The position numbers and the translations under genes are program-made. From Sanguibacter sp. HDW7 (GTDB taxonomy: Bacteria; Actinomycetota; Actinomycetes; Actinomycetales; Cellulomonadaceae), in assembly GCF_011300875.1 (NCBI RefSeq), contig NZ_CP049862.1, forward strand, positions 372,001 through 436,000: a DNA stretch of 64,000 nt, read 5' to 3'. The notes below the pieces were generated by a model. It made no database searches and had not been told where the DNA came from. It worked only from the letters and a program-made list of their open reading frames with translations. Shown here piece after piece: positions 1-64,000 of this stretch; the stretch's first letter is position 1; every line of letters begins with the position of its first letter.

Positions 1-976
1 GATGATCACGACCGTCCTCGACGGCCTGCGCTCGCTCGCCCCCGAGGGCTCCGAGGTGGTCCACGCCCGCGGGGCGGACATCCTCGAGCTCATCCCGAAC
101 CCCGCGGGAGACACCTTCCCGGACGGGCAGCCTCGCCCGCCGGTCGTCGCCCCGGCGCCGATCGACGAGGAGCAGCTTGCTGCGGCCGTGGCAGCCGCAG
201 AGGCCTCGGACGTCGTCGTCGCCGTCGTCGGCGACCGCATCGAGCTCGTCGGCGAGGGTCGGTCGACGGCCACGCTCGAGCTCATCGGCGGACAGGTCGC
301 GCTGATCGACGCGGTCATCGCGACGGGCAAGCCCGTCGTCGTCGTTCTGCTCGCCAGCAAGCCGCTCGTCCTCCCGCCGTCGGTCGCTGACGCTGCCGCG
401 GTGGTCTGGGCGGCGAGCCCGGGCATGCAGGGCGGCCGTGCGCTCGCCGAGATCGTCTTCGGCGCGACGGAACCGTCTGGCCGACTGCCGATCTCGTTCG
501 CGCGTCACGTGGGCCAGCAGCCGACGTACTACAACCAGATCCGTGGCCAGCACGGTGACCGGTACGCCGACCTCACGCAGTCGCCTGCGTGGGCGTTCGG
601 CGAGGGACGCTCGTACACGACGGTCGAGTACTCCGACCTCGTCGTCGAGACGGGCGTCGTGACCGCTGACGACGTCGTGCGTGCGCACGTGACGCTCAGC
701 AACACCGGCGCTCGGCCGGCTCTCGAGACGGTCCAGGTGTACGTCTCCGACGTCGTGACGTCGGTGAGCTGGGCGGACAAGGAGCTCAAGGGCAGCCGTC
801 AGGTGCACGTCGCCCCGGGCGAGACCGTCGTGGTCGACGTCGCGATCCCCGCGTCGGCGTGCACGATCGTCGACGCCGAAGGCCGCCGCATCGTCGAGCA
901 GGGCGCGTTCGAGCTGCTCGTCGGGCCTTCCTCGCGCGACGAGGCGCTGCTGCGTGCCGGCTTCACGGTGAAGTAG
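1..976 (+). CDS. Beta-glucosidase, glycoside hydrolase family 3, C-terminal part (5' end outside window)
   Basis: Only the last ~324 codons are present; the frame is open to the left edge. Residues ~1-185 look like the GH3 C-terminal alpha/beta sandwich (a GEGRS-x-LEL-x-GGQ-type loop, then VIATGKPVVVVLLASKPL and a WAASPGMQGGRALAEIVFG segment typical of GH3 C domains). Residues ~215-324 are the fibronectin type III-like domain (HVTLSNTGARPALETVQVYV). The catalytic aspartate lies in the missing N-terminal domain. The family hydrolyses beta-glucosides or related oligosaccharides to monosaccharides. No signal peptide can be judged. Substrate is unknown, and xylosidase or other GH3 activity is possible. 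A strong hairpin follows the stop codon. Confidence 0.85.
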   Translation, partial: MITTVLDGLRSLAPEGSEVVHARGADILELIPNPAGDTFPDGQPRPPVVAPAPIDEEQLAAAVAAAEASDVVVAVVGDRIELVGEGRSTATLELIGGQVALIDAVIATGKPVVVVLLASKPLVLPPSVADAAAVVWAASPGMQGGRALAEIVFGATEPSGRLPISFARHVGQQPTYYNQIRGQHGDRYADLTQSPAWAFGEGRSYTTVEYSDLVVETGVVTADDVVRAHVTLSNTGARPALETVQVYVSDVVTSVSWADKELKGSRQVHVAPGETVVVDVAIPASACTIVDAEGRRIVEQGAFELLVGPSSRDEALLRAGFTVK

Positions 977-1000
977 TCGCGCGAAGAACGACGCACAGCC

Positions 1001-1041
1001 CACGGCCCTCCTGCCAGACCCCCGCTGGCAGGAGGGCCGTG
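1001..1041 (+). terminator. Rho-independent-type terminator after the GH3 gene
   Basis: A perfect 17-bp stem (arms 1001-1017 and 1025-1041, 7-nt loop) begins 25 bp after the GH3 stop codon. There is no T-run, as is common in high-GC actinobacteria. Confidence 0.75.
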
Positions 1042-1046
1042 CTGTG

Positions 1047-1103
1047 CCCGACTCGTGGCGTCGCTTCACACCGCGGGTGTGTGCTGGGGCGCTACGAGTC
1101 GGG
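1047..1103. repeat. Two-tier interrupted inverted repeat
   Basis: Outer arms CCCGACTCGTGGCG (1047-1060) and CGCTACGAGTCGGG (1090-1103) pair with one mismatch. An inner stem CACACC/GGTGTG (about 1067-1081) lies between asymmetric internal loops. The words GACTCGTRG/CTACGAGTC recur in the element at 60212-60262, at the other end of the window. Function is unknown; see findings. Confidence 0.6.
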
Positions 1104-1136
1104 GAAGCGCGGGTCAGACCCCGCGCGCCAGGTGAC

Positions 1137-1183
1137 GAGAAAGGCCCTCCCTCCCGCATCTCTGCGGGTGGGAGGGCCTTCTC
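1137..1183 (-). terminator. Terminator downstream of tRNA-Pro
   Basis: A long hairpin with arms of about 21 nt around a short loop (1158-1161), one unpaired position. It starts 7 bp beyond the 3' end of the minus-strand tRNA gene, so it most likely ends the tRNA transcript. It may also act on the plus strand. Confidence 0.7.
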
Positions 1184-1187
1184 TACC

Positions 1188-1263
<76 letters not shown>

Positions 1264-1358
1264 GTGGTCCGTCCACGAACGAACCTCGCCTATGTTAGCC
1301 GACGGGCGGCCCCAACACGAAACCGGCGGAGTTCTGCGGCTCGCGCAGGAAAGCCGCG

Positions 1359-2285
1359 TCAGCGCGCGACGAACGTCAGGAGCGTCGCCGACGGCCGGCA
1401 CGCGATCCGGAACGGCGTGTACGGGCTGGTTCCCGCGCCGTTCGACACGTGCAGCCACGCCGAGCCGTGCCCGCCGAACTCGTCGGGCCGCGGTCCCGGC
1501 CACCCGTGGAGCCCGCTCGCGCGCCCCCGGTCGAGGTCGCAGTTCGTCACGAGCGCCCCGAAGCCCGGGATGCACAGCTGGCCGCCGTGGGTGTGGCCCG
1601 CGATGACCGCGTCGGCGCCGTCCTCCGTGAGCGCGTCGAGCGCGCGCACGTAGGGCGCGTGGACGATGCCGAGGCGCAGGTCGGCGCCGTCGGTCACCGA
1701 GGCGTTGGGCGCGGGCAGACGGTCACGTGCGATGTGCGGGTCGTCGAGTCCCGCGAACGCGACCTCGAGGTCACCGAGCCGCAGGCGCGCCCGCGCGTTG
1801 TCGAGATCGAGCCAGCCCGCACCCGTGAGCCGGTCAGCGAACGCCGCGGTCGGCAGGTCGGGCTCCCGCGTGACCGACGTCTGCGGGCGCCGCGACGACG
1901 GCATGAGGTACCGCGCGGGGTTCTTCGCGAGCGGCGAGAAGTAGTCGTTGGACCCCATGACGAAGACGCCCGGGAACGCCGTGAGCGGGCCGAGGGCCAC
2001 CATGAGCGGCTCGAGCGCGTCGAGGTGGGCGAAGTTGTCGCCCGTCGTGACGACGAGGTCCGGAGCGAGCTCCGCGAGCGACCGTACCCAGGCGATCTTG
2101 CGGTGCTGGGACGGCGTGAGGTGGAGGTCGGAGACGTGCAGGACCCGTAGCGGAGCGGCCCCCGACGGCAGGACGGGGACGGTGACGTGCCGGACGGTGA
2201 AGGCCTCGGCCTCGACCCGCGCCCAGACGAGGGCCCCGGCACCCGCGAGGGCAGCGAGGCCGAGGGCCTTGCGCAGGTCAGTCAC
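1359..2285 (-). CDS. Calcineurin-like metallophosphoesterase, membrane-anchored
   Basis: A binuclear-metal phosphoesterase of the YkuE/YaeI type. From the GTG at 2285 (308 residues) the metal-ligand motifs appear in order: HVSDLHL (D53, H55), TTGDNF (GD 82-83), GSNDY in place of the usual GNHD, and GHTHGGQ near the C-terminus. A short N-terminal hydrophobic stretch (ALGLAALAGAGALVWA) suggests membrane anchoring. The GTG overlaps the stop of the upstream penicillin-binding protein gene by 8 nt, which favours this start over the ATG at 2363 and implies translational coupling. The genomic pairing with a class A PBP is common in actinobacteria. The true substrate is unknown. Confidence 0.85.
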   Translation of the reverse strand: MTDLRKALGLAALAGAGALVWARVEAEAFTVRHVTVPVLPSGAAPLRVLHVSDLHLTPSQHRKIAWVRSLAELAPDLVVTTGDNFAHLDALEPLMVALGPLTAFPGVFVMGSNDYFSPLAKNPARYLMPSSRRPQTSVTREPDLPTAAFADRLTGAGWLDLDNARARLRLGDLEVAFAGLDDPHIARDRLPAPNASVTDGADLRLGIVHAPYVRALDALTEDGADAVIAGHTHGGQLCIPGFGALVTNCDLDRGRASGLHGWPGPRPDEFGGHGSAWLHVSNGAGTSPYTPFRIACRPSATLLTFVAR

Positions 2286-4740
2286 CGGAGCCGCTGTCTC
2301 CGTTGTCGGGCCGTCCCGGACGGTCGGGGCGCCCGGGACGGTCGGGACGGCCGTCGTCGACACCGCTCTCCCCGTCGTCTTCGGGCTCCTCCACGACCTC
2401 GGGCTCGCCGTTGGAGATGTGGAGGGTGACCAGCGAGCCGGCCGTCGTCGTTCCCGACGGGTTCGTGTACGCCACGACGCCGCGCGGGTACGACGAGTTG
2501 ACCTGCTCCGGGCTCACCGAGACGGAGAAGCCGGCCTCCGTGAGGATCTTCGTGGCCTCCTCGATCGAACGGCCGCCGACCCACGGGACGGAGACACGCT
2601 CGCCGAAGATCGTCTTCGTCGTCGGGTCCGTGAAGCCCTTGTTCGGCTCGCCCTCGAGCGCCTGGTCCATGAACCTCTTCCACGTCGGGGCGGCGAGCGT
2701 CGAGCCGTAGACGTACGAGTACGGGATGCCGTTGATGCGGATGTTCTGCATCGACGTGTCGCGGTCCGGGTTGCCGATCCACACGGCGGTCGCGAGCTGC
2801 GGCGTGTAGCCGATGAACCACGTGTGACGGTTGAGCTGGGCCGTGCCGGTCTTGCCGGCGGCGATACGGCCGCCTGCGAGGCGGGCACGCGTCGCGCCGC
2901 CCTCCGTGAGGACCTTCTGCAGCGCGTAGGTGACGCCGTTGGCGACCTCGGCGTCGAGCGTCGTGCGGCAGTTGGCCTGCGGCACGGGCAGCTCCTCGCC
3001 CGCGGCCGTCGTGATCTTCGTGATCGCGACCGGCTCGCAGTACGTGCCGCCCGACGCGAACGTCGCGTAGGCGCTCGCCATGGCGAGGGGCGAGGTGTTC
3101 TGCGTGCCGAGCGTCATCGACGGCGTGATCTCGACGCCGTTGTCGTCCGACGGCGGGTCGTCACGCTCGAGCGCGAGCGACGGACGGAAGCCGGCGAGGT
3201 AGGCGGACTCGGCGACGCCGCACAGGTCGAGCTGGGACTCCATGGCGACGTACGCCGTGTTCACGGAGAACGCGGTCGCGCGCAGGACCGACGTCTGGCC
3301 GCTCGCGCGGCCGTCGGAGTTGCCAGGGCCGTACTCGCCGCTCGTGAACCGGTAGTTGTCGATGCACGAGGCGCGCCACGTGGCGGCCGGCCACTTCTTC
3401 TGCGTCGCGCTCACGCTCGCGTTGAGCGGCTTGCCCTCACGCAGCCACTCCGCGAGCGTGAACGCCTTGTACGTCGATCCCGCCTGGAAGCCGCGGGACC
3501 CGCCGTGGTTCTGGTCGGTGTTGTAGTTGACGGACGTCGCGCCCTTGCCGGCGCCCTCGGGGTCCGCGACGTACGTGCGGTTCTGCGCCATGACGAGGAT
3601 CTTGCCCGTGCCGGGCTCGACGACCGACATCGCGGTGCCGAGGCCCGAGTCGTCCTTCGTCGGGATCGAGCTGCGGAGCTCCTTGTTCGCGATCTTCTGC
3701 ATGTCGAGGTCGATCGTCGTGTGGATCTCGAGGCCGCCGCGGTAGAGGAGGTCGTCGCGCTCCTTCTTCGTCTTGCCGAACGCCTCGTCGCTGAGGATGA
3801 CCTTCGTGACGTAGTCGCAGAAGTACGCGGCGCCGCCGGCGGCCTCGCAGTTGCGCTTCGTCGGCGTGATCTTCAGCGTGTCGGCGATCTTCTGGCCGCG
3901 CGCGTCGTCGTACTCGGCCTTGGAGATGTAGCCCTGCGTGTACATCTCGCGCAGCACGATGTTGCGGCGCGCCTCCGCGTTCTCCGGGTTGCGCTCGGGG
4001 TCGTACTTGCCCGGCGACTTCGTGATGCCCGCGATCGTCGCGGCCTGGACGGGCGTGAGCTTCGCCGCCGTCGTGCCGAAGTAGTAGCCCGCGGCAGCCT
4101 CGACGCCGTAGACGGAGATGCCGAACTGGGCGATGTTGAGGTAGGACCCGAGGATCTCGAGCTTCGTCATGCGGTCCTCGATCGCGATCGCGAGCTTGGC
4201 CTCACGGAGCTTGCGCTCGCTCGTGGGTTCGCGCGCCGCGGCGACGCCGAGCTTGTCGCCCCGACGGTTCGCGTCCTCGATGAGCACGTTCTTCACGTAC
4301 TGCTGCGTGAGCGTCGAGGCGCCCTGCTGGCTGCCCGTCGCCGCGTTGAGGACGAGCGCGCGCGCCATGCCCTCGACGTCGACGCCGCCGTGCGCGAAGA
4401 AGCGCTTGTCCTCGATCGCGATGACCGCGTTCTGCATCGCCATCGAGATCTTGTCGAGACCCACGACCGTGCGGTTCTCCGAGTAGAACGTCGCGAGAAG
4501 CCTGCCGTTCGCCGCGTAGATGTGGGACGCCTGCGACGGCTCGCCCGGCTCGAGCTCCGTCGGGAGCTCGTCGAACACCTGCGTCGCCGTCTTCGTCGCT
4601 GCGCTCGCCCCCGCGGCCGCGGGCAGGATGAGGCCCGCGGTGAGCAGACCACCGACCCCGGCGAGGAGGATGAACGTCGCGAGCAGGCCGAGTGCCTGGA
4701 GGACGGTGACCTGACGGGTGGCAGGGCGCTGGGCAGACAT
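2278..4740 (-). CDS. ponA: Bifunctional class A penicillin-binding protein (glycosyltransferase/transpeptidase) with PASTA domain
   Basis: This 820-residue protein polymerises lipid II and crosslinks peptidoglycan at the outer face of the membrane. It has a short cytoplasmic tail, one membrane segment (~15-40), a GT51 domain with EDKRFFAHGG (catalytic E110) and GASTLTQQ, then a transpeptidase domain with GSTYK (S422, K425), SVN (492-494) and KTGTAQ (630-632). A C-terminal PASTA domain (~705-770) is followed by an acidic, then Pro/Arg/Gly/Asp-rich tail. The ATG at 4740 was chosen because the signal-anchor follows directly and a TACCCT -10 lies 7 bp upstream. The symbol is given by family; paralogues such as ponA2 cannot be separated here. 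Confidence 0.93.
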   Translation of the reverse strand: MSAQRPATRQVTVLQALGLLATFILLAGVGGLLTAGLILPAAAGASAATKTATQVFDELPTELEPGEPSQASHIYAANGRLLATFYSENRTVVGLDKISMAMQNAVIAIEDKRFFAHGGVDVEGMARALVLNAATGSQQGASTLTQQYVKNVLIEDANRRGDKLGVAAAREPTSERKLREAKLAIAIEDRMTKLEILGSYLNIAQFGISVYGVEAAAGYYFGTTAAKLTPVQAATIAGITKSPGKYDPERNPENAEARRNIVLREMYTQGYISKAEYDDARGQKIADTLKITPTKRNCEAAGGAAYFCDYVTKVILSDEAFGKTKKERDDLLYRGGLEIHTTIDLDMQKIANKELRSSIPTKDDSGLGTAMSVVEPGTGKILVMAQNRTYVADPEGAGKGATSVNYNTDQNHGGSRGFQAGSTYKAFTLAEWLREGKPLNASVSATQKKWPAATWRASCIDNYRFTSGEYGPGNSDGRASGQTSVLRATAFSVNTAYVAMESQLDLCGVAESAYLAGFRPSLALERDDPPSDDNGVEITPSMTLGTQNTSPLAMASAYATFASGGTYCEPVAITKITTAAGEELPVPQANCRTTLDAEVANGVTYALQKVLTEGGATRARLAGGRIAAGKTGTAQLNRHTWFIGYTPQLATAVWIGNPDRDTSMQNIRINGIPYSYVYGSTLAAPTWKRFMDQALEGEPNKGFTDPTTKTIFGERVSVPWVGGRSIEEATKILTEAGFSVSVSPEQVNSSYPRGVVAYTNPSGTTTAGSLVTLHISNGEPEVVEEPEDDGESGVDDGRPDRPGRPDRPGRPDNGDSGSGD

Positions 4741-4747
4741 GGTTCCC

Positions 4748-4753
4748 AGGGTA
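4748..4753 (-). promoter_or_regulatory. Candidate -10 element for ponA (leaderless)
   Basis: On the minus strand this reads TACCCT, ending 7 nt before the ATG at 4740. That places transcription start at or next to the start codon. No ribosome-binding site is visible in the gap. Confidence 0.4.
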
Positions 4754-4860
4754 GTGGGCGCACCTGGGAGGGAGGGCCCGGGAGGGTGAGGATCGTGTGC
4801 ACGACGCACGCGTGCGGCCTCGCGGACCGAGACCCTGGTGTCCGACGGCGGGTCGAGGGC

Positions 4861-4866
4861 TACGCT
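4861..4866 (+). promoter_or_regulatory. Candidate -10 element for the DUF4177 gene (leaderless)
   Basis: TACGCT lies 6 nt upstream of the ATG at 4873, so the transcript would begin at the start codon. The gap CCTGGC carries no useful Shine-Dalgarno sequence. Confidence 0.45.
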
Positions 4867-4872
4867 CCTGGC

Positions 4873-5040
4873 ATGGTCACCACGTGGGAGTACGCAACCG
4901 TTCCTGTCCTCATCCACGCGACGAAGGCGATCCTCGACAACTGGGGCTCGGACGGCTGGGAGCTCGTCCAGGTCGTCCCCGGGCCCGCGGGCAACGAGAA
5001 CGTCGTCGCGTACTTCAAGCGCCCGACGGGCGAGAAGTGA
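4873..5040 (+). CDS. Small DUF4177-like protein
   Basis: A 55-residue soluble protein (start MVTTWEYATVPVL) with the pattern WEY-x-T-VP ... ILDNWGSDGWELVQVV ... VVAYFKRP that marks the DUF4177 family. No catalytic residues are recognisable and its function is unknown. The last codons overlap the next gene by 4 nt (GTGA), so it forms a translationally coupled pair with the RidA-family protein. The start appears leaderless. It is conserved next to RidA in related actinobacteria as far as I recall; I could not check this. Confidence 0.8.
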   Translation: MVTTWEYATVPVLIHATKAILDNWGSDGWELVQVVPGPAGNENVVAYFKRPTGEK

Positions 5041-5510
5041 GCGGGCGCGTCCTCACGCGCCTCTCCGAGCTCGGCCTCAGCCTGCCGCCCGTCGCCGCGC
5101 CCGTCGCGGCGTACGTGCCGGCGGTGCGCACGGGCGACCTCGTCCACACCTCGGGGCAGCTGCCGTTCGTCGACGGCGCGCTGCCCGTCACGGGCAAGGT
5201 CGGCACGGGCGAGGGTGACGTCGCGCCCGACGTCGCCGCGGACCTGGCCCGCACCGCCGTGCTCAACGCCCTCGCTGCGGTCGCGGACCTCGTCGGGGAC
5301 CTCGACCGCATCGTGCGCGTCGTCAAGGTCGTCGGGTTCGTCGCCTCGCGCCCCGACTTCACGGGCCAGCCCGCGGTCATCAACGGGGCGAGCACGTTCC
5401 TCGGCGAGCTGCTCGGCGACGCGGGCGTCCACGCCCGCTCGGCCGTCGGTGTCGCGGTGCTGCCGCTCGACTCGCCGGTCGAGGTCGAGATCGTCGTCGA
5501 GGTCGCCTGA
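5037..5510 (+). CDS. RidA/YjgF family protein (atypical subgroup)
   Basis: 157 residues beginning at a GTG that overlaps the previous stop. It has the RidA fold pattern: PVAAYVPAVRTGDLVHTSGQLPF near the start, an AVLNALAAVADLVGDLDRIVRVVKVVGFV helix-strand segment, and SAVGVAVLPLDSPVEVEIVVEVA at the end. Canonical RidA deaminates reactive 2-aminoacrylate. The catalytic arginine usually found in the RAAV(G)V-type motif is here SAVGV, so enamine deaminase activity is uncertain. This resembles the YjgF_YER057c subgroup found across actinobacteria, whose role is unclear. A perfect terminator hairpin follows. Confidence 0.85.
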   Translation: MSGRVLTRLSELGLSLPPVAAPVAAYVPAVRTGDLVHTSGQLPFVDGALPVTGKVGTGEGDVAPDVAADLARTAVLNALAAVADLVGDLDRIVRVVKVVGFVASRPDFTGQPAVINGASTFLGELLGDAGVHARSAVGVAVLPLDSPVEVEIVVEVA

Positions 5511-5535
5511 CCCTCGCTGCACACGTTCCCTGCAC

Positions 5536-5580
5536 GCGCCGACGGCTTGCGACCGTCCGACGGTCGCAAGCCGTCGGCGC
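5536..5580 (+). terminator. Strong terminator after the RidA gene
   Basis: A perfect 21-bp stem (5536-5556 with 5560-5580) and a 3-nt loop lie 26 bp beyond the stop codon. It sits between convergent genes and could serve both strands. Confidence 0.85.
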
Positions 5581-5615
5581 GCGCGGGGGAGAGCAACGCC
5601 GAGGAAGGACGATCG

Positions 5616-5643
5616 AGGGCGCCCACCTCGTGGTGGGCGCCCT
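5616..5643 (-). terminator. Terminator for the Crp-family gene
   Basis: A perfect 12-bp stem AGGGCGCCCACC/GGTGGGCGCCCT around a TCGT loop, 47 bp past the stop of the minus-strand regulator gene. Confidence 0.75.
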
Positions 5644-5690
5644 TCCGGACGTACGCGCTCCCGGCAGAGCCGGCGAGCGAGGAGCGAGGC

Positions 5691-6368
5691 TCAGCGAGCG
5701 CGGCGCTCGAGACGCGCGATGTCGAGCAGCACGACCGCACGGCCCTCACGGCGGACCCAGCCGCGCGCCGCGAAGTCGGCGAGCGCCTTGTTGACGGTCT
5801 CGCGCGACGCGCCGACGAGCTGCGCGAGCTCCTCCTGCGTGAGGTCGTGCGCGACCCGGATGCCGTCGTCGGTCGGGTGACCGAAGCGCGTCGAGAGGTC
5901 GAGCAGCGCCTTGGCGACACGACCCGGGACGTCCGAGAAGACGAGGTCTGCGAGGTTCTCGTTCGTGCGGCGCAGGCGACGTGCGAGCGCGCCGAGCAGG
6001 AACTTCGACATGCCCGGGTGCGTCTGCAACCAGCGGACGAGGTCCGCGTGCGAGAGCTCCTGGAGCGTCGTGTCCGCGACTGCCGTCGCCGTGAGCGTGC
6101 GTGGCCCCGGGTCGAACAGCGAGAGCTCGCCGAACATCTCGCCCGGGCCGAGGACCGCCATGAGGTTCTCGCGGCCGTCCGAGGATCGGCGGCCGAGCTT
6201 CACCTTGCCGTCGGAGATGACGTAGAGCCTGTCGCCACGCTCGCCCTCGTTGAAGAGCGTCTCACCGCGTGCGAGGTGGACAGGGGTGAGTGCATCGAGA
6301 AGTGGCTGCGCCTCCTGCGGGTCGAGCCCGGCAAAGAGGGGAGCGGAGAGGATGACGGAGTCGTCCAC
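5691..6368 (-). CDS. Crp/Fnr family transcriptional regulator, GlxR type
   Basis: 225 residues from the GTG at 6368. The N-terminal cyclic-nucleotide-binding barrel (~1-120) has the phosphate-binding cassette GEMFGELSLFDPGPRTLTAT. The C-terminal winged helix (~150-215) contains HDLTQEELAQLVGASRETVNKALADF, nearly identical to Streptomyces Crp and corynebacterial GlxR. These are global, cAMP-responsive regulators of carbon metabolism and development. The GTG gives the usual family length (~224); an ATG at 6404 would add 12 atypical residues. It is monocistronic and divergent from nothing, with a terminator downstream. Its location upstream of nth is typical for actinobacterial crp. Confidence 0.92.
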   Translation of the reverse strand: MDDSVILSAPLFAGLDPQEAQPLLDALTPVHLARGETLFNEGERGDRLYVISDGKVKLGRRSSDGRENLMAVLGPGEMFGELSLFDPGPRTLTATAVADTTLQELSHADLVRWLQTHPGMSKFLLGALARRLRRTNENLADLVFSDVPGRVAKALLDLSTRFGHPTDDGIRVAHDLTQEELAQLVGASRETVNKALADFAARGWVRREGRAVVLLDIARLERRAR

Positions 6369-6420
6369 GGTTCTGTCCCATCGGGTCGGTTGTGTGTGCC
6401 CCAACGCACACCATCATGCC

Positions 6421-6822
6421 TCAGAACAGCGGCGACAGACGCGCAGGCACCGTGTCGAGATCGTCCGTGAGGCGCTGGACGAGCTCCTCGGTCACCCGCT
6501 CGAGCTCCGAACGCACCCGGCGACCGTACTCCTGGACCTCGCCCTCGAGGTCCCGCAGCTGCTCGATGTCGAGGACCGCGGAGGCCGGAAGGTCGCCGCG
6601 CACGAGCGTCGTCATGCGCACGTGGTCGGGTGGCGCGACGTCTGCGAGCGAGCCCGAGGAGACGAGCCCGAGGCGGTCCGGCATGAGGGCCGCGGACACC
6701 GAGAGGTCGATGCGCGCGCGCAGGAGCCGACGCCAGTGCTGGACCCTGTTCATCTCGGCGCGCAGGGCACGACGATGTGCACGGAGGGCTTCCGTGTCGT
6801 CCAGGAGCGGTCGAGTGCTCAC
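6421..6822 (-). CDS. RsiG-like coiled-coil protein
   Basis: 133 residues starting VSTRPLLDD at a GTG with a GGAGG site 7 nt upstream. It is predicted to be almost wholly helical. The segment EALRAHRRALRAEMNRVQHWRRLLRARIDL resembles the first helix of RsiG, the c-di-GMP-dependent anti-sigma factor of WhiG. A second long helix, LRDLEGEVQEYGRRVRSELERVTEELVQRL, follows. In RsiG both helices carry an E-x3-S-x2-R-x3-Q-x3-D signature. Here only the Arg and Asp of the first copy seem to be kept. c-di-GMP binding is therefore doubtful. It is divergent from nth. Confidence 0.55.
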   Translation of the reverse strand: MSTRPLLDDTEALRAHRRALRAEMNRVQHWRRLLRARIDLSVSAALMPDRLGLVSSGSLADVAPPDHVRMTTLVRGDLPASAVLDIEQLRDLEGEVQEYGRRVRSELERVTEELVQRLTDDLDTVPARLSPLF

Positions 6823-6914
6823 CGGGCGGCCTCCAGCTTCATGGTCGTGGTGCACGTCTGATCGTCTATCGGCCGTCGTCGCCCTGATCTTGAGGGTTGG
6901 ACCTGGTCGACGCC

Positions 6915-6920
6915 TAGGAT
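6915..6920 (+). promoter_or_regulatory. Candidate -10 element for nth (leaderless)
   Basis: TAGGAT lies 6 nt upstream of the nth ATG at 6927. The gap CACGGC has no ribosome-binding site. Confidence 0.5.
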
Positions 6921-6926
6921 CACGGC

Positions 6927-7655
6927 ATGAAGACCACCGGGCTCGGGACGGACGTCTCGCGGACCGCTCTCGTCCGTCGAGCACGCAAGGTCGTGCGCGT
7001 CCTGGGCGTCGTGCACCCCGACGCCCGCTGCGAGCTCGACTTCACGACCCCGCTCGAGCTGCTCGTCGCGACGGTCCTCTCGGCGCAGTCGACGGACGTG
7101 CGCGTCAACCAGGTGACGCCCTCGCTGTTCGCGGCGTACCCGGACGCGCTCGCGTACGCGCGGGCGGACGCCGCGGAGGTCGAGGAGATCATCCGGCCCA
7201 AGGGCTTCCAGCGCGCCAAGGCGCGCTCGCTCGTCGGGATCGGGCAGGCGCTCGTCGAGAGGCACGACGGCGACGTGCCGGCGCGCCTCGAGGACCTCGT
7301 GCGGCTGCCGGGCGTGGGCCGCAAGACCGCGAACGTCGTGCTGGGCGACGCGTTCGGGGTCCCGGGCCTCACGGTCGACACGCACCTCGGGCGCCTGGCG
7401 CGGCGGCTCGGCTGGACTGCCGAGGAGGACCCGGTCCGGGCCGAGACGGAGATCGGCGCGCTCTTCGAGCGCAAGGACCTCACGCTCGTCTCGCACCGGC
7501 TCATCTTTCACGGACGTCGCGTGTGCCACGCGCGCCGGCCCGCGTGCGGGGCGTGCGCGGTCGCGCGCTGGTGCCCGTCGTCAGGCGTAGGCGAGCAGGA
7601 CCCGGACGTCGCGCGGACGCTCGTCCGCGGCGAGATCGTCGACCCGGAGGCCTGA
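6927..7655 (+). CDS. nth: Endonuclease III (DNA glycosylase/AP lyase)
   Basis: 242 residues. It removes oxidised pyrimidines from DNA and cleaves the abasic site in base-excision repair. Visible features are the helix-hairpin-helix [12 protein letters not shown] with catalytic K133, catalytic D151 in VDTHLGR, and the 4Fe-4S loop with C200, C207, C210 and C216 (C-X6-C-X2-C-X5-C). Length is slightly above the family's usual 210-225 because of a short N-terminal extension and a C-terminal tail. The gene is preceded by a leaderless-type promoter and faces the convergent hydrolase gene. Confidence 0.95.
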
Positions 7656-7695
7656 GCCCGGGTTCGCATGCGCACCCGGAAGGTGCGCGCCGCAC

Positions 7696-8592
7696 CTAGA
7701 GGCGACCGAGGTGCTCGAGCAGGAGCCCCGACACACGCTCGGGCGCCTCTTCGTGCGGGAAGTGTCCGACGCCGTCGATCATCTCGAAGCGGAAGTCGCG
7801 GCAGAGCGCTGCCGCGTCGAGCTCGATACCGTCCGCGCGCAGGAACGGGTCCTGCGCGCCGTGGACGAGCATCGTCGGTACGGCGACGGGCCTCCGCACG
7901 ACCGAGAGGAAGCGTCGGCCGTCGACCCGGGGCGCCGAGCGCACGATCCAGCGGAGCGGCTCGAGCGCGTTGTGCGCGGCGAACGGCACCTGCATCGCGG
8001 TGTTGTACATCGCGAGCTCGTCGTCCGGGCGCGGTGCGACCGACCCGTCCGCGACGATCCGTCCCGCGAGGCCGTCGCGCAGCTGCCGCTCCGGCACGGA
8101 CGGCAGCTGGACGAGCGCGAGGTAGCGCGCGACGCGCGGCGTGAGCACCGCGCGCAGGCGCCGGTGCATGCGCGCAGGGTGCGGGCACGCGACCGCGACG
8201 ACAGACTCGGTCACCGCGGGCTGCAGGCTCGGCATCGACCACGCGACGTGCGCGCCGAGCCCGTGCCCGACGATCGTCGCCGACGATGCGCCGAGCGACC
8301 GCACGACGCCCGCGACGTCGCGCGAGCGTGTGAGGACGTCGTAGCCGAGCGGCGGCTTGTCCGACGCGCCCGTGCCGCGCAGGTCCATCGCGACCGCCCG
8401 GTAGCCCGCTGCGCCGAGCGCCTCGAGCTGGTGGCGCCACGTCCACCAGAACTGCGGGAACGAGTGGAGCAGGAGGACGAGCGGACCGTCCTCAGGTCCT
8501 GCCTCGGCGACGTGGAAGCGGGTGCCGTTCGCGGGGACGAAGCCGTGGCGCCACGGCCCGTCGACGAGGACGGTGGAGAAGTCGGCGGTCAC
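7696..8592 (-). CDS. Alpha/beta hydrolase fold protein with altered nucleophile position
   Basis: 298 residues from the GTG at 8592, which overlaps the glnR stop by 4 nt, so the two are probably co-translated. It has the epoxide-hydrolase-like oxyanion segment [13 protein letters not shown] (~41-53), [12 protein letters not shown] (~69-80), the nucleophile elbow [11 protein letters not shown] (~108-118), an acid candidate D248 (HGAQDPF) and H277 (GVGHFPH). The elbow residue that is normally Asp or Ser is Gly111. Acid and histidine are retained. Either the protein is catalytically dead, uses another residue, or belongs to a subfamily with a different role. The link to GlnR suggests expression with nitrogen control but not a function. 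Confidence 0.8.
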
Positions 8593-9311
8593 TGCTGTCC
8601 TTCGTGCGAGGAGGGGGCCTCTGCCGGGGTGCGGCGCGCGGCCGGAGGGTCGAAGCGGTAGCCGACGTTGCGCACGGTCCCGATGAGCTGCTCGTGCTCG
8701 GGACCGAGCTTGGCGCGCAGCCGCCGCACGTGGACGTCGACCGTCCGCGTCCCACCGTAGTAGTCGTAGCCCCAGACCTCCTGGAGCAGCTGGGCGCGCG
8801 TGAAGACACGACCAGGGTGGGCGCCGAGGCACTTGAGGAGCTCGAACTCCTTGTACGTGAGGTCGACCGGCTCGCCCCGCACCTTGACCGTGTAGCCCGA
8901 CGGGTCGATGACGAGGTCGCCCGAGGAGATCTCCTCGGCGTCGGCGCGCGCCCCGCTGCGTACGCGCGCACGCTCGAGCGCGAGGCGCAGCCGCGCCTCG
9001 ACCTCGGCGGGCGACGCGTGCTCGAGCAGGAGGTCGGTCGCGCCCCACTCTGCGGTGACGACCGTGAGGCCACCCTCGGAGAGGACGAGGACGAGCGGGA
9101 CCTCGATCCCGGCGGCCGCGATGACGCGGCACATGCTGCGGGCGCCTGCGAGGTCGCGACGCGCGTCGAGGAGCACGACGTCCGCGTCCTGCGTGCCGAG
9201 GAGGGCCGACGGCTCGGCGGGCGCGACGTGCACGCGGTGACCGAGCAGGCCGAGCGCGGGGAGCACCTGCGCGGAGGCCTCGGCGGACGAGGTGAGCAGC
9301 AGGAGATCCAT
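8589..9311 (-). CDS. glnR: GlnR, OmpR-type nitrogen regulator
   Basis: 240 residues very close to Streptomyces GlnR throughout (start [25 protein letters not shown]). The receiver-like domain (~1-115) keeps an aspartate at ~49 but lacks the usual acidic pair, as in other phosphorylation-independent GlnR proteins. The winged helix (~130-225) contains [20 protein letters not shown] and [14 protein letters not shown]. GlnR activates or represses glutamine synthetase, ammonium transport and other nitrogen genes. The ATG at 9311 has a GGAGGGAG ribosome site. A -10 TAATCT lies about 44 nt upstream. Confidence 0.95.
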
Positions 9312-9354
9312 GTCCGTCTCCCTCCTGCCTGCCGTACCTGCGGGTCCGTGGCTG

Positions 9355-9360
9355 AGATTA
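9355..9360 (-). promoter_or_regulatory. Candidate -10 element for glnR
   Basis: The minus strand reads TAATCT about 44 nt upstream of the glnR ATG. This would give a short leader carrying the GGAGGGAG ribosome site. No clear -35 is visible. Confidence 0.35.
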
Positions 9361-9496
9361 CAGGCAGGTGCGGCGGATTCGTCGTGCTCGACCGATCTCT
9401 GGGAAGATCGACCAGGCCAGGATCGTCCCGACGGACGACACCGTGGCCGTGGGACGCCGACCGACGCCCCTCGCCCGAGACCATCCAGGACGTGCA

Positions 9497-10231
9497 GTGA
9501 GCAGATCGACCCGCGCCGTCGCGACGGCCGTGGCGGCGTCCCTCCTCGCTGCTGCCTCGTTCCTCGGGCCCTTCGGCGGCTCGGCGGCCGTCACGCTCCT
9601 CGTCCTCGTCCTCGCGATCGGCTGGCCGCGGCTGCTCTCGCTGCCGTGGGCGGCGGGGTCCGCGACCGTCCTCGGGCTCGTGGGCGTCGGAGGGGTCGCG
9701 GCCGTCGAGCTCAGCGACGGCAAGCTCGGCACGCTGCCGTTCGTCGTCGCGTGCGGGCTCGTGCTCGCCTTCCTCGTCGAGATGCTGCGCACGGACGGGC
9801 GGCCCCGGCTCGTCGAGTCGCTCACCGGCACCGTCGCTGGTCTCGCCGTCGCTGTCTGCGGCGTCGGCTGGGTCGCGGTCGTCGAGCACGACGGCGGGCC
9901 CGACCTCGTCGTCGTGAGCGCCGGTGCGCTCGCCGCTGCGAGCGTCGCCGCCGTGCTCGCCCCGTGGAAGGGCTGGGTGAGCGTGGGCATCGCGGTCGCT
10001 GCCGGCGCGGCCGTCGGCACGGGGATCGCTGCGGCGGTGCCCGCGACGACGCTCGGTGAGGGCGCGGTCGTCGGTGCGGCTGCGGGCGTGCTCGCCGCCT
10101 CGCTCCACGTGCTCCTCGAGAAGCTCCCCACCTCGACATCACGCCTCGGCGGGCTCGCGAGCGCCGTCGTGCCCGTCCTCGTCCTCGGCGTCGTCGCGTA
10201 CGTCGTCGGCGACCTCCTCGGCGCGCTGTAG
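9497..10231 (+). CDS. Polytopic membrane protein of unknown function
   Basis: 244 residues starting at a GTG. The protein is almost entirely hydrophobic, with about eight or nine membrane segments made largely of Ala, Val, Leu and Gly, separated by short polar turns (for example [21 protein letters not shown]). There are no recognisable transport or catalytic motifs. It is divergently oriented to glnR, 185 bp away, and followed by a short membrane protein gene. Conserved hypothetical membrane proteins occur next to glnR in related genera, but I cannot assign a family. Confidence 0.7.
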
Positions 10232-10302
10232 GCGCGTCGCGTCCGCGCGCGGACGTGACCGAGGCCGCGTGGACGGGCCCCGCGCGGTGCTCCGACGACG
10301 GC

Positions 10303-10308
10303 TAGGAT
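10303..10308 (+). promoter_or_regulatory. Candidate -10 element for the 37-residue membrane protein (leaderless)
   Basis: TAGGAT, identical to the nth element, lies 6 nt upstream of the ATG at 10315. Confidence 0.5.
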
Positions 10309-10314
10309 CGGGTC

Positions 10315-10428
10315 ATGAATATCGAGCTGCTCGAGGGTGTGTTCATCGGCCTGCTGGTCGCCGCGACCGCGACCATCACCTGGTTCGCGGGCTTCGTCGT
10401 CGTCCGGCTCTACAAGGGACAGCGCTGA
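10315..10428 (+). CDS. Small single-pass membrane protein (37 residues)
   Basis: Short ORF beginning MNIELLEGVFIG and ending RLYKGQR. A single hydrophobic helix (~9-30, GLLVAATATITWFAGFVVV) is followed by a positively charged tail, giving a likely N-out topology. It is supported as a gene by the leaderless promoter TAGGAT, an ATG start and a membrane-helix composition that would not arise by chance. Function is unknown. It lies between the polytopic membrane protein and the nitrobindin-like gene. Confidence 0.6.
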   Translation: MNIELLEGVFIGLLVAATATITWFAGFVVVRLYKGQR

Positions 10429-10505
10429 GCGGGGCGCCGGCGACGCCGCCGGCGCCCTGACCAGCAGCTCGCCGTCCGCCGTTCCACCTGCACCGGAGTC
10501 ATACC

Positions 10506-11036
10506 GTGGCCTTCGCCTTCCCTGACGGTCTCGCCCCCGAGGCCTATCCTCTCGCCTGGCTCGTCGGACGCTGGACCGGCGCCGGCGTCATCAAGTACCC
10601 GGACATCCCGGAGACGCCGTTCGTCCAGGACGTGACGTTCGACCACGACGGTGGCCCCTACCTGCGCTACGAGTCGACGATCCGCCTGCCCGCGGAGGAC
10701 GACGAGGCCGAGCCCACCGTGTGGTCCACGGAGACCGGCTACTGGCGCATCTCGCCCGAGCCCTTCGAGGGCATCGGCGAGGGGCAGACGTCGCTCGAGG
10801 TCCTGCTCGCCGACCCGGCGGGGCGCGTGAGCGTCTACCTCGGCGCCATCGGCAACGGTCGCGTCGACCTGGGCTCCGACTTCATCGCGCGGACCGGCAC
10901 CGGCGCGGACGTCACGGCGTCCAAGCGCATCTACGGCCTCGTCGAGGGTCGTCTGCTGTGGGCGTGGGAGCTCGCCGCGTTCGGCAAGCCGCTGCAGAAC
11001 TACGCCTCGGCCGAGCTCGACCGCGTCACGGAGTGA
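10506..11036 (+). CDS. Ferric nitrobindin-like / FABP-type beta-barrel protein without the heme histidine
   Basis: 176 residues starting at a GTG. It has the nitrobindin barrel signatures: LAWLVGRWTGAGVIKYP at ~17-33 (GXWXGXG), TGYWRISP, SDFIARTGTGADVT and the closing strands LLWAWELAAFGKPLQNYASAELDRV. In heme-binding nitrobindins the segment after PLQ holds the proximal histidine (for example PLQDH in the mycobacterial protein). Here the matching residue is tyrosine (PLQNY). The protein may thus bind heme differently or not at all. Peroxynitrite isomerase activity should not be assumed. The gene is followed after 4 bp by ygfZ. Confidence 0.85.
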   Translation: MAFAFPDGLAPEAYPLAWLVGRWTGAGVIKYPDIPETPFVQDVTFDHDGGPYLRYESTIRLPAEDDEAEPTVWSTETGYWRISPEPFEGIGEGQTSLEVLLADPAGRVSVYLGAIGNGRVDLGSDFIARTGTGADVTASKRIYGLVEGRLLWAWELAAFGKPLQNYASAELDRVTE

Positions 11037-11040
11037 CGCG

Positions 11041-12183
11041 GTGACGGGCCAGGACGCGACCCCCGTGCGCTGGAGCCCCCTGCTCGCGCGCCACGGCGCG
11101 GTGCCCGCGCTCGCGCCCGACGAGGGCGTCGCCTGGCACTACGGCGATCCCTTCGGCGAGCAGCGCGCGCTCGAGCGCCGCAACGCGTTCGCAGACCTCT
11201 CGCACACGGGCGTCGTCACCGTGACGGGTCCGGACCGGCTCACGTGGCTGCACTCCATCACGTCCCAGCAGCTCACCGGGCTTGCGCCGCGCACGTCGAC
11301 CGAGCTGCTCGTCCTCGACCCCCACGGGCACGTCGAGCACGCCGCGGGCGTCGTCGACGACGGCACCACGACGTGGCTGCTCACGGACGGCGACCACGCC
11401 GCCCCGCTCGCCGCGTGGCTCGACCGGATGCGCTTCATGATGCGCGTCGAGGTCGCCGACGTCACCGAGGAGTGGGCGGTCCTCGGCGAGAACGTGCGCG
11501 CCGAGGGCCAGGAGGGCGAGCCCGTCACCTGGCTCGACCCGTGGCCGACGGTCGCGCCCGGCTCGACCCGCTACGGTCCCGCCGCCGACGAGCACCCGGG
11601 CGCCGACCGCGCGTGGCGGCTCGTCCTCGTGCCGCGCACGTCGCTCGTCGACGAGGTGCGGGCGCGCGAGGGCGCGGGCTGGACGCTCGTCGGCACGTGG
11701 GCGACCGAGGCCGCGCGAGTCGCGGCGCTGCGCCCGCGCGTCGACCTCGACGTCGACGACCGCACGATCCCGCACGAGCTCGACTGGCTGCGCACCGCGG
11801 TGCACCTCGCCAAGGGCTGCTACCGGGGTCAGGAGACGATCGCGCGCGTCCACAACCTCGGCCGTCCGCCCCGCCGGCTTGCGTTCGCGCACCTCGACGG
11901 CTCGGAGAACCTCCTGCCTGTCACGGGTGCCGAGGTGAGCGTCGGCGAGAAGGTCGTCGGTCGTGCGACGTCCGTCGCGATGCACCACGAGCTCGGGCCG
12001 ATCGCGCTCGTCGTCCTCAAGCGCAACGTCGACCCCGCCGCCGACCTCGTCGTCGCAGCCGAGGGCGGCACGGTCGCCGCCGGCCAGGAGGTCGTCGTCG
12101 CGGCCGACGGTGTGACGCCCGACCGTCCGGCGGCGCGAGCGCCTGTCGCCCGGGGGCTCGCACCGCGTCAGCGGCGCGACTGA
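11041..12183 (+). CDS. ygfZ: YgfZ-type folate-binding protein (GcvT family), Fe-S cluster assembly/repair factor
   Basis: 380 residues beginning GTG 4 bp after the preceding gene. The GcvT-like fold is shown by DLSHTGVVTVTGPDRLTWLHSITSQQ (~54-79) and the diagnostic YgfZ motif KGCYRGQET at ~259-267, whose cysteine is needed for function in E. coli YgfZ. YgfZ supports tetrahydrofolate-dependent maintenance of Fe-S enzymes such as MiaB. The C-terminus is extended by a Pro/Arg-rich tail. It overlaps the next gene (TGATG). Confidence 0.88.
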   Translation: MTGQDATPVRWSPLLARHGAVPALAPDEGVAWHYGDPFGEQRALERRNAFADLSHTGVVTVTGPDRLTWLHSITSQQLTGLAPRTSTELLVLDPHGHVEHAAGVVDDGTTTWLLTDGDHAAPLAAWLDRMRFMMRVEVADVTEEWAVLGENVRAEGQEGEPVTWLDPWPTVAPGSTRYGPAADEHPGADRAWRLVLVPRTSLVDEVRAREGAGWTLVGTWATEAARVAALRPRVDLDVDDRTIPHELDWLRTAVHLAKGCYRGQETIARVHNLGRPPRRLAFAHLDGSENLLPVTGAEVSVGEKVVGRATSVAMHHELGPIALVVLKRNVDPAADLVVAAEGGTVAAGQEVVVAADGVTPDRPAARAPVARGLAPRQRRD

Positions 12184-13274
12184 TGCCGGGCCCGGTCCGG
12201 ACAGTCCGTCGCCGGGCCCTGCAGCTGCGCGTCCTCCAGGGGCGCTCGCGCGTGCGCCGCGCGTTCCTTCCCGTTCTGCAGGCTGCCGTCGCGGCGAGCG
12301 CCGCGTTCGCGTTCGCGTTCTACGTCCTCGGGCACGAGATGCCGTTCTTCGCGCCCATCTCCGCGTGGGTGTGCCTCGGGTTCTCCGCCGACCGTGAGCT
12401 GCGGCGCGTCGCCGAGCTCGGCGTGGGCGTCGCGCTCGGCGTCGGGTTCGGGGACCTCGTCGCGCACGGGATCGGCTCGGGCTGGTGGCAGATCGGGCTC
12501 ACCCTGCTCGCGGCGGCGCTCCTCGCACGCTTCCTCGACCGCGGGCAGATGCTCACGACGCAGGCCGGCGTCCAGGCGATCGTCATCATCGGCATGCCGC
12601 AGATCCAGTCGGGGCCCGTCGGGCGCTGGACGGACGCGGCCGTAGGCGCCATCGCCGCGCTGCTCGTCGCCACCCTGACGCCCGGCGACCCGCGCCGGCA
12701 CGCGCGCGCCCTCGGGGCCGAGGCGACGACGGCGCTCGCCGAGATGCTGCGCGAGCTCGCCGCAGGGCTGCGCACGCACGACGTCGATCGCGTCCGTGCG
12801 GCCCTCGACCGCGGCCGCGGCACGCAGGGGCTGCTCGAGGACTGGGCGGCGTCCGCGCAGGCCGGTCTGCACAACACGCGGCTCGACGCGGCCTCGCGCC
12901 GCTACCGGGAGGACTTCCAGGTGCTCGTCCGGCAGGCCGAGATGCTCGACCGTGCCGTGCGGTCCGTGCGCGTCCTCGCCCGACGTGCGATCTCGGTGCC
13001 CGTCGACGCGGAGCTCGACGGTGCGGGCGAGCTCATCGGACGTTCCGCGCGGGCGACCCAGGTGCTCGCGGCCGTCATCGGTGCCGGGTCCGACCCGACG
13101 CCCGCCCGCAACGCCCTGCGCGACGCCGCGTCCCTCGCCGACCCGGGCGCGCTCGGGGAGGCCGGGTGGCAGGTGCAGTCGCTCGTCATGCTCATGCGGT
13201 CGCCGCTCGTCGACCTGCTCGAGGCCGCCGGGGAGCCGCCCGAGGCCGCACGGGACGCGCTGCCGACGCTCTGA
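12183..13274 (+). CDS. FUSC-family (aromatic acid exporter-like) membrane protein
   Basis: 363 residues, ATG overlapping the ygfZ stop. The N-terminal half contains about five hydrophobic segments (AAVAASAAFAFAFYVLG, FFAPISAWVCLGF, LGVGVALGVGFGDLVA, IGLTLLAAALLARFL, AAVGAIAALLVATLTPGDPRRHAR), the pattern of FUSC/DUF2955-like proteins. The C-terminal half (~185-363) is a predicted soluble helical domain. Related proteins (YhcP/AaeB) export aromatic acids, but the half-size form here could have a different role. Probably co-transcribed with the nitrobindin-like gene and ygfZ. Confidence 0.72.
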   Translation: MPGPVRTVRRRALQLRVLQGRSRVRRAFLPVLQAAVAASAAFAFAFYVLGHEMPFFAPISAWVCLGFSADRELRRVAELGVGVALGVGFGDLVAHGIGSGWWQIGLTLLAAALLARFLDRGQMLTTQAGVQAIVIIGMPQIQSGPVGRWTDAAVGAIAALLVATLTPGDPRRHARALGAEATTALAEMLRELAAGLRTHDVDRVRAALDRGRGTQGLLEDWAASAQAGLHNTRLDAASRRYREDFQVLVRQAEMLDRAVRSVRVLARRAISVPVDAELDGAGELIGRSARATQVLAAVIGAGSDPTPARNALRDAASLADPGALGEAGWQVQSLVMLMRSPLVDLLEAAGEPPEAARDALPTL

Positions 13275-13284
13275 GCTGTGCGGC

Positions 13285-13734
13285 CTACGCGTCGGTGGGC
13301 GCAGGCGCGTCCGCGTCGTACACGATCGTCACCGGACCATCGTTGACGAGCTCGACCTGCATGTTCGCACCGAACCGGCCCGTGCCGACCGTGACGCCGA
13401 GCGCCCGCAGCTCGGCCGCGACCGCATCGACGAGGGGCTCGGCGACCGATCCGGGCGCGGCCGCCGTCCACGACGGACGGCGACCCTTGCGGACGTCGCC
13501 GTAGAGCGTGAACTGGCTGATGACGAGGACCGGCGCGGACTCGTCGAGCACCGACCGCTCCCCGTCGAGGATCCGCAGGCCCGCGACCTTCGACGCGACC
13601 GCGCGCGCCTGCGCGGTCGTGTCCGTGTGCGTGACACCCACGAGGACGACGAGGCTCGGGCCGTCGAACGCCGCGAGGACCTCGCCGTCGACCGACACGG
13701 AGCAACGTGAGGCGCGCTGGACGACGACCCTCAC
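13285..13734 (-). CDS. dtd: D-aminoacyl-tRNA deacylase
   Basis: 149 residues with [17 protein letters not shown] at the start, SQFTLYGD at ~73-80 and NDGPVT near the C-terminus (the GP dipeptide of the cross-subunit active site). The enzyme hydrolyses D-aminoacyl-tRNA and glycyl-tRNA-Ala, keeping D-amino acids and mischarged glycine out of protein. Length is normal. It lies 1 bp downstream of the DUF2516 gene on the same strand, so the two are likely co-transcribed. It converges with the FUSC-family gene 10 bp away. Confidence 0.93.
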
Positions 13735-13735
13735 G

Positions 13736-14059
13736 TCACCACCCCTGCGGCTTGCGCGGCGGGCGGCGCCGGTACGGCGCGACCGCGGGCCGCACGTCGA
13801 CGACGAAGATGATCGCCGCGACCGCCGCGATGATCGCGAGGAAGTTCATCGGGCTGATGAACCCGGGGAACGGCAGCGCGAGGAAGCCGACCGCGGCCCC
13901 GACCCCGACGATCGTGAGCCACACCTCGCGCGAGAGCTTGCCCGCGTTCTTGAACGCCTGCGCGGGCGTGCGGATCGCTTCGACGAGGGCGAACACCTCG
14001 ATCGCGAACGCGCCGATCGCGAGGACGAGGACGACGAGGTACTGCAGGTCGGAGATCAC
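13736..14059 (-). CDS. DUF2516 family membrane protein
   Basis: 107 residues, ATG start [29 protein letters not shown]. Three predicted membrane helices are followed by a proline- and arginine-rich cytoplasmic tail ([15 protein letters not shown]). The pattern with [11 protein letters not shown] and [25 protein letters not shown] matches the actinobacterial DUF2516 family, of unknown function. It is placed between an ABC ATPase gene and dtd on the same strand. Confidence 0.82.
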
Positions 14060-14083
14060 AGGGGAACCGTTCGTGCCGAAGGA

Positions 14084-14854
14084 TCAGGGGATGCGCTGGA
14101 CAGCGAGCGGAGCCGCCGCCGCGAGCTCGCGCAGCGCCGGATGCTCGGTCGACGCGAGCGTCGGGAACACGGGGCCGCGCGCCACGATCTTGCCACCTGC
14201 GAGGAAGATCGCGTCCTGCGTCATGCGAGACACGAGCTCGAGGTCGTGCGAGACGAGGACGACAGCCGTGCCGAGATCCTGCGCGACCTCCGAGATGCTC
14301 GCCGCGATGTCGCCGCGCATCGCCGGATCGAGCGCCGTGAGCGGCTCGTCGAGCAGCAGGATGTCGGGCCGGCCCGCGATCGCGCGCGCAAGGATGACAC
14401 GCTGACGCTCGCCTCCCGAGAGCGTGTAGCCCTGACGCTGCGCGACGCTGCGGGGGAGCGCGACGACGTCGAGCAGCTCCTCGACCGTCCGGTTGACCGT
14501 CCGGCCGGCCTTGCGTGCGTCCTTGAGGCCCTCCTCGACGAGCTTCGTCACCGTGCGCGCGCGCTCCGGCTCCGTGAGATCGCCCTGGAGGACGCGGCGG
14601 ACCGACGACGCGAAGAGCTTCTTGTCGCGGCCCACGCGGTGCACCGCGCGGCCGTTCCACGTCACCGAGCCACGGTCGGGCTTGACGACGCCCTGCATCG
14701 CGCGCAGGAGCGTCGTCTTTCCGGCCCCCGACTCGCCGACCACACCCAGCGGGGCGTCGCCCGGCGTCACCGTGAGGCTCACGCCCTCGAGGACGAACGA
14801 GCGCTCGTAGCCCGCGAAGAGATCGGTGACGACGAGGGCAGATGCGGAGGGCAT
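14084..14854 (-). CDS. ABC transporter ATP-binding protein (orphan)
   Basis: 256 residues from the ATG at 14854. Walker A GESGAGKTT (~39-47), signature LSGGERQR (~147-154), Walker B DILLLDEP and H-loop SHD are all intact, so it should hydrolyse ATP. The signature region resembles the oligopeptide/nickel (Dpp/Opp/Nik) class. A basic insertion (GRDKKLFASSVRRVLQGDLT) lies between Walker A and the signature. No permease or binding protein is adjacent, so its partner must be encoded elsewhere. It could also be a soluble ABC protein. Confidence 0.8.
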   Translation of the reverse strand: MPSASALVVTDLFAGYERSFVLEGVSLTVTPGDAPLGVVGESGAGKTTLLRAMQGVVKPDRGSVTWNGRAVHRVGRDKKLFASSVRRVLQGDLTEPERARTVTKLVEEGLKDARKAGRTVNRTVEELLDVVALPRSVAQRQGYTLSGGERQRVILARAIAGRPDILLLDEPLTALDPAMRGDIAASISEVAQDLGTAVVLVSHDLELVSRMTQDAIFLAGGKIVARGPVFPTLASTEHPALRELAAAAPLAVQRIP

Positions 14855-15049
14855 GGGGGTCCGTTCGTTGCTGGTGCCGGCAAGGCCTGTCCCACGGTAA
14901 CGGGTGGGGAGGACCACGGGTTCCGTCCGGTGAGATGCGGCACACTGTTCCGGTTGCGGTGCCATCGGACGGATGTGAGGATCCTCCTGCGGGTTTGAAC
15001 CGAGCAAGGGGCAAGGTTGAGCCGCACCAGACGAAAGCCAGGGGATGAC

Positions 15050-16210
15050 ATGGAGCTTCGTTCATTTTCCGCTGCCGTGATCACGGTCGCGCTCGGTGCC
15101 GCCGGGCTCGCCGCCACGGCGCCCGCCGCGACCGCCGCAGGCGTGACGGCCACCTCGGTCAAGTCCGCGTCGTCCAACGGGACGACCGTCACCGTGTCCA
15201 CCTACGACCAGCTGACAGGTTCGACCCACGAAGACCTCTTCCCGAGCGTCATCTCGGTCTCCGTCGCGGTGCCGGCCGCATACCGCTACTACTCGGCATA
15301 CGGCGCCCCGAGGACCGCCGAGGTCGAGTGGATCGCCACCGCGTCCTCCGCGGGTGACCCGGGGTGCGTCCTCGCCTCCCGGGACTCGTTGGGTGAGGGT
15401 AACGGCGGCGCCAACTGGACCGACGTCCTCTACAAGGACACCGACCCCGGCAGCTGCACCGTCACCGTGGACGTCTGGGCCACCCGCCGCGTCGAGGGCC
15501 ACCCCGCCGCGAGCTACGACGCCAACATCCGCGTCCAGGTCCCGCTGAAGTACGTCGCCCAGGCTTTCTTCACCGACGTCAAGACGTCGCGGACGTCCGT
15601 CACCAAGGGCGGGATCGTCACGATGTCCGGCATCCTCAAGTACGACGACGCCTACGGCCTCCGGAGCGCGTCTGTCCTCGGTGGCGCTCCGCTCCACGTC
15701 GAGGAGACCACGAGCAGCCCGACGAACCCAGCCGCAAAGTGGCGCCAGGTCGCAACCATCAAGACCGCGTCCACCGGTGCCTGGAACGTGCGTCTCAAGC
15801 CGAGCCGCTCCGCGTCCTACCGCGTCGTCTACCCGGGCAGCTCGATCTACCTGGGCGCGAAGACCTCGCCCTCCCCGATCATTCGTGTGACGACGCCCGC
15901 CGCCACGAAGCTGTCCGCCCCGAAGGCATCGCTCTCGACGGTGAAGAAGGGCGCGTACACGACGCTCTCCGGCAAGGCGTACGTGAAGTCCGGCTCGAAG
16001 TACAAGGGCTACGCCAAGGCCAAGGTCACCGTCCAGAAGAAGGTCGGCACGAAGTGGAAGACGGTCAAGACCGTCACCGCCAGCAAGTCCGGCACCTGGA
16101 AGCTCAAGATCAAGGCCACCTCGACGGCGACCTACCGGACGTACATCAAGCAGACCAGCAGCACGAAGTCCGCGACGTCCCGCAGCATCAAGGTCACCGT
16201 GCGTCGCTGA
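15050..16210 (+). CDS. Secreted protein with bacterial Ig-like/beta-sandwich repeats
   Basis: 386 residues from the ATG at 15050, which has AGGGG 6 nt upstream. A Sec signal peptide (LRSFSAAVITVALGAAGLAATAPAATAAG, cleavage near residue 30) is followed by a unique region with two cysteines (~115 and ~143). Two tandem beta-sandwich units follow: ~185-285 and ~295-386. Each starts with a K(T/A)SxxxVxKGxxxTxSGxxxY pattern and ends with a strand pair. The last ~90 residues are Lys/Thr-rich (KAKVTVQKKVGTKWKTVKTV), typical of surface-binding Ig-like modules. No sortase motif or catalytic domain is seen. Role unknown; perhaps surface or polymer binding. Confidence 0.75.
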   Translation: MELRSFSAAVITVALGAAGLAATAPAATAAGVTATSVKSASSNGTTVTVSTYDQLTGSTHEDLFPSVISVSVAVPAAYRYYSAYGAPRTAEVEWIATASSAGDPGCVLASRDSLGEGNGGANWTDVLYKDTDPGSCTVTVDVWATRRVEGHPAASYDANIRVQVPLKYVAQAFFTDVKTSRTSVTKGGIVTMSGILKYDDAYGLRSASVLGGAPLHVEETTSSPTNPAAKWRQVATIKTASTGAWNVRLKPSRSASYRVVYPGSSIYLGAKTSPSPIIRVTTPAATKLSAPKASLSTVKKGAYTTLSGKAYVKSGSKYKGYAKAKVTVQKKVGTKWKTVKTVTASKSGTWKLKIKATSTATYRTYIKQTSSTKSATSRSIKVTVRR

Positions 16211-16226
16211 CCCTGTGCCCTGAGAG

Positions 16227-16267
16227 ACCGACGGCCGCCTTCCCCGCGTGGGGAGGCGGCCGTCGGT
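16227..16267 (+). terminator. Terminator after the secreted Ig-like protein gene
   Basis: An ~18-bp GC-rich stem (ACCGACGGCCGCC.../...GGCGGCCGTCGGT) around GCGT, starting 17 bp past the stop codon. Confidence 0.75.
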
Positions 16268-16412
16268 GCGTCGGGGGCGTGCGAGAAGCCGGGGGCTCGG
16301 GGAGCACGCGGACGGCGACGCGGCCGCCGCGATGCGCCTTGGGTTGTGCCCGCGAGCGCGGGGAGCACCGATGGCCGCGAGAGCCGAGAGGATGACGAGG
16401 AGGGTCACCCGC

Positions 16413-18548
16413 TCACCCCTCCAGGTCGACCGCCCGCACCGAGAGCAGGACCGACCGGTCGGGGTGGAGCGAGGGCGCCTCGAGCCCGCGCTCGGCGAGC
16501 ATGCGGCCCGTGAGCGTGACGCCGGCCTCGAGCCACGGCGGCCGCTGGCTGTCGGGGAGCGGAGCCGTGACGGCGAACTCCTCGACCCGGTAGAGACGGT
16601 CGGGGTCGAGCCCGGGGAGCCGCATCTTCGCAGGCGGCCATGTCGTGGGGCGGTCGAGCATGACGTACTGGAACACGGCCGCGGAGCCGTCCTGTGCGAC
16701 GACACCTTCGAGGCGCACCTCGGGCTGAGTGTCGGCGTGGACGGTGACGCCGGAGTGCAGCAGCGGCCGCAGCTCCTTGTGCGTGTCGACCCAGCGTCGT
16801 GTCTGCGCGAGCTCGATGTCGCTGAGGAGCGTGAGGTCGAGCTCGATGCCGAGGTGTCCCCAGAGTGCGGTCGCGCCGCGCATCTCGAGCGGTGCGACGC
16901 GATGGGTCGTGTGTGACTCCTCGGAGCCGATGTGCATGCCCTGGAGCTCCGGCGGGAGCAGGAGCGTCGTCCAGCGCTGCATGTCGACGCGGTCGTGCGG
17001 GTCGTTGCAGTCGGAGTCCCACACGCGGTCGGTGCGCTCGAGCACTCCGAGGTCGACGCGGCCGCCGCCCGACGAGCACGACTCGATCTCGAGCCCGGGG
17101 TGGGCTGCGCGCAGCTCGTCCATCATCCGGTAGGCCTGAAGCGTCTGGCGCCGCACGCCCGGTGCGCCTGTCGGGCTGTGGCCCGCGTCCGTGAGGACCC
17201 GGTTGTGGTCCCACTTGATGTAGTCGATGCCGAGACGCTCGACGAGCGCACTGATTCGGTCCCGCACAAGCGTGTACGCCCCCTCGTGACCGAGGTCGAG
17301 GACGTGCTGGTAGCGCGACGGGAGGCCCGGGCCGTGGCCGGCGTCGAAGATCCACTCGGGGTGCTCGCGGGCGAGGTCCGAGTCGAGGTTGACCATCTCG
17401 GGCTCGAACCACAGCCCGAGCTCCATACCGAGCTCGTGGACCCGCTCCGCAAGAGGCTCGAGGCCCGACGGCAGCCTGTCGAGGTCGACGATCCAGTCGC
17501 CGAGGGACGTCGAGTCGTCCTTGCGGCCGACGAACCAGCCGTCGTCGACGACGAAACGCTCCGCGCCGAGGTTGGCCGCGCTCTGCGCGAACGCGAGGAG
17601 CTTGTCGAGGTCGAGCGAGAAGTACACGGCCTCCCACGTGTTGACGAGCACGGGCCGCGGAGAGGAAGGGTGGCTCTCGCGGGCACGCAGGAACGCGTGG
17701 AAGCGGCCCGAGAGCTCGTCGAGCCCGGCGCCCCACGAGCCGTACAGCCACGGCGAGACGAGCTCGCCGCCACGTTCGACGACGACCTCGGACGGCAGCA
17801 CGAGCTCCCCGCCGCGCAGGAGCCGCGATCCCGCCGGAGCGCGCTCGGCAGCGAGCACCTGGTTGCCGCTCCAGCCGAGGTGGACGCCCCAGACGTCGCC
17901 CGTGCGCCACCCAAAACCATCCTCGCCGGCCAGCATGACGAGGGGGGCGTCGAGGCCGGACTTGCCGCCGCGCGACTCGCGCTCCCACCGTCCCAGCGGG
18001 AACGGGTGGCGCTGCGGCTGACGCTCGAACGCCCACCTCCCCGTGAGGTCGAGGAGCTCCGTCGCGCGGTCCGGCACGGGCAGCGCGAGCTCGAGGCGGT
18101 CGACGCGGTACGCGTCGCCGTGGTTGCGCAGCGTCGCCCGTGTCCGCAGGAGCCCCGACGGTTCGAGGCGGAGCTCGAGGGACAGGCCGAGCTCGCTCGC
18201 CGTGTCCTCGGCATCGACGACGAGGACCGCAGCCTTGGTCTCCGCGTCGTCGGTGAGAGCGTGCTCGGTGACGAGGAAGAGCGGCGCCCACGCCCGGCCG
18301 TCACGCGAGCCGGCGAGTCCCGGCGCGCCGAGCCAGCCGTCGGCGACCTGCGGCAGGAGCGGCAGCGGCTGCGGGTACGTCACGGCGGAGTCGCCGATCT
18401 TCGGTCGCGTCGCGAGCTCGAGGTCCGCGAGGTGCTCGGCTGGGATCGAGCCGAGGTCTCGACCCCAGTGGAGGATCCGGGGCAGGCGGCCCTCGGTGAG
18501 CGAGACGACGACGGACGTCCCGCCGCGGCGGAGGTGGACGGTGGTCAT
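16413..18548 (-). CDS. Alpha-galactosidase, glycoside hydrolase family 36
   Basis: 711 residues, cytoplasmic (no signal peptide), ATG at 18548 with GAAGGGA upstream. The N-terminal beta-supersandwich (~1-290) is followed by the TIM barrel with YIKWDHNR (nucleophile D447), CSSGGGRVD (491-499) and WDSDCND (acid/base D513), then a C-terminal beta domain. It hydrolyses alpha-1,6-galactosides such as melibiose or raffinose. It precedes, by a few kilobases, an ABC sugar importer, GH42 galactosidase and galTK, consistent with a galactoside diet, but it has its own transcription unit. No regulator is adjacent. Confidence 0.93.
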   Translation of the reverse strand: MTTVHLRRGGTSVVVSLTEGRLPRILHWGRDLGSIPAEHLADLELATRPKIGDSAVTYPQPLPLLPQVADGWLGAPGLAGSRDGRAWAPLFLVTEHALTDDAETKAAVLVVDAEDTASELGLSLELRLEPSGLLRTRATLRNHGDAYRVDRLELALPVPDRATELLDLTGRWAFERQPQRHPFPLGRWERESRGGKSGLDAPLVMLAGEDGFGWRTGDVWGVHLGWSGNQVLAAERAPAGSRLLRGGELVLPSEVVVERGGELVSPWLYGSWGAGLDELSGRFHAFLRARESHPSSPRPVLVNTWEAVYFSLDLDKLLAFAQSAANLGAERFVVDDGWFVGRKDDSTSLGDWIVDLDRLPSGLEPLAERVHELGMELGLWFEPEMVNLDSDLAREHPEWIFDAGHGPGLPSRYQHVLDLGHEGAYTLVRDRISALVERLGIDYIKWDHNRVLTDAGHSPTGAPGVRRQTLQAYRMMDELRAAHPGLEIESCSSGGGRVDLGVLERTDRVWDSDCNDPHDRVDMQRWTTLLLPPELQGMHIGSEESHTTHRVAPLEMRGATALWGHLGIELDLTLLSDIELAQTRRWVDTHKELRPLLHSGVTVHADTQPEVRLEGVVAQDGSAAVFQYVMLDRPTTWPPAKMRLPGLDPDRLYRVEEFAVTAPLPDSQRPPWLEAGVTLTGRMLAERGLEAPSLHPDRSVLLSVRAVDLEG

Positions 18549-18674
18549 CGGTGTCCCTTCGGATCGCTCATGGCGATGGCTGCGCACAGGTGCGTTGAGG
18601 AAGGCCTATCACGGTGGCCTGGGGCGATGCGATCGCCGCGGCGTGTGCTTGAGGGAGAGTCCGGAAGAAGCGCA

Positions 18675-18708
18675 CGACCCGCCCCACCCTCAGGGGTGGG
18701 ACGGGTCG
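18675..18708 (-). terminator. Terminator downstream of the lipoprotein gene region (either strand)
   Basis: A 15-16-bp stem (CGACCCG...CGGGTCG) with one internal mismatch, 23 bp past the stop of the minus-strand lipoprotein gene. Confidence 0.65.
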
Positions 18709-18730
18709 TTCGGAGCTGTGGGCTACCGGG

Positions 18731-19327
18731 TCACTCGCCGCCGAGGACGAGCCACGCGGCGGGGCCGCCGACGGCAGCCGCCGTGTAGGCCTCGACGCGC
18801 TCGCGGGCCTCGGCGCGCGTCTTGACGGACGAGCAGCCGTCGCCGAGGTTGACGTTCGACGTCCAGACGACCTCGGGGGTGTCGAGCGTGCCGCAGGCGT
18901 CGCCGAAGTCCTCGAAGACCACGGCGACGTACTTGCCGGTGGTGCGGCCGACCTCGGTCGCGAGGGTGACCGCGGCGTCGTAGGCGCCGTCGGGGGCCTC
19001 GGTGGTCGGGACGATGATCGTCTCGGTGGTGAGGCGCGCGACGTCGGTCACGACGGCCGCGGGGAGGTCCTGGCGCGCGTTGACGCGGACCTTGGTGCCG
19101 TCGGGCAGGGCGTAGGCGTAGTCGCCCTCTGTGGCCTGGAGGCTTGTGGCCTGGGCATCGGTGAGGGTTGCGCCGACCGCGGGCGTCTGGGTTGCGCCGT
19201 CACCGACCTCGGCGTCGGCTGCGCACGCGGAGAGCGCGAGCGCAGCGGCGCCTGCGAGGAAGGTAGCAGCGAGTCGGATGCGGGTGGGACGGGTGGTCGA
19301 GTTGGTGTTTCGCACGTACTTCATCAT
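18731..19327 (-). CDS. Putative lipoprotein of unknown function
   Basis: 198 residues. A basic n-region and hydrophobic stretch (AATFLAGAAALALSAC) end in a lipobox with Cys35, so the protein should be lipid-anchored on the outer face of the membrane. The mature part (~160 residues) contains two further cysteines (in FGDACGTLD and LGDGCSSV) that could form a disulfide. Two adjacent ATGs (19327, 19324) are possible starts. The end AYTAAAVGGPAAWLVLGGE is hydrophobic. No family recognised. It is adjacent to and on the same strand as the tetR gene but 57 bp downstream of it. Confidence 0.7.
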   Translation of the reverse strand: MMKYVRNTNSTTRPTRIRLAATFLAGAAALALSACAADAEVGDGATQTPAVGATLTDAQATSLQATEGDYAYALPDGTKVRVNARQDLPAAVVTDVARLTTETIIVPTTEAPDGAYDAAVTLATEVGRTTGKYVAVVFEDFGDACGTLDTPEVVWTSNVNLGDGCSSVKTRAEARERVEAYTAAAVGGPAAWLVLGGE

Positions 19328-19384
19328 CCCAGACGACCGGCGGGTACATCCCATGAATATGTGTGCTGTGGACAACTTCCGGGG

Positions 19385-20167
19385 CTACGAGCGCCCGAGG
19401 ATCCTCTCGACGACCCGTGCGACGGCCTGAGGTCCCGCATGCGGTGACCCGGTCGCTGCTCCGAGGAGGTTCGCGGTGAGGTAGACCGACGTCACGGCGA
19501 GCGCGGTGTCGCGGTCGTGCTCGGTCGGCTCGGCCGTGTCGTCGTCGGTCCGGTATGCGGCGAGCTGCGCGGCGACGCGCTCGAGCGCGCCAGTGAGGAC
19601 GTCGGCGAGCTCGGTGCGGGACTCGGGGTGTCGCAGGGCGAAGGCCGCGAACTCGAGGGGCAGGAGGAGCTGGGGGTCCTGCTGGGCAGCCTCGCACCAC
19701 CGGGTGACGGCGTCGGGCCCCTCGGGGACGACGTCGAGGCGCGCGCCCTCGGAGGGCTCGTCGAACCAGCGTCGTGCGAGCGCGACGAAGAGGCCGTTCT
19801 TCGAGCCGAACTGCGAGTAGAGCGCGCCCTTGGTATAGCCGGCGGCCTCGGCGATGTCGCCGACGGAGGCGCCCTCGTAGCCGCGCTCCGCGACGAGCCG
19901 GGCGGCGGCGTCGAGGAGCTGCTCGCGCGTGACGGCGGCGCGGGCGCGGCGGTTCTCGGAGGCGGCCGTCTCGCGGGCGAAGGCCTGCGTCGCCTCGTTG
20001 AGACCCTGCGCCGTCTCGCGCAGGGCGACGCCGATGGCCTGCTTGGCCTGGGGCGCGACGGCGGCGACCTCCTCCTTGAGGAGGCGCGTGAGTGCCGCGG
20101 TCGCATCCTTGAGCGCGCGGGTCGCTGCGCCGAGGTCGTCGTTCCGGGGGTTCTCGTTCTCGCTCAT
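19385..20167 (-). CDS. TetR family repressor with a long N-terminal helical extension
   Basis: 260 residues. The TetR DNA-binding domain lies at ~78-125 (TREQLLDAAARLVAERGYEGASVGDIAEAAGYTKGALYSQFGSK). It is preceded by ~72 residues of alanine-rich amphipathic helix (ALKDATAALTRLLKEEV...QAIGVALRETAQGLNEATQAFARE), unusual because most TetR proteins begin with the DNA-binding domain. The C-terminal ligand domain is about 135 residues. Divergent from the ABC exporter operon, with three copies of TACCGNNCGGTA between them. It most likely represses both itself and the exporter, relieved by an exported compound. Confidence 0.9.
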   Translation of the reverse strand: MSENENPRNDDLGAATRALKDATAALTRLLKEEVAAVAPQAKQAIGVALRETAQGLNEATQAFARETAASENRRARAAVTREQLLDAAARLVAERGYEGASVGDIAEAAGYTKGALYSQFGSKNGLFVALARRWFDEPSEGARLDVVPEGPDAVTRWCEAAQQDPQLLLPLEFAAFALRHPESRTELADVLTGALERVAAQLAAYRTDDDTAEPTEHDRDTALAVTSVYLTANLLGAATGSPHAGPQAVARVVERILGRS

Positions 20168-20188
20168 GCACCGATCCTAGGCCGGATA

Positions 20189-20200
20189 TACCGATCGGTA
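20189..20200. promoter_or_regulatory. TetR operator O1
   Basis: Perfect palindrome TACCGATCGGTA, 22 bp upstream of the tetR start and upstream of the exporter -35. It probably blocks the tetR promoter. Confidence 0.7.
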
Positions 20201-20208
20201 CAACACTC

Positions 20209-20237
20209 TTGACTACCGACGGGTATCTCACTACGTT
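20209..20237 (+). promoter_or_regulatory. Promoter of the ABC exporter operon
   Basis: -35 TTGACT (20209-20214) and -10 TACGTT (20232-20237) with 17-bp spacing. Operator O2 lies inside the spacer and O3 at about +3 to +14, so bound repressor would occlude RNA polymerase. Confidence 0.6.
20214..20225. promoter_or_regulatory. TetR operator O2
   Basis: TACCGACGGGTA, one base off the perfect palindrome, located within the -35/-10 spacer of the exporter promoter. Confidence 0.6.
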
Positions 20238-20246
20238 CCTTTCACA

Positions 20247-20258
20247 TACCGAACGGTA
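20247..20258. promoter_or_regulatory. TetR operator O3
   Basis: TACCGAACGGTA, downstream of the -10. It differs from O1 only in the central dinucleotide. Confidence 0.68.
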
Positions 20259-20279
20259 CGGCTTCACGAAAGGGCAGAC

Positions 20280-21242
20280 ATGACCACCCCCGTCCTCACC
20301 GTCCGCGGGCTCCGCAAGACCTACCGCGGCCGCCGCGGCGTCACCGCCAACGACGGCATCGACCTCGACGTCGCCGCCGGCCGCGTCGTCGGCCTCCTTG
20401 GCCACAACGGCGCCGGCAAGACCACGCTCGTCAACCAGGTCCTCGGCCTCGCCCGGCCCGACGACGGCTCCGTCGTGCTCGGCGACGGCCCCGGTGCCGT
20501 CGACGCGGTCGCGCACCCCGCCCTCGCCCGTGCCAGCGCCGCCGCACAGCCCCAGGCCGCCGTCCCCATCGCCGGGCTCACGCCGCGCACCGCCATCCAG
20601 ATCGTCGGCCGCCTCCGCGGCGGACGCACCGCCGACGTCGCCGCCGCGACCGACCGCGTCATCGACGCCCTCGACCTCGGCGAGTGGGCCGACACCAAGG
20701 CCGAGAAACTCTCCGGCGGCGTCGCCCGCCTCACCGCGTTCGCCATGACCGTCGTCACCCCCGCGCCGCTCGTCATCCTCGACGAGCCCACCAACGACGT
20801 CGACCCCGTCCGCAGGCGCCTCCTGTGGGCCGAGATCCGCCGCCTCGCCGACAGTGGCGCCGGCGTCCTCCTCGTCACCCACAACGTCCGCGAGGCCGAG
20901 CGCGTCGTCGACGACCTCGTCGTCCTCGACCACGGACGCGTCGTGGCCGCCGGCACCCCCTCCGCGCTCACGTCGCACCTGCGCGGCACCCTCACGCTCG
21001 AGGCGGACCTCGCCCGCGAGGACCTCACGCCCCACCCCGCCCTCGCCGGTGTCGTCCGCACACCCGGACGCCTCGCCGCGACCCTCGCCGCGGACGACGC
21101 GACCGCCGTCGTCGACTGGGCCCACGCCGCGACCGTCGCGGGGACCCTCGAGCGCTACGCGCTCACGCCCGCCTCGCTCGAGGACGTCTACGTCGCCCTC
21201 GTCGGCGACGCCACCGCCACCACCGAGGAGGCCGCCGCATGA
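20280..21242 (+). CDS. ABC exporter ATP-binding protein
   Basis: 320 residues. Walker A GHNGAGKTT (~41-49) and Walker B LVILDEPTND are intact. The signature is LSGGVARL rather than LSGGQ(Q/R)R. A ~100-residue C-terminal extension, as in DrrA-type exporter ATPases, contains the pattern ...LAREDLTPHPALAGVV...ATAVVDWAHAA...LEDVYVALVGD. It forms a heteromeric exporter with the overlapping permease gene (ATGA). The TetR operators indicate induction by a small molecule, so a drug or toxic metabolite efflux system is the likely role. Confidence 0.88.
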   Translation: MTTPVLTVRGLRKTYRGRRGVTANDGIDLDVAAGRVVGLLGHNGAGKTTLVNQVLGLARPDDGSVVLGDGPGAVDAVAHPALARASAAAQPQAAVPIAGLTPRTAIQIVGRLRGGRTADVAAATDRVIDALDLGEWADTKAEKLSGGVARLTAFAMTVVTPAPLVILDEPTNDVDPVRRRLLWAEIRRLADSGAGVLLVTHNVREAERVVDDLVVLDHGRVVAAGTPSALTSHLRGTLTLEADLAREDLTPHPALAGVVRTPGRLAATLAADDATAVVDWAHAATVAGTLERYALTPASLEDVYVALVGDATATTEEAAA

Positions 21243-22003
21243 GCGCGCTCACCGCCCCTGCCGGACCCCGCGATCACCTGCGGACCGTCGCCCTGCTCGT
21301 CCGCTGGCAGCTCGGCCGTCAGTCGATGTACCTGCCGCTGCTCGTCGTCGTCCAGGTGCTCATGGCCGTCGCGACCGTCGTCGGCTACGGCCTGCTCGTC
21401 GGAAACCCCGAGCCCGCCGCCGCTCTCTACCTCGCGACCGGCGCCCCGACGATCACGCTCATCGTCGTCGGGCTCGTCATGACGCCCCAGTCCGTCGCGA
21501 CCTCCCGCACCGAGGGCTCGCACGACTGGATGCGGTCGCTGCCCGTGCCGCGCACGCTGTTCCTCGTCGCCGACCTCGCCCTGTGGACCGTGCTCGCGCT
21601 GCCCGGCGTCGTGCTCGGCGTCGTCGCCGGCGCGGTCCGCTTCGACGTGACGCTCGACCTCGCCTGGTGGCTGCCGCTCGCCGTCATCGTCGTCTCGATG
21701 ACGTCCGCAGCCGTCGGCTACGCGATCGCGCTCACGACGCCGCCCGCCATCGCGATGCTCCTCTCGCAGGTGCTCGTGTTCTTCGTCCTGCTGTTCTCGC
21801 CGATCTCCTTCCCGCGCGACCGCATGCCGGGGTGGCTCACGGGCGTCCACGACTGGCTGCCGATCGAACCCATGGCGCAGGCAGTGCGTGCAGGGCTCGC
21901 GAGCTCGACGTTCGACGTGCCCACGCGCAGCGTCGTGCTGCTCGTCGCATGGTGCGCGCTGTCGCTCGTCGGGGCGGGGCTCGCTCTCCGACGTCGGGTC
22001 TAG
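21239..22003 (+). CDS. ABC-2 type exporter permease
   Basis: 254 residues with six membrane segments (for example LPLLVVVQVLMAVATVVGYGLLV, ITLIVVGLVMTP, LFLVADLALWTVLALPGVVLGVVAGAV, LPLAVIVVSMTSAAVGYAIAL, AIAMLLSQVLVFFVLLFSPISF and the C-terminal helix). The PISFPRDRMPGWL loop is typical of ABC-2 permeases. Start ATG overlaps the ATPase stop by 4 nt, giving tight coupling. Pairs with the upstream ATPase as a DrrAB-like exporter. Substrate unknown. Confidence 0.87.
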   Translation: MSALTAPAGPRDHLRTVALLVRWQLGRQSMYLPLLVVVQVLMAVATVVGYGLLVGNPEPAAALYLATGAPTITLIVVGLVMTPQSVATSRTEGSHDWMRSLPVPRTLFLVADLALWTVLALPGVVLGVVAGAVRFDVTLDLAWWLPLAVIVVSMTSAAVGYAIALTTPPAIAMLLSQVLVFFVLLFSPISFPRDRMPGWLTGVHDWLPIEPMAQAVRAGLASSTFDVPTRSVVLLVAWCALSLVGAGLALRRRV

Positions 22004-22029
22004 GCACCGACGCGCGGGTCGGACGCCGA

Positions 22030-22058
22030 CGCGCGGGTCGGCGCGGCCGACCCGCGCG
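22030..22058. terminator. Bidirectional terminator between the exporter permease and lacI-type genes
   Basis: A perfect 13-bp stem CGCGCGGGTCGGC/GCCGACCCGCGCG with a GCG loop, only 3 bp from the minus-strand regulator stop. The left arm is part of a 16-bp direct repeat (22007-22022 and 22026-22041). Confidence 0.75.
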
Positions 22059-22061
22059 GTG

Positions 22062-23099
22062 TCAGGCGAGGACCGGTGCGGGCCCCGTGCTGCTGCGGAC
22101 CACGAGGTGCGTCGGCACGAGGTCCGTGCCGCCCGTCGACGTCCCGGCCCGGACCTGCGCGAGCGCGGCCGCGACGCAGCGACGTCCGACCTCGCCGAAG
22201 TCCTGGTGGATGGTCGTGAGGGGAGGCTGGAGCTGGCTCGCGAGATCGATGTCGTCGAAACCGACGACCGAGACGTCCTCGGGCACGCGGCGTCCGGCCT
22301 CGGCGAACGCGCGGAGCAGGCCCGCGGCCATCTCGTCGTTCGCGGCGAACACCGCGGTGCAGGTCGGGTCCTGGGCGAGCGTGCGGCCTGCGGCGTAGCC
22401 GGACGCGGCGGACCAGTCGCCGCGGACGAGCGTCGGCACGGGTCTGCCTGCGGACTCGAGGGCGGCGCGCCACTCGGTCGCGCGGCTCGTGGCGGCGTAC
22501 GACCCCTCGGGGCCGGCGAGGTGGTGGACGGTCGCGTGGCCGAGGTCGAGGAGGTGCTCGACGGCGGCGTGCGCGCCCGCGACCTGGTCGGTGTCGACGA
22601 CGGTGTAGCCGTCGCCGGCGTCGGAGTCGACGATGACGACGTGGACGTCGGCCGGCAGGTGGATCGCGGCGTCGTCGAGCAGGTGCGCGGACAGCAGGAG
22701 GACGACGGCGTCGACCGCGAGCTCGCCGAGGCGCCTCACGGCGGACAGGACGTCCTCGCGCGAGCGTGAACGTACGGGGACGAGGGTGATCGCGTAGTCC
22801 TCGGCCGACGCCCAGTCGGTGATCGCCTCGACCGTGCGGACGTTGCCGGTCGTCGAGAGGGTGAACAGGACGATGCCGATCGCGTGGAACTCGCCCGAGC
22901 GCAGGGCGCGGGCGGCCGCGTTGGGCCGGTAGCCGAGCTCTGCCATGGCGGCGAGGACGCGGTCGCGGGTCTCGGGCAGGACGGAGGGGTGGCCGTTGGC
23001 GACGCGTGAGACGGTCTGCGTCGAGACGCCCGCGAGGCGTGCGACGTCGCCCATGGGGACACGTCGGGCGCGGCGCTCGGTGCCGGGGCTCTCGCTCAC
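22062..23099 (-). CDS. LacI family transcriptional regulator of the galactoside operon
   Basis: 345 residues from a GTG at 23099 with GGAGG 7 nt upstream. The helix-turn-helix MGDVARLAGVSTQTVSRVANG (~16-36) and hinge NAAARALRSG are followed by a periplasmic-binding-like sugar-sensing domain ending DFGEVGRRCVAAALAQV...LVVRSSTGPAPVLA. It is divergent from the ABC importer and GH42 gene. One matching operator lies before its own start and two before the importer. It probably represses all of them until a galactoside or derived sugar binds. It may also use other carbon signals. Confidence 0.92.
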   Translation of the reverse strand: MSESPGTERRARRVPMGDVARLAGVSTQTVSRVANGHPSVLPETRDRVLAAMAELGYRPNAAARALRSGEFHAIGIVLFTLSTTGNVRTVEAITDWASAEDYAITLVPVRSRSREDVLSAVRRLGELAVDAVVLLLSAHLLDDAAIHLPADVHVVIVDSDAGDGYTVVDTDQVAGAHAAVEHLLDLGHATVHHLAGPEGSYAATSRATEWRAALESAGRPVPTLVRGDWSAASGYAAGRTLAQDPTCTAVFAANDEMAAGLLRAFAEAGRRVPEDVSVVGFDDIDLASQLQPPLTTIHQDFGEVGRRCVAAALAQVRAGTSTGGTDLVPTHLVVRSSTGPAPVLA

Positions 23100-23157
23100 G
23101 GTGGCCTCCAGTCGCTGGGTGGCGCGGGCGTTCCCGCGCACGGGGATCAGGGTAGCG

Positions 23158-23175
23158 GATGTTGACGAAAACATC
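23158..23175. promoter_or_regulatory. LacI-type operator near the regulator gene
   Basis: GATGTTGACGAAAACATC, two bases off a perfect palindrome, 58 bp upstream of the regulator start. The site would mediate autoregulation or looping to the two sites at 23282 and 23315. Confidence 0.75.
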
Positions 23176-23281
23176 CGCATGATGTCGGGGCTGAGCGAAC
23201 TGCCCTCCGGCGGTCACGATCGCGTAACGAGGGGGTTCGAGAGTTGACCCCTCGGGCGACGGGTGTCACGATCGACCCACC

Positions 23282-23299
23282 GATGTTTACGTCAACATC
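23282..23299. promoter_or_regulatory. LacI-type operator A of the importer operon
   Basis: GATGTTTACGTCAACATC, one base off the perfect palindrome. It is 33 bp, start to start, from operator B. Confidence 0.8.
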
Positions 23300-23314
23300 A
23301 GATCTGCAATGACA

Positions 23315-23332
23315 GATGTTGACGTCAACATC
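23315..23332. promoter_or_regulatory. LacI-type operator B of the importer operon
   Basis: Perfect 18-bp palindrome GATGTTGACGTCAACATC with the central CG dinucleotide expected for LacI/GalR proteins. It lies 55 bp before the first importer gene. Confidence 0.85.
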
Positions 23333-23386
23333 CGGAGCTCACGAGTTCCCGGGCGCCGCTGCCCGGACCGACAGCAAGGACTCAGG

Positions 23387-24307
23387 ATGTCGACGACGAC
23401 AGCACCACCCCGGACGCGCGCCGCTCGGCCCGCGCGACCCCGCACCAGCAGGCGCTGGGTCGGCTGGGGCTTCATGGCGCCCTTCATGGCCGTCTTCACG
23501 CTCGTCTTCCTCGCGCCCATCGGCTACGCCGTCTACCTCTCCGTCTTCCGCACCCAGCTCGTCGGCGGCACGAGCTTCGTCGGGCTCGACAACTACGTCC
23601 GCGCCTTTCAGGACCCCCGCCTGTGGGAGGCCGCAGGGCGCGTCGCGCTCTTCCTCGCGGTGCAGGTGCCGATCATGCTCGGCATCGCCCTCCTCGTCGC
23701 CCTCGCGATCGACTCCGGGCGCCTCTACGGCCGCGACATGTTCCGCATCTCGATCTTCATGCCCTACGCCGTCCCCGCCGTCGTCGCAGCCCTCATGTGG
23801 GGCTTCATGTACGGCACCCGCTTCGGCCTCGTCGGCAACATCAACGAGCTCACCGGCTGGACGCTCCCCGACCCCCTCGGGGCCGAGTGGATGCTCGCCG
23901 CGATCGGCAACATCGTCACCTGGGAGTTCGTCGGCTACAACATGCTGATCTTCTTCTCCGCGCTCCGCACGGTCCCCGCCTCGCTCTACGAGGCGGCCGA
24001 GATCGACGGCGCCGGCCCCTGGCGCGTCATCACCGCGATCAAGCTCCCCGCGATCCGCGGCGCCCTCGTCATCGCGACGATCTTCTCGATCATCGGCTCG
24101 TTCCAGCTCTTCAACGAGCCGAGCATCCTCCAGTCGCTCGCACCCAACGTCATCACGACGTACTACACGCCCAACCTCTACGCCTACTCGCTGTCGTTCT
24201 CCGGCCAGCAGTACAACTACTCCGCGACGGTCGCCATCATCATGGGCCTGCTCACCATGGCGGTCGCCTACGCGGTCCAGCTGCGCGGCATGCGCAAGGA
24301 GTCCTGA
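23387..24307 (+). CDS. ABC sugar importer permease (MalF/LacF type)
   Basis: 306 residues, ATG at 23387 preceded by a CAAGGACTCAGG ribosome region. Six membrane segments and the EAA loop EAAEIDGAGPWRVITAIKLPAI (~217-238), which contacts the ATPase. A charged, proline-rich N-terminal tail (~25 residues) precedes the first helix. Belongs to the CUT1 carbohydrate class. It is the first gene of the operon behind two LacI-type operators. No ATPase gene is in the operon, so a shared MsiK-like ATPase, as known in Streptomyces, must energise it. Confidence 0.9.
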   Translation: MSTTTAPPRTRAARPARPRTSRRWVGWGFMAPFMAVFTLVFLAPIGYAVYLSVFRTQLVGGTSFVGLDNYVRAFQDPRLWEAAGRVALFLAVQVPIMLGIALLVALAIDSGRLYGRDMFRISIFMPYAVPAVVAALMWGFMYGTRFGLVGNINELTGWTLPDPLGAEWMLAAIGNIVTWEFVGYNMLIFFSALRTVPASLYEAAEIDGAGPWRVITAIKLPAIRGALVIATIFSIIGSFQLFNEPSILQSLAPNVITTYYTPNLYAYSLSFSGQQYNYSATVAIIMGLLTMAVAYAVQLRGMRKES

Positions 24308-24309
24308 CC

Positions 24310-25227
24310 ATGACGACGACGACCGCACCCGCCCGCCCGCGCCCCCGCCTGCGGACCAGCGTCACCCGGCCCGCACGGAGCGCGCGGCCCCGCCGCTCGC
24401 TGACGCTCACGCTGCTCACGAGCCTCGTGCTCCTCTACTCGCTCGTGCCCCTGTTCTGGCTCCTCATCAACGCGACGAAGAGCCAGACCGGCCTCCTGTC
24501 GTCCTTCGGGCTCTGGTTCGCCGACGACTTCGCGCTGTGGGACAACATCCGCACGACGCTCACGTACGACGGCGGCGTCTTCGTCCGCTGGTTCGCCAAC
24601 ACGGTGCTCTACGTCGTCGTCGGCGCCGGCGGCGCGACCTTCCTCGCGATCCTCGGCGGCTACGCGCTCGCCAAGTTCAGCTTCCCCGGCAAGCGTGGCG
24701 TCTTCGCCGTCGTCATCGGAGCGGTCGCGGTCCCCGGCACCGCGCTCGCCGTCCCGACGTTCCTCATGTTCTCGTCCATGGGCCTGACGAACACGCCCTG
24801 GGCAGTCATCATCCCGTCGCTCATCAGCCCGTTCGGCCTCTACCTCATGTGGACCTTCGCCGCCGAGGCGATCCCCACCGAGCTCATGGAAGCCGCGCGC
24901 GTCGACGGGGCGAGCGAGGCGCGCACGCTCTTCCAGGTGTGCATGCCGCTGCTCGCGCCCGGCATCGTCACGGTCCTGCTCTTCACCATGGTCGCGACCT
25001 GGAACAACTACTTCCTGCCGCTCATCATGCTCAAGGACCCCGACTGGTACCCGCTCACCCTCGGGCTCAACGCATGGAACGCCCAGGCGGCCACCGCCGG
25101 CGGCGAAGCCATCTTCCACCTCGTCATCACCGGCTCGGTGCTGACCATCCTCCCCCTGATCGCCGCGTTCCTGCTCCTGCAGCGCTACTGGCAGTCAGGT
25201 CTGGCAGCGGGATCCGTCAAGGAGTGA
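24310..25227 (+). CDS. ABC sugar importer permease (MalG/LacG type)
   Basis: 305 residues starting 2 bp after the previous stop. Six predicted membrane segments, EAA loop EAARVDGASEARTLFQVCMPLLAPG, and the family ending LLLQRYWQSGLAAGSVKE. It pairs with the upstream MalF-type subunit to form the channel of a CUT1 importer. A basic N-terminal tail of ~30 residues precedes helix 1. The next gene encodes the binding lipoprotein. Confidence 0.9.
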   Translation: MTTTTAPARPRPRLRTSVTRPARSARPRRSLTLTLLTSLVLLYSLVPLFWLLINATKSQTGLLSSFGLWFADDFALWDNIRTTLTYDGGVFVRWFANTVLYVVVGAGGATFLAILGGYALAKFSFPGKRGVFAVVIGAVAVPGTALAVPTFLMFSSMGLTNTPWAVIIPSLISPFGLYLMWTFAAEAIPTELMEAARVDGASEARTLFQVCMPLLAPGIVTVLLFTMVATWNNYFLPLIMLKDPDWYPLTLGLNAWNAQAATAGGEAIFHLVITGSVLTILPLIAAFLLLQRYWQSGLAAGSVKE

Positions 25228-25250
25228 CCCGCCGCCCGAGCACGACCCAT

Positions 25251-25277
25251 CACCACCACCTCCACCACCTCCACCAC
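25251..25277 (+). repeat. Short CACCACCTC-type tandem repeat
   Basis: About three near-perfect copies of the 9-mer CACCACCTC between the permease and binding-protein genes, just before the GAAGTGAGGA ribosome region. The segment has almost no guanine and should be unstructured in RNA. Confidence 0.5.
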
Positions 25278-25295
25278 GATGAAGTGAGGACCCTC

Positions 25296-26624
25296 ATGAC
25301 CGCACGTACCCCTCGTCGCCTCCTCGCGACGATCGCCGCGACGAGCGCGCTCGCGCTCGGCCTCGCGGCCTGCTCGAGCGGGACCGACGCCCCGCCCGCA
25401 GCGACGGGCGACCCGACGAGCGCCGTCGCGGCGGGCGGCTCGCTCACCGTCTGGGCCTGGGAGCCGACCCTCGCGAAGGTCGTCGAGGAGTTCACGGCCA
25501 AGAACCCCAACGTGAAGATCGACCTCGTCAACGCCGGCACGGGCAACGACCAGTACACGGCGCTCCAGAACGCGATCGCCGCAGGCTCGGGCGTCCCCGA
25601 CATCGCCCAGGTCGAGTACTACGCCATCCCGCAGTTCGCGCTCGGCAAGTCGCTCGCCGACGTCTCCGGCCTCGGCGCCTCGAAGCTCGACGGCACGTTC
25701 ACCCCCGGCCCGTGGAGCACCGTCAAGCAGGGCGACGGCATCTACGCCCTCCCCATGGACTCGGGCCCCATGGCGCTCTTCTACAACACCGAGGTGTTCG
25801 AGAAGCACGACATCGCCGTCCCGACGACGTGGACGGAGTACCTCGAGGCAGCTCGTGCGCTCAAGAAGGCCGACCCCAAGATCCGCATCGCCAACGACAC
25901 CGGTGACGCAGGCTTCACGACCTCGATGATCTGGCAGGCCGGCGGCAAGCCGTTCCAGGTCGACGGCACGAACGTCACGCTCGACCTCGCCGACGCCGGC
26001 ACGAAGAAGTTCACGGGCGTGTGGCAGCAGCTCATCTCCGAGGACCTCCTCGCTCCCGTCTCGAGCTGGTCCGACGAGTGGTACCAGGGCCTCGGCGACG
26101 GCAGCATCGCGACCCTGACGATCGGCGCCTGGATGCCGGCCAACCTCGAGTCCGGGGTCCCGGGCGGCAAGGGCAAGTGGCGCGTCGCGCCGATGCCGCA
26201 GTGGGAGGCGGGCGCGAAGGCGAGCGCCGAGAACGGCGGCTCCTCGCTCGCGGTCATGGAGGCCAGCAAGGACAAGGCCCTCGCGTACGCGTTCCTCGAG
26301 TACGCGCTCGCCGGCGACGGCGTCCAGACCCGCGTCGACCAGGGCAACTTCCCTGCCACCGTCGCGCACCTCGAGTCGGCCGACTTCCGTGGCTACGAGT
26401 CCGAGTACTTCGGCGGCCAGAAGATCAACGAGGTCCTCGCGGACTCCGCGGCGAACGTCGTCCAGGGATGGTCGTACCTGCCGTTCCAGGTGTACGCGAA
26501 CTCGATCTTCAACGACACCGTCGGCAAGGCCTACATCTCCGGCACGACGCTCGACGACGGCCTCGCGGCGTGGTCCGAGCAGCTTGTCGCCTACGGCAAC
26601 GACCAGGGCTTCAGCATGAAGTGA
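25296..26624 (+). CDS. Extracellular sugar-binding lipoprotein of the CUT1 importer
   Basis: 442 residues. Signal peptide with lipobox LGLAAC (Cys ~27), a Gly/Ala/Pro-rich linker, then the type 1 solute-binding fold (LTVWAWEPTLAKVVEEFTAKNPNVKIDLVNAG; DIAQVEYYAIPQF; ALPMDSGPMALFYNTEVFEKHDI; YLPFQVYANSIFNDTVGKAY). Anchored to the membrane outside the cell, it delivers sugar to the two permeases. The neighbouring GH42 enzyme and GalK/GalT suggest a galacto-oligosaccharide ligand. A perfect intercistronic hairpin follows the stop, as expected for a gene needing higher expression than its neighbours. Confidence 0.92.
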   Translation: MTARTPRRLLATIAATSALALGLAACSSGTDAPPAATGDPTSAVAAGGSLTVWAWEPTLAKVVEEFTAKNPNVKIDLVNAGTGNDQYTALQNAIAAGSGVPDIAQVEYYAIPQFALGKSLADVSGLGASKLDGTFTPGPWSTVKQGDGIYALPMDSGPMALFYNTEVFEKHDIAVPTTWTEYLEAARALKKADPKIRIANDTGDAGFTTSMIWQAGGKPFQVDGTNVTLDLADAGTKKFTGVWQQLISEDLLAPVSSWSDEWYQGLGDGSIATLTIGAWMPANLESGVPGGKGKWRVAPMPQWEAGAKASAENGGSSLAVMEASKDKALAYAFLEYALAGDGVQTRVDQGNFPATVAHLESADFRGYESEYFGGQKINEVLADSAANVVQGWSYLPFQVYANSIFNDTVGKAYISGTTLDDGLAAWSEQLVAYGNDQGFSMK

Positions 26625-26640
26625 CGGCCCCGAGCCCCCA

Positions 26641-26676
26641 GCCGTGCGCGGCCGACGACCGTCGGCCGCGCACGGC
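26641..26676 (+). terminator. Intercistronic hairpin after the sugar-binding protein gene
   Basis: A perfect 16-bp stem GCCGTGCGCGGCCGAC/GTCGGCCGCGCACGGC with a GACC loop, 16 bp past the stop and 61 bp before the GH42 gene. It may act as a leaky terminator or as a 3'-end stabiliser of the binding-protein mRNA. See the matching element at 40711. Confidence 0.7.
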
Positions 26677-26737
26677 GCGCACCCTGATCGACCCGCCGCG
26701 CCCCGCGGCACGCAGACCCAGAGAGGCGTCGTCACCG

Positions 26738-28861
26738 ATGTCGTCCACCATCACCGTCCCCGAGGCCCGTGCGCACGCGGCCGCTCCCGGCGCCGCACCG
26801 CACCGCTGGCTGCTGCCAACCCCGGCTCACCCGACGCCCCACATCTCCTTCGGAGCCGACTACAACCCCGACCAGTGGCCGAGCGAGGTCTGGGCCGAGG
26901 ACGTCGAGCTCATGCGTGAGGCCGGCGTGACGATCGTGTCGCTCGCGATCTTCTCGTGGGCACGGATCCAGACGGGCCCGGACACGTGGGACCTCGCGTG
27001 GCTCGACGAGGTCATGGACCTGCTCCACGCGGGCGGCATCCAGGTCGACCTCGCGACCGCGACGGCCTCCCCGCCGCCGTGGCTCACGACGCTTCACCCC
27101 GAGATCCTGCCCGTGACGCGCACGGGGGAGACCCTGTGGCCGGGCGCCCGCCAGCACTGGCGCCCCACGTCGCCGGTCTTCCGCGAGCACGCGCTCCGGC
27201 TCGTCGAGGTCATCGCCGAGCGCTACAAGGACCACCCCGCGCTCGTCGCGTGGCACGTGTCCAACGAGCTCGGCTGCCACAACGCCTACGACTTCTCCGA
27301 CGATGCCGCGGCGTCGTTCCGGACCTGGCTCGCCGACCGCTACGGCGACGTCGACGCGCTCAACGCCGCCTGGGGGACCGCCTTCTGGTCGCAGCGGTAC
27401 ACGAGCCTCGACGAGGTCCTGCCGCCGCGCCTCGCCGCGTCCTACCCCAACCCGACGCAGCAGCTCGACTTCAAGCGCTTCTCGTCCGACGCGCTCCAGG
27501 GATACCTGCGGGCCGAGCGCGAGATCCTCGCGCGGATCACGCCGGGCATCCCCGTGACGACGAACTTCATGGTCATGGGCGAGACCTCGGCGCAGGACTA
27601 CCCCGCCTGGGCGTCCGACGTCGACTTCGTCTCCAACGACCACTACGTCCACCCCGGCCCGCAGGCGCACGCCGAGCTGAGCTTCTCCGCGTCCTTCACG
27701 GGCAAGATCGCGGGCCGGCGCCCGTGGTACCTCATGGAGCACTCGACGAGCGCCGTCAACTGGCAGCCCGTCAACGTCGCCAAGCGTGCGGGCGAGATGG
27801 TCCGGGACTCCCTCACGCACGTCGCCCACGGCGCCGACGCCGTCTGCTACTTCCAGTGGCGGCAGTCCGTCGCGGGCGCCGAGAAGTACCACTCGGGCAT
27901 GGTGCCGCACGCGGGACGCGACTCCCGGCTCTTCCGCGAGGTCGTGCGGCTCGGGCGCACGCTCGAGGCGCTCGCGCCCGTCGCGGGCAGCACGCAGCTG
28001 CCGGCGCGCGTCGCGATCCTCCAGGACCACGACTCGTGGTGGACGAGCGAGCTCGACTCCCACCCGACGCAGCTCCTGCGCTACCGGCAGGAGGCGCTCG
28101 ACTGGTTCGCCGCGCTGCGTGACCTCGGGGTCCGCGCCGACGTCGTGCCCGCCGGGACCGACCTCGACCCCTACGACGTCGTCGTCGCACCCGTCCTCCA
28201 CGTCGTGCCGGACGCCCTGCGCACCCGGCTCGAGGCGGTCGTCGCGCGCGGCGGTCACCTCGTCGCGACCTACTTCTCGGGCATCGTCGACGCCGACGAC
28301 CACGTGCTCGCGGGCGGCTACCCGGGCGCCCTGCGGGACCTGCTCGGCGTGCGCGTCGAGGAGTTCTCGCCCCTGCTCGACGGCAGCGTGGTGACGCTCT
28401 CCGACGGCGGCACGGGCACGCTGTGGTCCGAGCCGGTCGACGTCGTCGGCCCGGACGTCGACGTTCTCGTCACCTACACGTCGGGCGACGTCGCGGGAGG
28501 GCCCGCGGTCACGCGGCGCACCCACGCGGGGGGCGGCTCTGCGACGTACGTCTCGACGCGGCTCGGCCAGGCGGGCGTCGTCAGCCTGCTCGGGCGGCTG
28601 CTGCCGCTCCTCGACGTGACGAGCGAGCTCCCTGCGTCCCTGCGTGGCCGTGTCGAGCTCGTGGTCCGTGCGCACGACGACGTCGAGCTGTGGTTCCTCG
28701 TCAACCTCACCGACGACGACGTCGCGCTCGACGCCGACGGTTCGCCGCTGGTCGAGGGGGAGCACCTGCTCGACGGCTCGAGCGACCCGACGACCGGAGC
28801 CCGACCGACGCACCTCGCGCCGCGCGCGGTGACGGTCCTGCGCCGCCCCCGCCGAAGCTGA
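26738..28861 (+). CDS. Beta-galactosidase, glycoside hydrolase family 42
   Basis: 707 residues, cytoplasmic. The TIM barrel (~35-400) holds FGADYNPDQWP, the acid/base E177 in HVSNELG and the nucleophile E334 in YLMEHSTS. The trimerisation domain (~410-620) contains ILQDHDSWW and GGHLVATYFSGIVD. The small C-terminal beta domain (~630-700) ends WFLVNLTDDDVAL. It cleaves beta-galactosides brought in by the upstream importer. The released galactose could enter GalK and GalT encoded about 6 kb away. Alpha-L-arabinopyranosidase side activity is known in the family. Confidence 0.95.
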   Translation: MSSTITVPEARAHAAAPGAAPHRWLLPTPAHPTPHISFGADYNPDQWPSEVWAEDVELMREAGVTIVSLAIFSWARIQTGPDTWDLAWLDEVMDLLHAGGIQVDLATATASPPPWLTTLHPEILPVTRTGETLWPGARQHWRPTSPVFREHALRLVEVIAERYKDHPALVAWHVSNELGCHNAYDFSDDAAASFRTWLADRYGDVDALNAAWGTAFWSQRYTSLDEVLPPRLAASYPNPTQQLDFKRFSSDALQGYLRAEREILARITPGIPVTTNFMVMGETSAQDYPAWASDVDFVSNDHYVHPGPQAHAELSFSASFTGKIAGRRPWYLMEHSTSAVNWQPVNVAKRAGEMVRDSLTHVAHGADAVCYFQWRQSVAGAEKYHSGMVPHAGRDSRLFREVVRLGRTLEALAPVAGSTQLPARVAILQDHDSWWTSELDSHPTQLLRYRQEALDWFAALRDLGVRADVVPAGTDLDPYDVVVAPVLHVVPDALRTRLEAVVARGGHLVATYFSGIVDADDHVLAGGYPGALRDLLGVRVEEFSPLLDGSVVTLSDGGTGTLWSEPVDVVGPDVDVLVTYTSGDVAGGPAVTRRTHAGGGSATYVSTRLGQAGVVSLLGRLLPLLDVTSELPASLRGRVELVVRAHDDVELWFLVNLTDDDVALDADGSPLVEGEHLLDGSSDPTTGARPTHLAPRAVTVLRRPRRS

Positions 28862-28868
28862 GGCTCCG

Positions 28869-28906
28869 CGCGAGGTCGCTGCCGGGGACCCGGCAGCGAC
28901 CTCGCG
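28869..28906 (+). terminator. Terminator of the galactoside operon
   Basis: A perfect ~17-bp stem CGCGAGGTCGCTGCCGG/CCGGCAGCGACCTCGCG around a 4-nt loop, 8 bp after the GH42 stop. Confidence 0.85.
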
Positions 28907-29040
28907 TCCGAGGGGACGCACGCACGTCACGCCTGTGGCGAACACGGGCATCCGGGGGCCGCCCGGCTGGTTAGAGTCGAAGCGGTCAGACCTGCGCGCC
29001 GAACCCGGCGCGGGTGTACGCCGCTCGTGAGGAGCAGCTG

Positions 29041-31608
29041 ATGTTCGAGAGATTTACCGACCGGGCCCGCCGGGTGGTCGTCCTCGCCCAGGAAGAGGCG
29101 CGGATGCTCAACCACAACTACATCGGGACCGAGCACATCCTGCTCGGGCTCATCCACGAGGGTGAGGGTGTCGCCGCGAAGGCGCTCGAGTCCCTCAACA
29201 TCTCGCTCGATGCGGTGCGCTCCCAGGTCACCGAGATCATCGGCGAGGGCCAGCAGGCGCCGAGCGGGCACATCCCGTTCACCCCCCGCGCCAAGAAGGT
29301 CCTCGAGCTCTCGCTGCGCGAGGCCCTCCAGCTCGGCCACAACTACATCGGCACCGAGCACATCCTGCTCGGCCTCATCCGCGAGGGCGAGGGCGTCGCC
29401 GCCCAGGTCCTCACGAAGCTCGGCGCGGACCTCAACCGCGTGCGCCAGCAGGTCATCCAGCTGCTCTCGGGCTACCAGGGCAAGGAGCCCGTCGCGTCCG
29501 GCGCCCCCGCCGAGGCCACCCCTGCCGGCTCGGCCGTGCTCGACCAGTTCGGCCGCAACCTCACGCAGGCGGCCCGCGAGGGCAAGCTCGACCCCGTCAT
29601 CGGCCGCTCGAAGGAGATCGAGCGCGTCATGCAGGTCCTGTCGCGCCGCACCAAGAACAACCCCGTCCTCATCGGCGAGCCCGGCGTCGGCAAGACCGCC
29701 GTCGTCGAGGGCCTCTCGCAGGACATCGTCCGTGGCGACGTCCCCGAGACGCTCAAGGACAAGCAGCTCTACACGCTCGACCTCGGCGCGCTCGTCGCCG
29801 GCTCGCGCTACCGCGGCGACTTCGAGGAGCGCCTCAAGAAGGTCCTCAAGGAGATCCGCACGCGCGGCGACATCATTCTCTTCATCGACGAGATCCACAC
29901 GCTCGTCGGCGCGGGTGCCGCCGAGGGTGCGATCGACGCGGCCTCGATCCTCAAGCCGATGCTCGCCCGCGGCGAGCTCCAGACGATCGGCGCGACGACC
30001 CTCGACGAGTACCGCAAGCACATCGAGAAGGACGCCGCGCTCGAGCGCCGCTTCCAGCCGATCCAGGTCGCCGAGCCGACGCTCGAGCACGCGATCGAGA
30101 TCCTCAAGGGCCTGCGCGACCGCTACGAGGCGCACCACCGCGTGTCCATCACGGACGGCGCGCTGGTCGCCGCCGCGACCCTCGCGGACCGCTACGTCAA
30201 CGACCGCTTCCTCCCGGACAAGGCCATCGACCTCGTCGACGAGGCCGGCGCGCGCCTGCGCATCCGTCGCATGACGGCGCCGCCGGAGCTGCGTGAGCTG
30301 GACGAGGAGATCGCCCAGGCGCGTCGCGACAAGGAGTCCGCGATCGACGAGCAGGACTTCGAGAAGGCCGCCGCCCTGCGCGACACCGAGAAGCAGCTCC
30401 AGGGACGCCGCGTCGAGCGCGAGAAGCAGTGGAAGTCGGGCGACCTCGACACCGTTGCTGAGGTGGACGAGGACCTCATCGCCGAGGTGCTCGCGCAGTC
30501 CACCGGCATCCCGGTGTTCAAGCTCACCGAGACCGAGTCCGCGCGCCTCCTCAACATGGAGGACGAGCTCCACAAGCGCGTCGTCGGCCAGAACACCGCC
30601 ATCAAGGCGATCTCGCAGGCCATCCGCCGCACGCGTGCCGGCCTCAAGGACCCCAAGCGTCCCGGCGGGTCGTTCATCTTCGCCGGGCCCACGGGCGTCG
30701 GCAAGACCGAGCTCGCCAAGGCGCTCGCCGAGTTCCTCTTCGGCGACGAGGACGCGCTCATCCAGCTCGACATGTCGGAGTTCAGCGAGAAGCACACCGT
30801 CTCGCGCCTCTTCGGTTCGCCCCCCGGGTACGTCGGCTACGACGAGGGCGGCCAGCTCACCGAGAAGGTCCGTCGCCGTCCGTTCTCCGTCGTCCTCTTC
30901 GACGAGGTCGAGAAGGCGCACGCCGACATCTTCAACTCGCTGCTGCAGATCCTCGAGGACGGTCGCCTCACCGACTCCCAGGGTCGCGTGGTCGACTTCA
31001 AGAACACGATCATCATCATGACGACCAACCTCGGCACGCGGGACATCGCGAAGGGCGTCCTCACGGGCTTCTCCGCGACCGGTGCGCTCTCGACCGACTA
31101 CGAGCGCATGAAGAGCAAGGTCAACGACGAGCTCAAGCAGCACTTCCGTCCCGAGTTCCTCAACCGCGTCGACGACATCGTCGTGTTCCCGCAGCTCTCG
31201 CAGGAGGAGATCGTCAGGATCGTCGACCTCATGGTCGCCCGTCTCGACAAGCGCCTGCGTGCCAAGGACATGTCGATCGAGCTCACCGACGCGGCCAAGG
31301 CGCTCCTCGCGGAGCGCGGCTACGACCCGGTGCTCGGTGCGCGTCCGCTGCGCCGCGCGATCCAGCGCGACATCGAGGACGTCCTGTCCGAGAAGATCCT
31401 CTTCGGCGACGTGCACGCGGGTCAGACGATCCTCGTCGACGCCGCGGGCGAGGGGCCGCTCGGGGAGTTCACGTTCACGGGCACGGACCGCGGTTCGCTC
31501 CCGGCGGTCGACGCCGTGGTGACGATCGAGCCGCTCACGTCGCGCGCGACGACGCTCCCGTCGTCGACGGGCGGCGGCGATGGCGGCCTGCGGCAGGCCG
31601 GCGCCTGA
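29041..31608 (+). CDS. clpC: ATP-dependent Clp protease ATP-binding subunit ClpC
   Basis: 855 residues. Two ClpN repeats (~1-145), AAA domain 1 with GEPGVGKT (Walker A) and [12 protein letters not shown] (Walker B), a middle domain with a UVR-like segment ([32 protein letters not shown]), AAA domain 2 with GPTGVGKT and LFDEVEKAH, and a C-terminal D2-small domain. It unfolds substrates for the ClpP peptidase and is generally essential in actinobacteria. The start ATGTTCGAGAGATT has GAGGAG 7 nt upstream. The C-terminal tail is Gly-rich. A very strong terminator follows. Confidence 0.97.
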
Positions 31609-31622
31609 CGCCACCGCACAGC

Positions 31623-31668
31623 AACGGCTGAGGCCTCCCACCCCGCGGGGTGGGAGGCCTCAGCCGTT
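31623..31668. terminator. Terminator between clpC and the convergent hydrolase gene
   Basis: A perfect ~21-bp palindrome (AACGGCTGAGGCCTCCCACCCC with its complement) beginning 15 bp after the clpC stop and ending 20 bp before the minus-strand gene's stop. It can serve both. Confidence 0.88.
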
Positions 31669-31687
31669 CGTGCGTGCGGGTGCGTCG

Positions 31688-32521
31688 TCAGCGCGCGTCG
31701 GCCACCGCGAGGGCCTCGTCGAGGATCGCGAGGAACTGCGCTCGACGATCGCGGCGCACGCAGTGGCCTGCGCCCTCGACGACGAGGACCTCGCCGCGGC
31801 CGGCGATCGTCTCCTCGGCGCGCTCGGCGAGCTCGGCAGGCACGACCGAGCCGTGCTCGGGGGTGCCGAGCACGACGGTCGTCGTGAACTCGCCCGTGGG
31901 GGCGAGGTGGGCGAGCTCGGCGACGCGGTCGCCCTCGTCCCAGCCCTGGGCGAGGTCGATGACGCGCGGGTCGACCTGGAGCTTCGACTCGGCCCAGGGT
32001 GCGACCTCGTCGGCGGGCCAGCCGGGGTTCTCCGTGAGCGCCTGGCGGACGAGCTGTGCGTAGGAGCTCGACCGCAGCGTGCGGACCCAGGCGGCGAGCT
32101 CGCCGTGCGTGCCGGCCTCGATGGCCCACGCGGGGTCCTCGAGGACGAGGCCGCGCAGGAGGGCGGGGGCGCGGACGGCGAGGTCCTGCGCGACGAGCCC
32201 GCCGAGGGAGTGCCCGACGACGAGCGTGGGGCGCTGCGCGACCTGGCGGACGACGACGGCGAGGTCGTCGGCCGCGGCCTTGATCGTGAAGAGGGCGTCG
32301 GGCAGGGGGGACTCGCCGTGGCCGCGGAGGTCCGTGACGATCGTCAGGCGGTCGGTGGCGAGGTGCTCGACGACTCCGGGCCAGCAGGCGGCCGAGTCGG
32401 CGAGGCCGTGGAGGAGGACGACGGGGGTGAGGGGGGACGTCGGGGGTCCGTAGGCGGCCCAGGTCACGTGCCCGAGGTGCCCCGAGCCGGCCTCGACGAC
32501 GCCGTAGTTGAGTGCTGCCAC
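31688..32521 (-). CDS. Alpha/beta hydrolase
   Basis: 277 residues from the GTG at 32521, with AGAGG 5 nt upstream. Oxyanion segment VLLHGLADSAACWPGVVEHL (~36-55), DLRGHGES (~66-73), nucleophile elbow VVGHSLGGLVAQ (Ser ~101) and catalytic histidine in VEGAGHCVRRD near the C-terminus. The classical triad appears complete, in contrast to the hydrolase at 7696. Resembles esterase/haloperoxidase-like proteins. Substrate cannot be given. An in-frame upstream extension (PRHAEAQ) has no convincing start codon. Confidence 0.85.
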   Translation of the reverse strand: MAALNYGVVEAGSGHLGHVTWAAYGPPTSPLTPVVLLHGLADSAACWPGVVEHLATDRLTIVTDLRGHGESPLPDALFTIKAAADDLAVVVRQVAQRPTLVVGHSLGGLVAQDLAVRAPALLRGLVLEDPAWAIEAGTHGELAAWVRTLRSSSYAQLVRQALTENPGWPADEVAPWAESKLQVDPRVIDLAQGWDEGDRVAELAHLAPTGEFTTTVVLGTPEHGSVVPAELAERAEETIAGRGEVLVVEGAGHCVRRDRRAQFLAILDEALAVADAR

Positions 32522-32641
32522 CTGTGCCTCTGCATGTCTTGGGACCCGTCCTCGGGCCCAGGCCAGCCTATCGGCTCGCGGGTGCGGGGAGGCCCGCGCG
32601 GGGGTGTTGTTTGATGTTCGCTTCTGTGAGATTCTGAGTGC

Positions 32642-33430
32642 ATGCTTGCGCACCAGAGGCAGGAGCACCTGCTGAGCCGCGTCACGGCCGACGGAGCCGT
32701 CCGGGTCGCCGACGTCGCCGCCGAGCTCGACGTCTCCGAGATGACCGTCCGGCGCGACATCGCTGCGCTCGCCGAGACCGGTCTTCTGCGCCGCGTCCAC
32801 GGCGGGGCCGTCCTCGCCCGCCCGACGGCCCTCGAGCCCACCTTCACCGCGAAGACCGAGCTCGCCCGCGAGGCCAAGACCGCGATCGCCCGCGCCGCCG
32901 CCGACATCGTCGGCCCCGGCGCCTCCGTCGCACTCTCCGCCGGCACGACGACCCACCTCTGCGCCCTCGAGCTCGTCGCCCGTCACCGCACCGACCTCAC
33001 CGTCGTCACGAACTCCGCCCCCGTCGCCGAGGCCTTCGGCAGCGCCCCCGGCGAGCGCCCCGAGGTCGTCCTCACGGGAGGCAGCCTCACCCCCTCCCGC
33101 GCGCTCGTCGGCCCGCTCGCCGTCGCCGCCCTCGCGACGCTCCGCGTCGACGTCCTCCTCCTCGGCGTCCACGGCCTCGACGCCGACGCAGGCCTCACGA
33201 CCCCCAACCTCCTCGAGGCCGAGACCAACCGCGCGCTCCTGAGGTCCGCCGGCCGCGTCGTCGTCGTCACCGACTCCTCCTCCTGGGGGACCGTCGGCCT
33301 CGGACGCTTCGGCGGCCTCGACGACATCGACGTCCTCGTCACCGACGAGTCCCTCCCCGCAGCAGCCCGCGCCGCCGTCCACGACGCGGGCGTCCACCTC
33401 ACGCTCGTCCCCACGACCCAGGAGTCATGA
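32642..33430 (+). CDS. DeoR/GlpR family regulator of the gal operon
   Basis: 262 residues. N-terminal DeoR helix-turn-helix (RQEHLLSRVTADGAVRVADVAAELDVSEMTVRRDIAALAETGLLRRVHGG, ~6-55) and a C-terminal sugar-phosphate-binding DeoRC domain (ALSAGTTTHLCALEL, VVTNSAPVAEAF, VVVVTDSSSWG). It is the first gene of an operon with galT (overlap ATGA) and galK (overlap), so it is probably an autoregulating repressor responding to galactose 1-phosphate or a related ester. The ATG at 32642 appears to follow a GAGATT-type -10 element closely and may be leaderless. Confidence 0.9.
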   Translation: MLAHQRQEHLLSRVTADGAVRVADVAAELDVSEMTVRRDIAALAETGLLRRVHGGAVLARPTALEPTFTAKTELAREAKTAIARAAADIVGPGASVALSAGTTTHLCALELVARHRTDLTVVTNSAPVAEAFGSAPGERPEVVLTGGSLTPSRALVGPLAVAALATLRVDVLLLGVHGLDADAGLTTPNLLEAETNRALLRSAGRVVVVTDSSSWGTVGLGRFGGLDDIDVLVTDESLPAAARAAVHDAGVHLTLVPTTQES

Positions 33431-34632
33431 TGACCGACGTCCGGCTCACCGCCACCCATCTCGCGGACGGCCGCGAGCTCTTCTACTACGACGACTCCGA
33501 GCCGTACGTCTCGGGCGCTGCGACCCGGCGCCTCGACGACCCGCGCCCCCTGCCGCCCCAGTTCGCCGACGGCGCCCAGGGCCCGCAGATGCGTCGCGAC
33601 CCGCTCACGGGGGACTGGATCCCCATGGCCACGCACCGCATGAACCGCACGTTCCTGCCGCCGGCCGACGCCAACCCGCTCGCGCCCGCCCGCCCCGGCG
33701 CCGCCTACTCCGACGGTGAGATCCCCGACACCGACTACGACGTCGTCGTCTTCGAGAACCGCTTCCCGTCGCTCGCGCGCGTCGACGGCACGCCCGGCCC
33801 GGGCGAGCTCGAGGGCGAGCCCCTGTGGGAGGTGCGTCCCGCCGACGGCCGCTGCGAGGTCATCTGCTTCTCGCCCGACTCGACCCGCTCGCTGCGCGAG
33901 GTCGGCCCGCGCCGCATGCGCACGATCATCGAGGCCTGGGCGCAGCGCACCGAGGCCCTCTCGCAGATCGACGGCATCCAGCAGGTCTTCGCGTTCGAGA
34001 ACCGCGGCGAGGAGATCGGGGTGACGCTCCACCACCCGCACGGACAGATCTACGCCTACCCGTACCTCACGCCGAAGACCACGGTGATGCTCGAGCGCGC
34101 CCGCGAGCACCGCGCCGCGACGGGCGGCAACCTTCTCGCCGACGTCATGAACGCCGAGATCCGCTCGGGCCGCCGCGTCATCGCGCAGTCCGAGCACTGG
34201 GTCGCCTACGTGCCCGCGGCCGGCCGCTGGCCCGTCGAGATCCACGTCGCGCCGCTCGACACGAGCCGCGCCATCCCCGACCTCGCCGCGCTCACGGACG
34301 CCGAGAAGGACGACCTCGCAGGCTTCTACCTCGAGATCCTCGCGCGCTGCGACATGTTCTTCCCCGACGACGACGGCACCCCGACGCGCCTGCCGTACAT
34401 CGCCGGCTGGCACCAGGCTCCCGTCGGCGACGGTCGCGAGGACCTGCGCCTGCACCTCGAGCTCTTCTCGATCCGTCGCGCGCCCGGCAAGCTCAAGTAC
34501 CTCGCCGGCTCCGAGTCCGGCATGGCCGCGTGGATCTCCGACACGACCCCCGAGAAGGTCGCCGACCGCCTCCGCGAGGTCGCGACCGGCTACGTCCCCG
34601 CAGGCCTCGAGAACCCGGGGGACCACCGATGA
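33427..34632 (+). CDS. galT: Galactose-1-phosphate uridylyltransferase
   Basis: About 401 residues. Family signatures include MRRDPLTGDWIPMATHRMNRTF (~54-75), VVFENRFPSLARVDG, and the active-site HHPHGQIYAYPY (nucleophile His is the second His of HPH). The C-terminal half holds EIHVAPLD and HLELFSIRRAPGKLKYLAGSE. It swaps galactose 1-phosphate with UDP-glucose in the Leloir pathway. Two adjacent ATGs (33427, 33430) are possible starts; the first gives a 4-nt overlap with the regulator gene. It overlaps galK by 4 nt. No galE is present in the window. Confidence 0.95.
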   Translation: MMTDVRLTATHLADGRELFYYDDSEPYVSGAATRRLDDPRPLPPQFADGAQGPQMRRDPLTGDWIPMATHRMNRTFLPPADANPLAPARPGAAYSDGEIPDTDYDVVVFENRFPSLARVDGTPGPGELEGEPLWEVRPADGRCEVICFSPDSTRSLREVGPRRMRTIIEAWAQRTEALSQIDGIQQVFAFENRGEEIGVTLHHPHGQIYAYPYLTPKTTVMLERAREHRAATGGNLLADVMNAEIRSGRRVIAQSEHWVAYVPAAGRWPVEIHVAPLDTSRAIPDLAALTDAEKDDLAGFYLEILARCDMFFPDDDGTPTRLPYIAGWHQAPVGDGREDLRLHLELFSIRRAPGKLKYLAGSESGMAAWISDTTPEKVADRLREVATGYVPAGLENPGDHR

Positions 34633-35840
34633 GCGTCGAGCGCCTCGGCTCCTGGACCCGCGAGGATGGCGACGCCCGCGCGGTCGCCGTCCTCACCGAC
34701 AGGCTCGGCGTCGCCGCGGACGTCGTCCGTTCCGCGCCCGGCCGCGTCAACGTCATCGGCGAGCACGTCGACTACACGGGCGGGCTCTGCCTGCCGACCG
34801 CGCTCCCGCACCGTACGCACGTCGCGCTGCGACGCCGGGACGACGACGTCGTCCGCCTCGTCTCCGCGCAGACCGACGAGACCTGGACGGCGGAGCTCGG
34901 TGACCTCGCGCCCGGCGCTCTCAGCGGCTGGGGCGTCTACGTCGCCGGCGTCGCCTGGGCGCTGCGCCAGGCCGGTTTCACGGTCGGCGGCTTCGACGCC
35001 GCGGTCGACTCGTGCGTGCCCTTCGGGGCGGGCCTGTCGAGCTCGGCCGCGCTCGAGGCCGCGACGGCCGTCGCGCTCGTCGACGCGTTCGACCTCGACC
35101 TCGGCTCCGGACCGGGCGTCCGGAACCTCGACGACGCGGCGCGCGCGATCCTCGCGACCGCGTGCGTGCGCGCCGAGAACGAGATCGCCGGCGCCAACAC
35201 GGGCGGGCTCGACCAGGCGTCGTCGCTGCGCTGCGTCGAGGGCGCCGCGATCCTCCTCGACTGCCGCGACGGCGCCGTCCGCCCTGTGCCGTTCGACCCG
35301 CTCGCCGTCGGCCTCGACCTGCTCGTCATCGACACGCGCGCGCCGCACTCCCACGTCGACGGTGAGTACTCCGCGCGTCGGGTGGCGACCGAGACGGCCG
35401 CCGAGCTCCTCGGCGTGCCCGACCTGCGCGCCGTCCCGTTCGACGAGCTGGACGCCGCGCTCGCCCGCATCGGCGACCGCGTCATCCGGCGCCGGGCGCG
35501 TCACTGCGTCACCGAGATCGAGCGGGTCCGTGAGGCCGTCGCCGTGCTCGACGGGGGTGACGTCGCGGGGCTCGGGCCGCTCATGACGGCGTCGCACGTG
35601 TCGCTGCGTGACGACTTCGAGGTCACCGTGCCCGAGCTCGACACAGCCGTCGACGCCGCACTCGCCGCGGGCGCGCTCGGCGCGCGCATGACCGGTGGCG
35701 GCTTCGGCGGCTCGGCGATCGCGCTCGTCCGCGCGGACGAGGCCGACGCGGTCGCGCAGGCGATCGCCGACGCGTTCGCGCTCCGAGGCTTCGCCGCCCC
35801 GGCGTTCCTCACGGCGCCGCCGAGCGCCCCGGCAGGCTGA
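34629..35840 (+). CDS. galK: Galactokinase
   Basis: 403 residues of the GHMP kinase superfamily. Motif 1 APGRVNVIGEHVDYTGG (~36-52) contains the galactokinase signature. Motif 2 is PFGAGLSSSAALEAATAVAL (ATP loop) and motif 3 is ARMTGGGFGGSAIAL near the C-terminus. The catalytic aspartate sits in NTGGLDQASSL. It phosphorylates galactose from the GH42 and GH36 reactions and passes it to GalT. Start overlaps galT (ATGA). Two interrupted inverted repeats follow before the convergent nhaA gene. Confidence 0.95.
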   Translation: MSVERLGSWTREDGDARAVAVLTDRLGVAADVVRSAPGRVNVIGEHVDYTGGLCLPTALPHRTHVALRRRDDDVVRLVSAQTDETWTAELGDLAPGALSGWGVYVAGVAWALRQAGFTVGGFDAAVDSCVPFGAGLSSSAALEAATAVALVDAFDLDLGSGPGVRNLDDAARAILATACVRAENEIAGANTGGLDQASSLRCVEGAAILLDCRDGAVRPVPFDPLAVGLDLLVIDTRAPHSHVDGEYSARRVATETAAELLGVPDLRAVPFDELDAALARIGDRVIRRRARHCVTEIERVREAVAVLDGGDVAGLGPLMTASHVSLRDDFEVTVPELDTAVDAALAAGALGARMTGGGFGGSAIALVRADEADAVAQAIADAFALRGFAAPAFLTAPPSAPAG

Positions 35841-35857
35841 GCGCCAACCAGGAGTCT

Positions 35858-35927
35858 GCGAGAGCGCGCATCCGCGCCGAGACCGCGTCGTCAGACGCGC
35901 GACCTCGGCGCAGATGCGCGCTCTCGC
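35858..35927. repeat. Two-tier inverted repeat after galK
   Basis: A 24-bp outer stem (35858-35881 with 35904-35927, one mismatch) encloses an inner stem CGCGTC/GACGCG with a GTCA loop (35884-35899). It starts 18 bp past the galK stop and could act as its terminator. Confidence 0.65.
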
Positions 35928-36007
35928 TGTGAGGCGGGCCGGCCGTCGTACCGCGCGGGCCGTCGTGCCGCGTCGGCCGTCAGGTCGGGCCCCGGGGGTG
36001 CCCGTCT

Positions 36008-36069
36008 ACCCGCAAGTTTGTGCGCTACCCGCAGGTTCAGACTTGCGGGTAGCGCACAGACTTGCGGGT
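36008..36069. repeat. Two-tier inverted repeat before the nhaA stop
   Basis: Outer arms ACCCGCAAG (36008-36016) and CTTGCGGGT (36061-36069). Inner 15-bp arms TGTGCGCTACCCGCA (36019-36033) and TGCGGGTAGCGCACA (36044-36058). The word TACCCGCAA/TTGCGGGTA occurs within both tiers, so alternative pairings are possible. It lies 15 bp from the minus-strand nhaA stop. Confidence 0.65.
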
Positions 36070-36084
36070 GCGCGGGTGCGCGGG

Positions 36085-37383
36085 TCAGGCCGCGGGGGTG
36101 GACGGGGTGGCCGGGGAGGGGCGGCGGGCGTGGGCGCGGCTGCGGAACCACAGCAGCAGGCCGCCGATCACGGCCGCCGTGAGCGAGCCGAGGAGCACCG
36201 CGGCCTTCGCCGCGTCCGTCGACGCCGAGCCCGCAGGGAACGAGAGCTCGGCGATGAGCAGGGCGACCGTGAAGCCGATGCCGCCGACGCACGCCACGGC
36301 AATGACGTCGGCCCAGCGCAGCGACTCGTCCAGCCGCGCACGGGTGAGCGTGACGAGCAGCCACGTCGCGGCGACGATGCCGAGTGGCTTGCCGACGACG
36401 AGCCCGAGGAACACTCCCTGCGCGGCGGGCGTCGACGCCGCCGACGCGATGGCCGCGGGGTCGACGGCGACCCCCGCCGCGAACAGTGCGAACACCGGCA
36501 CGGCGAAGCCCGCTGAGACGGGACGCCACCGGTGCTCGTACCGCTCGGCAAGGGAGACGTCCTCGACCGGGGCGTCGTCGGCGCGCGGCCGTCGTTGGCC
36601 TGTCCCGTCCCCGGTGCGCGCGACCGCGGGGACGGTGAGTCCGAGCAGGACGCCCGCGATGGTCGCGTGGACGCCCGAGGCGTGCATGAGCGCCCAGGCC
36701 GCGACGCCCAGAGGGACGAGCAGCCACCACGGGGCGCCACCCCGTCGTCGGACGAGGACGCCGAACACGACGACCGCCGCGAGCGCCGCACCGAGCTTCG
36801 GCAGCGAGAGATCGCCGGCGTAGAAGATCGCGATGACGACGATGCCGAGCAGGTCGTCGACCACCGCGAGGGTGAGGAGGAAGACGCGCAGCGCGGCGGG
36901 CAGGCCGCGGCCGCACACCGTGAGGACGGCGACGGCGAACGCGATGTCGGTCGCGGCCGGGATCGCCCAGCCGTGCGCCTCGCCGCCCGGCTGGAGGTTC
37001 GTGAGGGCGTAGACGAGCGCGGGCACGGCCATGCCGCCGACGGCGGCGAGGATGGGGACGATCGCGGTCGCGGGGCGGCGGAGCTGGCCCGTGACGATCT
37101 CCCGCTTGAGCTCGAGACCGACGACGAGGAAGAAGATCGCGAGCAGCCCGTCGGTCGCCCACCCGGCGAGCGTGAGGTCGAGGTGGAGCGCGGCGGGCCC
37201 GACGCGGACACCGGACAGCGCGGCATAGCTCTCGCGCCAGGGGGAGTTCGCCCACACGAGAGCGACGACCGCCCCGGCGAGGAGCAGGACCGCACCGGTG
37301 CTCTCGTCGCGGAGGGTGTCGGCAAGGTTGCGTCGGCTGCCCGGGACGGGCTCGTCGAGCACGACGGGGCGGTGGTCGGTCAT
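36085..37383 (-). CDS. nhaA: Na+/H+ antiporter NhaA
   Basis: 432 residues with about 11-12 membrane segments. Diagnostic features are GLLAIFFLVVGLELKREIVTGQL (~79-101), IPAATDIAFAVAVL (~141-154) and the ion-binding Asp pair D176-D177 in TLAVVDDLLGI. It exchanges sodium for protons and supports pH and salt homeostasis. A ~35-residue charged insertion (TGDGTGQRRPRADDAPVEDVSLAERYEHRW) lies between helices. The C-terminal tail is short and basic. It is monocistronic; 130 bp separate its start from the minus-strand dehydrogenase gene. Confidence 0.95.
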   Translation of the reverse strand: MTDHRPVVLDEPVPGSRRNLADTLRDESTGAVLLLAGAVVALVWANSPWRESYAALSGVRVGPAALHLDLTLAGWATDGLLAIFFLVVGLELKREIVTGQLRRPATAIVPILAAVGGMAVPALVYALTNLQPGGEAHGWAIPAATDIAFAVAVLTVCGRGLPAALRVFLLTLAVVDDLLGIVVIAIFYAGDLSLPKLGAALAAVVVFGVLVRRRGGAPWWLLVPLGVAAWALMHASGVHATIAGVLLGLTVPAVARTGDGTGQRRPRADDAPVEDVSLAERYEHRWRPVSAGFAVPVFALFAAGVAVDPAAIASAASTPAAQGVFLGLVVGKPLGIVAATWLLVTLTRARLDESLRWADVIAVACVGGIGFTVALLIAELSFPAGSASTDAAKAAVLLGSLTAAVIGGLLLWFRSRAHARRPSPATPSTPAA

Positions 37384-37513
37384 GCGTCCTCGTTCGGTGG
37401 TGGGGTGTGCGTCGGAACGCTAGCGCGGTGACGGGGCTCGACGGGAGGGGCGGGACGGTGTATCGCGCGCACGGGCGCGCGGCATCCAACTCGACCCTTC
37501 CGTGTGACCAGGA

Positions 37514-38404
37514 TCACACCGTGCGTGGCAGCTCGGCGAGATAGCGCTGGACGACCGAGGTGTCGGCGTCGCCCAGCCCGGCGTCGGTGAGGGCGGTGAA
37601 CGTCGCGCGCAGGACGTCGAGCTGGGGCGTGGACGTGCCCGTGCGCTCGGCCTCGGCCGCCGCGAACCCGAGATCCTTCACCATGAAACGCGCCGCGCCC
37701 GAGGGGGAGTGGTCGTGCGTCGCGAAGCGGTGCGCCTTGACGTCGAGCACGCGGCTGCCCGCGTATCCGGCCCCGAGCAGGTCGAGGAGCCGACCGACGT
37801 CGAGGCCCGACCGCTCCGCGAGGACCGAGGCCTCGCCGAGGGCCTGGACCGTCGCGGCGACGATCATCTGGTTGCACGCCTTGGCGACCTGGCCGGCGCC
37901 GAGCGGCCCGAGATGCTCCGCGCGACCGCACGCCGCGAGGACGTCGAGGGCGGTCCGGGCGTCGTCGGTCGACCCGCCGACCATGATCGACAGCGTCCCG
38001 GCGACGGCTCCCTCCTCGCCTCCCGAGACGGGAGCGTCCACGACGCGGACGGCATCGTCGGTGCTCGCGCGCAGGCGCGCGTCGAGGTTGCGTATGCCGT
38101 CGGGGGAGACGGTCGAGCACACGACGACGAGCAGCCGCCCCGTGACGCCGGCGAGCACGCCGTCCTCGCCGTCGAGGAGCGCCTCGAGGTCGGGGAGGTC
38201 CGGCAGCACGACGACGAGGACGTCGACCGCGGCGGCCAGCTCGCGCGGGGACCCGTGCCAGGTGGCGCCCGCCGCGACGAGCTCGGTGGCGGACGCGGGC
38301 CGACGTGCCCAGACGTGGAGGGCGCCGCGAGCGGCGAGCAGGTGGTGCGCCATCGGCGCGCCCATGACGCCGAGGCCGAGGACCCCGACGACCGGTGCGG
38401 TCAT
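37514..38404 (-). CDS. NAD(P)-dependent beta-hydroxyacid dehydrogenase (HIBADH / tartronate semialdehyde reductase family)
   Basis: 296 residues. Rossmann motif GVLGLGVMGAPMAHHL (~7-22), the family's substrate-binding segment VDAPVSGGEEGAVAGTLSIMVGG (~119-141) and the catalytic lysine in GQVAKACNQMIVAATVQALGEA (~165-187). Members reduce or oxidise 3-hydroxyisobutyrate, tartronate semialdehyde or similar short beta-hydroxyacids. The start overlaps the DUF4862 gene by 4 nt, so both act together. They are divergent from a uronate TRAP transporter, which suggests a role in sugar-acid breakdown. Exact substrate unknown. Confidence 0.85.
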   Translation of the reverse strand: MTAPVVGVLGLGVMGAPMAHHLLAARGALHVWARRPASATELVAAGATWHGSPRELAAAVDVLVVVLPDLPDLEALLDGEDGVLAGVTGRLLVVVCSTVSPDGIRNLDARLRASTDDAVRVVDAPVSGGEEGAVAGTLSIMVGGSTDDARTALDVLAACGRAEHLGPLGAGQVAKACNQMIVAATVQALGEASVLAERSGLDVGRLLDLLGAGYAGSRVLDVKAHRFATHDHSPSGAARFMVKDLGFAAAEAERTGTSTPQLDVLRATFTALTDAGLGDADTSVVQRYLAELPRTV

Positions 38405-39384
38405 GCCCGCTCCGCCGCGACGGTGTCGAGGGAGGCGCGCACGAGGGCGAGGCTTGCGCGGGCGACCGCGAGCCGGCCGGCGACGTCCGTCCCGGGCGCA
38501 GCGGTGACCTTGGCGCCCACGTGCTCGAGGCCGTCCCCGGCGGCGCGCAGCGTCGCGAGGACCTGGTCGCCGTCGAGCAGGCTCGCGGCGCTCGCGGCCA
38601 GCGCGGGGTCCGAGCCGCGCGGGGCGATGTGGGAGTCGTCCCAGGGCTCTCCCCACGGGCTCGCCACGTCGGTGGCGCCCGAGAAGATGAGGCCGCGCAG
38701 GACGCCGGCCGCGGCGGCCGCCGCCGCGTGGCGGGCGGGGGCGGCGGCGTCGCGCGCCTCGATCGCCGAGCGGCCCCAGTTGAGGGTGATGCCGATGCCG
38801 GCCTCGGCGGCGAGGGCGATCTCGTCGTCGATCGACCAGAAGCCCTTCGCGGGGGCCTGGCCGGCGACGAGCGCGTCGCTGTGCTCGAGGGTGAGCGTCG
38901 CGCCCGCGAGGTCGAGGTCGGCGAGGGTCGCGAGCGAGGCGCGCATCGCGTCGAGCGAGCCGGTCGTGCCGCGTGCGGAGGCCTGGGCCGGCGCGGGGGC
39001 GGTGTGGATCTCGACACCGCGGACGCGGCGCCGGCCCGAGAGGTCGGCGAGGCGGCGCGCGAACTCCGCGACCTCGGCGAGGTCGGCGAGGGCTGCGGCG
39101 CGGCCCTCGGGGTCGGAGGAGGAGAGCCCGTAGCGGCCGTCGACGGCGAGCCGCTGCATGGTCCGGGGGATGCAGGTGACGACGAGGTCGATGGCGGGCG
39201 GAAGGGTCGCGGCGACGTGCGCGGGGTCGCACGCGGGGTCGCCCGGGGCGGCGAGAGGGTGCTCGACGGCATCGATGCCCAGGCTGTCGAGCGCCGTGAC
39301 GAAGGTCACGGCGTCGTCGGGGTCCGCGGGCGTGAGCGCGTAGGCGCCGAGCGTGAGGGCGGGGCGTGCGGGCTGCATGGACAT
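38401..39384 (-). CDS. DUF4862 family protein (predicted TIM-barrel, isomerase/epimerase-like)
   Basis: 327 residues from the ATG at 39384, with AGAAGGAG 6 nt upstream. Sequence features include LTLGAYALTPADPDDA, LVVTCIPRTMQRLAVDGRYGLSSSDPEGR, VEIHTAPAP, LTLEHSDAL and GITLNWGRSAIEAR. These acidic and histidine residues at strand ends resemble sugar-phosphate isomerase/epimerase metal sites, but no function is established for the family. It is translationally coupled to the HIBADH-like gene and divergent from the TRAP-kdu operon, sharing a 300-bp control region with IclR-type palindromes. Confidence 0.7.
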   Translation of the reverse strand: MSMQPARPALTLGAYALTPADPDDAVTFVTALDSLGIDAVEHPLAAPGDPACDPAHVAATLPPAIDLVVTCIPRTMQRLAVDGRYGLSSSDPEGRAAALADLAEVAEFARRLADLSGRRRVRGVEIHTAPAPAQASARGTTGSLDAMRASLATLADLDLAGATLTLEHSDALVAGQAPAKGFWSIDDEIALAAEAGIGITLNWGRSAIEARDAAAPARHAAAAAAAGVLRGLIFSGATDVASPWGEPWDDSHIAPRGSDPALAASAASLLDGDQVLATLRAAGDGLEHVGAKVTAAPGTDVAGRLAVARASLALVRASLDTVAAERA

Positions 39385-39503
39385 CGTCGTCTCCTTCTGT
39401 CCGTCGGCTTCGACGGGGGTGTGCGGTGGTGTCTCGTTCCGGTCACGACTTGGCGCGTGCCCGGGTTCTGTGTTGACGGACTGCGGACCGTCTGACTTAC
39501 TTG

Positions 39504-39528
39504 GTTCCGTCACCCGGAACTCAGTTCC
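39504..39528. promoter_or_regulatory. Overlapping IclR-type operator in the divergent uronate control region
   Basis: The 300-bp gap between the DUF4862 and dctP starts contains GTTCCG-TCACC-CGGAAC (39504-39520), an inverted repeat with a 5-bp spacer. It overlaps GGAAC-TCA-GTTCC (39516-39528), so three half-sites lie in tandem. A TATAGA hexamer begins 2 bp further on. A TTGACG hexamer at 39473 could be a -35. The IclR gene at 43486 in the same operon is the likely partner. The rest of the gap shows no gene. Confidence 0.6.
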
Positions 39529-39529
39529 A

Positions 39530-39535
39530 TATAGA
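39530..39535 (+). promoter_or_regulatory. Candidate -10 element of the TRAP-kdu operon
   Basis: TATAGA directly downstream of the overlapping palindromes and about 150 bp upstream of dctP. No well-spaced -35 is seen, as expected for an activated or repressed promoter. Confidence 0.35.
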
Positions 39536-39684
39536 CAACAGTGTGGCACCGGCAGGGACGCCGGCGCACCAGAACATCGACGTTCGTCCCACACGAGACG
39601 ACGACGGCCCACCCCGTCCACGGGCAGGCCTCGTCACCCGCACCCCGCGCCCGCCCCGGCGGGCCCAGCAAGGAGACACCCCTC

Positions 39685-40695
39685 ATGCGACGGAACAAGG
39701 TCGTTTCGCTCTTCGCGGTCGGCGCACTCGCGCTCGGCCTCGCCGCCTGCTCCTCTGACGACAAGGCCGCGGACGGCGGCGCCGGCACCACCACCTTCAA
39801 GGTGGCCTTCAACCAGAACGCCGCCCACCCCCAGGCCAAGGCGCTCGCCGAGATCAGCGACAAGCTCAAGGAGGCCACGGACGGCAAGTACGCCCTCGAG
39901 GTCTTCCACGACGAGCTCCTCGGCTCCCAGGCCGAGACCCTCGAGATGGTCCAGACCGGCACGGTCCAGATGGCCATCGTCGGCGGGTCCCTCCTCGAGA
40001 ACTTCAACCCCGACTTCTCGGTCGTCAACCTTCCCTACCTGTTCGACTCGATCGAGCACCAGATGAAGGTCCTCAACGACCCCGCCATCACCGGCGAGCT
40101 CTACAGCTCCATCGAGGACAAGGGCATCAAGGTCCTCGTCTCGTACCACGCGGGTGTCCGTAACGTCTACACCAAGACCGGCCCGATCACGAAGCCCGAG
40201 GACCTCAAGGGCATGAAGATCCGCGTCATCGGCTCCGACACCAACGTCCGCATGATGGAGCTCATGGGCGGCGTCGGCACCCCGATGGCCCAGGGCGAGG
40301 TCTACACCGCGATCCAGTCCGGCGTCCTCGACGGCGGCGAGAACAACGAGCTCATCTACTCCGACCTCGCCCACGCCGAGATCGCCCCGTACTACGCGTA
40401 CACCAAGCACCTCATGATGCCCGACACCCTCGTCATCAACCCCAAGGTGCTCGCCGACATGGACGAGACCTCCCGCGCGAAGCTCCTCGAGCTCGTCAAC
40501 GCGTCCGTCGACACCGAGGTCAAGCTCTTCGCCGAGGCCGTCACCGACCGCAAGGCCAAGGCCGAGGCCGCCGGCGCGAAGTTCAACGACGTCGACTTCG
40601 ATGCGTTCCGCAACGCCGTCCTCCCGCTCCACCAGGAGCGTCTGACGACGGACGTCACCAAGAAGATCTACGAGCAGATCCAGGCCGCTCGCTGA
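39685..40695 (+). CDS. TRAP transporter solute-binding lipoprotein, DctP type
   Basis: 336 residues. Signal peptide with lipobox LGLAAC (Cys ~21), then the DctP fold: FKVAFNQNAAHPQAKALAEISDKLKEATDGKYALEVFHDELLGSQAETLEMVQTGTVQMAIVG. The conserved arginine that ion-pairs with the substrate carboxylate is in LKGMKIRVIGS. The C-terminal ELIYSDLAHAEIAPYYAYTKHLMMPDTLVIN is typical of uronate-binding TRAP proteins. Lipid anchoring is the Gram-positive solution. It feeds the DctQM permease with an organic or sugar acid, probably a uronate judging from kduI and kduD downstream. Confidence 0.93.
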   Translation: MRRNKVVSLFAVGALALGLAACSSDDKAADGGAGTTTFKVAFNQNAAHPQAKALAEISDKLKEATDGKYALEVFHDELLGSQAETLEMVQTGTVQMAIVGGSLLENFNPDFSVVNLPYLFDSIEHQMKVLNDPAITGELYSSIEDKGIKVLVSYHAGVRNVYTKTGPITKPEDLKGMKIRVIGSDTNVRMMELMGGVGTPMAQGEVYTAIQSGVLDGGENNELIYSDLAHAEIAPYYAYTKHLMMPDTLVINPKVLADMDETSRAKLLELVNASVDTEVKLFAEAVTDRKAKAEAAGAKFNDVDFDAFRNAVLPLHQERLTTDVTKKIYEQIQAAR

Positions 40696-40710
40696 CGCGT
40701 CGGACCCAGC

Positions 40711-40745
40711 GGTCGGCCGTCGACGCAGGACGTCGACGGCCGACC
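40711..40745 (+). terminator. Intercistronic hairpin after dctP
   Basis: A perfect 15-bp stem GGTCGGCCGTCGACG/CGTCGACGGCCGACC with a CAGGA loop, 15 bp after the dctP stop and 20 bp before dctQ. Same place and geometry as the hairpin after the ABC sugar-binding protein gene (26641). Confidence 0.7.
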
Positions 40746-40765
40746 CGCCCGGAAGAAGGCACCCC

Positions 40766-41278
40766 ATGACCCGTACGAAAGCCGTGCTCGACACGGTCCT
40801 GAGGACCATCTGCGTCGCGCTCTTCGCGATCCTCGTCCTCCTCGTCACGTGGCAGGTCATCACCCGCCTCGTGCTCAACTCCCCGAGCATCTGGACCGAG
40901 GAGGCAGCCCGCTACGTGTTCATCTGGCTGAGCCTCATCGGCATCTCCATCGCCACCGGCGAGAAGGCCGACGTCGCGATCGACTTCCTCGTGAGGAAGT
41001 TCCCGGTCGCCGCCCAGCGCTGGATCGAGGTCCTCGCGTACCTCTCCACGCTCTCCTTCGCCGTCATCATCATGATCTGGGGCGGCTGGACCAACGCGAT
41101 GATGACGTGGGACCAGCTCAACCCGGTCCTCCCCGTCAACGCCGGCGTCCTCTACCTCGCGGTGCCCGTCTCCGGGGTGCTGCTCTCCCTGTACCTCATC
41201 TACCACCTGGTCCGCACGCTCTCGCCGAGCTACGCAGGTGTCGAAGAGATCGACCCCGACGACGAGGTGGAGCTGTGA
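40766..41278 (+). CDS. TRAP transporter small permease, DctQ type
   Basis: 170 residues with four membrane segments. The family signature SPSIWTEEAARYVFIWLSLIGISIATGEKADVAIDFLVRKFP (~47-80) is clear. It forms the transporter with the adjoining DctM, whose GTG start overlaps this stop by 4 nt. The C-terminus is strongly acidic (EEIDPDDEVEL). The ribosome site is GGAAGAAGG before the ATG. Confidence 0.93.
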   Translation: MTRTKAVLDTVLRTICVALFAILVLLVTWQVITRLVLNSPSIWTEEAARYVFIWLSLIGISIATGEKADVAIDFLVRKFPVAAQRWIEVLAYLSTLSFAVIIMIWGGWTNAMMTWDQLNPVLPVNAGVLYLAVPVSGVLLSLYLIYHLVRTLSPSYAGVEEIDPDDEVEL

Positions 41279-42585
41279 ACGTCGACCCCGCACTCATCGG
41301 ACTCGTGCTGCTCGGCGGCATGATCCTCCTGCTCGCCATCGGCGCGCCCGTCTCCATCTCGATCGCACTGCCGTCCGCGATCTGCATGATCCTCGTGCTC
41401 GGCTGGGAGAACGGCGTCCTCACGTCCGCCCAGCGCATGTTCAAGGGCGTCGACTCCTTCCCGTTGCTCGCGATCCCCTTCTTCGTGCTGGCCGGGCAGA
41501 TCATGAACAACGGCGGCATCGCCGTGAGACTCATCAACTTCGCCAAGGTCCTCGTCGGGCGCACCCCCGCGCCCCTCACGCAGACCAACGTCGTCGCCAA
41601 CATGCTCTTCGGCGCGATCTCCGGCTCCGCGGTCGCGGCCGCCGCCGCCGTCGGCACGACCATGGCCCCCATGCAGAAGAAGGAGGGCTACGACAAGGCG
41701 TTCTCCGCCGCTGCCAACGTCGCCTCCGCACCCGCCGGCATGCTCATCCCGCCGTCGAACACGCTCATCATCTACGCGCTCGCCTCCGGCGGGACGTCGA
41801 TCGGCGCGCTCTTTATGGCCGGCTACGTGCCCGGCATCCTCTGGGGCCTCGCCTGTGCGGTCGTCGTCGCGTTCTACGCCCGCAAGCACCCCGGGCTGCG
41901 CGCGGCACGCTGGCCCCGCCCGAAGGAGATCCTCGTCGCCTTCGTCCAGGCGCTGCCGTCGCTCACCCTCGTCATCGTCGTCATCGGCGGCATCGTCTGG
42001 GGCAAGTTCACTCCGACCGAGGGCGCGGCCATCGCCGTCGTCTACTCCCTCTTCCTCGCGTTCTGCTACCGCGCGGTGAAGATCAAGGACCTGGCCGGCA
42101 TCCTCTACTCGGCCTGCCGCACGAGCTCCGTCGTCATCTTCCTCATCGGCGTCAGCTCGATCATGGGCTGGATCATGAGCTTCACGAAGATCCCGCAGCT
42201 CATGGCCGAGTCGCTCTTCGGCTGGACGGACTCCAAGGTCATCGTCCTGCTCATCATGATGGTGCTCCTGCTCATCATCGGCATCCCGCTCGACCCCACG
42301 CCGGCGATCCTCATCTTCACGCCGATCTTCCTGCCGATCGCCATGAGCTACGGCATCCACCCCGTGCACTTCGGCATCATGCTCGTCTTCAACCTCTCGA
42401 TCGCGGTGATATCACCACCATCAGCGCCTGTGCTCTTCGTCGGGTCGCAGGTCGCGGGGGCGAAGCTCGAGGCGGTCATCGTGCGACTCATGCCCTTCTT
42501 CCTCACGCTCATCGCGATGCTCTTCATCATCGTGTTCGTCCCCGAGCTGTCGCTGTGGCTGCCGCGGCTCACCGGGATGATCTAG
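41275..42585 (+). CDS. TRAP transporter large permease, DctM type
   Basis: 436 residues starting at a GTG that overlaps dctQ. About 12 membrane helices. Signatures are PLLAIPFFVLAGQIMNNGGIA, ANMLFGAISGSAVAAAAAVGTTMAPMQKKEGY, APAGMLIPPSNTLIIYALASGG and IIGIPLDPTPAILIFTPIFLPIA. It carries solute with a sodium gradient, receiving it from the DctP lipoprotein. Together with the downstream kduI, kduD and 2-hydroxyacid dehydrogenase genes it points to uptake of (unsaturated) uronates. Confidence 0.95.
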   Translation: MNVDPALIGLVLLGGMILLLAIGAPVSISIALPSAICMILVLGWENGVLTSAQRMFKGVDSFPLLAIPFFVLAGQIMNNGGIAVRLINFAKVLVGRTPAPLTQTNVVANMLFGAISGSAVAAAAAVGTTMAPMQKKEGYDKAFSAAANVASAPAGMLIPPSNTLIIYALASGGTSIGALFMAGYVPGILWGLACAVVVAFYARKHPGLRAARWPRPKEILVAFVQALPSLTLVIVVIGGIVWGKFTPTEGAAIAVVYSLFLAFCYRAVKIKDLAGILYSACRTSSVVIFLIGVSSIMGWIMSFTKIPQLMAESLFGWTDSKVIVLLIMMVLLLIIGIPLDPTPAILIFTPIFLPIAMSYGIHPVHFGIMLVFNLSIAVISPPSAPVLFVGSQVAGAKLEAVIVRLMPFFLTLIAMLFIIVFVPELSLWLPRLTGMI

Positions 42586-42616
42586 AACAGCCGCCAAGAC
42601 CTACAAGGAGAACCCC

Positions 42617-43456
42617 ATGGAACAGCGGTACGCCACGAGCCCCGAGCACGTCCCGGGCATGGACACCGACGAGCTGCGCTCGCGCTACCTCGTCGAGGAC
42701 CTCTTCCGCGACGACGAGGTCGGGTCGGTCTACACCCACCACGACCGTGTCGTCCTGCTCGGCATCACGCCGGTCACCCGGGAGATCGACCTGCCGACGT
42801 ACGACGAGATCCGATCGACGTACTTCCTCGAGCACCGCGAGGCGGGGGTCGTCAACGTCGGGGGCGCGGGCACCGTGACGGCCGACGGCGAGACGTACAC
42901 GCTCGCCAAGGGCGCGTGCCTCTACCTCGGTCGTGGCGTCGAGAACGTGACGTTCGCGTCCGTCGACGCCCAGGGCGAGGCGGGCCCCGCCGCGTTCTAC
43001 GTCGTCTCGGCACCGGCCCACACGGCCTACCCGACGACGCTCGTCGAGCCCGGCCAGGGCACGGTGCGTGAGCTGGGCGACCAGCTGACGAGCAACCGTC
43101 GCACGCTCAACCAGTACATCCACGAGAACGGCGTGAAGTCCTGCCAGATCGTCATGGGTGTCACGCAGCTGCACCCGGGCTCGATGTGGAACACGATGCC
43201 CGCGCACACCCACGACCGTCGCATGGAGGCGTACCTCTACTTCGACGTCCCGGCGGACGCGCGCGTCATCCACCTCATGGGTCGTCCTGACGAGACCCGT
43301 CACCTCGTCGTCGCCGACAAGCAGGCGACGATCGCGCCGAGCTGGTCGGTGCACTCCGGGGTCGGGACCTCCGCGTACTCGTTCGTGTGGGCGATGGCCG
43401 GGGAGAATCAGTCGTTCGACGACATGGACGGGTTCCCCGTCACCGAGATGCGCTGA
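42617..43456 (+). CDS. kduI: 5-dehydro-4-deoxy-D-glucuronate isomerase
   Basis: 279 residues, ATG with AAGGAG 8 nt upstream. It closely matches E. coli KduI: REAGVVNVGGAGTVTADGETYTL, LYLGRG, CQIVMGVTQLHPGSMWNTMPAHTHDRRMEAYLYFD (zinc-binding cupin histidines and glutamate, ~180-214) and WSVHSGVGTSAYSFVWAMAGEN. It converts 5-keto-4-deoxyuronate, the spontaneous product of unsaturated uronides from pectin or other polyuronides, into 2,5-diketo-3-deoxygluconate for KduD. It sits between the TRAP genes and the IclR regulator in one operon. Confidence 0.96.
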   Translation: MEQRYATSPEHVPGMDTDELRSRYLVEDLFRDDEVGSVYTHHDRVVLLGITPVTREIDLPTYDEIRSTYFLEHREAGVVNVGGAGTVTADGETYTLAKGACLYLGRGVENVTFASVDAQGEAGPAAFYVVSAPAHTAYPTTLVEPGQGTVRELGDQLTSNRRTLNQYIHENGVKSCQIVMGVTQLHPGSMWNTMPAHTHDRRMEAYLYFDVPADARVIHLMGRPDETRHLVVADKQATIAPSWSVHSGVGTSAYSFVWAMAGENQSFDDMDGFPVTEMR

Positions 43457-43485
43457 CCTGCCCCGACACCCTTCAGGAGACGACC

Positions 43486-44256
43486 ATGACCGAGCAGACG
43501 AGCACGACGGTCGCTGCGAGCGCGAGCGAGAAGACCCTCCTCGTTCTCGAGGCTGCGCTCTCGCACTCCCGGTTCACGGACGTCGTCGAGGCGACCGGGC
43601 TGGCCAAGGCCACCGTCCACCGCATCCTCGGCACGCTGCAGGGGCGGCAGTTCATCCTCGTCGACGGTGACGGGCGCTTCCAACCCGGTCCCACGATCCT
43701 CTCCCTCGCGGGCAGGGCCCTGGAGAACCTCGACATCTCGGCCATCGCACGACCCCACGTCGAGCGGCTCGTCGCCGACGTGCACTGCACGGTGCACGTC
43801 GGCGTCGCAGCCGGCGACGAGGTCGTCTACCTCATCCGTTCGGACTCCGACAAGCCGTACCAGATGCCCTCGCGCGTCGGGCACGCCATCCCCATGCACT
43901 CCTCGGGCATCGGCAAGGTCATCCTCGCCGACCACTCCGACGAGGAGCTCGAGCGTTTCGTCGCCCGTGCGGGGCTCGCCCGTCGCACGGAGCACTCGAT
44001 CACGACGCTCGAGGGCCTGCGTGCCGAGATCGCCGACGTCCGCGCCCTCGGGTACGCCCGCGACCGTGAGGAGAACGTCCCCGGCGTCTCCTGCGTCGCC
44101 GCACCCATCCGTGACCACACCGGGACGGTCCGCTACGGACTGTCCATCTCCACCCTCGCGCTCGAGCACTCCGACGCCCAGATCACCGCGATGGCCCCGC
44201 AGGCCATCGCGACCGCGGACGCGATCTCCGCGGCACTGGGCTTCCAGGGCCGGTAG
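43486..44256 (+). CDS. IclR family regulator of the uronate operon
   Basis: 256 residues. N-terminal winged helix (SEKTLLVLEAALSHSRFTDVVEATGLAKATVHRILGTLQGRQFI, ~14-57) and C-terminal IclR effector domain (CTVHVGVAAGDEVVYLIRSDSDKPYQMPSRVGHAIPMHSSGIGKVILA; VPGVSCVAAPIRD). It is embedded in the operon between kduI and kduD, so it should respond to a pathway intermediate such as 2-keto-3-deoxygluconate, as KdgR does. Likely target: the overlapping palindromes at 39504-39528. Confidence 0.92.
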   Translation: MTEQTSTTVAASASEKTLLVLEAALSHSRFTDVVEATGLAKATVHRILGTLQGRQFILVDGDGRFQPGPTILSLAGRALENLDISAIARPHVERLVADVHCTVHVGVAAGDEVVYLIRSDSDKPYQMPSRVGHAIPMHSSGIGKVILADHSDEELERFVARAGLARRTEHSITTLEGLRAEIADVRALGYARDREENVPGVSCVAAPIRDHTGTVRYGLSISTLALEHSDAQITAMAPQAIATADAISAALGFQGR

Positions 44257-44299
44257 CCCTGCGCGTCGAGCGCGCACCCACAGGAAGAAGCACCCCAGC

Positions 44300-45088
44300 A
44301 TGAGCACCTCCCCCGCACTCTCGTCCCACCTCGCCGACCTCTTCTCGCTCGAGGGCCGCACGGCCGTCGTCACGGGCGCGAACCGCGGCATCGGCCTCGG
44401 CATCGCGACCGCGCTCGCGCAGGCCGGCGCCGACATCGTCGGCGTCTCGGTCGAGATGCCCGACGGGGAGTCCGACGCCCGCACGGCCGTCGAGGCGGCG
44501 GGGCGCACGTTCACGCCGATCGAGTGCGACCTGGGCGACCGCGAGGCGCTCACGGCCCTCGCCGCCGACCTGCGCGCACGCGGGGTCGACATCCTCGTCA
44601 ACAACGCGGGCATCATCAAGCGCACGCCCGCCGCCGAGCACTCCGACGCCGACTTCGACGACGTCATGGACATCAACCTGCGCGCGACGTGGGTCCTGTG
44701 CCGCGAGGTCGGCGCGTCGATGCTCGAGCGCGGCTCGGGCCGCATCGTCAACATCGCCTCGATGCTCTCCTTCCAGGGCGGCATCAACGTCCCCGGCTAC
44801 ACGTCGGCGAAGTCGGCCGTCGCCGGCCTCACGAAGGCCCTCGCGAACGAGTGGGCCGGCCGCGGCGTCAACGTCAACGCCGTCGCCCCCGGCTACGTCG
44901 CGACGGACAACACGGCGCAGCTGCGCGCCGACGCGGACCGTTCGGCCGCGATCCTCGACCGCATCCCGGCGGGCCGCTGGGCGACCCCCGAGGACATCGC
45001 GGGCGCGATCCACTACCTGTGCTCCGGCGCCGCCTCCTACGTCCACGGCGCGATCGTGCCCGTGGACGGCGGCTGGCTCGCCCGCTGA
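44300..45088 (+). CDS. kduD: 2-dehydro-3-deoxy-D-gluconate 5-dehydrogenase
   Basis: 262-residue classical SDR. TGANRGIG cofactor loop (~26-33), NNAG, catalytic Ser-Tyr-Lys in IASMLSFQGGINVPGYTSAKSA, and the KduD-diagnostic tail segments NEWAGRGVNVNAVAPGYVATDNTAQLRADADRSAAILDRIPAGRW and VDGGWLAR. This is near-colinear with E. coli KduD. It reduces 2,5-diketo-3-deoxygluconate to 2-keto-3-deoxygluconate, the substrate of the KdgK encoded at 56747. A second KduD-like SDR closes the operon. Confidence 0.92.
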   Translation: MSTSPALSSHLADLFSLEGRTAVVTGANRGIGLGIATALAQAGADIVGVSVEMPDGESDARTAVEAAGRTFTPIECDLGDREALTALAADLRARGVDILVNNAGIIKRTPAAEHSDADFDDVMDINLRATWVLCREVGASMLERGSGRIVNIASMLSFQGGINVPGYTSAKSAVAGLTKALANEWAGRGVNVNAVAPGYVATDNTAQLRADADRSAAILDRIPAGRWATPEDIAGAIHYLCSGAASYVHGAIVPVDGGWLAR

Positions 45089-45108
45089 GCCCGGCAGGAA
45101 CCTCCGTC

Positions 45109-46122
45109 ATGCGCATCATCACGACCGAGTGCGACCACGACACGTTCGACGCCGAGCAGGCCGTCGCCGACGCCGCGGGTGCCGAGCTCGTCGTCGCCCA
45201 GGCCTTCGACGACGACACGCTCGTCGCCAACTGCCTCGACGCCGACGCGATCCTCGTCCAGTACGCGCAGATCACGGGCGAGGTCATGGACCGCCTGCCG
45301 CGTCTCAAGGCGATCGGCCGGTACGGCGTGGGCGTCGACTCGGTCGACGTCGCCGCCGCGACCGAGCGGGGCATCGCCGTCTGCAACGTGCCCGACTACG
45401 GCACGGAAGCCGTCTCCGACCACGCGATCGCGATGGCGCTGTCCGTCGCCCGGGGCATCCCGCGTCTCGACCGCGGCGTGCGTGCGGGGTCGTTCGACCT
45501 CGTCGCCGTCCGCCCGCTCTACCAGACGCGCGAGCGCGTCTTCGGCGTCCTCGGCCTCGGCCGCATCGGTTCCGCGACCGCCCGCAAGGCGGCCGGCCTC
45601 GGCTACGAGGTCATCGGCTACGACTCGGCCGTGCCCGCCGGCGCGACCGAGCACCACGGCGTGCGCGTCGTGAGCCTCGACGAGCTGCTCCGCCGCTCGC
45701 AGGTGCTCTCCGTGCACACGCCGCTCACCGAGGAGACCCGTGGTCTTGTCGGCGAGGCCGAGATCGCGACCATGCGGGCCGACGCGATCATCGTCAACAC
45801 CGCGCGCGGCGGCATCGTCGACAACGACGCGCTCGTCGCGGCGCTCCGCGAGGGACGCCTCGCGGGTGCGGGCATCGACTGCCACACGACCGAGCCGATC
45901 CCGGCGGAGGACCCGCTGACGACGTTCGACAACGTCGTCCTCACCCCGCACCTCGCCTGGTACTCCGAGGAGTCCTACGAGGAGCTCAAGCGCCGCACCA
46001 TCGCCAACGTCGCGGACGTCGTCGCGGGCACGTACCCGCGCGACATCCTCAACCCCGAGGTCCTCGGGGCCCCGGGCCGCAACGCCGCGTTCGGCACGAC
46101 CCCTGAAGGAGCAGTTCGATGA
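45109..46122 (+). CDS. D-isomer-specific 2-hydroxyacid dehydrogenase, CtBP-like
   Basis: 337 residues. Rossmann motif GVLGLGRIGSATARKAAGLGYEVIGYD (~146-172), catalytic Arg in NTARGGIVDNDAL, Glu in AGIDCHTTEPIPAEDP and His in LTPHLAWYSEESYEEL. The ending WYSEES resembles C-terminal-binding-protein-type dehydrogenases. It probably interconverts a 2-keto acid and a D-2-hydroxy acid within the uronate pathway or a linked glyoxylate/hydroxypyruvate branch. Start ATG at 45109; it overlaps the alcohol dehydrogenase gene by 4 nt. Substrate unknown. Confidence 0.88.
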   Translation: MRIITTECDHDTFDAEQAVADAAGAELVVAQAFDDDTLVANCLDADAILVQYAQITGEVMDRLPRLKAIGRYGVGVDSVDVAAATERGIAVCNVPDYGTEAVSDHAIAMALSVARGIPRLDRGVRAGSFDLVAVRPLYQTRERVFGVLGLGRIGSATARKAAGLGYEVIGYDSAVPAGATEHHGVRVVSLDELLRRSQVLSVHTPLTEETRGLVGEAEIATMRADAIIVNTARGGIVDNDALVAALREGRLAGAGIDCHTTEPIPAEDPLTTFDNVVLTPHLAWYSEESYEELKRRTIANVADVVAGTYPRDILNPEVLGAPGRNAAFGTTPEGAVR

Positions 46123-47153
46123 GCACCATGAGGGCGGCCGTGTGGACGGCCACCGACACCGCCGAGGTCCGCGAGATCCCGCTGCCCGAGGTCCCCGAGG
46201 GCTGGGCCCTCGTGAAGATGGCCTACAACGGCATCTGCGGCACCGACCTCGCGATCTACCACGGCAAGCACCCGCGCGCGCAGCACGGGCTCGTACCGGG
46301 CCACGAGATGTCGGGCTGGATCGTCGAGCCGGGCGCGTCGGGCCTCGCGGAGGGCACGCTCGTCGTCGTCGAGCCGCTCATCACGTGCGGCGAGTGCCGC
46401 GCGTGCCGCTCGGGCGCCGCGCACGTCTGCAACCGGCTGGGCCTCTACGGCATCGACACCCCCGGTGGCATGGCGGAGTACGTCGCGCTGCCGGCCCACA
46501 CGCTCCACGCGGTTCCCGAGGGCGTCGACGCGCGCCTCGCGGCGCTCGTCGAGCCGCTCGCGGTCGCCGTCCACGCGGTCGCGCTGTCCGGCATGGAGCA
46601 GGGCGACACGGTCGCCGTGTTCGGCGCGGGCCCGATCGGCGTCCTCACGGCGCTCGTCGCGCGCGCCGAGGGCGCGGGCCGCGTCGTCATCACGGAGCCG
46701 TCGCCGTGGCGCCGCTCCGTCGCGGAGTCGTTCGGCCTCGACGTCGTGCCCGAGGGCGCGACGATGACCGAGACGCTCCACGCGCTCACGGGCGGCGAGG
46801 GGGCGGACACGACGTTCGACTCCGCGGCGCACCCGTCGGTCGCTGCCGAGCTCACGGACGCGACGCGCGTCCTGGGTCGCATCGTCATCGTCGGCGTCTA
46901 CAAGGAGCCGACGGCGATCAACCTGCGCGACGTGTGCTTCAAGGAGCAGTCGATGGTGGGCGTGCGCGTCTACACGACGCCCGACATCACGCGGGCGATC
47001 GAGCTGCTCGCGTCGGGCGTCCTCGGCCTCGAGAAGTTCCCGACGGCCGCGTACGACCTCGCGGACGTCTCGGCGGCGTTCGACGCCGCGACCTCGGGCG
47101 CGGACGCGCTCAAGGTGCTCGTCACCCCGCTGCAGGACGGAGCCGACCGATGA
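46119..47153 (+). CDS. Zinc-dependent alcohol/polyol dehydrogenase (MDR family)
   Basis: 344 residues. Catalytic zinc ligands in GICGTDLAIYHGKHPRAQHGLVPGHEMSGWI, structural zinc cysteines in CGECRACRSGAAHVC (~88-102), and NAD-binding VAVFGAGPIGVLTALVA (~161-177). Belongs to the threonine/sorbitol/L-idonate dehydrogenase group. Members of this group near kdu genes oxidise sugar acids such as galactonate or idonate at C5. The start overlaps the previous stop and the stop overlaps the next start, so it is in the core of the operon. Substrate is inferred only. Confidence 0.9.
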   Translation: MSTMRAAVWTATDTAEVREIPLPEVPEGWALVKMAYNGICGTDLAIYHGKHPRAQHGLVPGHEMSGWIVEPGASGLAEGTLVVVEPLITCGECRACRSGAAHVCNRLGLYGIDTPGGMAEYVALPAHTLHAVPEGVDARLAALVEPLAVAVHAVALSGMEQGDTVAVFGAGPIGVLTALVARAEGAGRVVITEPSPWRRSVAESFGLDVVPEGATMTETLHALTGGEGADTTFDSAAHPSVAAELTDATRVLGRIVIVGVYKEPTAINLRDVCFKEQSMVGVRVYTTPDITRAIELLASGVLGLEKFPTAAYDLADVSAAFDAATSGADALKVLVTPLQDGADR

Positions 47154-47905
47154 CCAGCATCTTCTCCCTCGAGGGCCGCACCGCGGTCGTCACGGGCGGC
47201 GGCCGGGGCCTGGGCCTCGGCATCTCGAAGGCGCTGCTCGACGCGGGGGCCGACGTCGTCGTCCTGTCGCGCGGGGCAGTGCCCGACGAGCTCGCGGCGC
47301 ACGCGGCGTCCGTGGGTCGCGCGGTCCACCACTACGCGGTCGACCTCGGCGACATGTCCGCGATCGAGTCCGTCGCGGCGGCCGTCCTCGCGGACCACCA
47401 GGTCGACATCCTCGTCAACAACGCCGGCACGCAGGACCGCTACCCGGCGGTCGACTTCCCGATCGACGCCTTCGACGCGGTGCTCGACGTCAACATGCGC
47501 GCTGTCTTCCGCCTCTGCCAGCTCTTCGGCCGGCCGATGCTCGAGCGCGGCTATGGCAAGATCGTCAACGCCGCGTCGCTGCTCACCTTCCAGGGCGGGC
47601 TCAACGTCGTCGCGTACGCGGCGTCGAAGGGTGCCGTCGGTCAGATCACGAAGGCCCTGTGCAACGAGTGGTCGGGCAAGGGCGTCAACGTCAACGCGGT
47701 CGCGCCGGGCTACATGGCCACGGACATGAACGAGGCGCTCCTCGCGGACCCCGTCCGCCTCGAGCAGCTCTCGGTGCGCATCCCCGCGGGCCGCTGGGGC
47801 ACGCCCGAGGACATGGGCGGCGCTGTCGTCTTCCTGTCGTCGCGCGCGTCGGACTACATCCACGGCCAGACCCTGGCGGTCGACGGCGGCTGGCTAGCCC
47901 GCTGA
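47150..47905 (+). CDS. Second KduD-like short-chain dehydrogenase
   Basis: 251 residues. Same architecture as the SDR at 44300: start FSLEGRTAVVTGGGRGLGLGI, active-site segment AASLLTFQGGLNVVAYAASKGA, and tail IPAGRWGTPEDMGGAVVFLSSRASDYIHGQTLAVDGGWLAR. The KduD signature ATNNTQQLR is replaced by ATDMNEALL. It is therefore a paralogue that may act on an epimeric or differently substituted keto-sugar acid. Last gene of the TRAP-kdu operon, translationally coupled to the alcohol dehydrogenase gene. Confidence 0.87.
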   Translation: MTSIFSLEGRTAVVTGGGRGLGLGISKALLDAGADVVVLSRGAVPDELAAHAASVGRAVHHYAVDLGDMSAIESVAAAVLADHQVDILVNNAGTQDRYPAVDFPIDAFDAVLDVNMRAVFRLCQLFGRPMLERGYGKIVNAASLLTFQGGLNVVAYAASKGAVGQITKALCNEWSGKGVNVNAVAPGYMATDMNEALLADPVRLEQLSVRIPAGRWGTPEDMGGAVVFLSSRASDYIHGQTLAVDGGWLAR

Positions 47906-47929
47906 GCGGACCCGGCACGACCCCGCTCA

Positions 47930-47990
47930 CCTAGTCCTCCCGACGCGAGATAGGACCGCACAGCGACTATCTCGCGCCAGGGGGACTAGG
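47930..47990. repeat. Two-tier inverted repeat after the uronate operon
   Basis: Outer arms CCTAGTCC (47930-47937) and GGACTAGG (47983-47990). Inner arms GCGAGATAG (47945-47953) and CTATCTCGC (47967-47975). It starts 24 bp after the operon's last stop, so it may terminate transcription. The remaining bases to 48096 show no gene. Confidence 0.65.
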
Positions 47991-48096
47991 TCAGCGAACG
48001 CGCCACCGGCATCCTGGGGCACAGGTCGCCGGGGCACGGCGAGACCGTGCCCGGAGGTCCCATGCATCGAGGCTGTCGCGATGATGGTGTGGAGAC

Positions 48097-48504
48097 GTGG
48101 ACCTCACGACACTGAACCGCCGGACGACCTCCGGCCTGCTCGACGACCGCATCGCACTCGCCTCCGCCCCCGCCCTCGACGCGCACGTCTACGAGGAGCT
48201 CGCCCACGACCGCTCCGCCCTCGTCCGCCACGTGCTCGCCGAGAACGACGACGTCCCGCGCGACGTCCTCGTCGAGCTCGTCGAGGCCGAGCCCGACCTC
48301 GTCGACGTCGTCGCGCTGCGGCCCGAGGCGCCGGCCGAGCTCAAGGAGCCGCTGCCGGTCACGGAGCACAGCCCGGAGTCGATCGACGTCTACTGCGCCG
48401 ACCGCGGCGCATGCCCGTCGGTCCGCGTGGGCCTCCAGGAGGCCCGCTCGACCTACGCGTCCGAGACCCTCGGCGAGGCGTACCGGAGGCTCACGAGCCG
48501 CTGA
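48097..48504 (+). CDS. Hypothetical protein with leucine-rich-variant-like helices
   Basis: 135 residues starting GTG. The central part (LAHDRSALVRHVLAENDDVPRDVLVELVEAEPDLVDVVALRPEAP, ~32-80) has the alternating D-x-S-x-x-V-R-x-x-L-A-x-N ... P-x-x-L spacing of LRV/HEAT-like repeats in bacterial proteins. The C-terminal third is unrelated, with CADRGACP holding two cysteines. There are no catalytic motifs, no signal peptide and no membrane segment. Function unknown. It converges with the lipoprotein gene at 48520. Confidence 0.6.
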   Translation: MDLTTLNRRTTSGLLDDRIALASAPALDAHVYEELAHDRSALVRHVLAENDDVPRDVLVELVEAEPDLVDVVALRPEAPAELKEPLPVTEHSPESIDVYCADRGACPSVRVGLQEARSTYASETLGEAYRRLTSR

Positions 48505-48507
48505 GCG

Positions 48508-48534
48508 GCCCGCGCCCGCTCAGCGGGCGCGGGC
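48508..48534. terminator. Bidirectional terminator whose loop is the stop codon of the facing gene
   Basis: A perfect 12-bp stem GCCCGCGCCCGC/GCGGGCGCGGGC with a 3-base loop at 48520-48522. These three bases are the TGA stop of the minus-strand lipoprotein gene. The hairpin also starts 4 bp after the plus-strand gene's stop. Confidence 0.75.
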
Positions 48535-49854
48535 GGACGGTGATGGTGTCCAACGGAACACCTTCGTCACGGTCCGCGTGTCGACGTCGTCGAGATCCGC
48601 GCCGCGTGGGAACTCGTCCCACGCGACAAGGTCTCCGGCGCAGTGGGAGCGCGAGTTGCCGTGCTCGACGGGCACACGGACGAGGTCGTGCGTCACGAGA
48701 TCGAGAAGGTACTGGTCCGTGCTCACCGACGATGCGTCCGTGGTGTAGGTCCACGTCGCGACGTTGCCGCACGCCGCAACTCCCGCGAGCGTCGTGCCCT
48801 CGGGGCCCTGGATCTCGAGACCGGGGCCGGTGCCGTCGACAGGAATCACTGTCAGCCGGTCCGCGAGCCCGACGACGAGCGACTGCGCCGCGCCGAGCAC
48901 GGGATGGATGAGCCTGTCGTCACCGCCGACGGGATCGAAACGCACGATCTCGGAGACGCCGCCGGAGGCGTCGATCTTGGCGAGCCCCGTCACGGCGCGT
49001 GGATGCTGACGCGATCCGTCGTCCGCCGTGACATCTGCCATGACAGCAACGACGACACCGCCGTCGACAGCGGTCGGGAGCGCTGCCTGGACGAGCTCCT
49101 CACGGAGGTCACCTCCCGCGAGAGGGACGGAGACGACGCGAGTCCGGAGCTGCCCGTCCTCGCGCTCGTACGCGGCGTGCCACCAGACCCGCTCTGCGGA
49201 GATCACGGGGACCGCGGTCCCGACGGCAGCGGGTGCGCCCTCAGGAACGACCCCCGCGGAGTCTGCGAGGAGTCGTGGGGACCAGCCCTTCGGGAAGGGC
49301 GATGCGAAGATCCGCCATGCATTGGCGAAGTAGTCCTCGGCGGTGTCCTCGGCCCAGACGATGTCGCCCTCGGTGTGTGCCGTGGCCGACGTCCACGCTC
49401 CGCCAGTGCTCAGCGCGTTGTCGAGGGGGGTGACGGTCCCGCGGGTCCACCGCGCGAGTGTGGTGGCCGCGCTTCCCGCAGCGCGTGCGTCATGCAGCGC
49501 GACGACATGCGTCCCGTCGCTGCCGAGGGACTTGAGGTCGACGTACGTGCCGTCTCTTTCCATCGTCTCGACGAGCTCGACCTCGCCGATGGTCGGCGTC
49601 CGGGCGTCGGCGACGTCGACCCTCTTGAGTGTCACGGGAGTTCCGTCGGGACGCAGGATCCCCTGCGCTGAACCAGATACCTCGGGCGCGGGGGTCGTCG
49701 GCGGCGAGGACAGGGTGCGTGACGGTTCGACGGTGGTCGGACCATGCCCGGGGGTGACGTCTGGCGGAGTGCCTGTGCACGCGGCGAGGGCACCGAGCGC
49801 GAGAGCGACGACCGCCGCCGCCCGCGAGGGGCGTGCGTCTCGCCCACAGGTCAC
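48520..49854 (-). CDS. Large lipoprotein, probable beta-propeller
   Basis: 444 residues from the GTG at 49854. N-terminal signal with lipobox LGALAAC (Cys ~26), a Pro/Thr/Ser linker to ~70, then repeated blade-like units each with an aromatic-rich strand: VVALHDARAAGSAATTLARWTRG, GDIVWAEDTAEDYFANAWRIFASP, RVWWHAAYEREDGQLRTRVVSVPLAGG, SLVVGLADRLTVIPVDG, NVATWTYTTDASSVSTDQYLLDL, GDLVAWDEFP. No enzyme motif seen. Outer-membrane-face, perhaps ligand-binding. It resembles, in layout, the lipoprotein at 54434. Confidence 0.75.
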   Translation of the reverse strand: MTCGRDARPSRAAAVVALALGALAACTGTPPDVTPGHGPTTVEPSRTLSSPPTTPAPEVSGSAQGILRPDGTPVTLKRVDVADARTPTIGEVELVETMERDGTYVDLKSLGSDGTHVVALHDARAAGSAATTLARWTRGTVTPLDNALSTGGAWTSATAHTEGDIVWAEDTAEDYFANAWRIFASPFPKGWSPRLLADSAGVVPEGAPAAVGTAVPVISAERVWWHAAYEREDGQLRTRVVSVPLAGGDLREELVQAALPTAVDGGVVVAVMADVTADDGSRQHPRAVTGLAKIDASGGVSEIVRFDPVGGDDRLIHPVLGAAQSLVVGLADRLTVIPVDGTGPGLEIQGPEGTTLAGVAACGNVATWTYTTDASSVSTDQYLLDLVTHDLVRVPVEHGNSRSHCAGDLVAWDEFPRGADLDDVDTRTVTKVFRWTPSPSARAR

Positions 49855-50034
49855 GAGACGGATCCCTTCGTCGTGACGAGCGGGCGGCGAGTGCCGCGAG
49901 CGATCATTCGCGCAGAGTGATGCATTGCCACTCCTTTGTGCTGAAGTGGCTTCAGAGTAGTGGTGCACCGTGCTCGTCGACCACGGGCTGATGGTCCTGT
50001 GGTCCGCTCCGGCTCTCCCCGGCGCCGGGCTTCG

Positions 50035-50742
50035 TCAGTCGTCGCAGCGCGTCGGCGCAGTGTCGGGGTGCGCGGGGAGCTCGCGCTCCGTCTCCAGGAG
50101 GTGGGCCTGGGTGAGGGTGCGGGCCTCGTCCTGGTTCCCTCGCGACACCGCGTCGAAGACCGACCCGTGCCACGCGTGCGCCCGCGCGTCGGCATCCGGC
50201 ACCGCCTGGCCGCGCCACCTGCGGTGGCGCGTCGTGCGGCCCGCGAGGGCGTCGAGCAGGGCAGAGAGCACGGGGTTGCCCGACCAGCGTGCGAGCGCCC
50301 CGTGGAACGCCATGTCGGCGTCGAGGAACGCCTCGTGGTCGTCGTCGGCCAGGGCCTCGGCGGCGCGTGAGAGCGCCGCCTGCGCGGCCGCCGCGGCGTC
50401 GTCGTCGGACCTGCGCGCGGCCGCTGCGGCGGCCTCACCCTCGAGCAGGCGCCGCACCGCGTGGGTGTCGCGCGCGTGCCCCGCGCCCTGGAGCGCGACG
50501 AGCAGCCCGACGGGTCCGAGCAGCCGCTCGGGTGCGAGGCTCGAGACGTAGGTGCCGTCGCCCTGCCGGACGTCAAGCACGCCGAGGACCGCGAGCGCGC
50601 GCACGCCCTCGCGCAGCGACCCGCGCGAGACCTCGAGGCGATCGGCGAGCTCGGCCTCGACGGGCAGGCGGTCACCCGCGGAGAGCTCGCCGTCGAGGAT
50701 CATGCGCGTGATCGAGTCGACGACGCGGTCGGTGCGTGACAT
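50035..50742 (-). CDS. GntR family regulator, FadR subfamily
   Basis: 235 residues from the ATG at 50742. The winged helix (~1-75) contains ILDGELSAGDRLPVEAELADRLEVSRGSLREGVRALAVLGVLDVRQGDGTYV. The FCD ligand domain (~90-220) has DADMAFHGALARWSGNPVLSALL and AWHGSVFDAVSRGNQDEARTLTQAHL, with Asp/His metal ligands. FadR-type regulators often sense sugar acids. It lies downstream of, and on the same strand as, the L-fuconate dehydratase gene. Palindromes ATCATCTGATGAT in the control region of that gene are its likely target. Confidence 0.9.
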   Translation of the reverse strand: MSRTDRVVDSITRMILDGELSAGDRLPVEAELADRLEVSRGSLREGVRALAVLGVLDVRQGDGTYVSSLAPERLLGPVGLLVALQGAGHARDTHAVRRLLEGEAAAAAARRSDDDAAAAAQAALSRAAEALADDDHEAFLDADMAFHGALARWSGNPVLSALLDALAGRTTRHRRWRGQAVPDADARAHAWHGSVFDAVSRGNQDEARTLTQAHLLETERELPAHPDTAPTRCDD

Positions 50743-50815
50743 GGGTCGATCATCCACGACGGGCTCCTCTCCGGGGTGGGCCGTCCGGGCACGGGCACGG
50801 GAACGGGTGCGCCGC

Positions 50816-50841
50816 CGGCCACGGTGGACGGACCGTGGCCG
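50816..50841. terminator. Hairpin between the fuconate dehydratase and GntR genes
   Basis: Stem CGGCCACGGT/ACCGTGGCCG with a 6-nt loop. A second hairpin, GCCGACGG/CCGTCGGC, lies at 50882-50904, 12 bp after the dehydratase stop. Together they suggest termination or attenuation before the regulator gene. Confidence 0.6.
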
Positions 50842-50881
50842 ACGGCGCGGGGCCACCGTGCGCAGGGACGGCGGCGGGGGA

Positions 50882-50904
50882 GCCGACGGCAGGGATCCGT
50901 CGGC
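50882..50904 (-). terminator. Terminator after the L-fuconate dehydratase gene
   Basis: An 8-bp perfect stem GCCGACGG/CCGTCGGC with a 7-nt loop, 12 bp past the stop codon. Confidence 0.55.
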
Positions 50905-50916
50905 GGGTCGTGCGGG

Positions 50917-52302
50917 TCAGTCGACGAGCGTCGCCGCGACGGACTCTGCGGCGGTGCCCGCCGCGACCGCGGCGCGCGCGGCGTCGGCGTGACGCTCGCT
51001 CCAGTACGTGCCGTCGGGGTAGCTGTAGTCGGCGACCGACGCGGGGTACATCTCGGTCGAGTAGCCGGGCTTCGACGGCAGGCGGTAGCGGGCCCGCTCG
51101 ACGACGACGGGGTCGGTGAAGTGCTCGTGCAGGTGGTCGACGAACTCGGTGACGCGCCCCTCCATGGAGCCGGAGATCGCGACGTAGTCGAGCATCGAGG
51201 CGTGCTGGACCATCTCGCACAGGCCGACCCCGCCCGCGTGCGGGCAGACGGGCTTGCCGAACTTCGCGGCGAGGAGCATGACGGCGACGATCTCGTTCAT
51301 CGAGGCGAGGCGGCCTGCGTCGAGCTGGACGAAGTCGATCGCGTCGGCCTGGAAGAACTGCTTGAACATCACGCGGTTGTGGCAGTGCTCGCCGGTGGCG
51401 ACGCCGACGGGGCCGACGCCCTTCTTGATGGCGGCGTGGCCGAGGACGTCGTCGGGGCTCGTGGGCTCCTCGATCCACAGGAGGTCGAGCTCCTGCATGG
51501 CGTTGACCCAGTCGATCGACTGCTGGACGTCCCACACCTGGTTGGCGTCGATCATGAGGTGGCGGTCGGGGCCGAGGATCTCGCGGGCGATGCGGGCGCG
51601 GCGGATGTCGTGCTCGAGGTCGAGGCCGCACTTGAGCTTGACGTGCTGGTAGCCCTCGTCGACGGCCTCCTGGGCGAGGCGGGCCATCTTCTCGTCGGAG
51701 TAGCCGAGCCAGCCCGCGGACGTCGTGTAGCAGGGGTAGCCGACCTCCTCGAGGTGGGCGATGCGCTCGGCCTTGCCGGACTCCTGGGCGCGGAGGAGCT
51801 CGATGGCCTCCTCGCGCGTGAGGGCGTCGGAGAGGTAGCGCATGTCGGCGATGTCGACGAGCTGCTCGGGGGTCATGTCGGCGAGGAGGCGCCAGACGGG
51901 CTTGCCGGCGAGGCGGCCGGCGAGGTCCCATGCGGCGTTCATGACGGCGGAGAGGGAGAGGTGGACGACGCCCTTCTCCGGGCCGAGCCAGCGCATCTGG
52001 GCGTCGGACGTGAGGTAGCGGTAGGTGCCGCCCATGTCGGCGACCATCTCGGCGACGTCGCGGCCGAGGAGGTGCGCGGCCTGCTGTCGTGCGGCGGAGG
52101 CGACGATGTCGTTGCCGCGGCCGGTCGTGAAGGTGAGGCCGTAGCCGGCGAGGGGGTTGCCGGCGGCGTCGGTGCCGTCGGTGCGCAGGACGACGTAGGC
52201 GGCGGAGTAGTCGCCGTCCTTGTTCATGGCGTCGGAGCCGTCGGCGGTGAGGGAGGTGGGGAAGCGGACGTCGTGGACCTCGACGTCGGTGATGCGAGCC
52301 AT
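50917..52302 (-). CDS. L-fuconate dehydratase (enolase superfamily)
   Basis: 461 residues, near-colinear with Xanthomonas FucD and human ENOSF1: start [71 protein letters not shown]. Catalytic and metal groups are VKLKCG (KxK), [24 protein letters not shown] and [14 protein letters not shown]. It dehydrates L-fuconate to 2-keto-3-deoxy-L-fuconate with magnesium. No L-fucose dehydrogenase or lactonase gene lies nearby. Related acid sugars (L-galactonate, D-arabinonate) may also be substrates. Start ATG 52302 is preceded by GAAGGACACCCC. Confidence 0.9.
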
Positions 52303-52344
52303 GGGGTGTCCTTCGTCGGTGAAGTGGGCTGAGGCGAGCGTAGC

Positions 52345-52359
52345 AATCATCTGATGATT
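52345..52359. promoter_or_regulatory. GntR-type operator upstream of L-fuconate dehydratase
   Basis: Perfect 15-bp palindrome AATCATCTGATGATT, 43 bp before the dehydratase start. It lies in the 195-bp divergent region shared with the D-isomer dehydrogenase. Confidence 0.75.
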
Positions 52360-52406
52360 AAGGGAAGAGGCTCGCCGTGATGCGGCGTTCCGGCGTGGAG
52401 AGGGTC

Positions 52407-52420
52407 TATAGATCTGATGA
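52407..52420 (+). promoter_or_regulatory. Second GntR half-operator overlapping a candidate -10
   Basis: TATAGA (52407-52412), a -10-like hexamer, runs into ATCTGATGA (52412-52420), the same core as in the operator at 52345. The two cores are 63 bp apart, six helical turns. A transcript from here would have a leader of about 80 nt before the AGGAGG site and ATG at 52498. Confidence 0.5.
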
Positions 52421-52497
52421 CTTCTCGCGTAGGCTCGCCCATGTTCCGCTCACCGCCCTGGACGTTCCGGGCAGCGGACCGCGCGAGGAGGCACGGG

Positions 52498-53529
52498 ATG
52501 GCACAGGACTACGTCGTCGGACTCACGTCGGACAACGCCGACGCGGACGGACGCACGATCTTCGGCGACGTCGGCCTCGAACGGCTCGAGGCCGCAGGCC
52601 TCACCTGGCGCACCATGCCCCCGGTCGACGGGCACGAGGCCACGCCCGCCCACCTCGACGGCCTCGACGCCGTCCTCTCCTTCGGACACTGGGGCTGGCC
52701 CCGCGAGCTCCTCGCCGCAAGCCCCCGCCTCAAGCACCTCGCCCGCTTCGGCGCAGGCTTCGACGGCATCGACCCCGCCGCCGTCGCCGCCGAGGGCGTC
52801 GTCCTCACGACGACGCCGGGCGCGACGACCAAGCCCCTGGCCGCCTCCGCGATGACCATGCTCCTCGCCGTCGCCCACAACCTCCCGCAGAACCTCTTCG
52901 CCGCCCGCGGCGGACGCTGGGACGAGCGTGGCCGCTACATCGGCCGCGGCCTCGACGGCGCGACTGTCGGCATCGTCGGCTTCGGACGCGCCGGGCAGGA
53001 GCTCGCGCGCCTCCTCGCGCCCTTCGGCGCACGACTCCTCGTCCACGACGTGCCTGCGCTCGCGGACGCCGCGAGCGTGCTCGACGCCGAGCTCGTCGAG
53101 CTCGACGACCTGCTCGCCGAGGCCGACCACCTCGTCCTCCTCGCCGCCCTCACCGAGGGCTCGCACCGCATGGTCGACGCGAGTCTCCTCGCCCGCACGA
53201 AGCCCGGTGTCACCCTCACCAACGTCTCCCGCGGCGGCCTCGTCGACCACGACGCCCTGCGCGCCGCCCTCGCCACCGGACACGTCTCCGCCGCCGGCCT
53301 CGACGTCCTCGACCCCGAGCCGCCCGCCGCCGACGACCCCCTGCTCACCATGGAGAACGTCCTCGTCACCCCGCACGCGCTGTTCTGGACGCGCGACTTC
53401 GTCGACGGCGTCGCCACCTCCGCGATCGAGGCGATCATCGACGTCGCCCACGGTCGCCGCCCCGCCACGACCGTCAACCCCGACGTCTACGACCTCGCGC
53501 CGCGGCAGGCGTTCGGCACGGGCCGCTGA
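52498..53529 (+). CDS. D-isomer-specific 2-hydroxyacid dehydrogenase
   Basis: 343 residues from the ATG at 52498, chosen because AGGAGG lies 7 nt upstream; an ATG at 52417 lacks a site. Rossmann motif GIVGFGRAGQELARLL (~159-174), catalytic Arg in TNVSRGGLVDHDAL, Glu in LDVLDPEPPAADDP, His in VTPHALFWTRD. Interacts with 2-keto/2-hydroxy acids using NAD(P). It is divergent from L-fuconate dehydratase and shares GntR operators, so it may reduce or oxidise a 2-keto-3-deoxy acid or a lactate-type product of the pathway. Confidence 0.86.
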   Translation: MAQDYVVGLTSDNADADGRTIFGDVGLERLEAAGLTWRTMPPVDGHEATPAHLDGLDAVLSFGHWGWPRELLAASPRLKHLARFGAGFDGIDPAAVAAEGVVLTTTPGATTKPLAASAMTMLLAVAHNLPQNLFAARGGRWDERGRYIGRGLDGATVGIVGFGRAGQELARLLAPFGARLLVHDVPALADAASVLDAELVELDDLLAEADHLVLLAALTEGSHRMVDASLLARTKPGVTLTNVSRGGLVDHDALRAALATGHVSAAGLDVLDPEPPAADDPLLTMENVLVTPHALFWTRDFVDGVATSAIEAIIDVAHGRRPATTVNPDVYDLAPRQAFGTGR

Positions 53530-53599
53530 CCCCGCACGGGCGTCCCCGCGTATCGTGGGGGCGCCCGCCCGTCAGCAGCCCGACACCCCTGGAGAGACC

Positions 53600-54361
53600 G
53601 TGCCCGACACCCCCGCGGCCGCCCCGCCCGTCGAGGCCATCGACCGCGCCCTCGTCCTCCTCGAGACGCTCGCGAGCGCCGGCCCGGGCGGGCTCACCCT
53701 CGCAGACCTCGCCGCGGGCACGGGCCTCAACAAGACGACCGCGCACCGCGCGCTCGCCGCGCTGCGCCACCGCGGCTTCGCCGACCAGGACCCGTCGTCG
53801 GGCACCTACGCGCTCGGCGCCGCGGCCGTCGGCCTCGGCGACGCCTTCCTCCGCGAGGACAACCTGCCCGGCCTCCTTCACCCCGCGCTGCTCGCGCTGT
53901 CCCGCGCAGCGGGCGAGCTCGTCCACCTCGGGGTGCTCGTCGGGACGAGCATCGTCTACCTCGACAAGGTCGAGCCCGAGCGCTCCGTCCGCGTCGTCTC
54001 CGCGATCGGTCGCCGCAACCCCGCCGTGACGACCGCGCTCGGGCGTGCGCTGCTCGCCGCCCGCGGCGTCGACCGCGACGCGTTCGGCGCGTACGCCGTC
54101 GGGCACGAGAGCGTCGCCGAGCGCGCCTGGTCCGAGGTGCGCGGCGCACGCGCCCGGGGCTACGCGGTCGAGGACCGCGAGAACGAGCCAGACATCGCGT
54201 GCGTCGCCGTCGCGCTCGTCCGCGCGGGCACGCCCGTCGCGGCCGTGAGCGTCACCGCACCCGCCGCCCGCATGGGCGACGAGCGTGCTGCCGAGCTCTT
54301 CGCAGAGATGTCCCGGGTCCTCCCGCCGCTTCTGCCCGCGGGGGTCGCGCTCGCGGGCTGA
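53600..54361 (+). CDS. IclR family transcriptional regulator
   Basis: 253 residues starting GTG with GGAG 5 nt upstream. Winged helix (VEAIDRALVLLETLASAGPGGLTLADLAAGTGLNKTTAHRALAALRHRGFADQD, ~10-65) and effector domain (ELVHLGVLVGTSIVYLDKVEPERSVRVVSAIGRRNPAVTTALGRALLA; EDRENEPDIACVAVALV). Located 70 bp after the D-isomer dehydrogenase and 1.7 kb before eda-kdgK. It is a candidate regulator of eda-kdgK through the TTTC-N6-CGA repeats at 55996-56031, or of the dehydrogenase. Confidence 0.9.
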   Translation: MPDTPAAAPPVEAIDRALVLLETLASAGPGGLTLADLAAGTGLNKTTAHRALAALRHRGFADQDPSSGTYALGAAAVGLGDAFLREDNLPGLLHPALLALSRAAGELVHLGVLVGTSIVYLDKVEPERSVRVVSAIGRRNPAVTTALGRALLAARGVDRDAFGAYAVGHESVAERAWSEVRGARARGYAVEDRENEPDIACVAVALVRAGTPVAAVSVTAPAARMGDERAAELFAEMSRVLPPLLPAGVALAG

Positions 54362-54433
54362 GCTGCCCGCATTCTCCCAGGCGCGGCTGGTATGTTCGGC
54401 GCGATCCGCCGACGCCTCGACCTCGGAGCCCGC

Positions 54434-55915
54434 ATGCCCGCCGCACACCGCCCCACAGTCCCTGCCCGGCGCGTGCGCCTGCTCGCCCTCGGCGCGGGTG
54501 CGACGGTCGCAGCCCTTGCGCTCGTGGGCTGCACGTCGAGCAAGCAGGAGGCGCCCGAGCCGCTGACGATCGACGTCGCGAAGGGCTCGTTCCCCGACGC
54601 CCGTGAGGCCGGCATCCTCGAGATCCTCGGCGAGGACCTCGACACGGCGTACTCGCCGGTCATGCTCGACGACGGGTCGATTCTCATGGCCGGTTCGAGC
54701 GACGGCCGCGTCGACGACTCGGTCGGCGTGCTCGACCCGACGACTGGCGAGATCGACTGGGTCGTCACCGCGGACGTCGAGGACGGCTCCTTCGTCCTGC
54801 CCGGCGACGTCACCGAGAAGTGGGTGACCTGGAGCATCGAGACCGAGGAGGGCGTCGGCCCGGACGACGCTGTCCCGTACGTCTTCGCGTTCGACCGCGC
54901 GTCGAAGAAGACCCACGTCCTTGCCGACGGCAAGGACGGTGGCGGCTTCGCCCCCGGCACGAACGGCGGCCGGGTGCTCATCGTCGGCGACCTCGCAGTG
55001 TGGGAGGGGGCCGTCCCGGTCGAGGACGCGCCCGCCGGCACGGAGGGTGGCACAGGCGGCGGGACGGCGACGGACGACGGCGAGGAGCTCCCGCTCGAAG
55101 GGGAGGAGCTTCCGCTCGCCGGCGAGGAGGGGCCGCTCGCGACGTCGTCGGTGTTCGCCCGCGCGCTCGACGCGAGCACGGACGTCCTGGCCGTCGCGAC
55201 CGAGGCCGGCGGGCTCACGCGAGACGACTGCCTCGAGGGCTCGCCCGCGACGGTGCAGGTCCTCGTCGAGGAGAACTTCGAGCGACGCACCGTGACGGCC
55301 GAGGGGGCGCTCGGCGCGGTGCTCGCGCCGGTCGCTACGACCGACGGTGAGGACGCGTGGCTGTTCTGCGGCGCGGGCGGCGTCGTCGAGACGCTCTCCG
55401 CCGACGGTGCGGTGGTCGCCCAGGCCGTCCTGCGTGGCGAGGGCCGTGACATCGTGCTGCAGTCCGACGGCGTGGCCGACCTCCAGGTCGTCGCGCTGAC
55501 GAAGGAGTGGGCGGCCGTGTGGGTCGGCGACCTCGACAGCGCGCTCGGCGAGCAGCTCGTCGTCCACCGCCCGACGGGCAAGGTCTTCTCGCTCGGCGCG
55601 TCCGAGTCCCAGCTGCTGCTCCTGCGTCCGGGTGTCATCGCGTTCGGCGGCGCGGTCGAGACTCCGGTCGTCCCCGATGGCGAGGCGTCGGACGTCACCG
55701 GCGGCGAGGCCGGGGGCGGCGACGTCGCCGCCGACGGTGAGACCGCTGACGACGCGACCGACGGCGCGACCGACGACGGGATCGAGGTCGTCGACGGCGA
55801 CGTCGACGTCGTCGAGGACGGCGAGCCGGTCGAGGGCGACGACGAGGTCGTCGAGGAGGACTTCGGCCTCGGGGCGCTGACGACCATCGCGCGTCTGGTG
55901 GCGCCGACGGCGTGA
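54434..55915 (+). CDS. Large acidic lipoprotein, probable beta-propeller
   Basis: 493 residues from the ATG at 54434 (GGAG 6 nt upstream; an ATG at 54392 is less likely). Basic n-region, hydrophobic stretch and lipobox ALVGC (Cys ~34) followed by TSSK. The body has blade-like strands (SVGVLDPTTGEIDWVV, WVTWSIETEEG, VGDLAVWEGAV, AWLFCGAGG, AAVWVGDLDSALGEQLVVHRPTGKVFSLG). Two low-complexity acidic segments stand out: GEELPLEGEELPLAGEEGPL at ~215-234 and an Asp/Glu-rich tail from ~420 to ~475. Function unknown. Confidence 0.72.
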   Translation: MPAAHRPTVPARRVRLLALGAGATVAALALVGCTSSKQEAPEPLTIDVAKGSFPDAREAGILEILGEDLDTAYSPVMLDDGSILMAGSSDGRVDDSVGVLDPTTGEIDWVVTADVEDGSFVLPGDVTEKWVTWSIETEEGVGPDDAVPYVFAFDRASKKTHVLADGKDGGGFAPGTNGGRVLIVGDLAVWEGAVPVEDAPAGTEGGTGGGTATDDGEELPLEGEELPLAGEEGPLATSSVFARALDASTDVLAVATEAGGLTRDDCLEGSPATVQVLVEENFERRTVTAEGALGAVLAPVATTDGEDAWLFCGAGGVVETLSADGAVVAQAVLRGEGRDIVLQSDGVADLQVVALTKEWAAVWVGDLDSALGEQLVVHRPTGKVFSLGASESQLLLLRPGVIAFGGAVETPVVPDGEASDVTGGEAGGGDVAADGETADDATDGATDDGIEVVDGDVDVVEDGEPVEGDDEVVEEDFGLGALTTIARLVAPTA

Positions 55916-55949
55916 ACGACCGATCCCCTGACTGACAGGGTGACGTGGA

Positions 55950-55979
55950 CGACCCCGGGAGGGCTTGCTCCCGGGGTCG
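55950..55979 (+). terminator. Terminator after the acidic lipoprotein gene
   Basis: A perfect 12-bp stem CGACCCCGGGAG/CTCCCGGGGTCG with a 6-nt loop, 34 bp past the stop, followed by TTCC. Confidence 0.78.
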
Positions 55980-55995
55980 TTCCATGTCACCCTTG

Positions 55996-56031
55996 TTTCA
56001 TTCAGCGACACCTCCGTTTCGGAGAGCGAAA
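55996..56031. promoter_or_regulatory. IclR-type operator pair upstream of eda
   Basis: TTTCG-GAGAG-CGAAA (56017-56031) is a perfect inverted repeat with a 5-bp spacer. A weaker copy, TTTCA-TTCAG-CGACA (55996-56010), lies exactly 21 bp upstream, two helical turns. The half-site/spacer geometry equals that of GTTCCG-N5-CGGAAC in the kdu control region. Confidence 0.6.
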
Positions 56032-56063
56032 TGGCAACGAAGCCGTTGCCGGAAGGACGGGAC

Positions 56064-56705
56064 ATGACCTCCCCCACGCCCCAGCAGGTTCTCGACACCC
56101 TGAGCGCCGGCCGCCTCGTGCCCGTCGTCGTCCTCGACGACGCAGCCCACGCCGACCCGCTCGCCGCAGCGCTCGTCGCCGGCGGCCTCCCGGTCGCCGA
56201 GGTCACCTTCCGCACCGCCGCCGCCGCGGACTCGATCCGCGCGATGGCCGACCGCGGCGACATCGTCCTCGGCGCGGGAACCGTCCTCACCCCCGCGCAG
56301 GTCGACACCGCCGTCGCCGCCGGCGCCTCGTACGTCGTGAGCCCCGGCCTCTCCCGCGCCGTCGTCGAGCGCTGCCAGGAGCACGGCATCCTCGCCCTGC
56401 CCGGCGCCGTCACCGCGACCGAGATCCAGGCCGCCCTCGAGCTCGGCCTCACCACCGTGAAGTTCTTCCCCGCCGGCACCTCGGGCGGCGCCCCCGCCAT
56501 CAAGGCGCTCGCCGCGCCCTTCGGCGGCGTGCGCTTCGTCCCCACGGGCGGCATCGGTCCCGCGAACCTCGCCGACTACCTCTCGATCCCCGCCGTCGCC
56601 GCCGTCGGCGGCTCGTGGATGGTCCCCGCCGACCTCGTCCGCGCCGGCAAGTTCGACGAGGTCGCGCGCCTCACGGCCGAGGCCGTCGCCCTCGCCGCCG
56701 CCTGA
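56064..56705 (+). CDS. eda: 2-keto-3-deoxy-6-phosphogluconate aldolase
   Basis: 213 residues, the family's normal length, from the ATG at 56064 (AAGGACGG upstream). Catalytic and substrate residues are visible: E46 and R50 in AEVTFRT, the phosphate loop region GAGTVLTPAQV, SPGLSRAV, Schiff-base lysine K133 in TVKFFPAG, and FVPTGGIGPANLADYL. It splits KDPG into pyruvate and glyceraldehyde 3-phosphate. It forms an operon with kdgK 41 bp downstream. Together they complete the uronate pathway begun by kduI/kduD at 42-45 kb. Confidence 0.95.
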   Translation: MTSPTPQQVLDTLSAGRLVPVVVLDDAAHADPLAAALVAGGLPVAEVTFRTAAAADSIRAMADRGDIVLGAGTVLTPAQVDTAVAAGASYVVSPGLSRAVVERCQEHGILALPGAVTATEIQAALELGLTTVKFFPAGTSGGAPAIKALAAPFGGVRFVPTGGIGPANLADYLSIPAVAAVGGSWMVPADLVRAGKFDEVARLTAEAVALAAA

Positions 56706-56746
56706 CGCCCACCCACACGCACGCACCCGACGAAAGAGTGACACCG

Positions 56747-57871
56747 ATGTCCACCCTTCCCCCCGAGATCGCCGCGCTGAACATCCGCCCGGCGTCCGAG
56801 TGCCGCTACGACGCCGTCTCCCTCGGCGAGGTCATGCTCCGCCTCGACCCCGGCGCCGGCCGCATCCGCACGACCCGCCAGTTCGCCGCCTGGGAGGGCG
56901 GCGGCGAGTACAACGTCACCCGTGGCCTGCGCCGCGCCTTCGGCCTGCGCACCGCGGTCGTCACCGCGCTCGCGGACAACGAGGTCGGCCGGCTCGTCGA
57001 GGACCTCATCCTCCAGGGCGGCGTCGACACGCAGTTCATCCAGTGGCGCGACTATGACGGCATCGGCCGCACCGTCCGCAACGGCCTGAACTTCACCGAG
57101 CGCGGCTTCGGCGTCCGCGGCGCCGTCGGCGTCTCCGACCGCGGCCTCACCGCCGCGAGCCAGCTCGGCCCCGACGACGTCGACTGGGACCACCTCTTCG
57201 GTGAGCTCGGTGTTCGCTGGCTCCACACGGGCGGTATCTACGCCGCGCTCTCCGAGACGTCCGCGCAGACCGTCATCGCCGCCGTCACGGCCGCGAAGAA
57301 GCACGGCACGGTCATCTCCTACGACCTCAACTACCGCCCGTCGCTGTGGAAGTCCATCGGCGGCATCGACAAGGCGCGCGAGGTCAACCGCGAGATCGCC
57401 AAGCACGTCGACGTGATGATCGGCAACGAGGAGGACTTCACCGCCTCCCTCGGCTTCGAGATCGAGGGCGTCGACGAGAACATCTCCGAGATCGAGGTCG
57501 ACTCCTTCGCGAAGATGGTCGAGACCGCGGCCGCGGCGTTCCCGAACTTCAAGGTCGTCGGCAACACGCTGCGCACCGTCCACTCCGCGTCCGACAACGA
57601 CTGGGGCGCGCTCGCCTGGTCCCGCGACACGGGCATCGTCCACGCGACGATGCGCGAGCACCTCGAGATCTTCGACCGCGTCGGCGGCGGCGACTCGTTC
57701 GCGTCGGGCCTCGTCTACGGCATGCTCGACGGCCAGCCGCTGCAGACGGCCGTCGAGTACGGTGCCGCGCACGGCGCCCTCGCCATGACGACCCCGGGCG
57801 ACACGACCATGGTCACCAAGGCCGAGATCCTCAAGCTCGCAGGCGGCGGATCCGCGCGCGTCGACCGCTGA
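56747..57871 (+). CDS. kdgK: 2-keto-3-deoxygluconate kinase (PfkB/ribokinase family)
   Basis: 374 residues. Starts with a ~20-residue extension before the PfkB N-terminal YDAVSLGEVMLRLDPGAGRI, then EGGGEYNVTRGLRRAFGLRTAVVTALADNEVGRLV, ISYDLNYRPSLWKSIGG, and the catalytic/anion-hole motif DRVGGGDSFASGLVYGML (catalytic Asp in GGGDSF). It phosphorylates 2-keto-3-deoxygluconate for Eda. A ~20-residue acidic insertion (EIEGVDENISEIEVDSFAKM) lies before the C-terminal strand, as in longer KdgK forms. Followed by a terminator hairpin. Confidence 0.93.
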   Translation: MSTLPPEIAALNIRPASECRYDAVSLGEVMLRLDPGAGRIRTTRQFAAWEGGGEYNVTRGLRRAFGLRTAVVTALADNEVGRLVEDLILQGGVDTQFIQWRDYDGIGRTVRNGLNFTERGFGVRGAVGVSDRGLTAASQLGPDDVDWDHLFGELGVRWLHTGGIYAALSETSAQTVIAAVTAAKKHGTVISYDLNYRPSLWKSIGGIDKAREVNREIAKHVDVMIGNEEDFTASLGFEIEGVDENISEIEVDSFAKMVETAAAAFPNFKVVGNTLRTVHSASDNDWGALAWSRDTGIVHATMREHLEIFDRVGGGDSFASGLVYGMLDGQPLQTAVEYGAAHGALAMTTPGDTTMVTKAEILKLAGGGSARVDR

Positions 57872-57925
57872 CACGACCTCGTCCCGGCCCCGCCGGGACG
57901 GCACCCCTGCCGACGGCGGTCTCAC

Positions 57926-57951
57926 GCCCGGCAGGACCCCTCCTGCCGGGC
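57926..57951 (+). terminator. Terminator of the eda-kdgK operon
   Basis: A perfect 11-bp stem GCCCGGCAGGA/TCCTGCCGGGC with a CCCC loop, 54 bp past the kdgK stop. A further copy of CCCGGCAGGA lies at ~57958. The gap 57872-58159 otherwise shows only GC-rich short repeats and no gene. Confidence 0.75.
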
Positions 57952-58147
57952 GCGCACCCGGCAGGAGGAGCGGCCTCGCTGTGGTGGTCATGGCGAGGCC
58001 GGAACGTCGGGCCGCTGACACGGCCCCTCCCGTGGCCGACGGACCCGAGACCGTTCGGCCCGGACGGCGCCCCCCGAGTACGCGCGGGGGCGCCGTCGTC
58101 GTTCCCGCACCCCTCCTCCCCGGCTCGTAGCACCCCTGCACACTGGC

Positions 58148-58153
58148 TAGCGT
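58148..58153 (+). promoter_or_regulatory. Candidate -10 element for the SDR gene (leaderless)
   Basis: TAGCGT lies 6 nt upstream of the ATG at 58160. The gap GGAGGC contains purines but is too close to the ATG for normal ribosome-site spacing. Confidence 0.4.
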
Positions 58154-58159
58154 GGAGGC

Positions 58160-58942
58160 ATGACGACGACGCCCGGATCCGACGGCCACCTCTCCTTCGA
58201 GCTCGGCGGGCGGCGCGCCCTCGTCACGGGCGGCGGCACCGGCATCGGCCGGACCGTCGCGCTGGCGCTCGCCCGCGCGGGCGCGGACGTCGCCGTGACG
58301 TTCCGGACGCACGACGGCGAGGTCGTCGCCGACGAGATCCGGGAGCTGGGCCGCAGGTCCGCCGCGTTCGCGCTCGACGCGACCGACGAGGACGCGGTGC
58401 GCGACGTCGTCGCCCGCGCGGCCGACGCCCTCGACGGGCCCGTCGACACGCTCGTCAACAACGCGGGCGGGCTCGTCGGCCGCGTCGCGATCGGCGACAT
58501 GAGCCTCGAGCACTGGCGCACCGTCCTCGACGCCAACGTCACCTCGGCGTTCCTCGTGACGCGCGAGATCATGACGACGATGCCCGACGGCGGGCGGATC
58601 GTCATGCTCGGCTCGATCGCGGGGGAGACCGGCGGCTCGACGGGCTCGGCGGCGTACGCAGCGTCGAAGACCGCGCTCGAGGGCCTCACGCGCGGACTCG
58701 CGCGGGAGCTCGCACCGCGCGGCACGACCGTCAACCTCGTCGCGCCCGGGTACATCACGGACACGCCGTTCCACGAGACGTTCTCGACGCCCGCCAAGCG
58801 GGCCGCGACCGTCGAGGGTATCCCGCTCGGCCGCGCCGGGCACCCCGACGACGTCGCGGCAGCCGTGCGCTGGCTCGTCTCGCCCGCGGCGTCGTTCGTC
58901 ACGGGCACGATGACCCACGTCAACGGCGGCGCCTGGTTCTGA
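58160..58942 (+). CDS. Short-chain dehydrogenase/reductase
   Basis: 260 residues. Cofactor loop TGGGTGIG (~24-31), NNAGG, catalytic Ser and YAASK (~162-166), and the C-terminal VNGGAWF. A FabG-like classical SDR. The exact substrate is not visible. The flanking eda-kdgK operon and the L-fuconate dehydratase 6 kb away make a sugar-acid dehydrogenase (for example 2-keto-3-deoxy-L-fuconate dehydrogenase) possible, but the separate leaderless promoter argues against tight linkage. It is followed by an unrelated membrane protein gene. Confidence 0.85.
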   Translation: MTTTPGSDGHLSFELGGRRALVTGGGTGIGRTVALALARAGADVAVTFRTHDGEVVADEIRELGRRSAAFALDATDEDAVRDVVARAADALDGPVDTLVNNAGGLVGRVAIGDMSLEHWRTVLDANVTSAFLVTREIMTTMPDGGRIVMLGSIAGETGGSTGSAAYAASKTALEGLTRGLARELAPRGTTVNLVAPGYITDTPFHETFSTPAKRAATVEGIPLGRAGHPDDVAAAVRWLVSPAASFVTGTMTHVNGGAWF

Positions 58943-59038
58943 CCCGGAGCGCGGTCCGACCGGGGTCGGACAGCCGGCCGACGTCCGTGGTCCGGCGGGC
59001 CGACGCGGACGCCGCCCGTCGGGTGCGAGGATCGACGC

Positions 59039-60160
59039 ATGGGAGCGTGGACCTGGCCGGCATACATCGGAGTGCTCTTCGGCACCTTGCTCTTCGCCGG
59101 GCTGCTCATCCCGCTCACGATCTGGCAGTCGCGCCGCTACGGACGCCTCAGCGTGCGCCGCTTCCTCGGCGCCGCGGCCGTCGCCGTCTACGGCGTGAGC
59201 CTCGCCGCGTACACGCTGCTGCCGATCCCGTCGGGCGACCTCGCGAGGTGGTGCGCGGAGTACGGCGTCGACGGCGCGCAGACGCACCTCCTCCAGTTCG
59301 TCGACGACATCCGCCGCGACACGGCGGGCCTCGGACTGCGTGCGACGGTCCTGCACACGACCGTCCTCCAGGTGGTCCTCAACGTCGCGCTCTTCGTGCC
59401 GTGGGGCGTGCTGTGGCGCCGGTTCCTCGGGCGCGGCATCCTCACGGCGACACTCTCGGGCCTGCTCGTGTCGCTCGCGATCGAGACGACCCAGTACACG
59501 GGCATCTTCGGGCTCGTCGGCTGCTCGTACCGCGTCGGGGACGTCGACGACCTGCTGACGAACACCGTCGGCGCGTTCCTCGGCGCAGTCCTCGCGCCGC
59601 TGCTGCTCCACTGGATGCCGCAGTCGCGCGATCTCGCGCGTGAGCGCGGTCTGCCGCGGCCGGTACGTGCGCGGCGGCGGTGGGGCTCGATGCTGCTCGA
59701 TGCGCTGCTGTTCTCGGGGCTCGCGGCGCTCGGGTCGCTCGCGTGGCGGCTGGGTCTGGCGGTGACGGGCCGGGAACTCGGCGACCCGACGTGGGGCGAG
59801 TGGCTCGCAGGTTCGGCAGTGCCGTTCCTTCTCGTCTTCGTCCTGCCGGTGCTCGGCTCGGGTGCGTCGCTCGGGCAGCGTGCGCTGTGGCTCGTGCCGG
59901 TGCGCGACGGTGCGAGGCCCTCGTTCGGACGTCGTGCGGTGCGGTCGTTCCTGCCGGGCGGGCTGTGGGGTGTGCTCCTCGTGCTGCCTGCGCTGCCCGA
60001 CGATCCCCACCTGCCCGGCTGGGTCGCGACCGCGCCCTTCGAGCTCGTCGCGGCGCTGCTCGCGATCGTGTCGGTCCTCGGCGTGCTGACGACGAAGGAC
60101 CACCGGAGTCTCTCGGGCTCGATCGCGGGAGTCACCTACGTCGACGCCCGCTCCCGTTGA
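59039..60160 (+). CDS. VanZ-RDD two-domain membrane protein
   Basis: 373 residues. N-terminal VanZ-like domain with about five membrane segments (LPIPSGDLARWC, HTTVLQVVLNVALFVPWGVLWRRFLG, SLAIETTQYTGIFGLVGCSYRVGDVDDLLTNTVGAFLG). The C-terminal RDD-type domain (~210-350) has SMLLDALLFSGLAALG, GQRALWLVPVRDGARPSFGRRAVRSFLPGG and ELVAALLAIVSVL. VanZ gives low-level teicoplanin resistance in enterococci, but most chromosomal VanZ proteins have unknown roles. A GAGGAT hexamer 6 nt before the ATG suggests a leaderless transcript. Confidence 0.88.
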   Translation: MGAWTWPAYIGVLFGTLLFAGLLIPLTIWQSRRYGRLSVRRFLGAAAVAVYGVSLAAYTLLPIPSGDLARWCAEYGVDGAQTHLLQFVDDIRRDTAGLGLRATVLHTTVLQVVLNVALFVPWGVLWRRFLGRGILTATLSGLLVSLAIETTQYTGIFGLVGCSYRVGDVDDLLTNTVGAFLGAVLAPLLLHWMPQSRDLARERGLPRPVRARRRWGSMLLDALLFSGLAALGSLAWRLGLAVTGRELGDPTWGEWLAGSAVPFLLVFVLPVLGSGASLGQRALWLVPVRDGARPSFGRRAVRSFLPGGLWGVLLVLPALPDDPHLPGWVATAPFELVAALLAIVSVLGVLTTKDHRSLSGSIAGVTYVDARSR

Positions 60161-60211
60161 GCGGACGCCCAGCCGCCGACGCCGTCCTTCCGGCTCGAAG
60201 CGTCGCGTCGT

Positions 60212-60262
60212 CGACTCGTAGGTCCTGAGCACCGTCCGACGGTGCTCCACACCTACGAGTCG
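60212..60262. repeat. Two-tier inverted repeat between VanZ and phosphatase genes
   Basis: Outer arms CGACTCGTAGGT (60212-60223) and ACCTACGAGTCG (60251-60262). Inner 9-bp arms GAGCACCGT (60227-60235) and ACGGTGCTC (60239-60247) with a CCG loop. It lies between convergent genes. The outer word GACTCGTAG is shared with 1047-1103. Confidence 0.7.
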
Positions 60263-60272
60263 CGCGAGGTGG

Positions 60273-60893
60273 TCAGATCGGGAGCGCGCCCAGCGGGACG
60301 TTGTAGCCGTGCAGCGCCGCGGTGCCGTCGTCGGCCAGGTCGAGCGTCGTCACAGTGCCGTTGCCGAGGTACGGCATGACCGTCCGGAACGTCGCCGGGT
60401 CGATGCCGAGCAGGACGCACAGCACGAGCCGCGTCGTCGTTGAGTGCCCGACGACGAGCACGCGTCCGTCCGGGTGCGCCGCGCAGACGTCACGGAACGC
60501 GGCGGCCGCGCGCCCGACGACCTCGAGCCCGCTCTCCCCGCCCGGGAACCCGCGCTGCATGGGGTCGGCGAGGTGCGCGGCGAGCTCGGCCTGCATGTCG
60601 ACCGCCATCTCCGCGCGGGTGCGCCCCTCGGCGACACCGAAGTCGACCTCGGCGAGCCGCGCGTCGACGCGCAGGTCGAGCCCGCACGCGTCGGCCGCGG
60701 GCCGGGCGGTCTCGACGGCACGCGTGAGCTGCGACGACACGATCGCGTCGAGCCCGGCCGACGGCGCCCACGCCGCGAGCTGCTGCGCCTGGGCGCGGCC
60801 GAGGTCGGTGAGCGCGACGTCGGAGGAGCCCGCGTAGCGCGGACCCTCGTGCCATACGGTCTGGCCGTGGCGGACGAGCAGGAGCGTCGTCAT
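60273..60893 (-). CDS. Histidine phosphatase family protein (phosphoglycerate mutase-like)
   Basis: 206 residues. Catalytic LLLVRHGQTVWHEGPRYAGSSDVALTDLGRAQA (RHG, ~8-10), SSQLTRAVETA, acid/base region EVDFGVAEGRTRAEM and the second catalytic histidine in VLVVGHSTTTRLVL. It acts on phosphomonoesters. Candidates are a phosphoglycerate mutase-like or broad-specificity phosphatase, or an alpha-ribazole phosphatase-like enzyme. The start overlaps the trmL stop by 4 nt (ATGA), so both genes are co-translated. No cobalamin genes are nearby. Confidence 0.88.
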   Translation of the reverse strand: MTTLLLVRHGQTVWHEGPRYAGSSDVALTDLGRAQAQQLAAWAPSAGLDAIVSSQLTRAVETARPAADACGLDLRVDARLAEVDFGVAEGRTRAEMAVDMQAELAAHLADPMQRGFPGGESGLEVVGRAAAAFRDVCAAHPDGRVLVVGHSTTTRLVLCVLLGIDPATFRTVMPYLGNGTVTTLDLADDGTAALHGYNVPLGALPI

Positions 60894-61357
60894 CACTCGC
60901 CTCCCGGGAAGCCGAGCTGGCGCCACGCCTCGTAGATCGCGATGGACGCGGAGCTCGTGATGTTGAGCGAGCGGCGTTGCGGCAGCATGGGGATGCGGAC
61001 CTGCGCGCTGATGCGGGGGTGCGCGAGGACCTCGGGCGGCAGCCCGGTCGGCTCGGGGCCGAAGAGCAGGACGTCGTCGTCGCGGTAGGCGACGTCGCTG
61101 TACCGGTCGGTCGTGTGCGTCGTGAACGCGAGGATCCGGGCGTCGCCCCAGGCGGCGATCGCGGTCTCGAGGTCCTGGTGGACCGTGACGAGCGCGAGGT
61201 CGTGGTAGTCGAGGCCGGCGCGGCGCAGCTTGGGCTCGGAGAGGTCGAAGCCGAGGGGCTCGACGAGGTGGAGCTCGGCGCCGGTCACGGCCGCGAGGCG
61301 GATCGCGTTGCCGGTGTTCTGGGGGATGCGGGGCTCGAAGAAGGCGATGACGGGCAC
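60893..61357 (-). CDS. trmL: tRNA (cytidine(34)-2'-O)-methyltransferase
   Basis: 154 residues starting GTG (PVIAFFEPRIPQNTGNAIRLAAVTGAELHLVEPLGF). SPOUT knot signatures: RAGLDYHD, LLFGPEPTGLPPEVL (SAM-binding loop) and IPMLPQRRSLNITSSASIAIYEAWRQLGF (C-terminal knot). It methylates the wobble base of tRNA-Leu isoacceptors. Length is that of E. coli TrmL. Coupled to the downstream phosphatase gene; divergent from the aldo/keto reductase gene with 56 bp between starts. Confidence 0.93.
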   Translation of the reverse strand: MPVIAFFEPRIPQNTGNAIRLAAVTGAELHLVEPLGFDLSEPKLRRAGLDYHDLALVTVHQDLETAIAAWGDARILAFTTHTTDRYSDVAYRDDDVLLFGPEPTGLPPEVLAHPRISAQVRIPMLPQRRSLNITSSASIAIYEAWRQLGFPGGE

Positions 61358-61400
61358 GCCCTATCGTCCCACGCGTCGCGGGAGTGTCGGTGGCCGGGGC

Positions 61401-61406
61401 TAGTGT
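61401..61406 (+). promoter_or_regulatory. Candidate -10 element for the aldo/keto reductase gene (leaderless)
   Basis: TAGTGT lies 7 nt upstream of the ATG at 61414. The gap CAGGGTC holds only a weak GG. Confidence 0.4.
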
Positions 61407-61413
61407 CAGGGTC

Positions 61414-62496
61414 ATGACGACGTCGTCCTGGATCGCTGACCCCACCCGTTACGAGCACGCCACCTACCGCCGCTGCGGCCGCTCGGGCCTCGACCTCCCC
61501 GCGCTCTCGCTCGGACTGTGGCACAACTTCGGTGACACCAAGCCGTTCGACGAGCAGCGCGCGGTCGTGCGGCGCGCGTTCGACCTCGGCATCACGCACT
61601 TCGACCTCGCGAACAACTACGGCCCGCCGTACGGCTCCGCGGAGGAGAACTTCGGGCGCATCTATGCGAAGGACCTCACGCCGTACCGGGACGAGATCGT
61701 CGTGACGACGAAGGCCGGCTACGACATGTGGCCGGGGCCGTACGGCGACGGTGGGTCGCGCAAGTACCTGCTCGGCAGCCTCGACCGCTCGCTCGCCCGC
61801 ATGGGCCTCGACCACGTCGACATCTTCTACTCCCACCGCCCCGACCCGTCGGTGCCCGTCGCCGAGACCATGAGCGCGCTCCACACCGCCGTGACCTCGG
61901 GGCGTGCGACCTACGTCGGCCTCTCGAACTACACCCCGGCGCAGACCCTCGAGGCACATCGCGTGCTCGCGGAGATGGGCACGCCGCTGCTCGTCCACCA
62001 GCCGAGCTACTCGATCGTCAACCGTCACGTCGAGCTCCCTGACGCGGGCTCGACGCAGGACGCCGACGCGGTGCGCGACGGTGCGCTCTTCGCGCCCGCC
62101 CCCGTGGGTCGCAGCCTGCTCGACGTCGTCGACGAGCTCGGCATGGGCACCGTTGTCTTCTCGCCGCTGCACCAGGGCCTGCTCACGGGGCGGTACCTCG
62201 AGGGCGTGCCCGAGGGGTCGCGCGCGGCGGTCGCCCACTTCCTGCGGCCGGAGCGCCTGACGGACGACTACGTGCGCCGGATCCGCGGCCTTGCGGAGAT
62301 CGCCGAGGCGCGCGGGCAGTCGGTCGCGCAGCTCGCGCTCGCGTGGGTGCTGCGGGACCGACGGGTGACGTCGGCGATCATCGGCGCGAGCTCGGTCGCG
62401 CAGCTCGAGGACAACGTCGGGGCGCTCGCGGCACCTCCGCTCACGTCCGAGGAGCTCGCGGCCATCGACGCGCTCGCGGAGCACGGCGCGTTCTGA
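61414..62496 (+). CDS. Aldo/keto reductase, YghZ (L-glyceraldehyde 3-phosphate reductase) type
   Basis: 360 residues, closely matching E. coli YghZ at the N-terminus: YRRCGRSGLDLPALSLGLWHNFGD, AFDLGITHFDLANNYGPPYGSAEENFGRI, VTTKAGYDMWPGPYGDGGSRKYLLGSLDRSLARMGLDHVDIFYSHRPD. The AKR tetrad (Asp, Tyr, Lys, His) is intact. NADPH-dependent reduction of aldehydes, perhaps methylglyoxal or L-glyceraldehyde 3-phosphate. An insertion of about 24 residues (SLPDAGSTQDADAVRDGALFAPAP region) relative to YghZ lies near residue 210. Followed by a terminator. Confidence 0.9.
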   Translation: MTTSSWIADPTRYEHATYRRCGRSGLDLPALSLGLWHNFGDTKPFDEQRAVVRRAFDLGITHFDLANNYGPPYGSAEENFGRIYAKDLTPYRDEIVVTTKAGYDMWPGPYGDGGSRKYLLGSLDRSLARMGLDHVDIFYSHRPDPSVPVAETMSALHTAVTSGRATYVGLSNYTPAQTLEAHRVLAEMGTPLLVHQPSYSIVNRHVELPDAGSTQDADAVRDGALFAPAPVGRSLLDVVDELGMGTVVFSPLHQGLLTGRYLEGVPEGSRAAVAHFLRPERLTDDYVRRIRGLAEIAEARGQSVAQLALAWVLRDRRVTSAIIGASSVAQLEDNVGALAAPPLTSEELAAIDALAEHGAF

Positions 62497-62516
62497 GCCG
62501 GAAGGTCTGTGACGCA

Positions 62517-62544
62517 CGGTGCCGGGCCCCCTTGCCCGGCACCG
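62517..62544 (+). terminator. Terminator after the aldo/keto reductase gene
   Basis: A perfect 11-bp stem CGGTGCCGGGC/GCCCGGCACCG with a 6-nt loop, 20 bp past the stop. Confidence 0.82.
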
Positions 62545-62684
62545 CGCGGTGCCGTCGCGGCCTGCCACGCCGCGTCCGGCGTCCACCCGGCGTGGTCCAC
62601 GCATGTCGGGCGGACGGTCCTGCGCCGTGGCGCGGACCGGGTTCCGACTGCCGTGACGACGGTCGGAGGTGGTCCCGGACGGTC

Positions 62685-62706
62685 CGCGGGGGCGTTCGCC
62701 CCCGCG
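62685..62706 (-). terminator. Terminator of the MFS transporter gene
   Basis: Stem CGCGGGGGC/GCCCCCGCG with a short loop, 21 bp past the minus-strand stop. The gap 62545-62684 shows no gene. Confidence 0.7.
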
Positions 62707-62727
62707 TCGGCCGGGCGTCGTGCGACC

Positions 62728-64000
62728 TCAGCCCTCGCTCGGGCAGGGGTCGGGGATCTCGTGCGGGCGGTAGCGCGGCAGCCGCGAGGCCGGGAAGATC
62801 GCGAGGGCCGAGAACCCGGCGAGGACGAGCAGGCCTGAGCGCAGCGCTCCGAGGCGTGCGTCGGCGACGGTGTCGACCGTCACGACGACCTGGTCGGGGT
62901 CGAGCCCGGCGTCCGTGAGGACCTGCTCGAGCTCGGCGTTCGAGACGAAGTCGAGCGAGTCGAGCCCTGCCTCCGCGACGATCGAGTCGGGCAGGACGGG
63001 GTGGTCGGCGACCGCCCGGGTGACGCCCATGCCGAGGAGCGCGACGAGGATCGCGCTGGCGAGCGCGGTGCCGACGGCGGACGCGAGGTTCTGCGTCGTG
63101 CCGCGCAGCGAGCCGACGTCGCCCGCGAGCTCCTTGGGCGAGGCCGTGACGAGGACGTTGAAGACGAGCGTGACGAGTGCTCCCTGCCCGATGCCGAAGA
63201 CGACGAGGCCGAGGATCGTCGGGAAGGTCTCCCAGTTGTTCGTCACGACGACCGAGAGCCACACGAGCGCGACGGTCGAGAGCGTGAAGCCGAACACGGC
63301 GATCTGGCGCGGGTTGTGGCGCGTGTAGAACTTCACGACGAGGAGCGCGGCGACGAAGACCGTGAGGTTGAACGGCATCATCGCGAGCGCGGTGTCGAAC
63401 GGTGTGCGTCCCTGGACGATCTGCGTGTAGAGCGGCACGGTGAAGTTCAGCGCGGCCTCGAGCGCGACGATGACGAACATCGCGTACATGGCTGCGCGCT
63501 CGCGGCCCGAGCGCAGGACGTGCAGGTCGAGGAGGGGAACCTCGCCCCGGGCGGTGCGGCGCCGGGTCCAGACGACGAAGGCCTGCAGGAGGACGACGCC
63601 GACGACGACGAGACCGATCGCGGGGGAGAGCCCGACGATGCTGAAGGGGGCGCTCTCGGCGACCTTGAGGATGCCCCAGGCGTTGAGGTTGTTGACGCCG
63701 AGCGTGAGACCCACGACGGCGGACCCGACGAGGACGGCGCCGACGAGATCGATCTTCACGGTGCGGTCGCCGCGGTCGGCGCGCAAGTCCTTCGACATGA
63801 CGAGGACGACGACGGCGAGGACGAGGAGGATCCCGAAGACGGGACGCCAGCCGACGAGCGTGCCGAGCAGGCCTCCGACGAAGAACGCGGTGACGCCGGA
63901 GGCGGCGCGGGCGGAACCGAGCGAGCCGATCGCGGTGGCCTGCTGGCGGCCGCGGTAGTTCTCGGCGATGAGCGCGACGAGGGCCGGGACGATGATCGCG
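62728..64000 (-). CDS. MFS transporter (DHA2/drug-resistance type), 3' part; start lies beyond the window
   Basis: The frame is open from the stop at 62728 to the right edge (about 424 codons) with no need for the internal ATG at 63798. The first visible segment (ALIAENYRGRQQATAIGSLGSARAASGVTAFFVGGLLGTLVGWRPVFGI) matches MFS helix 4-5 and motif C of 14-helix drug/H+ antiporters. About nine further helices follow. A ~75-residue soluble segment near the end (PDSIVAEAGLDSLDFVSNAELEQVL...) precedes the last helix, a feature of EmrB/QacA-type exporters. Substrate unknown. Confidence 0.88.
   Translation of the reverse strand, partial: AIIVPALVALIAENYRGRQQATAIGSLGSARAASGVTAFFVGGLLGTLVGWRPVFGILLVLAVVVLVMSKDLRADRGDRTVKIDLVGAVLVGSAVVGLTLGVNNLNAWGILKVAESAPFSIVGLSPAIGLVVVGVVLLQAFVVWTRRRTARGEVPLLDLHVLRSGRERAAMYAMFVIVALEAALNFTVPLYTQIVQGRTPFDTALAMMPFNLTVFVAALLVVKFYTRHNPRQIAVFGFTLSTVALVWLSVVVTNNWETFPTILGLVVFGIGQGALVTLVFNVLVTASPKELAGDVGSLRGTTQNLASAVGTALASAILVALLGMGVTRAVADHPVLPDSIVAEAGLDSLDFVSNAELEQVLTDAGLDPDQVVVTVDTVADARLGALRSGLLVLAGFSALAIFPASRLPRYRPHEIPDPCPSEG

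Follow-up and report, generated by a model that had tools for sequence, protein, structure and literature searches.

The divergent locus of Sanguibacter sp. HDW7 raises the question of what a DUF4862 protein, a family for which a literature search found no published function, contributes beside a set of uronate genes, and whether it marks an undescribed uronate pathway, as the initial annotation of this DNA had proposed. The window, by which we mean the whole 64,000-nucleotide stretch of DNA that was analysed, carries a plus-strand operon (39685-47905) in the order TRAP-KduI-IclR-KduD-2HADH-ZnADH-SDR and, opposite it, a minus-strand DUF4862-HIBADH arm (37514-39384), whose two ORFs share 4 bases (Table 1). 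The genes and divergent arrangement first described for the locus stand, given that all the named genes are intact ORFs with family matches and that tblastn against relatives finds the layout conserved and hence no local accident; the range first assigned to it, 39385-47905, covers the plus-strand operon and leaves both minus-strand genes outside.

Table 1. Features of the divergent uronate locus and its downstream genes, in window positions
Feature	Position	Strand	Evidence
HIBADH-type (beta-hydroxyacid) dehydrogenase	37514-38404	-	PF03446 + PF14833
DUF4862 protein, predicted TIM barrel	38401-39384	-	PF16154 292 bits
Operator-like element, divergent: TTCCG-N5-CGGAA overlapping GGAACTCAGTTCC (GGAAC-TCA-GTTCC, 39516-39528)	39507-39528	.	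sequence reading
DctP, TRAP solute-binding lipoprotein, hexuronate-binding type	39685-40695	+	PF03480 214 bits
DctQ, TRAP small permease	40766-41278	+	position; tblastn matches between relatives' DctP and DctM
DctM, TRAP large permease	41275-42585	+	PF06808 375 bits, TIGR00786 396 bits
KduI, 5-keto-4-deoxyuronate isomerase	42617-43456	+	NF002091 403 bits (cut-off 250)
IclR-family regulator, KdgR/BhcR-like	43486-44256	+	PF01614 + PF09339; NF011671 KdgR 138 bits (under cut-off 275)
KduD, 2-dehydro-3-deoxy-D-gluconate 5-dehydrogenase	44300-45088	+	TIGR01832 339.1 bits (cut-off 338.85)
D-2-hydroxyacid dehydrogenase, trio gene 1	45109-46122	+	PF02826 + PF00389
Zn-dependent dehydrogenase, trio gene 2	46119-47153	+	PF08240 + PF00107
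Second KduD-like SDR, trio gene 3	47150-47905	+	TIGR01832 293.6 bits (under cut-off)
KDPG aldolase (Eda)	56031-56705	+	PF01081 230 bits; NF004325 249 bits (cut-off 241)
PfkB-type kinase, proposed KDG kinase (KdgK)	56747-57871	+	NF041633 265, NF041332 146 bits, both under cut-offs

The core of the locus is, as read from its gene families, the ordinary uronate-to-KDPG route, because KDPG aldolase and KDG-kinase-type genes lie 8 kb downstream of the operon and GH88 genes occur elsewhere in the genome. KduI and KduD both score above their equivalog cut-offs, KduD by a hair, and together would convert 5-keto-4-deoxyuronate (DKI) to 2-keto-3-deoxygluconate (KDG). The aldolase is the sole PF01081 match in the genome, and the adjoining PfkB-type kinase, whose start codon was picked by eye, resembles the KDG-kinase-like gene of another DUF4862 locus (L130) and scores under the cut-offs of the NCBIfam KDG-kinase models. 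The two GH88 matches (PF07470, 282 and 52 bits) are a possible source of unsaturated uronate, and the locus as a whole would be a catabolic island for a monomeric uronate. With the known KdgR/IclR-controlled kduI-kduD route it shares the KduI and KduD equivalogs, an IclR regulator, and the KDPG aldolase and KDG-kinase-type gene within the window, but it differs in its TRAP uptake, its IclR gene within the operon, its divergent DUF4862-HIBADH arm and its 2HADH-ZnADH-SDR trio; in the main text of a survey of kdu/dhu clusters, neither TRAP nor DUF4862 occurs (PMC12838403). Two further candidates were set aside, namely the L-fuconate dehydratase gene at 50917-52350, which scores 610 bits against L-fuconate dehydratases, the chains closest to it, and is a separate sugar-acid gene, and a mannonate-dehydratase/RspA link, for which the ManD model reaches just 42 bits.

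The TRAP transporter would bring in a cyclic hexuronate or a keto or unsaturated relative. The nearest solved chain to DctP is 4n91, to which N43, Q44, E77, R159, R180, N220 and D247 are identical in the alignment, and the same seven residues are invariant in 16 relatives. The ligand of 4n91 and its D-glucuronate-binding residues are those given, in STM3169 numbering, in PMC7660916; carried over to DctP by spacing and motif, a transfer of our own in which the Glu spacing is off by five, they indicate that DctP keeps the full residue set named for D-glucuronate binding. DKI rather than plain glucuronate may be the matching substrate class.

The shared control region anticipated by the initial annotation is likewise borne out, both by the operator-like palindrome GGAACTCAGTTCC, present once in the window against 0.02 expected, and by a [GA]GAACN3GTTC[CT] site in all 28 of the 28 regions between DUF4862 and DctP that were compared in family relatives, which come from related genomes and hence are not 28 independent cases; mononucleotide shuffles give a mean of 0.01/28. 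The IclR repressor would govern both arms via this single divergent operator. A second palindrome in the same genome (C1:557519), considered as a regulon partner, lies inside a 1859-aa ORF and is probably due to chance.

DUF4862, the HIBADH gene and the trio are separable parts rather than a single branch, because among 29 related kdu loci HIBADH lies beside DUF4862 in 12 and the trio is present in 18, and because 3 of 20 kduI loci from genomes lacking DUF4862 carry the trio too. Within the trio, the D-2-hydroxyacid dehydrogenase matches phosphoglycerate dehydrogenase, glyoxylate reductase and 2-ketogluconate reductase chains, the Zn dehydrogenase matches threonine dehydrogenase, RspB and L-idonate 5-dehydrogenase chains, and the second SDR matches KduD and gluconate 5-dehydrogenase chains; as a separable module, the trio probably acts on related aldonates or ketoaldonates. 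The HIBADH protein is given no specific activity, because its best NCBIfam score (TIGR01505, 200.6 bits) falls under the cut-off of 340.75. The solved chains closest to it belong to other beta-hydroxyacid dehydrogenases. It may serve as an alternative one-step reductase from opened DKI/DEH to KDG. The A-type dehR genes are described as encoding 3-hydroxyisobutyrate dehydrogenase (PMC7874173), and the A-type DEH reductases of alginate degraders, such as the beta-HAD VsRed-1, belong to the superfamily of the HIBADH gene (PF03446 + PF14833; PMC7874173 and PMC8778563); the likeness is one of family, and HIBADH reaches no NCBIfam equivalog.

How far DUF4862 itself follows uronate genes depends on where one looks. 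The co-occurrence with kduI that had been put forward as a check holds in the organism's own family, where kduI is found in 38 of 47 DUF4862 genomes versus 62 of 174 others (100 of 221 in all, with G213 omitted as under the cut-off) and lies no further than 12 kb from DUF4862 in 31 of 48 copies, but it does not hold overall: among 118 distinct loci, 32 have kduI, 26 have sialic-acid genes, 6 are yia operons and 54 fall outside these classes. DUF4862 is thus mostly away from uronate genes outside the family and not inside it. The sample, which is not random, draws on 47 genomes of the family, on 14 gammaproteobacterial genomes, on a plasmid and one E. coli, and on a single scan by the pattern NWGRSAIE, from whose 125 confirmed stretches the best 80 were taken; duplicates were removed. 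The nan context recurs on the tree, with at least seven changes forced, and sialidase genes adjoin DUF4862 in Occultella loci and on a Pseudoalteromonas plasmid. Some of the remaining 54 hold KDG kinase and KDPG aldolase (L124, L130), KDPG aldolase (L096, L105), a PseF/KdsB-like cytidylyltransferase (L111, L126) or a set of FAA hydrolase, SDR and DHDPS (L144), and four Paraglaciecola copies have housekeeping neighbours such as topA and astB. We reject a uronate-specific DUF4862, given the nan and yia contexts, and find no support for the idea that the gene marks an added uronate branch; the undescribed uronate pathway is upheld only in part, in that the locus is real but its core is ordinary. 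The substrates named for the DUF4862 contexts are all alpha-keto sugar acids. As with YiaX1 of the enterobacterial yiaKLX1X2PQRS operon, DUF4862 in L185 is flanked by yiaL and an MFS gene and lies upstream of lyxK, and by gene order it may be YiaX1, described as a "chemotaxis-like protein" without function (PMC4324149).

The AlphaFold2 model of DUF4862 (pLDDT 95.4) is a TIM barrel, and its top Foldseek matches are D-tagatose 3-epimerase, L-ribulose 3-epimerase, L-rhamnose isomerase and UlaE (E about 1e-8 to 1e-7, TM 0.5-0.7, 12-17% identity). Sequence comparison reaches less far: a profile search gives a weak match to D-tagatose 3-epimerase (E 0.05), phmmer gives no match at E up to 1, and hhalign gives nothing against SgbU or UlaE, the SgbU alignment being shallow. 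Twelve residues (P130, H168, D170, K180, N202, W203, R205, S206, S235, G236, D250 and H252) are identical in 118 of 118 distinct loci, most of them at putative catalytic strand ends; E167 is identical in 117 of 118, and E41 and K292 are invariant in the 114 and 116 rows, respectively, that align at these positions. Because they are identical across contexts, these residues suggest one reaction on several substrates. Xylose-isomerase-like epimerases carry four metal ligands, E-D-H-E, at the ends of strands 5-8. DUF4862 has the fold in common with them but, as assigned by strand order, has E167-N202-S235-K292 in place of these ligands, and an ordinary, metal-dependent epimerase is unlikely for this reason. 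The earlier guess of a TIM-barrel epimerase is hence upheld for the fold and not for the epimerase.

A functional parallel is offered by DUF386 (YhcH/NanQ), a Zn protein described as the N-acetylneuraminate anomerase, or "openase" (PMC8141875). The likeness lies in nan/yia operon context, alpha-keto sugar acids and the cytoplasm, and is proposed at the level of function; the families are unrelated, DUF4862 being a predicted TIM barrel and, in Pfam (E 0.001), matching PF16154 alone and hence standing outside PF04074. With two tblastn queries, DUF386 was found in 0 of the 26 nan loci with DUF4862, and 20 of the 22 genomes in which DUF4862 is nan-linked lack it, whereas in a sampled gammaproteobacterial order it is present in 70 of 74 genomes that have NanE but no DUF4862 (82 genomes with NanE at E <1e-50, of 213 at E up to 0.001; 84 were over the cut-off, and G602 and G539, at E ~1e-6, were dropped). 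Of the 8 gammaproteobacterial genomes with nan-linked DUF4862, 3 do have a DUF386, which lies outside the nan locus. The absence in the 16 actinobacteria among the 22 may be a lineage effect rather than replacement, because the control Corynebacterium glutamicum has a NanE match and neither DUF386 nor DUF4862. Nor are the two simply interchangeable, because all 6 yia loci with DUF4862 carry DUF386 (YiaL) alongside.

The occurrence of DUF4862 relatives in sialic-acid and vitamin-C-breakdown operons suggests a single common ring-opening job for keto sugar acids, the protein tracking alpha-keto sugar acids over sialic-acid, uronate and ascorbate operons with unchanged conserved residues. DUF4862 would be a cytoplasmic openase or anomerase that quickens ring opening or anomer exchange of such acids, its putative substrates being DKI cyclic hemiketals or hydrates here, N-acetylneuraminate in nan loci and 2,3-diketogulonate in yia loci, and would supply the following enzyme with the open keto form, as the unrelated YhcH/NanQ does for Neu5Ac. 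Such enzymes matter since keto sugar acids in solution are mostly hydrated or cyclic; DEH is mainly present as cyclic hydrated hemiacetals, and the form taken by its reductase is left open (PMC8778563). For Neu5Ac the answer on ring form came as late as 2021, with YhcH, and the authors foresee further such enzymes (PMC8141875). The whole explanation, a uronate island with a DUF4862 openase, an alternative HIBADH reductase and a separable trio, is one that we hold tentatively, at somewhat below even confidence. The wider proposition that DUF4862 (YiaX1) constitutes a new group of TIM-barrel "ulosonate openases" for alpha-keto sugar acids generally, which in many sialic-acid operons would take the place of DUF386, the Zn protein, would act on ketouronate hydrates in TRAP-kdu operons and on 2,3-diketogulonate in ascorbate operons by opening them, and might also set the anomer for CMP-ulosonate synthesis, is more doubtful still. 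The model would then be that of a xylose-isomerase-type barrel that has lost its metal chemistry and kept the ring-opening step alone. Counted against an openase are the 54 of 118 loci, about half, that kdu, nan and yia contexts do not explain, and the yia loci with both DUF386 and DUF4862.

Other activities must be weighed against the same contexts. Plain D-glucuronate could be imported and acted on by KduI and KduD, with the trio doing the rest and DUF4862 as an accessory aldehyde-form mutarotase; the DctP residues fit the D-glucuronate set and E. coli KduI aids glucuronate and galacturonate breakdown (PMC3578941), but the nan and yia contexts suggest keto acids and not aldoses, and we consider this unlikely. 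Alternatively, DUF4862 may be a KdgF-analogue hydratase converting 4,5-unsaturated uronate to DKI and 2,3-didehydro-Neu5Ac to Neu5Ac. These two compounds have a common C=C(COO-)-O-ring motif, which together with the GH88 genes in the genome and the sialidase genes beside DUF4862 (Occultella, Pseudoalteromonas) speaks for it; the 2,3-diketogulonate (yia) and KDG-type contexts hold no such alkene, however, and E. coli YjhC already makes Neu5Ac from the 2,3-ene form (PMC7315737), so that a hydratase appears quite unlikely.

An isomerase or epimerase through which a special, non-standard uronate enters the kdu route, the branch suggested by the initial annotation, would agree with a fold nearest epimerases and isomerases, the weak D-tagatose 3-epimerase profile match and the kduI linkage within the family. 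The replaced E-D-H-E ligands and a conserved residue set that stays the same in nan and yia loci argue otherwise, as does the impossibility of C3 epimerisation on 3-deoxy substrates (Neu5Ac, KDG), and leave it improbable. The least probable of these activities, in our estimate, is that of a lactonase or repair enzyme, with lactones or other sugar-acid by-products as the compounds hydrolysed: all DUF4862 contexts involve acids able to lactonise, including the ascorbate-derived ones of the yia operon, but we recognise no known hydrolase motif in the conserved residues, and the cytidylyltransferase neighbours need no lactonase.

If the openase reading is true, it would give DUF4862 its first function, and with it a gene that 1050 of 5426 complete E. 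coli genomes, roughly one in five, carry. The E. coli nan/fim region, considered as a home for the gene, holds none in MG1655. DUF4862 is dispensable in E. coli, because the MG1655 yia operon and about four fifths of the genomes are without one.

The uronate locus of the window, whose gene identities were assigned by family matches, comprises two divergent arms within a single-contig genome of 3.35 Mb (see table). Genes of the plus-strand arm are closely packed, with overlaps at the DctQ/DctM, 2HADH/ZnADH and ZnADH/SDR joints, the last three genes (hereafter, the trio) being a 2-hydroxyacid dehydrogenase (2HADH), a ZnADH and a second KduD-like SDR. The initial annotation had proposed a divergent uronate locus with an added branch, and hence a candidate for an undescribed pathway. 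The divergent locus is present and strongly conserved, but it is an ordinary uronate island; the point of interest is DUF4862, for which one testable activity can be proposed across several genomic contexts. In a Flavimobilis relative (locus L035), HIBADH is adjoined by two tandem NhaA genes, as opposed to one in the window.

Features of the uronate locus and of the downstream sugar-acid cluster (window positions)
Feature	Position	Strand	Remarks
Plus-strand operon	39685-47905	+	DctP, DctQ, DctM, KduI, IclR, KduD, 2HADH, ZnADH, second KduD-like SDR, in order
Palindrome	39516-39528		DUF4862-DctP intergenic region
DUF4862, then HIBADH-type dehydrogenase	39384 down to 37514	-	4-base overlap between both
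NhaA gene	36085-37383		next after HIBADH
Second sugar-acid cluster	50035-57871		GntR-FCD regulator, L-fuconate dehydratase-like enolase, 2-hydroxyacid dehydrogenase, IclR, 507-aa ORF, eda, PfkB kinase
507-aa ORF	54392-55915		between IclR and eda; codon composition coding-like
KDPG aldolase (eda)	56031-56705		only PF01081 match in genome
PfkB-type kinase	56747-57871		near KDG-kinase models, below their cut-offs

Within the family, DUF4862 is present in 47 of 221 genomes (48 copies) and KduI scores above its cut-off in 100; both occur in 38 genomes, DUF4862 only in 9, KduI only in 62, and neither in 112 (Fisher p 4e-8, kinship not corrected). Within this family, an association of DUF4862 with kduI and TRAP genes was borne out: 38 of the 47 DUF4862 genomes have KduI, kduI lies within 12 kb of 31 of the 48 DUF4862 copies, and DctP and DctM accompany 28 of 29 loci. 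These 29 are fetched 19-kb stretches with both DUF4862 and kduI above set scores; since some stop at contig ends, gene counts in them are lower bounds (DctP with DctM at least 28, IclR 29, full trio at least 18, NhaA at least 17, HIBADH at least 12). Among the 20 examined of the 62 kduI genomes without DUF4862, by contrast, TRAP genes were found in 3, ABC permeases in 12 and neither in 5, with the trio in 3 of the 20 loci. DUF4862 thus tracks kdu loci of the TRAP type, with HIBADH and the trio as variable companions.

Further genes of sugar-acid catabolism lie elsewhere. The KDPG aldolase and PfkB-type kinase are located 8 kb downstream of the uronate operon, and eda also falls within the fetched stretch in 4 of the 20 kduI loci without DUF4862. 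Two GH88 genes are encoded in the genome, the stronger of which (G000:C1:2079429-2080472, on its sole contig) sits beside ABC transporter and SDR genes; a cluster of this kind contains kduI in two relatives (L202, L212). As for uptake, the DctP model (pLDDT 76) is closest to 4n91 (Foldseek E 6e-30), described as a D-glucuronate-binding protein in an excerpt of PMC7660916, and alignment with 4n91 shows that N43, Q44, E77, R159, R180, N220 and D247 are retained. Fold and residues suggest that the imported substrate would be a hexuronate or a similarly shaped compound, with glucuronate, an unsaturated uronate and 5-keto-4-deoxyuronate (DKI) as candidates.

The dehydrogenases can be tentatively placed. 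The A-type DEH reductases of alginate degraders belong, like the window HIBADH, to the 3-hydroxyisobutyrate-dehydrogenase family (excerpt of PMC7874173), as does the DEH reductase VsRed-1 (excerpt of PMC8778563), and because of this shared family the window HIBADH may reduce DKI/DEH directly to 2-keto-3-deoxygluconate (KDG). ZnADH, 2HADH and the SDR resemble, among others, RspB/idonate, 2-ketogluconate and gluconate-5 dehydrogenases, respectively; their substrates are guessed to be aldonates or ketoaldonates.

The intergenic region carries the palindrome GGAACTCAGTTCC, the sole one of its form in the window (0.02 expected) and one of two in the whole genome, the second falling within an ORF. 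A [GA]GAACN3GTTC[CT] site occurs in all 28 comparable intergenic regions of relatives (25 as GGAACN3GTTCC, three starting with A), with four more in the rest of the ~519 kb that these loci span. Also read from the sequence was another palindrome (TTCCG-N5-CGGAA), which overlaps the first in the window and recurs in many relatives. The E. coli IclR-family repressor PlaR (YiaJ) reportedly binds ATnTGAAACnnnGTTCAnTT and governs kduID and eda as well as the yia operon (PMC6958661, in excerpt). ATnTGAAACnnnGTTCAnTT resembles the palindrome of the window; this likeness supports, short of proof, IclR control of both arms.

DUF4862 is predicted to be a TIM barrel (AF2 model, pLDDT 95.4), in keeping with the suggested kinship to xylose-isomerase-like barrels, and its nearest structural neighbors are D-tagatose 3-epimerase, L-ribulose 3-epimerase, L-rhamnose isomerase, UlaE and MbnB. 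By strand order, the E-D-H-E metal ligands of such epimerases would be replaced by E167-N202-S235-K292. Across 118 DUF4862 sequences, P130, H168, D170, K180, N202, W203, R205, S206, S235, G236, D250 and H252 are identical, E167 is kept in 117, and E41 and K292 occur in every row aligned there (114 and 116, respectively).

The 118 distinct DUF4862 loci include kduI in 32 cases, sialic-acid genes in 26 (at least two of NanA, NanE, NagA, NagB, sialidase and mutarotase, or NanE plus another), yiaK in six, and none of these in 54. Their sources include a genome scan, from which the best 80 of 125 confirmed stretches were used, an order-level search with DUF4862 in 14 of 394 genomes, and E. coli, where 1050 of 5426 genomes have it; a tblastn search of 72,556 records gave one match on a plasmid, in a Pseudoalteromonas sialic-acid locus. 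In E. coli AR_0017 the gene lies between yiaL and yiaM, a position without DUF4862 in MG1655; it is a presence/absence gene of the E. coli yia operon (L191; MG1655 without). In locus L185 its neighbors are yiaL on one side and, on the other, an MFS gene with lyxK downstream; because this order matches yiaK-L-X1-X2-P, the gene should be YiaX1, given only as a "chemotaxis-like protein" in an excerpt of PMC4324149. No paper found in the literature searched names DUF4862.

Neu5Ac, 2,3-diketogulonate, DKI, KDG and ulosonic acids are alpha-keto acids that are mainly cyclic or hydrated in water. Because DUF4862 spans several contexts, its best reading is a single activity on alpha-keto sugar acids, whereby it would act as a ring-opening anomerase ("openase"), a known kind of activity represented by DUF386 (YhcH/NanQ, YiaL). 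On a quick tree, DUF4862 changed context at least 5 (kdu), 11 (nan) and 1 (yia) times, of which well-supported branches force 3, 7 and 1, and its conserved residues stay constant throughout. DUF386 is found in 2 of 22 genomes carrying nan-linked DUF4862. Among gammaproteobacterial genomes of this kind it is found in 3 of 8, never in the nan locus, versus 70 of 74 NanE genomes without DUF4862 in the gammaproteobacterial order sampled (Fisher p 0.0002, kinship not corrected), at least 20 of the 70 having it within 3.1 kb of nanE. When 120 stretches were searched by tblastn with two DUF386 queries, only the six yia loci gave matches. The joint presence of DUF386 and DUF4862 in yia loci counts against a simple replacement of one by the other.

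Among 148 genes neighboring DUF4862 in the loci of none of these contexts are four KDPG aldolases (L096, L105 just above cut-off, and the close kin L124 and L130) and two PfkB kinases. A cytidylyltransferase adjoins DUF4862 in L111 and L126, both polysaccharide biosynthesis clusters; that of L126 is fused to a cupin, its best matches being pseudaminate and Kdo transferases with scores under the cut-offs, and an AroB-like gene is also present. FAA hydrolase, SDR and DHDPS genes lie nearby in L144. Others follow no pattern, with topA/astB in Paraglaciecola, adenosine deaminase in Marinomonas and SpoU methylases in six members.

The enolase of the downstream sugar-acid cluster scores 610 bits to 1yey, and no Pfam family matches the 507-aa ORF, even at E 5. 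Locus L133 lies on a contig of 17541 bases in a record titled Sphaerisporangium cinnabarinum ATCC 31213; its DUF4862 is almost equal to that of Cellulosimicrobium, and the record is probably mislabelled.
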